Shown here: piece after piece, positions 1 through 24,297 of the stretch
Layout: every line of letters begins with the position of its first letter
How positions within the stretch are numbered: the first letter of the stretch is position 1
Source: a virus
Length of the DNA stretch: 24,297 bases
IMG/VR virus record: IMGVR_UViG_3300049008_000021
Span: 1-24,297 of that record
Reading direction: 5' to 3' (one strand)
Program-made: the position numbers and the translations under genes
The notes under the pieces: generated by a model
Database searches by the model: none
What the model was told of the DNA's origin: nothing
What the model saw: the letters and a program-made list of their open reading frames with translations, nothing else

Positions 1-101
1 ACTTAGGAATATACTACTATAACATAAGAGAGCTTAATACACTATATAGTTAGCTACCCCTAGGCTATACCTTAGTAACTGCCTTAGAGTCACTAGCGGG
101 G

Positions 102-132
102 GGCCTCCCTATTCTTTAAGTGTGAGGGATTG
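102..132 (-). promoter_or_regulatory. Candidate phage RNA polymerase promoter (T3-like motif), copy 1
   Basis: The minus strand reads CCCTCACACTTAAAGAA and then TAGGGAGG. The 16-nt core (112-127) is identical to the copy at 1523-1538 and resembles the T3 promoter core CCCTCACTAAAGGGAGA with a small insertion. The likely +1 is the G after TTAAA. It points left, out of the window. TCCCT and AGGGA around it could also pair. Identity as a promoter is inferred. Confidence 0.45.
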
Positions 133-218
133 TACCTTAACTCCCTATCTTCCGAACACCTCTCTAACTTACATAAGTATTAGTGTACAACTAAAGGTGT
201 AATTCCGAGATTATAAGC

Positions 219-252
219 AAAAAAAAAAAGTGTAAAGGTGTTCCGCCAACAC
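219..252 (-). terminator. Possible terminator after the 57-residue membrane protein
   Basis: On the minus strand a short hairpin (GTGTT, loop GGCGG, AACAC) is followed after eight bases by eleven T. It lies 36 nt downstream of the stop codon of the gene at 288-461. The gap between stem and T-tract is longer than in a classical intrinsic terminator, so strength is uncertain. Confidence 0.4.
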
Positions 253-287
253 TAACCCAATAGGGCTCATGTTGACAGAGAGCTAGG

Positions 288-461
288 TTATAGTCCGAAG
301 TAGAACCAGAATATGTAAGTTAATGCTATCCAGCCTCTAGTCTTTTGGAACGTAGTAAGCTGGAATGGTGTGAAGCTTTCAGTTCTTCTGTTGTCCTTTT
401 TATGTTCATTCGCAATAATAGACACTGTTATGACAAAGACAATCCAAGCTAAATAAATCAT
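288..461 (-). CDS. Small membrane protein, 57 residues
   Basis: The start ATG is preceded by AAGGG at good spacing. The product opens with a hydrophobic stretch (residues 2-17, LAWIVFVITVSIIA), has a charged middle (HKKDNRR, about 20-26), and a second aromatic, hydrophobic segment at the C-terminus (about 44-57, ending FWFYFGL). This predicts one or two membrane segments. It is the last gene before the left gene-free end and has a T-rich terminator-like site behind it. No family is recognised. Small two-segment proteins in phages can be holins or superinfection-exclusion proteins, but nothing here decides that. Confidence 0.65.
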   Translation of the reverse strand: MIYLAWIVFVITVSIIANEHKKDNRRTESFTPFQLTTFQKTRGWIALTYIFWFYFGL

Positions 462-543
462 TGTTATCCCTTAGAAGTTAAACCAAGCCAGACAAGCCCA
501 AGAAGTGTACCTATACATATGCCTTGTATAAATTGAAGAAACT

Positions 544-828
544 CTACCACTGCCTGAGTTCTAATTGTGAACTACAAATCCAAGAAAGCCCTATCTTTAC
601 CATAGGCACGTTTAGTGTGTGTATTACATCAGTCACAACACCTACCTCTAGGCCGTTACGCATTGCTGTAGCTCCAGGAACCCAGTCAGGTAGCAACTCA
701 ACCATAACAACAGGTGTAGGTCTTTCCACCATGTATATCTTAGAGCAACCTGGAAGGCTTACTAATAAGTGTGTCGCAGACTTGCCTACAACATTGTAGT
801 TGATATTGTTCAATAAGATAGTACCCAT
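544..828 (-). CDS. Hypothetical protein, 94 residues
   Basis: Starts at ATG with an AGAGAT sequence upstream, directly after the strong terminator at 851-902, so it must be transcribed by read-through or by a promoter I do not see. The centre contains MVELLPDWVPGATAMRNG, and Val/Ile-rich beta-prone sequence follows. There is no signal peptide or clear membrane segment. A similarly long reading frame exists on the opposite strand (524-799), but all other genes run on the minus strand and this frame has the better start context. Function unknown. Confidence 0.6.
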   Translation of the reverse strand: MGTILLNNINYNVVGKSATHLLVSLPGCSKIYMVERPTPVVMVELLPDWVPGATAMRNGLEVGVVTDVIHTLNVPMVKIGLSWICSSQLELRQW

Positions 829-850
829 TTAATAATCTCTATGTTTGTGT

Positions 851-902
851 AAAAAAAAAAAGGCAGTGAACACAAACCTCTCAAGGTCTATATTCACTGC
901 CT
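851..902 (-). terminator. Strong intrinsic terminator
   Basis: On the minus strand AGGCAGTGAA (902-893) pairs perfectly with TTCACTGCCT (870-861). A second small hairpin (ACCT, TGAG, AGGT) sits in the loop, and eleven T follow directly. It begins 6 nt after the stop codon of the 193-residue gene at 908-1489. This is the clearest intrinsic terminator in the window. Confidence 0.9.
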
Positions 903-907
903 GTAAC

Positions 908-1489
908 TTATGCTGCTGCTAAGCGTTTAGCTTCTTTCTCAGCGGCCATACGTTCACGGTACTCTACAAGCCCGTCACTGATGACACGCTTTTCAATACC
1001 TGCATTAAACGCTTCTTTCAATGCTTCAATGTTGGTGTTAATCCAATCGCTCACGTTAGTATTGTTCACCAGTGTAACAATCGCACCTTTGACCAACAGT
1101 TTTCTATCGTCATCCGACATACGCTTAGCTTCAAACTTAAAGCTAGACTTGACGGTTTCAGCGTGTGTTGCCAAGAAAGCTAAGTCTGGATTAGCTAATG
1201 CAACCAAGGCTTTAAGAGCACGTTCTAATTCGCCACGTTCTTTACGGCTTAGTTTACGAGCTTTACCAGCACCAAAGCAGTCAGCAATTGCGTCTTTGTT
1301 TTCAAACAAGAAGTCAGCCAAGTCAGCGGTTGCACCAGTTGATTCAGTTAGTTCAGTTAAAGCCGCCTGAACCATCGGATTACGTTGGAAATCGTCAGCC
1401 TCTTGTTGGCTGTCGAAATACATACGCTCACCATCAACAATGATTACGAATACTGCTTGTGCTTTTTGTGCTACTGGTTTAATTGACAT
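908..1489 (-). CDS. Hypothetical Ala-rich soluble protein, 193 residues
   Basis: Starts at ATG with AGAGAAA upstream. The N-terminal part has a beta-like stretch (AVFVIIVDGERMYFDS, about 13-28), followed by mostly helical, Ala/Lys/Glu-rich sequence that ends in a charged helix (EYRERMAAEKEAKRLAAA). No catalytic motif, membrane segment or signal peptide is seen. The gene stands alone between a T3-like promoter motif (1523-1538) and the strongest terminator in the window (851-902), so it is probably expressed strongly and separately, unlike the overlapping genes to its right. Its sequence is also more GC-rich by eye. Virion-associated or host-takeover roles are possible, but I do not recognise the family. 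Confidence 0.8.
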   Translation of the reverse strand: MSIKPVAQKAQAVFVIIVDGERMYFDSQQEADDFQRNPMVQAALTELTESTGATADLADFLFENKDAIADCFGAGKARKLSRKERGELERALKALVALANPDLAFLATHAETVKSSFKFEAKRMSDDDRKLLVKGAIVTLVNNTNVSDWINTNIEALKEAFNAGIEKRVISDGLVEYRERMAAEKEAKRLAAA

Positions 1490-1522
1490 GATATTTCTCT
1501 AGATTAATTAATGGTTGGGTAG

Positions 1523-1538
1523 TTCTTTAAGTGTGAGG
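1523..1538 (-). promoter_or_regulatory. Candidate phage RNA polymerase promoter (T3-like motif), copy 2
   Basis: The minus strand reads CCTCACACTTAAAGAA, identical over 16 nt to 112-127. It lies 33 nt upstream of the 193-residue gene. The 5' flank can form a hairpin with part of the motif (GTGAG, loop AAAATTAC, CTCAC; 1533-1550). Assignment to the phage polymerase is inferred from resemblance to the T3 promoter and from recurrence before an isolated gene. Confidence 0.5.
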
Positions 1539-1594
1539 TAATTTTCTCACGAACCGACAATCATCGAATCTAAGCACCCTTTTTGTGTACCTGA

Positions 1595-1648
1595 ACAGCG
1601 CAAATCGCTAGAGCGGCGAATACCTCAATGTGAGTTATCGGCGCGTGT
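1595..1648 (-). other. Candidate structured RNA element (three-way junction)
   Basis: Within the 211-nt gap between two genes, an outer stem (ACA-c-GCGC with GCGCTGT, one bulged C) encloses two small hairpins. One is CTCA, loop CAT, TGAG (1624-1634). The other is TCGC, 7-nt loop, GCGA (1605-1619). It resembles part of a cloverleaf but has no T-arm or acceptor pattern and is not a tRNA. Stems are short, so chance folding is possible. Confidence 0.3.
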
Positions 1649-1700
1649 AGCTCAAATTTTATGGCATAAATTTACTCCTTGGAAACCTGATTCGGTTAAG

Positions 1701-1901
1701 TTATACTCGAAACTCACCTTCTTTATGAAAGGCACGTTGAGCTCTTCTTTGTTCTTTTGCAACTCTATTCATAGCTTGCTTAGAGTATCTTGGATTGTCC
1801 AATGCAGACACTCCATTAAGAAACCCTGCATCTTGTGAGAATGTATTTCTCACTGCACGTCTAGCTGCTTCTTTATTACTGCATCCGTTTATAGCTTGCA
1901 T
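1701..1901 (-). CDS. Small basic protein, 66 residues
   Basis: Starts at ATG with GGAGAG upstream. The product is rich in Arg, Lys, Ala and Gln (for example AARRAVRNTFSQDAGF and KEQRRAQRAFHKEGEF) and is predicted to be mostly helical, which would suit nucleic acid or partner binding. It is the first gene after an SP6-like promoter motif and a long 5' hairpin (1920-1980), so it heads its own transcript. No family recognised. Confidence 0.65.
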   Translation of the reverse strand: MQAINGCSNKEAARRAVRNTFSQDAGFLNGVSALDNPRYSKQAMNRVAKEQRRAQRAFHKEGEFRV

Positions 1902-1919
1902 ATTAACTCTCCAATCTAA

Positions 1920-1961
1920 CTAAGGAACACCTCCAGCCAACACGGCTAAGAGGCTCCTTAG
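1920..1961 (-). promoter_or_regulatory. Long 5' leader hairpin, RNase III-type
   Basis: On the minus strand CTAAGGA pairs with TCCTTAG, inner CCTC with GAGG, and innermost AGCC with GGCT around GTGTT. The hairpin starts about where transcripts from the adjoining promoter motif would start and ends about 18 nt before the ATG at 1901. T7-type phages place RNase III processing hairpins at such sites. That role here is inferred. Confidence 0.5.
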
Positions 1962-1980
1962 GTCTTTCTATATAAGATAC
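1961..1980 (-). promoter_or_regulatory. Candidate phage promoter (SP6-like motif), copy 3
   Basis: The minus strand reads GTATCTTATATAGAAAGACC. It matches the copies at 4733-4753 and 23767-23786 and resembles the SP6 core CACTATAGAAGAG. The likely +1 is the G of TATAG. A hairpin and a ribosome binding site follow. Confidence 0.5.
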
Positions 1981-1991
1981 CTCTGTTTGCG

Positions 1992-2213
1992 CTAACCTCC
2001 TCTAGCACTTTCCTCTTCAATGGTGTGTGGATGTAACTCCTTAGTAAAGGCTCTCTTAAAGTCTCCATCAAAGCGTACATAAATGCGCCTATCAAATCCT
2101 GTGAATCTGGTGTACATCACAAACTTAATCCACACCTTTATCACAGGAACCTTTAAGGATACAAAGTGAAGCACCTCATAGAGAACCTTCGAGTTGTTGT
2201 GTCGGTAAATCAT
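1992..2213 (-). CDS. Hypothetical small protein, 73 residues
   Basis: Start ATG overlaps the ligase stop codon (ATGA), so it is translationally coupled to the ligase. The N-terminus (MIYRHNNSKVLYEVLHFVSL) recalls small phage and bacterial proteins that open with YRH...YEV, such as the DUF1653 type, followed by beta-rich sequence with KVWIKFVMYTRF and RIYVRF. That likeness is weak. Basic overall, no membrane segment. It ends just upstream of the SP6-like promoter motif of the next unit. Confidence 0.6.
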   Translation of the reverse strand: MIYRHNNSKVLYEVLHFVSLKVPVIKVWIKFVMYTRFTGFDRRIYVRFDGDFKRAFTKELHPHTIEEESARGG

Positions 2214-3481
2214 TTAGCACCTTCCACAATGTAGGTTGTAGTGTCTGTAACAGTCTTGTCAGTTCTAAATGCAACAAACCTTGGCTCAAATAGGCTGTAG
2301 CCTTTTTTATCTGTGTGCATCACATCCTTGAACTTAACCTCAATAATCGCACCTAGGTAGTCTCTTTCGTTGTCCCAGATTTCCTGTCTAAGCCTATCAC
2401 TGAACCCAGACACAGCGACACTAAGCATTCTGTCATCTGTTTCACACAATAAAGAACCGAATGTGTCAGTGTTCTTTCCTGTACCTTCGATAAACTCTTT
2501 TACCCGTAATTCGCAGGTGAACTCTTTCTTCATTTTCCACTGCTTAGTGGATGTACCATCTAGCCATAAACCTAGTGGGTCTTTTAGGATAACACCTTCT
2601 CCACCTACACTTGTCTCACAGTCAAAGATTGTTCTCGCAGAAGACATTGTAAAAGCTACACTAGATTTCACAAGGTGTATGTGATTAAGACTAAGTAATG
2701 ATAGTCTATCTTGAAGCTCCTCGAACCTTTCCTGGTAACTAATAGGTTTGTTTGAGTGTGATAAATCCCACACAACATACATAGGTGTTATGTCATCAGG
2801 GACAGGTGCATTGCTGTTAGCTACACCGTTACCTACCTCTCTGGGTAGCAACCCTGACGTAGCATGGTAGAATAGCAACTCACCATTCAATCTCTCACCT
2901 TCCTCAAGCAGAAGTTCAATCTCCTCTACAACCTGAGGAATGTAGAGGCTGTGCCCAGTCCTTGACCTCAGTCCCCACTCTAGCGTACCATCGCCATAAA
3001 GTCCATCACACTTAGTTTGAACATAGATACCGCCTGCCCAGTTGACTGTGTTGTCTTTCCACAGACTGCACCTCATATAAGGTACAGTGTTGATAAGACC
3101 AGGGCTTACTGTGTTCACCAACTTAATACCAAATCCAGCTTGAAAGTCTTTGGTAAGTATCTGGAACAACAAGTTAGAGCTTTCCTCAGTAAGCTGTACA
3201 CGTTCCCCCAAGATAGCTACTCTGGCTGCATCTCCTGTAAGTGTACGCTTGCTGAGTGAGTCGATGATTTCCCATGTAGTGTCATCGAATACTTTACTGC
3301 CGTGTTTAATTACTACAGGTAAGTTAGCAATACCATAGCTTGTTGTAGGGGTAAGTCCTGCTACAAGTACACGCTGCAAGTTTGCATTGTCAATAAAATC
3401 CTTCAAGATTTTCTTCTTGTTGGATGTCTTGGTGGTTTCGCGAATCAGACCAAATACTTCTGCTATTAAGTTACTATTCAT
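2210..3481 (-). CDS. lig: ATP-dependent DNA ligase (T4 type)
   Basis: Seals nicks in duplex DNA using ATP, joining Okazaki fragments and repaired ends. Motif I is KCDGLYGDG with the adenylated lysine at K157. Motif III is LNGELLF (about residue 199), motif IV is EGVILKDP, and motif V is around WKMKKEFTCELRV, followed by an OB-like C-terminal part. About 150 residues precede K157, including KDFQAGFGIKLVN...PGLI, which matches the N-terminal DNA-binding domain of T4 gp30 rather than the compact T7 ligase (359 residues, no such domain). At 423 residues it is shorter than T4 gp30 (487). The start ATG overlaps the previous gene by 8 nt. Ligase activity is well supported; choice of T4 over T7 lineage rests on the N-terminal region. 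Confidence 0.95.
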   Translation of the reverse strand: MNSNLIAEVFGLIRETTKTSNKKKILKDFIDNANLQRVLVAGLTPTTSYGIANLPVVIKHGSKVFDDTTWEIIDSLSKRTLTGDAARVAILGERVQLTEESSNLLFQILTKDFQAGFGIKLVNTVSPGLINTVPYMRCSLWKDNTVNWAGGIYVQTKCDGLYGDGTLEWGLRSRTGHSLYIPQVVEEIELLLEEGERLNGELLFYHATSGLLPREVGNGVANSNAPVPDDITPMYVVWDLSHSNKPISYQERFEELQDRLSLLSLNHIHLVKSSVAFTMSSARTIFDCETSVGGEGVILKDPLGLWLDGTSTKQWKMKKEFTCELRVKEFIEGTGKNTDTFGSLLCETDDRMLSVAVSGFSDRLRQEIWDNERDYLGAIIEVKFKDVMHTDKKGYSLFEPRFVAFRTDKTVTDTTTYIVEGAK

Positions 3482-3704
3482 TAAAGTCCTTCACAAAGTT
3501 AGGTATTCTTTCTTGGGTACCTACGAACACTACATCTGCATCGTGCATTATATAGTGTGTAGCGTTGTATGTGTTATCAAAGCACTTCTTGAACTCATTT
3601 TTCTCATAACTACAATAAGCCTCCATAACCTTCTTTCTTGCTTCCAGGTCTATAGTGTGTACATGGAGATTTTTCTGTGACAGAAGTTCTAATAATACAT
3701 TCAT
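3474..3704 (-). CDS. Hypothetical protein, 76 residues
   Basis: Start ATG overlaps the previous stop codon (ATGA), and the end overlaps the ligase start by 8 nt, so it is embedded in the ligase operon. The sequence is mixed helix with charged residues (EARKKVMEAYCSYEKNEFKK) followed by a short beta-like stretch (DADVVFVG). No family, signal or metal site recognised. Confidence 0.65.
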   Translation of the reverse strand: MNVLLELLSQKNLHVHTIDLEARKKVMEAYCSYEKNEFKKCFDNTYNATHYIMHDADVVFVGTQERIPNFVKDFNE

Positions 3705-3955
3705 AATCGTTTCTGACCTTTAGTTAAAACCCATGGAATATCAAGTGAGCATCTAGTACACCTTTTTAGATTTATGCTACTAAACCTAGCAAGCGATGTT
3801 GATAGGCACTTAGGGCAGAACTTTGTAGTTCCATCTACAATGATGTTGTGTATTGCTAATAACTTGTCTCTGGGTAACTCAGACAAATCTATTGCAGCAA
3901 TCTGTTCAGCAAGCATATTATCTGGAGTATCCTTGAGAGGTTCAGACTGTGTCAC
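3701..3955 (-). CDS. Small zinc-ribbon protein, 84 residues
   Basis: Initiates at GTG (3955-3953), preceded by GGAGG six bases upstream. The N-terminal half is acidic and helical. The C-terminal half carries two knuckles, CPKC and CTRC, separated by 16 residues, which is typical of a zinc ribbon. Such small zinc ribbons in phages often bind nucleic acid or a polymerase subunit, but no specific family is recognised. Overlaps its neighbours by 14 and 4 nt. Confidence 0.75.
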   Translation of the reverse strand: MTQSEPLKDTPDNMLAEQIAAIDLSELPRDKLLAIHNIIVDGTTKFCPKCLSTSLARFSSINLKRCTRCSLDIPWVLTKGQKRL

Positions 3956-4343
3956 TATGTACCTCCACGAACATTACATCAATAAGGTCTTCTCTCTTTT
4001 CACCGAAGCAGACCTTCTTTGTTGTACAGCCGTTTAAAACATCATTAAAGAAACATCCACTACAATCAAAGGTTGTCTCAGGTACAGCTATTAAAGACTT
4101 CCCTTCGTATGTAAATACTACATTAAGTTCGTGGTATCCACCAAGGTCTTCTATTTCTTCCCACATCAGACCTTTGTTGACACCCTCTTTGTCTGTGAAT
4201 ACACAACACTTAGCCTTTAATGAAACTTTGTATGTATGCAGTTTGAACTTAGATACAGTCTCTCCTCGTATTTGCCATATAGGTTCCATCAGCTTTCTAA
4301 TCTTGAACAGTTTGTCCAAGTCTTTCTCTCTTAGTTGAGTCAT
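3942..4343 (-). CDS. Hypothetical protein with C-terminal Cys cluster, 133 residues
   Basis: Start ATG follows AAGGA and overlaps the previous stop codon (ATGA). The first 90 residues look like alternating beta strands and helix without a known motif. Near the C-terminus CSGCFFNDVLNGCTTKKVCF gives a CxxCxF-x(n)-C-x(4)-C pattern, similar to the Cys cluster of the 64-residue protein at 14453-14647. This pattern occurs in many small phage proteins and probably binds a metal. Function unknown. Confidence 0.7.
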   Translation of the reverse strand: MTQLREKDLDKLFKIRKLMEPIWQIRGETVSKFKLHTYKVSLKAKCCVFTDKEGVNKGLMWEEIEDLGGYHELNVVFTYEGKSLIAVPETTFDCSGCFFNDVLNGCTTKKVCFGEKREDLIDVMFVEVHSDTV

Positions 4344-4675
4344 TTGATTTCCTTCAAGAAGATTATGTCAGTGCCTTTAATTTCATAAGGAAGTCTTTCA
4401 TACAACACACTATCTAAAAGAACCCTGTTCATAGCTACTTTGTGCAAGTATGTGAAATGTCCGCTGTGATTAAAAGGGCCTATTAAGCAGTCCTTATTAG
4501 TTTTAAACTTCCCAAGTAATGTGTAGCCTTTTTGGACAATCCCTGGGAAGTCTCTAACAAATAACACAGGCCTTACAAACTCTTCTGTCTCCAGAAAGAT
4601 TACCTTGTATCCTTCTAAATCGTCCATCCATATTGCCTGTATAGGATTCAATCTTGCTGCTGCTCTTCTTGACAT
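4340..4675 (-). CDS. Hypothetical protein, 111 residues
   Basis: Starts at ATG behind a near-ideal AGGAGG and is the first gene after an SP6-like promoter motif and a 5' hairpin (4692-4753). The N-terminus is basic (MSRRAAARLNPIQAIW). Mixed alpha/beta sequence follows (EGYKVIFLE, RPVLFVRDFPG). No catalytic motif or membrane segment is recognised. Its leading position suggests it is well expressed along with the downstream Cys-rich, zinc-ribbon and ligase genes. Confidence 0.7.
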   Translation of the reverse strand: MSRRAAARLNPIQAIWMDDLEGYKVIFLETEEFVRPVLFVRDFPGIVQKGYTLLGKFKTNKDCLIGPFNHSGHFTYLHKVAMNRVLLDSVLYERLPYEIKGTDIIFLKEIK

Positions 4676-4691
4676 ACATTACCTCCTAATC

Positions 4692-4734
4692 CCTAGAGAA
4701 CACATCAAACTGATATAGCTAGATGCTCTCTAGG
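4692..4734 (-). promoter_or_regulatory. 5' leader hairpin, RNase III-type
   Basis: On the minus strand CCTAGAGA pairs with TCTCTAGG, and inner GCATC pairs with GATGT after a small bulge. It sits immediately downstream of the predicted +1 and ends about 14 nt before the ATG at 4675. It has the same layout as the hairpin at 1920-1961. Confidence 0.5.
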
Positions 4735-4753
4735 TTCTTTCTGTATAAGGTTG
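4733..4753 (-). promoter_or_regulatory. Candidate phage promoter (SP6-like motif), copy 2
   Basis: The minus strand reads CAACCTTATACAGAAAGAAC, sharing CTTATAYAGAAAGA with 1961-1980 and CTTATACAGAAGA-type sequence with 23767-23786. It lies 5' of a hairpin and of the AGGAGG-led gene at 4340-4675. Confidence 0.5.
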
Positions 4754-4757
4754 TTAC

Positions 4758-4916
4758 TTAAACGCAACCTCTAGTTTGATGGATTGTGTGTGATTTGGAC
4801 TCAACCCTAATACAACCATTTCCCGTCACATATACGATAGCTATTTGCACAAGCGTCGCAATTACAAGACCAACACATACTAACTCGAGTATACTCCATA
4901 CAATCTTTAACCACAT
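4758..4916 (-). CDS. Small single-pass membrane protein, 52 residues
   Basis: The frame is open further upstream (to 4988), but that part lies inside the NrdJb-like gene. The ATG at 4916 overlaps that gene's stop by about 10 nt and gives a sensible membrane protein. It starts MWLKIVWSILELVCVGL, continues hydrophobic to about residue 30, and ends in a polar, Cys-containing tail. No strong ribosome binding site is visible, so expression would rely on translational coupling. A small exclusion or holin-like protein is possible but not shown. Confidence 0.45.
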   Translation of the reverse strand: MWLKIVWSILELVCVGLVIATLVQIAIVYVTGNGCIRVESKSHTIHQTRGCV

Positions 4917-5536
4917 TTTGAATACCCACAACTGGTACAAGTTAAACAACCGTCCATTAACACAAGCTGCTCTTTGCACTCTGGACAAGGGTTGGTGATA
5001 ATAGGCTCTTCACCTTCTAACACAACTGTTGGTACACTCTTATCTCTACCATAAGGTACTGCCATAATAGCAGGCATCACTGTCTTACGCTCAATACCAG
5101 AGTTTAGATGCTCTTCAAGAATGTCCCCTATCTCAGCTTCAAAGCTATTAAACCTTTTACGCTTACCACCAGGATAACACCGCTTACTTGTATAAGGCCC
5201 AGAGGGGTCGAACACCTGCTTCAACTCCTCAGCTATAAACAGGATGTCACCACCTTTTCTGAACACAGCAGATAGCACTCTACAAAGTGCGACCATACGA
5301 GATGCTGCTACACCTTTGCTGTTTATGAAGATTTCATAAGGGTGTTTAACACCATTTAACACTATGTCATTTATTGTGACATAGAAAGCACATTCAGAGT
5401 TGCTCGGTCGTGTTTTGTATGTAGCACCTAGAAGTACCTCAGGTCGTTCTATGTGCTCGCCCATAACTTCAACCTTTACAGTACTCTCTCCTTGCGCCAG
5501 GACTTTGTATCCGATTATCTTCTTATCTACTTTCAA
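4907..5536 (-). CDS. NrdJb-like TSCPD-domain protein (class II ribonucleotide reductase C-terminal part)
   Basis: The 209 residues match the separate C-terminal subunit of split B12-dependent ribonucleotide reductases. GATYKTRP (37-44), FYVTINDI (51-58), PYEIFINSK (66-74), a region around SAVFRKGGD (89-97), EELKQVFDP (103-111) and EIGDILEEHL (135-144) follow the TSCPD domain. The C-terminal zinc site has CPEC (184-187), C197, C200, C203 and GYSKCG at the end. Start is TTG (5536-5534), with AGAGG six bases upstream; the N-terminal residues before the first internal Met look conserved (KKIIGYKVL). In Pseudomonas NrdJb acts with NrdJa, but no catalytic subunit is in this window. Role here is uncertain: it may act with a host or distant phage reductase, or independently. 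Confidence 0.85.
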   Translation of the reverse strand: MKVDKKIIGYKVLAQGESTVKVEVMGEHIERPEVLLGATYKTRPSNSECAFYVTINDIVLNGVKHPYEIFINSKGVAASRMVALCRVLSAVFRKGGDILFIAEELKQVFDPSGPYTSKRCYPGGKRKRFNSFEAEIGDILEEHLNSGIERKTVMPAIMAVPYGRDKSVPTVVLEGEEPIITNPCPECKEQLVLMDGCLTCTSCGYSKCG

Positions 5537-6137
5537 CTGCTGCCTCTCTTGTTCTGAATAGTTTATCTCTCTGCCACAATATGCAGTGCTTAGTTGATTG
5601 TAAATCGAACATCAACTTTCTTGTTATAAACAAGCCTTTATAGTAAAGAACCTCTCCATTGAATGGCACTTTCACAGGCTCGTTTGCAAAGGCGTATGTA
5701 GAGTGGAAGCTCCAGGAAGGTAAATTAACTTCCCACTTACTACTGAAAGGTTGCAATCTGATAACCTTTCTAAGAGGGTTGCTCTTGTGAGCCTTCATCA
5801 TATCAGCGTGTTTGTTTCTAACAACCAAGTCAGTCGTAAGTAACAGGCTTATATCACCCAGTGGAACCCACTTGTTTCTTTCCCACTTTACCCACTGGTT
5901 ATCCACTGCATCGTAGCCGTCTAAATATACAGTTGTCTTAAGAGACGCCAGTTCGGCATCTATTAGCCTACACAATTCATCTACTCTAACACAAGTATCT
6001 AAAGATGTTATTGTGTCTCTTGTAAAGGTGTAAGAGACACCTTGAATCTCAGTGATTACTGAAAACCTTATATCGTCTAGTACCTCTGCACACCTTAAGT
6101 ATGCCTGCATTAAGAATTGCTTTGTAAAGTCTTTCAT
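5523..6137 (-). CDS. Hypothetical protein, 204 residues
   Basis: Starts at ATG with AGAGA upstream, 2 nt after the previous stop, and overlaps the NrdJb-like gene by 14 nt. No motif is recognised. The first 80 residues look helical with several Asp/Glu (VRVDELCRLIDAELASL). A Trp-rich stretch follows (NQWVKWERNKWVPLGD, about 99-114), then mixed beta sequence with further aromatic residues (LPSWSFHSTYAF). No membrane segment or signal peptide. Its coupling to the NrdJb-like gene is the only functional clue. Confidence 0.75.
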   Translation of the reverse strand: MKDFTKQFLMQAYLRCAEVLDDIRFSVITEIQGVSYTFTRDTITSLDTCVRVDELCRLIDAELASLKTTVYLDGYDAVDNQWVKWERNKWVPLGDISLLLTTDLVVRNKHADMMKAHKSNPLRKVIRLQPFSSKWEVNLPSWSFHSTYAFANEPVKVPFNGEVLYYKGLFITRKLMFDLQSTKHCILWQRDKLFRTREAAVESR

Positions 6138-6139
6138 TA

Positions 6140-6382
6140 TTATCTCTTATTTGTATTGAAGTGTGCGTATTTAGACACTAGAGTTGATTTGTGAATTAAT
6201 CTTACTATAACATCTTCTGAATTAGGTTCGGAGTTGTCACAGGCAAATAGAAAGGTAGCATTGTCTGGAACATCTTCGCAGTCGAAAGGGATTTGCTTAG
6301 TCCCGTTACGCCATATTTGTCCAGCACTCAATCCTTCAGTGTTACATAAGGTAACGCCAGTGTTGAAGTAAAAAGTTTTCAT
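6140..6382 (-). CDS. Hypothetical protein, 80 residues
   Basis: Starts at ATG with AGGA five bases upstream. Contains AGQIWRNGTKQIPFD followed by an acidic stretch (CEDVPDNATFLFACDNSEPNSEDV) and a basic end. Likely a small beta-rich soluble protein. Upstream the minus strand holds a palindromic CTATGAGGCCTCTTATAG that includes a CTTATAG core, possibly a weak promoter or processing site. No family recognised. Confidence 0.65.
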   Translation of the reverse strand: MKTFYFNTGVTLCNTEGLSAGQIWRNGTKQIPFDCEDVPDNATFLFACDNSEPNSEDVIVRLIHKSTLVSKYAHFNTNKR

Positions 6383-6433
6383 TGGAGTCCTATAAGAGGC
6401 CTCATAGAGATATCTAAGAAGCCTTAGTTGAAG

Positions 6434-6652
6434 TTATACCTTACAGGTGTTTATAAAGTGTGCTGCGTCGTCAAGCAAGACGAAGAGTTCACTATCGGTA
6501 TCAAGTCCTGCTTGTGCCTTGATTAGGTTTTTGTGTAAATCGCTGGCAGTTTGTAGTAACTCTGCTTTACTGTTAGCTCTTCTAGCTACGTCAAGTGCTT
6601 CGTTTAGTCTATAGCCAAGGTCACTTGTTGAAGCCTTGTGTTGAATTTTCAT
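6434..6652 (-). CDS. Small helical protein, 72 residues
   Basis: The frame opens earlier (6679), but AAGGAG lies five bases before the ATG at 6652, so that start is chosen. The sequence is almost entirely helical and soluble (YRLNEALDVARRANSKAELL, then DLHKNLIKAQAGLDTD). It looks like a small helical bundle. It is the first gene after the 246-nt gene-free stretch. Function unknown. Confidence 0.7.
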   Translation of the reverse strand: MKIQHKASTSDLGYRLNEALDVARRANSKAELLQTASDLHKNLIKAQAGLDTDSELFVLLDDAAHFINTCKV

Positions 6653-6898
6653 ACTATCTCCTTCTTGTCTGGTAAACACTATCTAGGAGAACCCTATAAT
6701 AGCTTACTAGACTAACATTAAACTTTACTATCTCTAACTTGATAACCTCCAAATTTCATGGCTTCTTAGAATCGTCACAGCGGCATTTTCAGGTATCAAC
6801 CGATGAACTGTGACACTAAATTTTTATCGTTTAGTCAGCGGTACTCAGTTCTCCAGAATCGGTATTTGTGTCGATTGATTCTGAGAATTTAGCACAAA
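6653..6898. other. Gene-free structured stretch inside the replication region
   Basis: This is the longest gap between genes in the interior. It is AT-rich and contains two inverted repeats: GTCACAG with CTGTGAC (6774-6814, 27-nt loop with inner CGG/CCG), and TTCTC-GAATC with GATTC-GAGAA (6849-6887). A third hairpin (about 6682-6705) includes TTATAGGG. There is no T-tract. It could be a replication origin, a promoter and processing region, or a non-coding RNA; the sequence alone does not decide. Confidence 0.45.
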
Positions 6899-7339
6899 TT
6901 ACACCGATATGGAATCCGCACCTTTATTAGCTAGTACATCAGCTCTGTCATTACCTTTGTTGCCAGAGTGGCCTTTCACCTTAACATACTCAACATGGTA
7001 ATACTGATTGAGTCTGTCCAGTTCTTGCCACAGGTCAACATTCTTAACAGGCTTCTTTGTAGATGTCTTCCAGCCAGATTTCTTCCAAGACTCTATCCAT
7101 GTTGTAATCCCATTTAATACATAAGCACTGTCTGTGTGAACCTTGATAGGACATCTTCGAGTTAGTGCTTGTAGAGCTTTGATTACTGCCATAAGCTCCA
7201 TTCTGTTGTTTGTGGTAAGCGGTTCTCCTCCAAAGATTTCTTTGGTGTTTCCTTTGTATTCCAGTGAAGCACCCCAGCCACCTACTCCAGGATTCCCACG
7301 GCAAGCTCCATCTGTGTATATCGTTACATAGTCTATCAC
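6899..7339 (-). CDS. rnhA: Ribonuclease HI
   Basis: Degrades RNA in RNA:DNA hybrids and so removes primers during replication. At 146 residues it has the full family length. The active site is complete and falls at the E. coli numbering: D10 ([11 protein letters not shown]), E48 (NNRMEL), D70 (VHTDSAYV), H124 ([11 protein letters not shown]) and D134. The start codon is GTG (7339-7337), preceded by GGAGGAG, and overlaps the upstream stop as TAGTG. T7 itself uses the gp6 exonuclease for primer removal; this phage has both enzymes. The gene-free stretch follows its stop codon. Confidence 0.97.
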
Positions 7340-7500
7340 TAATGCTCCTCCGCTTCGCCTTGTTTAAATGCAACGTACTGTTGGAGCTCCTCTTGATAAA
7401 CCTGAGCTTCATCATCACTGAAACCTAGGTCTGAAAAGATATTAGTACCTGCTTTGGTTATGTGGCGAACTTCTGTGTCAATCTCTTCTTCTTCTTTCAT
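7339..7500 (-). CDS. Mini protein resembling the N-terminus of XRE/HigA-type antitoxins, 53 residues
   Basis: An ATG at 7500 opens a 53-codon frame ending TAG, which overlaps the GTG start of RNase HI by one base. The segment [19 protein letters not shown] matches the N-terminal arm found in many XRE-family antitoxin-like regulators (TPAGGNVFADLGF..EEA). The helix-turn-helix that normally follows is absent: the protein ends in an acidic tail (QGEAEEH). Spacing of 8 nt from the helicase stop and 1-nt overlap with rnhA argue that it is translated. It could be a decoy, a dimerisation-only fragment or a relic. Confidence 0.7.
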
Positions 7501-7508
7501 ACTTATAC

Positions 7509-9170
7509 CTATAAAGATGTTACTGGATTATTTGCATCGTACTTCTTAGGTTCTTCCTTAGGCTTAGGTGCAAAACTCTCAAGCATTTTATACCTTCCAG
7601 TCGGATAGTCATAGATAGCTGGTATAACGAAGCCAGTGTCTCCTGTCTCTCTGGCCTTCAATACAGAGATGTTCATAGTTCTTCTGACTGTATCATCTTC
7701 TGCGGAAGAGTCTCTAGCGAAGCCTATAATGTCAGCACATATCTGTTTAATACTACCTGACCCTTTTACATCATCCATTGAAGGCATTACACCTTCTTCA
7801 AACGAACGTGAGCCGTTAGGTGTTTTACGCAAGTGGCTTACTAAACCTATCCACACAGAAAACTGTGTAACAACCCTAAGTAAGTCGTTCATCACCTTAT
7901 CTATAGCTTCGTTTCCTGTTAGTGTACCTGCACCTTCTGACACAAGTATTGTTATGTGGTCAACAAATAGATACTTACACCCAGATAAAGCTAGATATTC
8001 AAGCTTTGCTATCAAGCTTAAGTCGTCAACAGAACCTTGATGGTCAACAAGTATAATCCTATCGTCACCAAATAACCTATCAAAGCCTACTTGTAGTTCA
8101 TCAATTGGGAGTTTGTGTACAGACTCATTTACATTCAGTGCCATACTTGCAAGCTTTCTGGCAGTCTTCTTAGGCAGCTCTTCCAAGGAGACAACACCTA
8201 TCTTGTCAGTAGATGTTTCAATGATGTTGATAATCTCTTCCTTTAACAGTGTAGACTTACCGCTACCAGTTCCTGACACAAATAGCACTATCTCACCTTC
8301 ACGCTTTCCAAGGAGTCTCTTATTAACACCTCCTAGACACTTAGCGTAAGGATGTGCTATCTTGTCTTTGTCATCGACGATTGCAGCCCATATCTCTTTG
8401 CTGGTGATAATCCCAGAAGGTATGTATTTACCAGCGTTAAATACAGCCTGCATCAAGGCTTCGTGTCCTAGTTGCACTAAGCAGTCGCTAGGGTCTTTTA
8501 CAGTGAGCACAGGAAGCCTCACCTTGTCTATACCTATGATAGCAATAGCCTTAGCCTGGCACTTCAAACCTGCTTCATCCTGGTCTAGAAAGAGAATAAC
8601 CTCATCAAATGACCTAATCCATTCTCTAGCTTCTAATAATGAAGCATCCATAGCTGAACTTGATAAAGCTACCACAGGGTAAAATCTTTGATACCTTGTG
8701 TACGAAGCCTGTGCTACACTTAAACAATCAAGCTCACCTTCACAGATAATAAGCTTACGTCCACCAGCGGGGAACAGTTCTTGTCCAAACAGAGCTTTAG
8801 ATTTACCTACCCAACTAAACTCTTTAGGTAATCTCCTCACCTTGTAAGCCGCACTGCTATCATAAGGGTAGTAGTGGGTATCTATCTCCCCATTACCTCC
8901 GTAACTAACCTTACACTTATAAAAGGCTACAACCTCCTTCTTTATACGCCTGTCTTGAAACCCCCTATCTCCAGGGTACCCATGAATATCTTCCACAGTC
9001 TCTCTTGAATAAGATGATGTAGTTGTTGGAGTGAATACTGAAACTCCCTCACTCCCTGCTTTAGTGGCTTTACTGCAACTGAAACAGAAGCTAGAGCCAT
9101 CATCGTATAGTGTTCTTGCATCGCTACTTCCACAAGGACAAGGAAGGTGTTGCTGTGATACGTTTGCCAT
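7509..9170 (-). CDS. DNA primase-helicase (T7 gp4 type)
   Basis: Bifunctional replication enzyme that unwinds DNA and makes primers. Domains in order: zinc-binding domain with C11, C13, C29, C32 (LPCPCGSSDA ... FCFSC; CxC rather than the CxxC of T7); TOPRIM primase with CEGELD (143-148) and FLDQDEAG (194-201, acidic D196 and D198); helicase with Walker A GTGSGKST (300-307), VSLEE (328-332) carrying the catalytic Glu, Walker B-like YLFVDH (400-405), and a late SHLRK...GSGSIKQ motif. At 553 residues it is close to T7 gp4 (566). ATG is preceded by AAGAGGT. A hairpin terminator-like site lies just upstream, so a separate promoter or read-through must serve it. Confidence 0.97.
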   Translation of the reverse strand: MANVSQQHLPCPCGSSDARTLYDDGSSFCFSCSKATKAGSEGVSVFTPTTTSSYSRETVEDIHGYPGDRGFQDRRIKKEVVAFYKCKVSYGGNGEIDTHYYPYDSSAAYKVRRLPKEFSWVGKSKALFGQELFPAGGRKLIICEGELDCLSVAQASYTRYQRFYPVVALSSSAMDASLLEAREWIRSFDEVILFLDQDEAGLKCQAKAIAIIGIDKVRLPVLTVKDPSDCLVQLGHEALMQAVFNAGKYIPSGIITSKEIWAAIVDDKDKIAHPYAKCLGGVNKRLLGKREGEIVLFVSGTGSGKSTLLKEEIINIIETSTDKIGVVSLEELPKKTARKLASMALNVNESVHKLPIDELQVGFDRLFGDDRIILVDHQGSVDDLSLIAKLEYLALSGCKYLFVDHITILVSEGAGTLTGNEAIDKVMNDLLRVVTQFSVWIGLVSHLRKTPNGSRSFEEGVMPSMDDVKGSGSIKQICADIIGFARDSSAEDDTVRRTMNISVLKARETGDTGFVIPAIYDYPTGRYKMLESFAPKPKEEPKKYDANNPVTSL

Positions 9171-9183
9171 TTTTACCTCTTAA

Positions 9184-9215
9184 GGAAAGTAAAGTAGCCG
9201 CTCGTAAACGGCTAC
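9184..9215 (-). terminator. Hairpin with short T-rich tail
   Basis: On the minus strand GTAGCCG pairs with CGGCTAC over an 8-nt loop and is followed by TTTACTTTCC. It lies between the stop at 9226 and the primase-helicase start. The T-tract is interrupted, so it may be a weak terminator or a processing site. Confidence 0.5.
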
Positions 9216-9225
9216 ACTATTGTTT

Positions 9226-9864
9226 TTAAATCAGTTCAATTACCTGTATATTAATATCATCTGCATCACAATAAAACACAGCAGAGTACAACCCGTTACA
9301 GTCTACTCTTAAAACTAACCATTTGTGTGGTACAAGAGTCTCTTCACATACCATAATACCGCACTGCACTACCTCTCTCCACAGGCGGGGATATGACGAA
9401 GTGCATATAGACACTTTAAAAGGTTCTTTGTGACTAATCATTTCAATCAAGTCACTCTTATCTATCTTTAGTACACTATCCAGCAGAACATCATTCAAGG
9501 AGATGCCTAGGCTTGCTAAGTATCTTTTTGTGATTGCCTTGGGCGTGTTGCATTGGTTCACTGCACAGTACATAACCTCAATGTTATATCCTACCTCGAT
9601 ATCATACTCTTCCTGCATCAGCTTCAATGCTTCAATGGCAACCTCTTTTGAACAGTCTCCGTGGCACATTACAAACTCTGGAGACCACACATCAATAATA
9701 GAGTCCATAGCGATATCTTTCAAGATTGTTTCTAAGCTTAATGTTTCATAAGGTTCAGATACAATCTCAATTACCAACAAAGATGGTTCTCTTGAAGCCT
9801 CTCTAATAGCATCTTCCATAGAGCTCACTGACAAACTATCTACAGTGTATCTTATCTTCTTCAT
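9226..9864 (-). CDS. Hypothetical protein, 212 residues, sharing a domain with 10316-10651 and 12962-13807
   Basis: ATG follows AAGAGGT. Residues about 30-90 (ILKDIAMDSIIDVWSPEF followed by DCSKEVAIEALKLM) resemble the C-terminal domain of the 281-residue protein at 12962-13807 (LWSAEDI ... DITEEQAIKVIAEL) and the 111-residue protein at 10316-10651. The C-terminus NGLYSAVFYCDADDIN also resembles SGLYSAVFIDVALLLKD of the 281-residue protein. No catalytic motif is recognised. Probably a phage-specific partner protein built from a recurring module. Confidence 0.7.
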   Translation of the reverse strand: MKKIRYTVDSLSVSSMEDAIREASREPSLLVIEIVSEPYETLSLETILKDIAMDSIIDVWSPEFVMCHGDCSKEVAIEALKLMQEEYDIEVGYNIEVMYCAVNQCNTPKAITKRYLASLGISLNDVLLDSVLKIDKSDLIEMISHKEPFKVSICTSSYPRLWREVVQCGIMVCEETLVPHKWLVLRVDCNGLYSAVFYCDADDINIQVIELI

Positions 9865-9873
9865 ACAAACCTC

Positions 9874-10329
9874 TTATGTGTTAAATTTAGCTAAACGCTC
9901 AATGTGACTAGCTGTTCTGTGTTCTTTGCAACCCCAAGAGATTTCCTCAATGCGCTTATTGAGCCAGCACTGTTTATAAGGAATATCAAGGAAACATAGT
10001 GACCAAGTTTCAGCATAGTTTAATCCACTCTTGGTCTTGTACTGCTCAACGCAAGTGAACTCCCATTCAGAGTGCGAAGTCTTTTCCATCCACTTTAAAA
10101 CCTTTTCAGATGAGCTAGTGTAGGATTTCCAAGCAGAAGTCACACCAGTGCGTCCTCTATAGCTCTTCTTGCCTAAGTACATTGCACCTGTAGGTAAGTG
10201 CTTCATTACATAGATGAAGCCTTCAAACTCTGCTCCACCCATTTGTTCAGGAAAGTTCCACTGGCCGTTATCGTGGATGTTCTCCACAGTCATTAAGACT
10301 GGACCTTTGTAAGGCTTAAGCTTTGCCAT
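9874..10329 (-). CDS. GIY-YIG-like endonuclease
   Basis: The 151 residues contain GFIYVMKHLPTGAMYLGKKS (37-56), the variant GIY...YIG pair (FIY at 38-40, YLG at 51-53), then KSYRGR with the expected Arg, WKSYTSSS (67-74), and NYAETWS with a Glu (E107) at the usual catalytic position, then CWLNKR with an Asn. These match small phage GIY-YIG family proteins. It probably cuts DNA, either for host genome breakdown, recombination or mobility; the target is unknown. Start ATG has AGAGGCGAAG upstream and overlaps the previous gene by 14 nt. No T7 endonuclease I homologue was recognised in the window. Confidence 0.8.
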   Translation of the reverse strand: MAKLKPYKGPVLMTVENIHDNGQWNFPEQMGGAEFEGFIYVMKHLPTGAMYLGKKSYRGRTGVTSAWKSYTSSSEKVLKWMEKTSHSEWEFTCVEQYKTKSGLNYAETWSLCFLDIPYKQCWLNKRIEEISWGCKEHRTASHIERLAKFNT

Positions 10330-10651
10330 CTTCGCCTCTTATTTCAGCTAGGAAGTCACATATCGCTTGTGCCTTGTTACTGCCTTTTGTTACAGTACCT
10401 GTTGTAGCAAGGTAAGCTATTGTAGCCTTAGCTTCGTGGTCTGTTACATCATCAACCTCTTGAATATCATATTCATCTAAGAGATGTACAGCTACATTTC
10501 CTTCTATAATATCAAGGATGTGTTCAGGCAAGTCTCCACCTCTTTTCAGCAAGGATGACACATCTACAAACATAGGTGTTCGATTACCTGCAAAAGCACC
10601 TTCTATCACAGCTCTGGCGTTACTTCTATTTAATATCTTTAATCCTGACAT
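10316..10651 (-). CDS. Hypothetical protein, 111 residues, with the recurring acidic module
   Basis: ATG follows AGAGGAAAGT. After a basic start (LKILNRSNARAVIEG), residues about 27-70 (MFVDVSSLLKRGGDL, then DEYDIQEVDDVTDHEA) parallel the C-terminal module of the protein at 12962-13807 (FIDVALLLKD ... DITEEQA) and part of the protein at 9226-9864. Overlaps the GIY-YIG gene by 14 nt, so the two are coupled. Function unknown. Confidence 0.7.
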   Translation of the reverse strand: MSGLKILNRSNARAVIEGAFAGNRTPMFVDVSSLLKRGGDLPEHILDIIEGNVAVHLLDEYDIQEVDDVTDHEAKATIAYLATTGTVTKGSNKAQAICDFLAEIRGEDGKA

Positions 10652-10668
10652 ACTTTCCTCTTAAGTTT

Positions 10669-10690
10669 CCTGCTAGGATTAACTAGCAGG
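10669..10690 (-). terminator. Perfect 8-bp hairpin between genes
   Basis: CCTGCTAG pairs with CTAGCAGG around TTAATC on the minus strand, followed by AAACTTAAG rather than a T-run. It lies 8 nt after the upstream gene's stop codon and before the ribosome binding site of the gene ending at 10316. It may be a weak terminator or RNA processing site. Confidence 0.4.
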
Positions 10691-10698
10691 TGTTGTTG

Positions 10699-10929
10699 TT
10701 AAAATGGACACTTTCTAGGATTCACTATCTTTATAGTAAACCCTAACTCTAAAGCTATCTTATCCCACAAGTCTCCTGGGCACTTAGTAAACTGGTATCT
10801 GTGAGGGAACCAGTAAAGGCTACATACACAGGTTCTTTGCACACGCCTTTTAGGCCTAGTGCGTAAAGACTTACGGGATTGTGTGTGAATCCTTGCTACC
10901 TGCTGCGGTGTTTTCACCTTTATAATCAT
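10699..10929 (-). CDS. Small basic protein, 76 residues
   Basis: ATG at 10929 is preceded by AGAGGT inside the lipoprotein gene and overlaps it by 59 nt in another frame. The N-terminal half is strongly basic (RIHTQSRKSLRTRPKRRVQR), followed by CVCSLYWFPHRYQF and a helical C-terminus. The Arg-rich part would suit nucleic acid binding. The long overlap lowers certainty, but the ribosome binding site and the snug fit to the next hairpin support it. Confidence 0.55.
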   Translation of the reverse strand: MIIKVKTPQQVARIHTQSRKSLRTRPKRRVQRTCVCSLYWFPHRYQFTKCPGDLWDKIALELGFTIKIVNPRKCPF

Positions 10930-11119
10930 AAGTTGATACCTCTAGCTTAAGACCGTTAGAACATACTACTGTGATTCGTTCCCAAAGACCACCAATGATA
11001 ACTGGGTATGCGCCAAATACTTCACACATACCTTGCACCTTCCTTGCGTTATATTCAATGTCAGCTTGTGAATCGCAACCTGCAAGTAATAATAGTAATA
11101 CATATAGACTTGTTTTCAT
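10871..11119 (-). CDS. Small lipoprotein, 82 residues
   Basis: The N-terminus MKTSLYVLLLLLAGCDSQ is a short lipoprotein signal with lipobox LAGC; the lipidated Cys would be C15. The mature part (about 67 residues) is polar with two further Cys (MCEVF, VVCSNG) that could pair. Asp after the lipidated Cys would favour inner-membrane retention in Enterobacteria. It follows the gene at 11122 by 2 nt. Phage lipoproteins of this size include superinfection-exclusion proteins and outer spanins; no partner i-spanin is seen here, so the role is open. Confidence 0.75.
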   Translation of the reverse strand: MKTSLYVLLLLLAGCDSQADIEYNARKVQGMCEVFGAYPVIIGGLWERITVVCSNGLKLEVSTYDYKGENTAAGSKDSHTIP

Positions 11120-11121
11120 AA

Positions 11122-11358
11122 TTATTCTAACTCCCTAACGGCCTCGTTATAACAAGATGTCAATGAACATACCATTGCATTTTCAAGTAACTTGTACAAT
11201 CCAGTGGAAATGTCTAAAACCCCATCGTCATCATCGTCTTCATCAAGTTCCACCAAACGTATCGCTAACATATCATCAGCATGAAGTTCTAACAAAGCCT
11301 TGTAATTGGCTATAATCTTCAGAAGCTCATTTCCTATATCTAACTGTTCTTTAGTCAT
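11122..11358 (-). CDS. Small acidic protein, 78 residues
   Basis: Start ATG overlaps the exonuclease stop by 8 nt. Strongly acidic: a run of Asp/Glu (ELDEDDDDDGVLD, about 37-49) separates two helices (GNELLKIIANYKALLELHAD and the C-terminal helix). Small acidic phage proteins near replication genes can act as DNA mimics or partner-binding proteins, but nothing specific is recognised. Confidence 0.65.
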   Translation of the reverse strand: MTKEQLDIGNELLKIIANYKALLELHADDMLAIRLVELDEDDDDDGVLDISTGLYKLLENAMVCSLTSCYNEAVRELE

Positions 11359-12211
11359 AGTCTAATCCTAGTAACTCTCTTGCCAAAGGCCACTCCTCAA
11401 AAGAGAAGTAATCACATATATGGCGTTGTATGTGTATAAGCTTTCCATTTGCTAGCAAATAGTTAGCCCAATCTTTTTCACCATGAACATTATAATAGGC
11501 TTCAATAACAGCCATCTGAAACTCTTCATGTGTTGTACACCTTTCTGTTAGTTTAGCTGCCTTTACAGGACCATGTAAGCGTAACCCAGGAATACAGTCT
11601 GTACTATCTCCCATTATTAGTTGTTGATAGTAAAGTGTCATTGCCTCTAATTCAGACACCACGCTGATTGACTCTTCCTTAGGATGTAGGTGGTTTCCAG
11701 GAATACATCTTAGGTCCTTATCGCCAGTGCAGATTACATAGTCTTTACCAGCCCATTTAGCCTCCTCTGCCCATATACGAACATAATCATCTGTTTCACG
11801 ACCTTCACACAGAACTGCGTAACCGTGCATCACGGATAGAGTCTTTAGTGCAGGAATTACTTTGTAGTCCAAAGGATTAGAGCTTTTATTACGGCGACTG
11901 TGTTTATATCCACAAATAGTTTTACCCTCACTATCCCGCAAGATAGGGTACGTCAAGTTACGGTAGTTTGTAGAACCACCTACACCCATAAGTAACTCAG
12001 TGCAGAACACCGAAGCTTGTAACCGCTTGATACGATTCTCGAAGATACTCCAACACTGTTTAAGGTAATCCACATTCTCAGCGTCTGTGTAAACCTTATC
12101 TGCCTTGCCTGTTGTCTGGAACTCAGGTGTTATCTTGAATACTTCCTTGTCTTCACGAGGAGGACAGCTATAATAGGCAATCATGTCCCCGTCAATAATT
12201 AAAACAGTCAT
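11351..12211 (-). CDS. 5'-3' exonuclease (T7 gp6 type)
   Basis: Removes nucleotides from 5' ends of duplex DNA and RNA:DNA; in T7 it removes primers and supplies nucleotides from host DNA. The metal-binding acidic residues of the FEN/PIN-like nuclease fold are present: LIIDGDM (D7, D9), CEGRETDDYV (135-144), CTGDKDL (161-167) and MGDSTDCIPG (200-209), the last followed by a helix-hairpin-helix-like segment (LRLHGPVKAAKL). At 286 residues it is close to T7 gp6 (300). Start overlaps the upstream homing endonuclease stop as ATGA; the ribosome binding site is weak. Confidence 0.92.
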   Translation of the reverse strand: MTVLIIDGDMIAYYSCPPREDKEVFKITPEFQTTGKADKVYTDAENVDYLKQCWSIFENRIKRLQASVFCTELLMGVGGSTNYRNLTYPILRDSEGKTICGYKHSRRNKSSNPLDYKVIPALKTLSVMHGYAVLCEGRETDDYVRIWAEEAKWAGKDYVICTGDKDLRCIPGNHLHPKEESISVVSELEAMTLYYQQLIMGDSTDCIPGLRLHGPVKAAKLTERCTTHEEFQMAVIEAYYNVHGEKDWANYLLANGKLIHIQRHICDYFSFEEWPLARELLGLDYD

Positions 12212-12972
12212 AGAGGTACGTCCATAGAAACAGGTTCAAGGTTGAATTCTACTCTCTTTACATTCAGAGCAGCAACTGCTTCATAGGCATCAGTGAAATA
12301 ACCTGAACGCCATCTTACACCACTAAGCGTTACAGCAGCTCTCCACTTACCTTTACTACTATCAAAGCTTATTCCTTTTATTCCAGAAGTAGATGTGCTG
12401 TAAGGTGTTGTTTCACTCTTAGCTAGAGCGTCTTCCAAAGAATAGCCTCTACTAAGCCTAGCTCGCAATACATTATCAGGGATTCCAGAGTTTAAAGCTT
12501 CTGTAGCTATAGAATAACCTCTGTCCTTTGCTATTTGTGTATTATTAACCTGCTCAGTAAAGGTTGCCCATCTGCAATTAGATGGTTCGTAATTACCATC
12601 TACATCCTTTCTATCTAAAGATTGCTTATCAGAAGGAAGTTCTCCCATATCTTCTAGGAAGTTAGTAAATGAATCCAGCCATTGAGCGCATACAGAGATT
12701 CCTCTCCCTCCGTAGTTAGCATTGCCTAGGTCGCTGCATCTACGCTTCATATCATACCACGCCTTATAGGTGGCAGGATATGTATGACTGTCTGTTCTTT
12801 TTAACAAGTTACTACAATTTACACACATAGTTGACTTGCCTGTAGTAAGGTCACCTATTCTAACTTCCTTCTCTAAACCACAAGCGCATCTAGCTAGCCA
12901 TGTTATACCTCCTATATCTGGAGGATTTATTAAAACCCATGCACCGAAAACTTCACCGATTTCATGTCTCAT
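12208..12972 (-). CDS. Free-standing HNH homing endonuclease with AP2 domain
   Basis: The frame is open from 12996, but GGAGGAAGC lies directly before the ATG at 12972, so that start is used (254 residues). Order: an N-terminal zinc ribbon (CACG ... CVNC); the HNH core with YKAWYDMKRRC, YGGRGISVC, W..SF.NFL, SLDRKDVDGNYEPSNCRWAT and EQVNN; a middle DNA-binding-like linker; and a C-terminal AP2 domain (GIKGISFDSSKGKWRAAVTL through to EYRT-like YEAVAALNVKR). Such enzymes are selfish elements that cut unoccupied alleles and copy themselves. No intron is seen: both neighbours (5'-3' exonuclease and 281-residue gene) are intact and overlap it by 4 and 11 nt. Confidence 0.92.
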   Translation of the reverse strand: MRHEIGEVFGAWVLINPPDIGGITWLARCACGLEKEVRIGDLTTGKSTMCVNCSNLLKRTDSHTYPATYKAWYDMKRRCSDLGNANYGGRGISVCAQWLDSFTNFLEDMGELPSDKQSLDRKDVDGNYEPSNCRWATFTEQVNNTQIAKDRGYSIATEALNSGIPDNVLRARLSRGYSLEDALAKSETTPYSTSTSGIKGISFDSSKGKWRAAVTLSGVRWRSGYFTDAYEAVAALNVKRVEFNLEPVSMDVPL

Positions 12973-13807
12973 TGCTTCCTCCAAACATATTATCAACTAC
13001 ACCTTGAATATCAGAATAGTCTGTTAGACCGTCCTTCTTGTTAAGTTCTGCTATAACCTTTATTGCCTGCTCTTCTGTAATGTCTGAGTTATTAGCAATG
13101 TCCTCTGCTGACCACAAGTCCACATAGATGTCAGGAAAAGCTATCTCATCAATGGTGGTAATCTTGTCTTTGAGCAGTAAAGCTACATCTATGAACACAG
13201 CTGAATACAACCCAGATTCAATTGCCTTCTTTCCGTTTAGTACACTTGTGACATATACTTGACTATTTCGCGCTGCTTCTCTCTCTTCCAAGAAACACTG
13301 ACCACCTTGTCTTGCATCAGACTCTGACTTATAACCTCCACAAGACCCCCACCAACTGCCATCACACTCCTCATAAATCCACTCCCAGCTTTCACCGTTC
13401 AGGTATCTATTGTAGTCCTGAACTTGGTGTTCAAGCTCTTCTTCGCATAATGTATTACTATAAATGTAACCCACTTGTCCTGAATCCCAAGGACAGCTAA
13501 AGGCTGACGTTGAGACAGTCAACCCTGAGTGGTCTAACAAGAATAGTGGAAGAATGCTGACTGGGGCTTCATCTTTCATGATAGCTTCCTTCATAGTCTC
13601 CCATCCAGACACATCCTCAGAACTCTTTAGGTAATCAAAGCTTTGTCTGTCACCTAGAGTGTGTCTCTCATGAAGGCACAGCATCACAGACTCTTCGGAT
13701 GCAAAGTCTCTAGGATTCCCTGGTTCCTTTTCCAAGCGAACTACTAAGTTGCTTGCGTCTGTCACTTTTTGTGTAGCATCTTTAAAGATTTCATCAATAC
13801 TTTTCAT
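12962..13807 (-). CDS. Conserved phage protein with DHSG/CPWDSGQVG motif plus extra C-terminal module
   Basis: The 281 residues carry a signature I recognise from many tailed phages without known function: LHERHTLGDR, then LPLFLLDHSGLTVSTSAFSC and PWDSGQVGYIY (about 86-118), then YNRYLNGESWEWIYEE and WGSCGGYKSE. After the family's usual end, about 80 further residues (SGLYSAVFIDVALLLKD, LWSAEDI, DITEEQAIKVIAEL) form a module shared with the proteins at 9226-9864 and 10316-10651. Start ATG lies in an ATGA overlap with the upstream gene and has GGAGCT before it. Confidence 0.8.
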   Translation of the reverse strand: MKSIDEIFKDATQKVTDASNLVVRLEKEPGNPRDFASEESVMLCLHERHTLGDRQSFDYLKSSEDVSGWETMKEAIMKDEAPVSILPLFLLDHSGLTVSTSAFSCPWDSGQVGYIYSNTLCEEELEHQVQDYNRYLNGESWEWIYEECDGSWWGSCGGYKSESDARQGGQCFLEEREAARNSQVYVTSVLNGKKAIESGLYSAVFIDVALLLKDKITTIDEIAFPDIYVDLWSAEDIANNSDITEEQAIKVIAELNKKDGLTDYSDIQGVVDNMFGGSNET

Positions 13808-14469
13808 CGTTTAGCTCCAAGGTCTATATTAAGTGATGGGTTGTACCTTCCTAATATATAGTCAGGTCTTCTTTGGTCAGGTTGTACGCACACAGCTATA
13901 ATACGCCAACCATCTGTGAGTGTTGTTTGTAACGCATCTGTGCAGGTATCCTCTTTTAAGCACACCTCATTAAATGTTGCAATAAGACCACCTCCTACAT
14001 GAACATCACATTTTGTGTTAAAGTCTTTGTTCACATTAGATATAGTAGCCACAAGCCTCTCTACCTTAGATTCTACTGTGAACAGTAATTCTTGAAGAAT
14101 ATCTGGTGCAGTTGATGGTTGTACACACTCAAGAATAGAGTATGGAAATTTACACAAAGGTGCAAACTTTAATAAGTCAACAAGATGTGAACCAGTGACT
14201 AGAACAGTATTAGACATATCGACAGATTCATCTACTTCATCTACAAGCCAATAAGATGCAACTATCTCGTTGTTAGCTGTGACATAAGACCCGTTATCTG
14301 TCAGCTTACACTCAATATCTCTTATCTTATGGTAAGATTCTTTTACACAGAGTTCGTTATCCTTTAGACAGAAACCTCGTGCAGTTTCCTCACACCTGAT
14401 ACCTAGTTGGTCAGCTTCTGACCGCTTAATTATCAATGGACTCTTTACAAACTTAATTAGAGCTATCAT
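13804..14469 (-). CDS. Hypothetical protein, 221 residues
   Basis: ATG follows GAGGTGG and overlaps the previous gene by 17 nt. The N-terminus is basic and beta-like (IALIKFVKSPLIIKRSEAD). The C-terminus has DALQTTLTDGWRIIAVCVQP followed by DQRRPDYILGR (about 182-212), a tail that I associate with conserved phage hypothetical proteins, without a known role. No membrane segment or catalytic motif is recognised. The protein is coupled to the conserved DHSG protein by an ATGA overlap. Confidence 0.7.
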   Translation of the reverse strand: MIALIKFVKSPLIIKRSEADQLGIRCEETARGFCLKDNELCVKESYHKIRDIECKLTDNGSYVTANNEIVASYWLVDEVDESVDMSNTVLVTGSHLVDLLKFAPLCKFPYSILECVQPSTAPDILQELLFTVESKVERLVATISNVNKDFNTKCDVHVGGGLIATFNEVCLKEDTCTDALQTTLTDGWRIIAVCVQPDQRRPDYILGRYNPSLNIDLGAKR

Positions 14470-14647
14470 TAACCACCTCTATGTTTGAACCTTCTTTCAT
14501 ACAATTAACACCGATGCAAAACTTGTCTGTAAAATAGCATCTTTCACAACAACCCGACTCACTATTAACTTTCGTGTAAACCTTGCTATCTAGACAGATT
14601 GTGTCACCTGTCCTCATCTCATTTATAACATGGAGAGTATCAGTCAC
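14453..14647 (-). CDS. Small Cys-rich protein, 64 residues
   Basis: Start is GTG (14647-14645) with AAAGGAG upstream, overlapping the previous gene by 8 nt. The centre, CCERCYFTDKFCIGVNC, gives a CxxCxF...C...C cluster like that at the end of the protein at 3942-4343. Probably a small metal-binding or disulfide-bonded protein. Similar short proteins are frequent in phage replication regions. Confidence 0.7.
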   Translation of the reverse strand: MTDTLHVINEMRTGDTICLDSKVYTKVNSESGCCERCYFTDKFCIGVNCMKEGSNIEVVNDSSN

Positions 14648-15005
14648 TTTTGACTCCTTTGTTGATTATTGGATACGTTGCATAAGCAGGGTGCTCTTGA
14701 TAAAGCTCCCAGCTTTCTATAGCTTCCTTGATTGCTCTCGATGGGCACATATCTCCAAACTCACAGTTGCAGTAGAGCTCCACATCCTCCTGTAGATACC
14801 TAAGATACAACTTGTAAATCTGAAAGGCTATACTTCTATTTCCACCCTCTAGTAATCCCTTGAACTTCTTATTCCACCAGTAGTATATAATACCATTGCC
14901 TCCTAAGTCTAAGTTTCTCTTGTAAGGAGCACCTCTATATTTAAAAGCCTCTATTCGCTGCAAGTACACACTCTCTTTTGTAGGAGTGTGTACGATAGTA
15001 ATCAT
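14640..15005 (-). CDS. Hypothetical protein, 121 residues
   Basis: Starts at ATG behind GAGGAGG, four bases after the stop of the 15-codon mini frame. Sequence is aromatic and basic in the first half (FKYRGAPYKRN, IIYYWWNKKFKG), and then helical with ELYCNCEFGDMCPSRAIKEA near residue 90. The spacing of the Cys residues and the following helix faintly resemble the C-terminal CxC...CHG region of DUF4326 proteins; the likeness is weak. Function unknown. Confidence 0.65.
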   Translation of the reverse strand: MITIVHTPTKESVYLQRIEAFKYRGAPYKRNLDLGGNGIIYYWWNKKFKGLLEGGNRSIAFQIYKLYLRYLQEDVELYCNCEFGDMCPSRAIKEAIESWELYQEHPAYATYPIINKGVKSD

Positions 15006-15008
15006 ACT

Positions 15009-15056
15009 CTAATCCTCCTCGCTCCGATACCAAGTTCCCCCAAGAATTACACTCAT
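15009..15056 (-). CDS. Possible 15-codon leader or mini gene
   Basis: Between two genes an ATG (15056) opens MSVILGGTWYRSEED and a TAG stop. It starts 8 nt after the stop of the upstream gene and ends 3 nt before the next ATG, with the GAGGAGG of the downstream gene inside its last codons. This spacing matches the packed layout of the operon and suggests translation or coupling. A decayed larger gene is the alternative. Confidence 0.35.
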   Translation of the reverse strand: MSVILGGTWYRSEED

Positions 15057-15064
15057 ATAACTAC

Positions 15065-15502
15065 CTAAGGTATGTTGTAACCTAAACCAATCAACTCATA
15101 ATACAAGTCATTAGCTTCGGTGTTTGTTGCACGTCTGCACTTGTTTAATAAATCTAATGAAGCCATACCATGCTGACCTATATGTGAATAAGACATACAG
15201 TAACCTACGTGCTCATCAATATCTAGCATAAGACACACAACTGTATCCTCCAGCATTACAAACATAAAGGAGTCTTTCAAGCGTTCCTCTTTGATTCGGT
15301 CTTCAAGAGAGATAAGGTGTCCTCTTTGAAACACAATACTATCAGGACAAGCTTTTGTGTTATACTTGCGGCCACCTAATCGGCTAGCTCGTTTAACTGC
15401 CTGAGAGTAAGTCTCTGTAGCCAATCCTATCTTACTCCAGTGACACGCAACACGAGAGTTGCCGTTAAAATCAAAGCCAGGATTTACCCAACCGAAACTC
15501 AT
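15065..15502 (-). CDS. Hypothetical protein, 145 residues
   Basis: ATG overlaps the upstream stop (ATGA) with GGGTGAG before it. Middle region has a predicted helix (LEDRIKEERLKDSFMFVML) and a beta-like stretch (VVCLMLDIDEHVGYCMSY). The C-terminal part, GQHGMASLDLLNKCRRAT followed by LYYELIGLGYNI, resembles the end of many small phage hypothetical proteins. No catalytic motif recognised. Confidence 0.7.
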   Translation of the reverse strand: MSFGWVNPGFDFNGNSRVACHWSKIGLATETYSQAVKRASRLGGRKYNTKACPDSIVFQRGHLISLEDRIKEERLKDSFMFVMLEDTVVCLMLDIDEHVGYCMSYSHIGQHGMASLDLLNKCRRATNTEANDLYYELIGLGYNIP

Positions 15503-15750
15503 AACTCACCCAAAGCTCTAAGCTTAATAGCAAGCTCTTTGCAACCTTTCCTATCCGATTCAAAGTATTCACGTTCGAGTCTTGTTCTTGACCTAACACA
15601 GTATCCATCGCACACTGTGTAGCATAACACCTGTGATGGTGAGTGCAATCTATCATGAAGTACCGCTACATCATGCGTACCCTTCCTAAACGTAACCTTT
15701 GGCAATGTCTCGCCGAATAACCAAACCCACAACCATGTAAAACTTATCAT
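15499..15750 (-). CDS. Hypothetical protein, 83 residues, with hydrophobic N-terminus
   Basis: ATG has AAGGAG upstream and overlaps the previous stop (ATGA). MISFTWLWVWLFGETLP is hydrophobic and aromatic and may contact the membrane. The rest is soluble, with three Cys (VLCYTVCDGYC) and a charged helical end (REYFESDRKGCKELAIKL). No family recognised. Confidence 0.65.
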   Translation of the reverse strand: MISFTWLWVWLFGETLPKVTFRKGTHDVAVLHDRLHSPSQVLCYTVCDGYCVRSRTRLEREYFESDRKGCKELAIKLRALGEL

Positions 15751-16013
15751 TGTAACAACTCCTTAACTTCATTAGGTACTTCACTGACTCTCATACGTCT
15801 GCAACTAACTAGAGAACCTTTCCATATAGCTCCAGACTTTGCTTGAAAGTATTTATGTCCACTAGGTTGCTCCGTTACACAGAGGCCTGTTAGACTCCTT
15901 GCATTGCTTGTAAACCCTACACAAGCTATGGACTCTATCTCAAAGTGACCTTTTACTTTCACTACTATAGACATAGCATAACCTGCATCATGAATTATAC
16001 TAAACTCTTTCAT
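15747..16013 (-). CDS. Hypothetical protein, 88 residues
   Basis: ATG has AAGGAAAG upstream and overlaps the preceding gene by 14 nt. Beta-rich sequence (AMSIVVKVKGHFEIESIACV, then GHKYFQAKSGAIWKG) ends in a short helix (SEVPNEVKELLQ). Soluble, slightly basic. No family recognised; it is one of a run of coupled small genes behind DNA polymerase. Confidence 0.65.
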   Translation of the reverse strand: MKEFSIIHDAGYAMSIVVKVKGHFEIESIACVGFTSNARSLTGLCVTEQPSGHKYFQAKSGAIWKGSLVSCRRMRVSEVPNEVKELLQ

Positions 16014-16239
16014 GCAACTTTCCTTCTTTAAGTTGTTGGATAGACTCTAGTAAGCGGTTACCATTATCACCTTGTAATAGGTAATCCGTTGTAGACACCT
16101 TAGGTGTATTATTTCTTTTGTTTCTTGCAAGTTTTCTTTTATTCTTAATCTCCGCAAGAGTCCTTCTTTTATCTGCTACGACATTACCTTCATAGGCTTC
16201 GTTTTGTATTTCTTTAATCTTCTTCACAAGTCTTTTCAT
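16000..16239 (-). CDS. Small basic helical protein, 79 residues
   Basis: ATG has AGAGGT upstream and begins directly after the DNA polymerase stop codon. Strongly basic and helical in the first 45 residues (RLVKKIKEIQNEAYEG, RRTLAEIKNKRKLARNKRNN), with a polar C-terminal helix (RLLESIQQLKEG). The composition suits DNA binding. Its position behind polymerase could mean an accessory replication role, which is inference only. Confidence 0.7.
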   Translation of the reverse strand: MKRLVKKIKEIQNEAYEGNVVADKRRTLAEIKNKRKLARNKRNNTPKVSTTDYLLQGDNGNRLLESIQQLKEGKLHERV

Positions 16240-18126
16240 TTAATGAACCTCTAGCCAATTCTGGCCTATTTTATACGAACCATCCATTATCTGGATACCA
16301 TAAAGTTTAGCTCCATCAACAAACGCTTGTTTGCTAATCTCAGCCGCCTCTGTAGCATACTGTTCTGGCACCATGAAATCTATTTCATCATGATAGAAGA
16401 TTAATGGTTGGTACGGGATACCTTTAGCTTCCAATCTCTCGACCGTTAGCATAAGGGCTGTTGCACAAGTAACCTTCTCGCAGCTCTGTAGTAGATACAC
16501 CAATAGTTTGTGCTTGCTATCAACATAAACCTTGTTACCTGCTATACTTGGAATATAACCTTTTCCTCCTCTATTTGTTTGTTTATACACATTCTCAATT
16601 GTATTCATAAGCTTTTCAAATCCAGGCATACGCTTAGCAAACTCATCTTTGAACTTCTTACCTTTCACATCATCTCTGCTACTGAACATAGCAGTCCACA
16701 TCTTGCCACCAGAAGCTCCAAACAAGAAGCCATAGAGAAGCGTCTTAGCTGTATCTCTTGATACCACATCACGCATACCAACTTCTTTCAATATACCTGT
16801 AGCTATGTCAGCATTAAACTGATGTATGTCACCTTCTAGCAATAGATGTGTGTATTCCTTGCTGTTCAGGTAATGACCTAATCCTCTAGCTTGGTTCCCT
16901 ACTGAGTCGCAACCTACCATAACCCATCCAGGTTTACACATAAATAGTTCACGCATTTCAGAACCCCAGAGACTTACGGGGCTACCGTCTTTCTTCTTAC
17001 CCCCTTTAGGTACGTTTACGATAAGTTTATGGCGTGTACGCATACTAGGCGTACCTATTGTGAAGCAAGAACCGTGTATCTTATCCTCACTGTCGAGTGC
17101 ATCTACCCACCCTTGTACTGTCCTAAGTCTGGACATATTCACAAGGTACCTTTTATACAGCAAACCGTCACCACCTAGGAACTCCAGAGATGTTTCAGTG
17201 ATTTTAGGTGAAGTCTTTACTAGGCTTCTGCCTTCTCGCTTATAGTTCCATGTGTCAGGCTCCCACCCAGCTCTGTTTAAGAACAGCTTAACATCATCTG
17301 AGCTATCTAAACTCAGATGTTCAATAATTATCCTACAAAAAGGACCTTCTACAGGACGCTCTTCTCCCCAGTATCCTGAGAAAGGTTCCACACCGAAGTA
17401 GTTAGCTGTATGCTGGTCATACGCGCCAGACTTCACCCACTTAGGTTCTTTAATAATTACTACACCACCTACCTTGTCTCTTGGTTTAACTTTGCAACCA
17501 AGTTTAGGCAGTAACGCGTCTCTGGCAGCATCAGTCTCCTTTGTCAAAAGTCCAATCAGATGTTCTGCCTTAGCTCTATCGAAGGGCCACCCTAACTCAG
17601 TTGATGTTGCACACCATTTAGAGACAGCCTGTTCAGCTTTAAGGTATGTTGCAATGTTTGGCTGATTCTTAAACACATTATTAAACTCTTTCATAAGAAT
17701 CTCGTAAGCATCTAAGTTTATCTGAACATCCACTGCACACCTGTGAAGCATCTCCTCTGAGTATTGTGACCAGTCTTCGTGAACAACCTTAGGAACACCC
17801 ATAGCCTCACCCCATACTGCAAGTGAATGCCCTCCCATGCCGAACCTATAAAAATCTAACACTTGGCTCAGTATTAAGGTATCTCTTATCTTTATACGCT
17901 TGTCTGGCTCCCACCCAGTAATCTTTTTGATTGCAGGAAAGTCATAGTTTATAACGTTGTGTCCAACTAACACATCGACACTGTTAAAGTATTCCATCCA
18001 ACCGTTGTCACCTGGAGGCCAGTGATGTCTTTCCCCAGTTTCAACTTCTACTGTACACACTACCCATATCTGAGTTATTGTGTCTAATAAACCATCAGCT
18101 TCTATATCAAATACTACTGTCTTCAA
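16240..18126 (-). CDS. DNA polymerase, family A (T7 gp5 type)
   Basis: Replicative polymerase with proofreading. Exonuclease residues: D7 and E9 (VFDIEADG), D62 (HNVINYD), D133 (CAVDV). Polymerase motif A is VGCDSVGNQARGLGHYL with catalytic D407; motif B is RDTAKTLLYGFLFGASGG with R457, K461 and Y465; motif C is YHDEID with D580. The motif A position equal to T7 E480, normally a Glu that helps exclude ribonucleotides, is Gln (Q412). A segment around residues 210-268 corresponds in position to the T7 thioredoxin-binding insertion, so host thioredoxin may be the processivity factor, but this is uncertain. At 628 residues it is shorter than T7 gp5 (704), with the loss mainly in the exonuclease part. 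ATG follows TTGGAGGT. Confidence 0.97.
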   Translation of the reverse strand: MKTVVFDIEADGLLDTITQIWVVCTVEVETGERHHWPPGDNGWMEYFNSVDVLVGHNVINYDFPAIKKITGWEPDKRIKIRDTLILSQVLDFYRFGMGGHSLAVWGEAMGVPKVVHEDWSQYSEEMLHRCAVDVQINLDAYEILMKEFNNVFKNQPNIATYLKAEQAVSKWCATSTELGWPFDRAKAEHLIGLLTKETDAARDALLPKLGCKVKPRDKVGGVVIIKEPKWVKSGAYDQHTANYFGVEPFSGYWGEERPVEGPFCRIIIEHLSLDSSDDVKLFLNRAGWEPDTWNYKREGRSLVKTSPKITETSLEFLGGDGLLYKRYLVNMSRLRTVQGWVDALDSEDKIHGSCFTIGTPSMRTRHKLIVNVPKGGKKKDGSPVSLWGSEMRELFMCKPGWVMVGCDSVGNQARGLGHYLNSKEYTHLLLEGDIHQFNADIATGILKEVGMRDVVSRDTAKTLLYGFLFGASGGKMWTAMFSSRDDVKGKKFKDEFAKRMPGFEKLMNTIENVYKQTNRGGKGYIPSIAGNKVYVDSKHKLLVYLLQSCEKVTCATALMLTVERLEAKGIPYQPLIFYHDEIDFMVPEQYATEAAEISKQAFVDGAKLYGIQIMDGSYKIGQNWLEVH

Positions 18127-18137
18127 TGTACCTCCAA

Positions 18138-18164
18138 GAAAGGCTCCCTATAAGAGAGCCTTTC
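18138..18164 (-). terminator. Strong hairpin between SSB and DNA polymerase
   Basis: GAAAGGCTC pairs perfectly with GAGCCTTTC (9 bp) around TCTTATAGG on the minus strand, followed by TTGG. The T-run is short. The loop contains CTTATAGGGA, resembling a phage promoter core. It could attenuate transcription into DNA polymerase, be processed by RNase III, or be a promoter within a hairpin. Confidence 0.5.
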
Positions 18165-18173
18165 GGTTAGTGT

Positions 18174-18710
18174 TTAATAGTCTGAGTCAGAGCCTTCTTC
18201 GCGCGGCATAGTAGGAACATCTACATATTCAGTAGCTACTGCTGCAAACGCGTCTTCATGCTCCCTTGGTATGAACGGTATAATCTTTGTAACTTGAAGC
18301 TCCATTAGCGTGAAACCGATACCTTTCTTACCTTGTGTGTTGTACGGCCACTTAAACAAGCGAATGTTGGCTGTTGAACCATATCCGATTGTATTAGGGT
18401 CGATAGGTTGAAGTCCACCATTTCGTACAATAACAGGTTTATTTGTCTCGCCTTTTGAGGATATTACTTTCTTCTTAAGACCGACCGTATACACAGGTTT
18501 CTCTACACCATCAACCTCTTCCATCTTAAGTTTAGGAGCGAAACCTTTAGCTGTCCACTCTTTAGATTGAGCAGAGTCATAGGTATAGATTTGAACTTCC
18601 CAGCGAGGGTCGTTCTGGTCAAACACATTAGATGGGTTCTTGGGGTCTAACTTGATGAAACGTAGTAGACATCCAAATAATAATACGGTTTCACTTTTTT
18701 GCTCAGACAT
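18174..18710 (-). CDS. Single-stranded DNA binding protein (T7 gp2.5-like)
   Basis: Coats single-stranded DNA and organises helicase and polymerase. The 178 residues look like an OB-fold core, with WEVQIYTYD (about 38-46), KPVYTVGLKKKVISS, GYGSTANIRLFKWPY and GIGFTLMELQVTKI. The C-terminus is acidic and ends in an aromatic residue (REEGSDSDY), the hallmark of phage and bacterial SSB tails that contact partner proteins. T7 gp2.5 is longer (232). Location between RNA polymerase and DNA polymerase supports the call. ATG follows AAAGAGA; a small hairpin (18725-18744) lies just upstream. Confidence 0.88.
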   Translation of the reverse strand: MSEQKSETVLLFGCLLRFIKLDPKNPSNVFDQNDPRWEVQIYTYDSAQSKEWTAKGFAPKLKMEEVDGVEKPVYTVGLKKKVISSKGETNKPVIVRNGGLQPIDPNTIGYGSTANIRLFKWPYNTQGKKGIGFTLMELQVTKIIPFIPREHEDAFAAVATEYVDVPTMPREEGSDSDY

Positions 18711-18724
18711 AATAATTCTCTTTA

Positions 18725-18744
18725 AGGTTAGTTTAGAATAACCT
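18725..18744 (-). promoter_or_regulatory. Small leader hairpin before SSB
   Basis: AGGTTA pairs with TAACCT around TTCTAAAC on the minus strand, ending 14 nt before the SSB ATG, in the 95-nt gap. Another short repeat (CTCT, CACTA, AGAG) lies upstream in the gap. It may be a processing or translation-control element; evidence is only the inverted repeat. Confidence 0.35.
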
Positions 18745-18805
18745 CATCTTGAACACCAAGACGGGCTTTACATTAACTTCTCTTAGTGAGAGCTTTCCGT
18801 AATAC

Positions 18806-19039
18806 CTAATAAGTAACTATCAGGTACAGTCCATCTTGTGTTACACACAGTCTACTTTCGCAGGTAAATGTAGCAACAATATTACCTGTTAATGGTCTTT
18901 CTGTAACTATTCTCAAAGGCCCACCGTAGACAGTTTCCAGTGGAGCTCTCCAGCTTATCTCTAGGACATCCTTAACCTCTTTTACTAGTAACCAGTATCT
19001 GCTGCCTGCGGCTTGTCTAAGCGTTTCATACTCAATCAT
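18806..19039 (-). CDS. Hypothetical protein, 77 residues, paralogue of its neighbour
   Basis: ATG follows AGGGATTAAGA and overlaps the previous gene by 8 nt. Residues 4-42 align with the adjacent gene (19032-19268): TLR, SRY, KEVK versus KELK, SWRAPLE versus PWRAPLQ, and GGPL occur in the same order and nearly the same spacing. C-terminal half is beta-rich (NIVATFTCESRLCV). No known family. The pair comes from a tandem duplication. Confidence 0.75.
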   Translation of the reverse strand: MIEYETLRQAAGSRYWLLVKEVKDVLEISWRAPLETVYGGPLRIVTERPLTGNIVATFTCESRLCVTQDGLYLIVTY

Positions 19040-19268
19040 TCTTAATCCCTAGTTTAATTCCATCTGATAACAGGTAGACTGAGCTTCCACAAGTAAGGGT
19101 ATGTGATGCACAGAATCCCTCGTAACATCCCTCTTTAACTTCAAGAGGGCCTCCTGTTTCTTCTTGCAATGGAGCCCTCCAAGGGAGGCCTAAGATTGTT
19201 TTCAGCTCCTTTGCTTGTTTGTTGTACCGACTGTCTCTTAAAGCTCGTAATGTACTAAATAGCAACAT
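19032..19268 (-). CDS. Hypothetical protein, 78 residues, paralogue of its neighbour
   Basis: ATG follows TAAGGAAAATAT, 9 nt after the RNA polymerase stop. Shares TLR...SRY...KELKTILGLPWRAPLQEE and GGPLEV with 18806-19039. The C-terminal half (HTLTCGSSVYLLSDGIKLG) also keeps a TCxS pattern in common. Function unknown. Position right behind RNA polymerase, where T7 has small host-takeover genes, is suggestive only. Confidence 0.75.
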   Translation of the reverse strand: MLLFSTLRALRDSRYNKQAKELKTILGLPWRAPLQEETGGPLEVKEGCYEGFCASHTLTCGSSVYLLSDGIKLGIKND

Positions 19269-19277
19269 ATATTTTCC

Positions 19278-21497
19278 TTATATAAAGCAATACTCTGACA
19301 ACAGTATGTCAGCTATGTCAAGTGTACCTAATGGGACATCTTCTGGATTTACACCAATATCCTTTAAGATTAAAGTTAAAGGGTCTGCTTTGTAAAGTTC
19401 TACAAATGACTCTCTAACAACTTTATAAAGTACAGGCATATCTTTTAATAAACACCCATAAGAGTCATGGATGGTTGTAACATAAAAATCACACTTATCT
19501 ACAGTAATAGCTAAGTGCGCAGCATCAAGGCTGTGCGTGATGTTAGGAGATGCACCACTTTCTTGTTTACCTTTAGCTGGTTCTAAGATTTCAGTAAAAC
19601 ATACACTGAGGTATCTATCACAAGAGTAATACCCACTTGAGCTAGGCCTACCTACCTTATTGCCGTAAGCTACATGAACCCTTTTGGTTACTCCTTTCAT
19701 GTAATACTGCACAACAGGAAAGTTTGTAACAGGAACAGTCCACTGTAGAAACCGACCATCTGCTTCTGCTAATTTACCTGCCTCAGAGAACATCTTAAGC
19801 AGGTGCATCGGCTTCTCTATTGTATTAATGGAGTCTTCGTGCACAAGTTTACCTAAGTAAGAACACCATGTTTTCTCAACAAAGTTCAAGTGCTCTATGC
19901 CTAGTTTCTTAGCGTCCTCGTACTGCTGAACACCCTTGCCATAGGCTGTACTCCCGTAAGGCATCGTCATAACATTACGCTTAACTACCTTACGGCGTTG
20001 ACTTTCACTCACAAGCTGTGCCCAGAATACAGCCGAGGCTTCTTTAATATCCTCCTTATAAGCCTCTCTATACTCTTTAAGAATAGCAAAGTGTGTATTT
20101 CTCTCAGGAGACCCTTGAGGAAGAGCCACCATTTCTGACACAAGTTTATTAAGGTCTGCTATTACCTCTAAACTCCTTTCCACTGTAGCTAAGTTGATTC
20201 TGTCTCGTATACCTTCCCAGACACTCTCAGCAACATACGCGTAAAGGTCACCTGGGTACTCTGATGGAACAAGGTTAACCCTAGAGGCTGTTATCTCATC
20301 TTTAGTTAAGGCTGCCAGATGTTGACTGCCATTGTTACTTCCATCAATGAATACACACAATCCACTCTCATATCCATAGCTTGTATAATCACCACCATTG
20401 TATGTCTGCCAGATACGGAGTTGCATTAACTCATTACAAGCCGCTATAAATTGCCAAGGTTTGTCCGCAGACATCCACCCTATGTTCACATAAGGTTTCT
20501 CTGCATAACTCAGTAAAGTGTCTTCATTGTCAACAGACCATTGGAACCTTGCCTGTGAACCTATCTTGTCTGTCTTTCTACCATCTTCTCTCCCCGCGTC
20601 CCCTCCCCATAAACTTGCTATTGATAACATTAACCAGAAGTAACCTTCTTCCCCTATAGGAGCCTTGACTGCTCTAATCAGGAGAGACTTAGCCACATCT
20701 GAACCCATCTCATTTAGGTAAGCTGTCTTGCAGTTCTTTCTTCCACGAAAGTCATAGTAATAAAGGTGATAGAAAGGTGCACCCTTCATCTTATCAGCTA
20801 TGGTGAACAAACACTGTGTCTCTCTCAGCTTGCTTATCTTCGCTTGCTGCTTCTGTTGCTTAAAGATACTATCAAACGCCTTAGCTTCTTTCTTTAGCAG
20901 ATGCTTGCCATACTTCAAGATAACCTCATTTACTTTCCACCCTGTCTCCTGAGATTTGTTCAACGAGTTGTACATAATCGGACACAAGCTTGGAGTGAGT
21001 TGAGTCGCAATCTCAGAACACCTTGACTTTACCAAGGGCACGCCTGACTTATGTGTGAAGTTGGTCCAACGCTCGTAAGGGATTGTTCTTGGGAGTTTAT
21101 CTGTGTGTCTAACAGGAATTGCACTCCACAGTCTCTGTAGTAGAGTCAACTCCTTTACTGTAACGACAAACGCACCGTGCCCGTTCTTGCCTTGACCTAT
21201 CTCAGAGGTTATTAAACCAGCAACCTCCAGCTCGTATAGCACAAATGCGCCACAGTGAACAGAAGATAATGTACAAGGAGAGTGTCCTATCTTGGCTAGA
21301 ATAGCTCTACCTATGTCAGCGATAAGTTCAGTAAACTGTATCTGCTCCGAACCTCTACTGTACATATACACAAGATTAGCTGCAATATCTACAGCATCTT
21401 CTACCATGACTCGCCTTAGCAACTTTACATCTGAATTGGGAGGTTCAGATAGCAGGCGCATTGAGATACCTTGGCACAGTTTTTTGTGTAAACTCAC
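19278..21497 (-). CDS. T7-type single-subunit RNA polymerase
   Basis: Transcribes phage genes from dedicated promoters. Motifs: DFRGRK (249-254); motif A VFIDGSNNGSQHLAALT with catalytic D385; motif B RRKVVKRNVMTMPYGS with R502, K506 and Y514; GASPNITHSLDAAHL with H655; motif C TIHDSYG with D678. These equal T7 D537, R627, K631, Y639, H784 and D812. At 739 residues it is 144 shorter than T7's 883; the loss is all before motif A (384 versus 536 residues), so the promoter-binding N-terminal domain is reduced. The C-terminus is SEYCFI instead of T7's FAFA. Start codon is GTG, with AGGAG eight bases upstream, overlapping the previous stop (GTGA). Confidence 0.97.
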   Translation of the reverse strand: MSLHKKLCQGISMRLLSEPPNSDVKLLRRVMVEDAVDIAANLVYMYSRGSEQIQFTELIADIGRAILAKIGHSPCTLSSVHCGAFVLYELEVAGLITSEIGQGKNGHGAFVVTVKELTLLQRLWSAIPVRHTDKLPRTIPYERWTNFTHKSGVPLVKSRCSEIATQLTPSLCPIMYNSLNKSQETGWKVNEVILKYGKHLLKKEAKAFDSIFKQQKQQAKISKLRETQCLFTIADKMKGAPFYHLYYYDFRGRKNCKTAYLNEMGSDVAKSLLIRAVKAPIGEEGYFWLMLSIASLWGGDAGREDGRKTDKIGSQARFQWSVDNEDTLLSYAEKPYVNIGWMSADKPWQFIAACNELMQLRIWQTYNGGDYTSYGYESGLCVFIDGSNNGSQHLAALTKDEITASRVNLVPSEYPGDLYAYVAESVWEGIRDRINLATVERSLEVIADLNKLVSEMVALPQGSPERNTHFAILKEYREAYKEDIKEASAVFWAQLVSESQRRKVVKRNVMTMPYGSTAYGKGVQQYEDAKKLGIEHLNFVEKTWCSYLGKLVHEDSINTIEKPMHLLKMFSEAGKLAEADGRFLQWTVPVTNFPVVQYYMKGVTKRVHVAYGNKVGRPSSSGYYSCDRYLSVCFTEILEPAKGKQESGASPNITHSLDAAHLAITVDKCDFYVTTIHDSYGCLLKDMPVLYKVVRESFVELYKADPLTLILKDIGVNPEDVPLGTLDIADILLSEYCFI

Positions 21498-21682
21498 ACT
21501 GGACGCTCCTGTAAAATAGGAGGCACTTCTTCTCTAACACACCCTACTGACCTTCCTCTTGAAGTGTAGTAAGAGCCACCTACAAGTCGCGGATTGTGCT
21601 CGTACCATGCCCAAATCCCGTTAGAATCTCTAGCTACAAACTTAGCCCACTCAGGGGCCTTGCTCCAATCCATTATACTCAT
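21494..21682 (-). CDS. Small protein with Trp-rich motif, 62 residues
   Basis: ATG follows GAGAGGCTAAT; the end overlaps the RNA polymerase GTG start. Most of the protein is one copy of a recurring motif: WSKAPEWAKFVARD (6-19), then G22, W24, W26-Y27-E28 and P31. The same spacing is found in genes at 21954-22628, 23049-23411 and 23414-23734. The motif, W-x2-A-P-[ED]-W-A...D-x2-G-x-W-x-WYE-x2-P, occurs in other phage proteins as far as I recall, with no known role. The tail (REEVPPILQERP) is polar. Confidence 0.75.
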   Translation of the reverse strand: MSIMDWSKAPEWAKFVARDSNGIWAWYEHNPRLVGGSYYTSRGRSVGCVREEVPPILQERPV

Positions 21683-21701
21683 ATTAGCCTCTCAATTGGT
21701 A

Positions 21702-21725
21702 AGCGGCAATCTTTCAACTGCCGCT
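21702..21725 (-). promoter_or_regulatory. Perfect 7-bp hairpin upstream of RNA polymerase operon
   Basis: AGCGGCA pairs with TGCCGCT around a 10-nt loop on the minus strand. It lies 7 nt after the stop of the 36-residue gene and before the ribosome binding site of 21494-21682. No T-run follows, so an RNA processing or stability role is more likely than termination. Confidence 0.4.
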
Positions 21726-21732
21726 AAGGTTG

Positions 21733-21843
21733 TTATAAATTTGCTATTACTAACACACCAATAATGATGCACACAGGCCCACTAACAGTTGCTATTACAT
21801 TTGCAGCAATAAACGCTGCCACGATACCTGCTACTATTTTCAT
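21733..21843 (-). CDS. 36-residue hydrophobic membrane peptide
   Basis: ATG at 21843 is preceded by AGAAGGAAACACC, a good ribosome binding site. The peptide is almost wholly hydrophobic: MKIVAGIVAAFIAANVIA, then TVSGPV, then CIIIGVLVIANL. This suggests one long or two short membrane segments with a Ser-Gly-Pro turn. The frame ends in TAA and is followed by a hairpin. It stands as its own small unit in a 270-nt gap between larger genes. No family recognised. Confidence 0.65.
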   Translation of the reverse strand: MKIVAGIVAAFIAANVIATVSGPVCIIIGVLVIANL

Positions 21844-21953
21844 TGGTGTTTCCTTCTTGTTTAGGTTTAGGTTAATTTCATAGATGTCTGTTCCTATTCT
21901 AGTTTAATTGCATAAGCGGCTCCGTATAACGCCGACTTTGAAAAGGTCTTACT

Positions 21954-22628
21954 TTAACACAGTTTGTTTTCTTCAAACTCCTTGGTTGTTAGTACATAAT
22001 TCTCTACATCCAACCCCGTACCCTCTTTGTGTAAACTCAACATAAATAATGCACAGCATACTAAGTGAGCTAGATGCGGGAGCCCACTCTCTGAGTCTAA
22101 CCACTCACCTTCGAACACCGCAGCAAGGTGTCTCATTGCGGCATCCTTGTAGCGTTCTTCAGCATTGTCTACAAGCTTCCAGTTTTCTGGAGCATACTTC
22201 TTGGCACCGAACATTAACACATCTACAACAATCTTTAGAGCATTCCATGGGAGCAATCCCCACTGGCGTTTGTTGGAGTCAGACTTCAAGCCCTTATAAG
22301 AGTCAGGTTTCACATCAACAACTTGTGGAGGTGGGTCAATAGGTAGATTTTTAAAGAAGTTATCTGGGACTTCCACTAAAGTATCTCTCCAATTATCAGG
22401 ACAGTAACCGAATGAGTTACTTAAGAGATAAGAAGGGGTGCCTATCCAAGCAGACTCACCTATATCAGGTTTGTCTTTGTAGACGTGCACAGAGCCGTTA
22501 TAGTCTTGGGATACCCATCTGCCAGAGAATCCTTCAACTTTCAATACACAATCTCTAAGAGTCTCTGGTGAGTTTACACTATCCTTTGGACGTTCTTCTA
22601 ATGTACTTCTCCGAGATTGTTTACTCAT
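21954..22628 (-). CDS. MazG/MazZ-type dATP/dGTP pyrophosphohydrolase with N-terminal Trp-motif
   Basis: The C-terminal half (about 115-200) matches the phage dATP/dGTP diphosphohydrolase N-terminal family (MazG-like): KRQWGLLPWNALKIVVDVL, then FGAKKYAPENWK (140-151), ERYKDAAMRHLAAVFEGE (158-175), and DSESGLPHLAHLVCCALFML (178-197). Such enzymes hydrolyse deoxypurine triphosphates to monophosphates. The N-terminal 110 residues are extra: W38-V-S-Q-D42, then G45, V47, V49-Y50-K51 and P54 repeat the spacing of the Trp-rich motif in neighbouring early genes. ATG follows AAGGA and overlaps the previous gene by 8 nt. The related MazZ takes part in 2-aminoadenine genome synthesis, but no PurZ or DatZ is seen here. 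Natural substrate unproven. Confidence 0.85.
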   Translation of the reverse strand: MSKQSRRSTLEERPKDSVNSPETLRDCVLKVEGFSGRWVSQDYNGSVHVYKDKPDIGESAWIGTPSYLLSNSFGYCPDNWRDTLVEVPDNFFKNLPIDPPPQVVDVKPDSYKGLKSDSNKRQWGLLPWNALKIVVDVLMFGAKKYAPENWKLVDNAEERYKDAAMRHLAAVFEGEWLDSESGLPHLAHLVCCALFMLSLHKEGTGLDVENYVLTTKEFEENKLC

Positions 22629-23052
22629 CTTTTAGTCCTTGAGCTAAAGCCCAGTCACGGTGACGTTGTAGACACAAATCTGGCCTACTCACAAGTAACC
22701 ATTCGCGGGAGACTTCTCCCCATGAGTTCTCACACAACCATCTCGGCTGCATATTCCGCAGCCAATCTTTGTTGTGTTGCAGAAGTGTGATACGGCTGTT
22801 AGCCCAGCACCACTTAGGCTGTGTCTCAGCCATAAACTGAGGGCGTTCTAACAGCACAGCAAATGGATGATTCTTTACTACCCACTCAGGCTCTACCGCT
22901 AACACATATCCAAGAAAGTTATGCACCATGTAATCAGGGCGCATATCAAGAACCATCCGTGGACGCTCCAGTGCTAACCATCTGATTGAATGGTCAAGGA
23001 GCTCACTTACCTTACCTTCTGCTAATAGTTGTTTACGTTCTCGGTTGTTCAT
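22621..23052 (-). CDS. Protein with degenerate Trp/Pro repeats, 143 residues
   Basis: ATG follows GGAGGA and overlaps the previous stop (ATGA). From about residue 20 the chain is a series of short helix-like units containing RP/P and W: LALERPRMVLDMRPDYMV, VLAVEPEWVVKNHP, VLLERPQFMAETQPKWC, TLLQHNKDWLRNMQPRWLCE, WLLVSRPDLCL. Two-helix units of roughly 22-25 residues seem to repeat, like a short alpha-solenoid (somewhat like DUF4116 repeats). This predicts a protein-binding surface. No enzyme motif. Role in early takeover is inferred only from position. Confidence 0.7.
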   Translation of the reverse strand: MNNRERKQLLAEGKVSELLDHSIRWLALERPRMVLDMRPDYMVHNFLGYVLAVEPEWVVKNHPFAVLLERPQFMAETQPKWCWANSRITLLQHNKDWLRNMQPRWLCENSWGEVSREWLLVSRPDLCLQRHRDWALAQGLKDE

Positions 23053-23411
23053 ACTAAATCCTCCTGTGGACGTTTAATTACATACTGTGTAGACTTGACT
23101 TCAAGCTCCTTAGCTGTTCCTACGAAAGCTAATAAATCTGTACACAAGAACGGTTTAGACTCATGCCAAGTAATTTTTCCATAGAAGCTTACACTAACGT
23201 ACCTTACCCAATTAGGTGTAAAGTCCCTTACCTCTTCGAGTCTCTCCCACCAAGTCTGGACGGTTGCTACACGAGTCTTTCCTTTTCCACTTACAAGATA
23301 GCCAAGTGTGTGGAATACAGGCACATCTTGACACCATGTAAAATAGCCCAACCTACTAGAGGCTAGATACATTGCCCAGTCAGGTGCATCTTCCCAGCTG
23401 AAATGTCCCAT
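23049..23411 (-). CDS. Protein with two copies of the Trp-rich motif, 120 residues
   Basis: The frame is open from 23450, but the ATG at 23411 lies 2 nt after the previous stop and has AGAGAAG upstream, so it is preferred. The first copy begins WEDAPDWAMYLASSRLG (6-22), with F24, W26 and P31. A more divergent second copy is at 64-87 (FTPNWVRYV ... G78, I80, W82, E84, P87). Both keep the spacing of copies in adjacent genes. No other domain recognised. The last codons overlap the next gene as ATGA. Confidence 0.75.
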   Translation of the reverse strand: MGHFSWEDAPDWAMYLASSRLGYFTWCQDVPVFHTLGYLVSGKGKTRVATVQTWWERLEEVRDFTPNWVRYVSVSFYGKITWHESKPFLCTDLLAFVGTAKELEVKSTQYVIKRPQEDLV

Positions 23412-23413
23412 AA

Positions 23414-23734
23414 TCACTTCTCTAGTCTCTGTTGGAGTGTTGTCTCCCATGAACTAACTGTTGCCTGGTACATCTCACTTAACGGTTCTTTGTGCCATTC
23501 ACAACTATCTTCGTCTACCTTAGGAAGGGTCTCATACCAATACCATCTACCACAACCATCCTGTGCTAGATAGTTAGCCCACTCAGGGGCTGTATCCCAG
23601 GAAGGTGCGGCTGTCTCAGGTAAGATGTTATTACAGATTTCACAAAGACTTATAAACATCTCATCAATCCTTGACGGGCATGAGGCCCACTTTTGTACAA
23701 AGCTAAACACAATACTTTCTTGACGTTCATTCAT
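23414..23734 (-). CDS. Protein with C-terminal Trp-rich motif, 106 residues
   Basis: ATG at 23734 has CGAGG five bases upstream; an in-frame GTG two codons earlier overlaps that site and is less likely. Residues 1-40 are helical with three Cys (SCPSRIDEMFISLCEICNN). Residues 46-71 are the clearest copy of the motif: WDTAPEWANYLAQD, G62, W64, W66-Y67-E68, P71. It is the second gene from the right and the first after the SP6-like promoter motif at 23767-23786. Confidence 0.75.
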   Translation of the reverse strand: MNERQESIVFSFVQKWASCPSRIDEMFISLCEICNNILPETAAPSWDTAPEWANYLAQDGCGRWYWYETLPKVDEDSCEWHKEPLSEMYQATVSSWETTLQQRLEK

Positions 23735-23753
23735 ATACACCTCGCTTGTTATA

Positions 23754-23786
23754 AAGAACCCTTATTGATTCTTCTGTATAAGATAC
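23754..23786 (-). promoter_or_regulatory. Candidate phage promoter (SP6-like motif), copy 1, with leader hairpin
   Basis: The minus strand reads GTATCTTATACAGAAGAATC (23786-23767), matching the motif at 1961-1980 and 4733-4753. An overlapping hairpin follows (AAGAA, TCAATAAGGG, TTCTT; 23773-23754) and then the GAGG of the gene starting at 23734. This is the same promoter, hairpin, ribosome binding site order as at the other two sites. Confidence 0.5.
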
Positions 23787-23803
23787 TGTTTATTGCGTAC
23801 TAA

Positions 23804-24022
23804 TTATAATAGCGAACCTAGGATAGCCCCTCCGCATTTGTGCTTCCACTTGTTCAGTTCAATCTCTGCGTGACTAACACATCTTTTATTTAAGTGCAAC
23901 ATAATCTTAGAATTAGCTAATGGAGCTACTCCAACATTAGTTGCAAAAGAGAGCAGAGTAGTTACTTGTGAATCGCTTAGGTTTACTTCGCACATATTTC
24001 TTATACCTTGCCTAGTAATCAT
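23804..24022 (-). CDS. C-terminal half of a GH24 (T4/P22-type) lysozyme, lacking catalytic Glu
   Basis: ATG at 24022 has GAGGTGTATA upstream. The 72 residues correspond to the second half of phage muramidases: LSDSQVTTLLSFATNVGVA (15-33), NSKIMLHLNKR, HAEIELNKWKHKCGG (51-65), ending GAILGSLL where full enzymes continue with a G-L-x-x-RR helix. The N-terminal lobe with the catalytic Glu and the TIGYGH segment is missing, and no remnant is visible upstream. It should be inactive as a muramidase. It may be a truncated relic or may have been kept for another job as the first early gene. Confidence 0.75.
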   Translation of the reverse strand: MITRQGIRNMCEVNLSDSQVTTLLSFATNVGVAPLANSKIMLHLNKRCVSHAEIELNKWKHKCGGAILGSLL

Positions 24023-24034
24023 TATACACCTCAA

Positions 24035-24297
24035 AGTTGAAAATAAAGCTGCACACTAAAAAGGTGTAGCGTTAATCGCTAACTTCTTATTAATATACAG
24101 CTTGGTGAATCTTTGTAGAATCCTTAATAACCTCTTAGGTCTTACAGCAGATAGTAGCTACTTTAGTGTATAGCTATTTAAGATAACACTTAGGATATAC
24201 TCAGCTATTACTTAACAGCTTAGTGTCTGCTATACTCTCTGCCTTAACATATAGCTATATGCTACATAGTCAACTACCTAAGTATATACCTATATAG
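24035..24297. other. Gene-free right end, upstream of early genes
   Basis: No credible reading frame on either strand. AT-rich with many short words of the CTTA/TTAAG and TATAGC/GCTATA type, at irregular 10-20-nt spacing. ACTTAGGATATACT (24188-24201) nearly repeats the first 15 bases of the window. The pattern is reminiscent of the short reiterated repeats next to T7 terminal repeats. Probably the upstream end of the transcribed genome. Confidence 0.55.
24246..24273 (-). promoter_or_regulatory. Possible host sigma-70 early promoter
   Basis: On the minus strand TTGACT (24273-24268) is separated by 16 nt from TATGTT (24251-24246), which is close to the -35/-10 consensus at acceptable spacing, in the gene-free region upstream of the first gene. 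AT-rich sequence yields such matches by chance, so confidence is low. Confidence 0.3.

Follow-up and report, generated by a model that had tools for sequence, protein, structure and literature searches.

Gene content of the phage fragment

The window, by which we mean the whole stretch of 24,297 nucleotides analysed here, is identical in extent to its viral record (24,297 bp), and no structural genes were recognised in it; the genome of the window phage is therefore incomplete. The fragment holds a T7-like early/replication module on the minus strand, comprising genes for a single-subunit RNA polymerase, SSB, family A DNA polymerase, exonuclease, primase-helicase, RNase H and ligase. The following features bear on the nrdJb gene that lies within this module:

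7509-9170, minus strand: primase-helicase, after which a catalytic ribonucleotide reductase (RNR) comes in most relatives of the module
6899-7339, minus strand: RNase H, between primase and nrdJb
5543-5548, minus strand: GAGAGG, resembling a Shine-Dalgarno sequence, six bases ahead of the TTG start of nrdJb (from the sequence)
4907-5536, minus strand: orphan nrdJb, encoding an NrdJb / cysteine-rich domain protein of 209 aa with a TTG start (Pfam, PHROG, NCBIfam, tree)
5093-5437, minus strand: TSCPD (IscU-like) domain, about residues 34-148 (Pfam, AF2 model, structural matches)
4910-4987, minus strand: six-cysteine zinc-ribbon / redox tail, residues 184-209 (alignment; cysteine roles from equivalents in PMC5704485)
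2210-3481, minus strand: ATP-dependent DNA ligase, which bounds on the downstream side the slot in which relatives have an RNR

Identity of the NrdJb protein

The open frame of nrdJb is intact, and its first 14 bases are shared with the end of the preceding ORF (5523-6137). Three profile matches define the product: (i) Pfam TSCPD matches residues 47-144 (E 7e-8, better than the curated cut-off), (ii) the phage family phrog_23565 (199 positions) covers residues 2-209 (E 2e-29) and (iii) NCBIfam PRK08665, a B12-dependent RNR, matches with its C-terminal end only (profile positions 593-759, 167 positions). The window protein is therefore the small, non-catalytic part of a class II RNR, and a Pfam search found no catalytic barrel domain (PF02867) in it. 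The TSCPD / IscU-like domain is followed, in one small polypeptide, by the zinc-ribbon tail with C184, C187, C197, C200, C203 and C208, which reproduce the spacing CxxC-x9-CxxCxxC-x4/5-C (PMC5704485). These profile matches and the six cysteines bear out the original prediction of an NrdJb/TSCPD protein with a cysteine-rich C-terminal zinc site. The TTG start that it proposed gains support from the GAGAGG motif and from the viral relatives, nearly all of which have ATG at the matching position and share the motif K-[IV]-x-x-K-I.

The AF2 model reaches a block pLDDT of 81-95 over residues 31-140 (about 90 for the first domain) and is fair in the tail (about 85); the linker is disordered. Structural matches include IscU/SufU at Z 5.2-5.5, tied with unrelated folds; these weak matches are in line with the IscU-like fold predicted for the TSCPD domain in PMC9669993. 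Neither a Foldseek comparison of the model with the PDB (E <= 0.001) nor a PDB sequence search with the NrdJb profile returned a match.

The function of the equivalent parts is known from two bacterial enzymes. Electron transfer with TCEP in the S. nassauensis NrdJd needs all six cysteines, four of which are proposed zinc ligands and two a proposed redox pair (PMC5704485). Transferred by alignment, C184, C187, C200 and C203 are proposed to be of the zinc type in the window protein, and C197 and C208 to be the redox pair. In P. aeruginosa, dithiol exchange is carried out by NrdJb, which binds close to the cofactor cavity of NrdJa and is essential in vivo (PMC4520616).

Conservation and divergence

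Each of the six cysteines of the tail is present in 80 or 81 of 81 viral rows. Among 74 columns that are at least 95% conserved in bacterial NrdJb, 61 are kept in the window protein and 63 in at least 90% of the orphans. The median dN/dS is about 0.04 among 13 equal-length orphan relatives, a set that leaves out the window protein as too distant; judged from these sequence comparisons, the viral relatives are, where measured, under strong purifying selection.

The window protein, which is 39-45% identical to bacterial NrdJb, has diverged further. Its TSCPD domain carries the extra cysteines C49, C85 and C120 at positions where relatives have His, Thr or a gap (Cys replaces His49 and Thr85), Gly114 and Pro130 are altered, and a conserved Trp is missing between residues 80 and 81. 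With its odd cysteines and missing Trp, the protein may have become suited to an unusual partner. Owing to this divergence (long branch in the tree, lost Trp, changed residues), it is uncertain how well it fits an ordinary NrdJa.

A role unrelated to RNR, for instance in nucleic-acid binding or an Fe-S/IscU-like function, could draw on the IscU-like fold among the weak structural matches, on the zinc ribbon and on the extra C49, C85 and C120, but the protein shares its conserved columns and relay cysteines with bacterial NrdJb encoded near NrdJa and sits among nucleotide-synthesis genes. We regard such a role as the least probable reading of all. Nucleic-acid binding by the zinc ribbon in particular, which the original prediction had listed as a separate role, found no support and was rejected, because in NrdJ this tail has been characterised as relaying electrons (PMC5704485).

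The orphan state in the window and the RNR slot of its module relatives

No PF02867 catalytic RNR was found in the window record even at E 10, and the same search detects 11 control genomes. The statement that no NrdJa-like gene is present in the 24 kb thus holds, for a record that is a fragment; since only 24.3 kb are covered, this absence says little about the whole genome.

Relatives of the replication module indicate where an RNR would be expected. The nearest cultured relatives of the window primase are those of roseophages CRP-7 and DSS3_VP1 (45%), and 80 viral contigs carry a primase 45-58% identical to it, many of them syntenic with the window. A catalytic RNR is present in 27 of 34 records of these module relatives, and 25 of these 27 have it downstream of the primase at a distance of no more than 4.3 kb; examples are the monomeric class II type (TIGR02505) and a class I NrdA+NrdB pair. 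Between primase and ligase, the window holds RNase H, small genes and NrdJb alone in place of the RNR of its relatives. NrdJb was found in none of the 34 module relatives, by a profile search that had no positive control of its own but is of the type that detects NrdJb in a Methylomonas metagenome-assembled genome (MAG). When window positions 1-7509 are set against loci L009, L017, L026 and L037, the post-primase stretch is seen to hold differing RNR types among related phages.

The orphan state among viral relatives of NrdJb

Scans of viral contigs for close relatives, one with the window NrdJb alone and one with the RNA polymerase, gave nothing that could be confirmed. An alignment-based scan, for which an alignment with the ends of fused phage NrdJ was needed, yielded 80 viral loci. 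All 80 encode NrdJb as a standalone ORF of 185-254 aa, and a catalytic NrdJ lies near it in only two (fetched loci of up to 6 kb on each side). The catalytic barrel PF02867 (class I/II) is missing from 47 of 50 whole viral records with NrdJb. Three records have a catalytic RNR, which is adjacent in two small records and about 100 kb away in one 220-kb record; in the latter (G028, locus L155), nrdJb and nrdJa represent a scattered split RNR. Class III RNR as a hidden partner was found in none of 34 viral records.

Direct terminal repeats mark eight of the NrdJb records without RNR, 36-86 kb in size, as probably complete:

G007: 85.7 kb, terminal repeat 141 bp
G003: 79.2 kb, terminal repeat 127 bp
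G031: 63.7 kb, terminal repeat 127 bp
G020: 57.8 kb, terminal repeat 127 bp
G033: 37.5 kb, terminal repeat 91 bp
G012: 64.5 kb, terminal repeat 272 bp, 98.5%
G001: 41.5 kb, terminal repeat 252 bp, 98.8%
G014: 36.3 kb, terminal repeat 240 bp, 99.2%

The exact overlaps of 91-141 bp look like the assembly k-mers of circularised contigs. G033 encodes portal, terminase, major head protein, DNA polymerase and primase, and G014 has matches to terminase, tape-measure and primase; their orphan nrdJb genes are at L292:13270-13842 (plus strand) and L289:10654-11223 (minus strand), respectively. In G001, G014, G024 and G033, NrdJb is the sole match shared with the window at E 1e-3, which shows that NrdJb occurs with unrelated replication modules. 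The orphan state described in the original prediction is hence real at the level of the family, given 47 of 50 whole records, including the eight with terminal repeats, that are devoid of a catalytic RNR.

An ordinary split enzyme, with nrdJa far from nrdJb in the part of the window phage genome beyond the 24.3-kb fragment, is nevertheless conceivable, as the record is a fragment and the 220-kb relative separates the two genes by about 100 kb. We consider it unlikely: the closed and other whole relatives argue against it, and so does the position of the RNR in the module relatives, where the window covers the corresponding stretch and has none.

The neighbourhood of the viral genes points to nucleotide synthesis. 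ThyX follows nrdJb co-directionally within about 3 kb downstream in 37 of the 80 viral loci and ThyA in another 9 (46/80 for both), with representatives of these identities checked by Pfam. In cultured phages, tblastn with two orphan NrdJb returned 40 and 47 records; the six regions that were opened encode fused NrdJ, the annotations listed carry the names of RNRs, and no standalone NrdJb was seen. Plasmid matches are mainly annotated fused NrdJ, plus one Aeromonas caviae record at 51%.

Bacterial relatives and a candidate host lineage

Species genomes gave at least 80 NrdJb loci when scanned, overwhelmingly gammaproteobacterial and many from methanotrophs; about seventy of these loci have an NrdJa-like catalytic gene listed within the fetched locus. 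The comparison with bacterial NrdJb that the original prediction had proposed as a check was made with a quick tree, in which six rows of phage-borne fused NrdJ served as the only outgroup. Viral and bacterial split NrdJb group together, apart from the fused phage NrdJ ends (97% SH-aLRT), and this places the viral proteins in the split-NrdJb clade. The main viral clade (98% support) includes L171, a locus from the Methylomonas MAG, and stands beside Methylococcales NrdJb with weak support; the window protein is placed, with weak support, among other long-branched, divergent viral proteins. The viral label changes six times on the tree, and at least three of these changes are forced by strong branches, so that nrdJb was probably taken up by viruses more than once.

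The tree also bears on whether the window protein serves a fused host NrdJ, one lacking the cysteine-rich domain, or another host RNR rather than a split NrdJa. After the split type, the closest relatives are the ends of fused NrdJ from phages and bacteria, and some NrdJd enzymes are without the cysteine-rich domain (PMC5704485). The window protein nevertheless falls within the split clade at 97%, and the separately expressed cysteine-rich domain failed to restore activity in vitro to a fused-type NrdJd lacking it (Loderer 2017, PMC5704485). A partner of this kind is accordingly very unlikely. The same failed rescue means that action in trans is known only for the natural split enzyme.

The contig bearing L171 was binned into the Methylomonas MAG and is phage-like, since its genes are up to 98% identical to those of viral contigs; it bears an orphan NrdJb. 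The MAG has one catalytic RNR, which is of the NrdJa type, and no class I small subunit (NrdB) was detected in it. It encodes three NrdJb, one of them on L171, and the copy in a 236-aa frame on contig C44 is probably the host's own. A phage in such a host would have to rely on NrdJa; the MAG represents a candidate host lineage for the relatives, not directly for the window phage. More broadly, the class I small subunit went undetected in 14 of 30 bacterial genomes with this NrdJb, several of which are incomplete assemblies.

A proposed model for NrdJb action in trans

We consider it probable, though well short of certain, that the gene encodes the NrdJb of a split class II RNR and that the phage uses it in trans with host NrdJa. 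The identity of the protein, its cysteines and gene context, the purifying selection and closed orphan genomes of its relatives, the split clade and a candidate NrdJa host lineage are observed in the window or in these relatives. From them we infer that NrdJb would bind host NrdJa and pass electrons to it for the benefit of the phage, and that the window phage genome would lack nrdJa. Because many unrelated phages carry NrdJb alone, these phages probably fit the host enzyme with a small subunit of their own. Phage NrdJb would dock near the rim of the cofactor cavity of the NrdJa dimer through its IscU-like TSCPD domain, and extra or phage-adapted NrdJb would increase dNTP production, or divert it, while phage DNA is being made, at a cost to the phage of 0.6 kb as compared to a whole RNR. 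The suggestion that the protein supplements a host NrdJa is the best supported of those originally offered, on account of the split clade, the six cysteines and the presence of L171 in a MAG with NrdJa and no detected class I RNR, whereas its action in trans is a matter of inference.

The benefit of extra NrdJb is not obvious, since bacteria with NrdJa already make NrdJb and a ratio of about 1:1 suffices in vitro (PMC4520616). Phage NrdJb might instead mainly alter the regulation of host NrdJa (oligomer state, dATP/dGTP feedback, choice of reductant) or compete with host NrdJb; regulation of host deoxynucleotide supply, which the original prediction had also offered, is conceivable. The cysteine-rich domain is required for the dATP/dGTP-induced higher oligomers of S. 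nassauensis NrdJd (PMC5704485), effectors tighten NrdJa-NrdJb binding in P. aeruginosa (PMC4520616), and the candidate hosts already have NrdJb. A pure binder or inhibitor would, however, have no need of the six conserved relay cysteines, and a replicating phage profits from dNTPs; we hold regulation as the main role to be improbable. A wider and speculative scenario, to which we give limited credence, is that phages of hosts with split class II RNR repeatedly took nrdJb alone and that phage NrdJb replaces host NrdJb on NrdJa, changing feedback control or reductant and so creating a phage-controlled RNR, which in the window phage would stand in the place of its relatives' RNR.

If supply in trans is correct, a phage with the electron-relay subunit alone depends on, and perhaps re-tunes, the B12-dependent catalytic subunit of its host. 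This would be a cheap way to raise the dNTP supply and would tie phage fitness to host NrdJa and vitamin B12. It raises the directly testable question of whether split class II RNRs are limited or regulated by their NrdJb, and of what use a split RNR is.

Relation to known systems

Whole ribonucleotide reductases are often brought by phages. RNRs of phages, RNRs of the split class II type and incomplete class I sets in phages are already known; we found no description of phage NrdJb without NrdJa in open-access full text. The window protein shares its two-domain build, six-cysteine tail and size class with NrdJb of the P. aeruginosa NrdJa+NrdJb enzyme (PMC4520616), and no cellular relatives nearer than bacterial split NrdJb were found. 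In contrast to these, which are mostly encoded near nrdJa, the window gene has no catalytic gene beside it and its product misses some invariant residues. Domain and cysteine pattern are also those of the cysteine-rich domain of fused, NrdJd-type class II RNR (PMC5704485). Among cultured phages, the closest matches come from fused NrdJ, at its C-terminal end and mostly in roseophages, where the domain joins the catalytic barrel, unlike the separate protein of the window.

Complete phage RNRs (NrdJm/RTPR; NrdA+NrdB) occupy the same post-primase place in relatives of the window phage but contain the catalytic barrel that the window NrdJb lacks; NrdJm never has the cysteine-rich domain (PMC5704485). 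Partial phage RNR sets, for example nrdHF or nrdH alone (PMC3653736), likewise supply part of an RNR system, although these are class Ib parts, unlike NrdJb, a word absent from that paper.

In databases, phrog_23565 is labelled 'ribonucleotide reductase', an annotation only, on a profile that matches the window protein over its full length, and BFVD holds 'ribonucleoside-diphosphate reductase' entries from uncultured Caudovirales that are short proteins of 136 and 184 aa. We found no description of the phrog_23565 or BFVD entries as orphan NrdJb without a partner. The RNR name in both resources is misleading, because such proteins cannot be a complete enzyme, and this matters for surveys in which these genes are tallied as ribonucleotide reductases of phages.

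Further observations on the window

Several other genes of the window have a notable distribution. The 193-aa protein at 908-1489 has no PHROG match, and homologues occur in 14 fetched loci of phages with related primases. The small protein just upstream of the primase (9874-10329) is conserved in 70 of 80 related loci; it matches phrog_447 ('NAD synthetase') and phrog_7363 ('homing endonuclease'), and the 'NAD synthetase' label looks wrong. A homing-type HNH endonuclease (12208-12996) adjoins the exonuclease, and genes like it occur in 17 orphan-NrdJb loci and in none of the fetched loci of primase relatives. Two adjacent small ORFs at 18806-19039 and 19032-19268 look like tandem duplicates (LPWRAPLQEETGGPL and ISWRAPLETVYGGPL). 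A motif resembling AP[DE]WAxYLA...G.W.WYE recurs in the small proteins at 21494-21682, 23049-23450 and 23414-23740, and this AP[DE]WAxYLA family is also present in unrelated phages with orphan NrdJb, for example in ORFs of L133.

Follow-up and report, generated by a model that had tools for sequence, protein, structure and literature searches.

The virus contig analysed here (24,297 bases, hereafter the window) encodes a family A DNA polymerase, which is probably active and replicative and comes from a broad lineage of phage enzymes whose nucleotide pocket appears to be rearranged. Judged from sequence comparisons, we put the probability of this reading at roughly 55%. In this lineage the motif A glutamate that forms the steric gate is replaced by glutamine (Q412 in the window). 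A glutamate (E550) has been gained on helix Q, one helical turn past the conserved minor-groove glutamine. Most members have also exchanged the O-helix tyrosine, the partner of the gate glutamate in E. coli DNA polymerase I, for phenylalanine or leucine, and gained a tyrosine on helix Q (Y544). What the present analysis adds is the Gln480-Glu618 exchange (T7 numbering) as a linked change in phage family A polymerases.

Identity and catalytic residues of the polymerase

The features of the window are listed in Table 1. The polymerase ORF scored 51.4 bits against PF00476 (DNA_pol_A; cut-off 34.3), which places the protein in family A, and matched the phrog_17 DNA polymerase with an E value of 1.2e-90. 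A GGAGG-like stretch precedes the TTG start and is, in our own reading, the ribosome site. The AlphaFold model of the protein had a mean pLDDT of 87.8. Its nearest fold was that of T7 DNA polymerase (Z 34.4, rmsd 2.4 over 543 residues, 27% identity), and the model predicts a T7-like right-hand polymerase with an exonuclease.

The catalytic residues of family A are all present: D407 in motif A, R457 and K461 in motif B, and H579-D580-E581 in motif C. T7 residues R429, H506, R518, K522 and Y526 have counterparts in the window protein, as do all four exonuclease carboxylates. Because this catalytic set is conserved, and because the gate glutamine occurs without exception in the uncultured clade of the window (50 of 50 rows), we argue that the protein is probably a working enzyme.

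Besides being the closest solved fold, T7 gp5 shares with the window protein the exonuclease-polymerase layout, Tyr at 526, motif C and R518/K522. Conversely, T7 gp5 has Glu480, Tyr530, Asn611, Thr612 and Gly618 where the window protein has Gln412, Phe469, Val543, Tyr544 and Glu550. The initial annotation described everything catalytic other than the gate as intact. That description stands for the Asp, Glu, Arg, Lys and His set, for Y465 and for the exonuclease carboxylates, but not for the last four of these exchanges. E. coli DNA polymerase I has the family and the catalytic carboxylates in common with the window enzyme and differs by E710, F762, Y766 and A852.

Table 1. Features of the window. 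The codon position of V543 was obtained by counting one codon upstream of Y544.
Feature	Position	Strand	Basis or remark
Family A DNA polymerase with 3'-5' exonuclease domain	16240-18126	-	ORF, 628 aa, TTG start
D7...E9, exonuclease carboxylates (T7 D5, E7)	18100-18108	-	alignment
D62, exonuclease carboxylate (T7 D65)	17941-17943	-	alignment
D133, exonuclease carboxylate (T7 D174)	17728-17730	-	alignment
Q412, codon CAA, steric-gate position (T7 E480, E. coli Pol I E710)	16891-16893	-	phmmer and multiple alignment
Y465, '762' position (T7 Y526, E. coli F762)	16732-16734	-	alignment
F469, codon TTT, in place of O-helix Tyr (T7 Y530, E. coli Y766)	16720-16722	-	alignment
V543-Y544, helix Q (T7 N611-T612, E. 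coli N845-A846)	16495-16500	-	alignment
Q547, conserved minor-groove Gln (T7 Q615, E. coli Q849)	16486-16488	-	alignment
E550, codon GAG, helix Q (T7 G618, E. coli A852)	16477-16479	-	alignment
H579-D580-E581, motif C, intact	16384-16392	-	alignment to T7
gp2.5-like ssDNA-binding protein	18174-18710	-	phrog_112, E 5.2e-8
T7-type single-subunit RNA polymerase	19278-21497	-	739 aa; PF00940, E 9.8e-63
5'-3' exonuclease	11351-12211	-	phrog_107, E 3e-35
Toprim/DnaB-type primase-helicase	7509-9170	-	PF13155 and PF03796
Type 1 RNase H	6899-7339		PF00075, E 4e-47
Homing-endonuclease-like ORF	9874-10329		phrog_7363 match
Second homing-endonuclease-like ORF	12208-12996		no Pfam match
dATP/dGTP pyrophosphohydrolase family protein	21954-22628		PF18909

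Glutamine at the steric gate

Motif A of the window protein reads D407-S-V-G-N-Q412-A-R414. Q412 fell on T7 E480 by two methods, a phmmer comparison with T7 structures and a multiple alignment. The latter placed T7 residues 475, 480, 526, 530 and 654 on E. coli residues 705, 710, 762, 766 and 882. In all motif A stretches compared, the gate followed the catalytic aspartate at D+5 without a gap. Hence, the assignment of Q412 is independent of the alignment program, and the annotated glutamine at the site of T7 E480 and E. coli E710 is confirmed. The window protein departs twice from the canonical Glu-gate pattern, with Gln412 at E. coli E710 and Phe469 at Y766.

Motif A was covered in 32 of 33 relatives from viral contigs, and all 32 had Gln, which argues against chance or a sequencing error. 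Given this, the ungapped spacing and the agreement of the two methods, Q412 can hardly stem from misalignment, a wrong frame or a miscalled base; nothing in favour of such an artefact was found. Phe occupied position 530 in all 33 relatives. Two window-clade polymerases (L027:1153-3192 and L028:113-2152) carry some tens of extra residues just before motif B; they looked odd at 530, and a normal LYAFLFGA was found after the insertion.

Among named phages, Gln was found at the gate in Pelagibacter phage Kolga, DSS3_VP1 (Naomviridae), CVT22 and Vibrio phage 1.208.B (Zobellviridae), SIO1 (Cobavirinae), CRP-7, Sf13 (Ounavirinae), Aeromonas phage 4L372D and Pseudoalteromonas phage SL20. The groups with a Gln gate include the Zobellviridae, the Naomviridae, Felix O1-like and related phages, and a pelagiphage. 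A Glu gate was found in T7, PS07, JSF31, CRP-143, CRP-804, S45C18, HTVC201P, RB23, Bjorn, Clew-1, LL11 and ICP1, as well as in a T5-like phage, phiVC8 DpoZ and E. coli. As far as these alignments go, Q412 is no quirk of one phage and is shared by a large group of phage polymerases. With Gln fixed in several phage groups, the earlier suggestion of a distinct lineage among phage family A polymerases, marked by this change, is supported; altered sugar or base discrimination, the other earlier suggestion, is a hypothesis. The initial annotation also held that its reading would fall if well-studied relatives with ordinary ribonucleotide exclusion had the same Gln. Named phages SIO1, CVT22 and Sf13 do have it; for these, no exclusion data were found.

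Our larger alignment contained 368 rows, with viral-contig proteins included from 450 aa upwards. Its 269 Gln and 99 Glu rows do not measure prevalence, because the queries were aimed largely at Gln-lineage phages and contigs were duplicated. Written as the residues at 480, 526 and 530, the combinations were QYF (199 rows), EYY (92), QYL (52) and QFY (12), followed by the rarer EFY (6), QFF (4), QLF (2) and ELF (1).

Glutamate at position 618 accompanies the glutamine gate

In a weighted scan of 96 representative rows, position 618 was Glu in 45 of 45 Gln-gate polymerases and in 0 of 51 Glu-gate polymerases; all 51 of the latter had Gly, Ala or Ser. Across the 529 columns scanned, only 480 and 618 had no residue common to the two groups. 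The 368-row set behaved in the same way, with Glu618 in all 267 readable Gln rows (two of the 269, L194 and L390, were unreadable at 618) compared to none of the 99 Glu rows. With Q412 and E550, the window protein carries both parts of this lineage signature. E550 lies on helix Q, three residues beyond Q547.

When column pairs were ranked by shared information, 480-618 came 4th of 126,253, whereas 480-530 came 17,042nd; hence we take 618, rather than 530, as the main partner of 480. The pair 480-612 ranked 15,164th. Most Gln rows have Tyr at the position of T7 T612, as the window does with Y544. Position 530 was Phe or Leu in 257 of the 269 Gln rows, and the remaining 12, which are Naomviridae-like, kept Tyr. 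A coupled Gln480-Phe530 pair, suggested by the pairing in the E. coli enzyme, was considered and rejected on account of its rank and because it is broken in the Naomviridae-like enzymes.

Genome contigs of bacteria and archaea were also scanned, using a pattern that leaves positions 480, 530 and 618 free. This gave 57 loci: 51 with Glu480, Tyr530 and Gly618, four with Gln480, Phe or Leu at 530 and Glu618, and two unreadable at 480. Because the residues immediately preceding 530 are specified in the pattern, many lineages escape it, that of the window included.

The named Gln-gate enzymes resemble the window protein to different extents. The polymerase of roseophage SIO1 (Cobavirinae) shares the Gln gate and Glu618 but has Leu530 and Val612, and its tree position is near the Glu-gate T7-like group. 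Zobellviridae polymerases (CVT22, Vibrio phage 1.208.B and others) share the Gln gate, Phe530, Glu618, Val611 and mostly Tyr612, yet are only about 30% identical to the window protein. The Naomviridae polymerase of DSS3_VP1 has the Gln gate, Glu618 and Tyr612 but differs in retaining Tyr530 and in having Phe526.

Descent of the Gln gate

Such a pattern could also arise by plain descent, which is the strongest rival to the rearranged pocket. One or two ancestors would then have acquired Gln480, Glu618 and Phe530 jointly and passed them on, with little consequence for function and with activity and selectivity like those of T7. We regard this as possible, if somewhat unlikely.

To follow the gate, a tree was built from the 96 rows (45 Gln, 51 Glu; thinned at 60% identity) with columns 480, 526 and 530 removed. 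The first pass took rows of 520 aa or more; genome rows had to reach 350 aa and be readable at 480. Two changes to Gln were recovered. One lies at the base of a large clade, made up of the Zobellviridae proper, Sf13/4L372D/SL20, CRP-7 with the Naomviridae, Kolga and the window's clade; the other leads to the SIO1 group. With columns 611, 612 and 618 also removed, there were still two changes at 480, and two at 618. Constraining all Gln rows to a single clade cost 35.8 log units and was not rejected by the AU test (p 0.167).

These few origins favour plain descent, as does the unremarkable association of 480 with 530 compared to other column pairs. With only two changes at 480, and possibly one, shared ancestry accounts for the pattern almost as well as a functional link would. 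For the same reason, no significance level can be attached to the co-occurrence of Gln480 and Glu618: only two independent pairs could be drawn, too few to reach significance even though both agreed with expectation in almost every pairing. Set against this, 618 alone of the 528 other columns separates the groups without overlap, despite a mean column identity of about 29% in a diverse subset. Moreover, neither 480 nor 618 varies across the Ounavirinae-like and Cobavirinae-like enzymes, much as these differ at other sites.

A possible rearrangement of the nucleotide pocket

Contacts in the E. coli, KlenTaq and Bacillus enzymes suggest that the changed positions lie in, or are sequence-adjacent to, one network. 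For this comparison, we take KlenTaq Asn750 and Gln754 to be E. coli positions 845 and 849. The gate Glu of the E. coli enzyme is hydrogen-bonded to the O-helix Tyr in the closed state, and both residues are called universally conserved in family A (PMC4882331). Elsewhere, the O-helix Tyr is described as strictly conserved outside DpoZ (PMC8599892 section 13). In KlenTaq, water molecules link the gate Glu with helix-Q Asn750 and Gln754 in a single network, which lies on the minor-groove side of the nucleotide being added (PMC7155079). Simulations of Bacillus Pol I have the O-helix Tyr bonding to the helix-Q Gln (PMC12756729).

We propose that Gln, being nearly the size of Glu, would still block the ribose 2'-OH, so that ordinary ribonucleotide exclusion is kept. 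The helix-Q Glu may make up, within the same pocket, for the negative charge or the hydrogen-bond partner that was lost; it might, for instance, fix the position of the Gln amide. Loss of the Tyr-Glu bond cannot be the whole cause, because Naomviridae-like enzymes keep Tyr530 together with Gln480 and the 480-530 coupling is unexceptional.

A relaxed gate is the contrary expectation. The Gln enzyme would be less strict towards ribonucleotides or other 2'- or 3'-modified sugars, and the phage would tolerate or repair the rNMPs. Removing the same residue does open the gate in Bacillus Pol I E658A, where loss of the gate side chain weakened ribonucleotide discrimination, and in Taq E615G (PMC7200780, PMC4215692). 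Gln, by contrast, should retain the bulk that clashes with a 2'-OH. The window encodes an RNase H, which would suit a relaxed gate, but none of 17 long relatives does; hence this gene is not tied to the Gln gate and is likely to be a local acquisition. These 17 are all the distinct window-clade records of at least 60 kb among two sets of relative loci. Altogether, we consider a relaxed gate quite improbable.

A bolder form of the rearranged-pocket reading is that these polymerases are a large natural division with a second solution to sugar selection, in which an amide gate is held by a carboxylate moved to helix Q and sugar, ddNTP or base selectivity is measurably different. This seems to us rather unlikely. 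If true, selectivity would depart from that of the Glu-gate enzymes underlying all textbook models. What the alignments do contain is whole phage groups that have exchanged both of the 'universal' residues, the gate Glu as well as the O-helix Tyr, and that have a matching Glu on helix Q. Gate size and charge would thus be uncoupled in natural enzymes, so that ribonucleotide rejection could be tested with polymerases balanced by evolution. Gln-gate enzymes could also handle modified nucleotides differently, a property with practical value.

In the open-licence literature searched, we found no description of a natural Gln at the gate position and no biochemical test of a Gln-gate enzyme. A screen of 48 viral PolA enzymes selected sequences on residues including D705, K758 and 762; term searches of its text found no mention of positions 710 or 766 (PMC9069017). 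Term searches of PMC6302109 and PMC11348598 had no match.

Comparison with the 2-aminoadenine polymerase DpoZ

The exchange at 530 has a precedent in phiVC8 DpoZ. The window protein has Phe (F469) at the position of E. coli Y766, and in our alignment this residue matches DpoZ F459, for which the same helix-O Tyr-to-Phe exchange is reported (PMC8599892 section 13). The pocket could then be an adaptation to a genome with a modified base, such as 2-aminoadenine, and the window does encode a dATP/dGTP pyrophosphohydrolase family protein. The likeness ends at F469, since DpoZ has a Glu gate and Ala618, besides Leu526 and HDS instead of HDE. Genes of the adenylosuccinate-synthetase family were absent from the 24 kb record and present in only one of the 17 long relatives, records that may be fragments. 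That one PurA-like protein has GDEGKG, unlike the GSTGKG of phiVC8 PurZ, and phiVC8 DatZ had no match in the same record. We therefore regard a modified-base adaptation as highly improbable; a Z-genome, suggested by the shared Tyr-to-Phe exchange and the pyrophosphohydrolase gene, was unsupported by the gate, by 618 and by the searches for a Z cluster.

The PurA-like protein (L472:10024-11082) is encoded in the 80 kb record of L023, which also has a PF18909 protein. PF18909 proteins are present in four of the 17 long relatives.

Genomic context

The polymerase gene sits among other replication genes, those for an ssDNA-binding protein, an RNA polymerase, a 5'-3' exonuclease, a primase-helicase, the RNase H and a DNA ligase. 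No near DNA match to the record was found in the phage collection searched, and no tRNA genes were found in its 24,297 bases. The second homing-endonuclease-like ORF of the window is presumably HNH-like, by its look.

A DSS3_VP1-like polA at L382:2501-5164 is broken inside motif B. The interrupting stretch has 27 in-frame stops and gave no Rfam family at the gathering score; the frame resumes at FAFLYGAG. From its sequence, the insert is intron-like.

RNA_pol-family matches occur in all 17 long window-clade records (G001-G017, corresponding to L007, L015, L017, L023, L029, L031, L061, L065, L067, L068, L090, L092, L102, L107, L117, L123 and L125). In 14 of the 17, a match lies in a giant ORF of 1545-1879 aa; most of these records encode a T7-type RNA polymerase as well, as a separate protein. 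At a guess, the giant protein, a second RNA polymerase-like one, might be virion-associated. Some of the T7-type RNA polymerase genes look intein- or intron-like: either the ORF (1022 and 994 aa) contains a large gap that keeps the frame, or the gene is split in two ORFs (G004:C1:61976-64018, G012:C1:18123-20177, G007:C1:71554-73603 and G011:C1:40064-42161).
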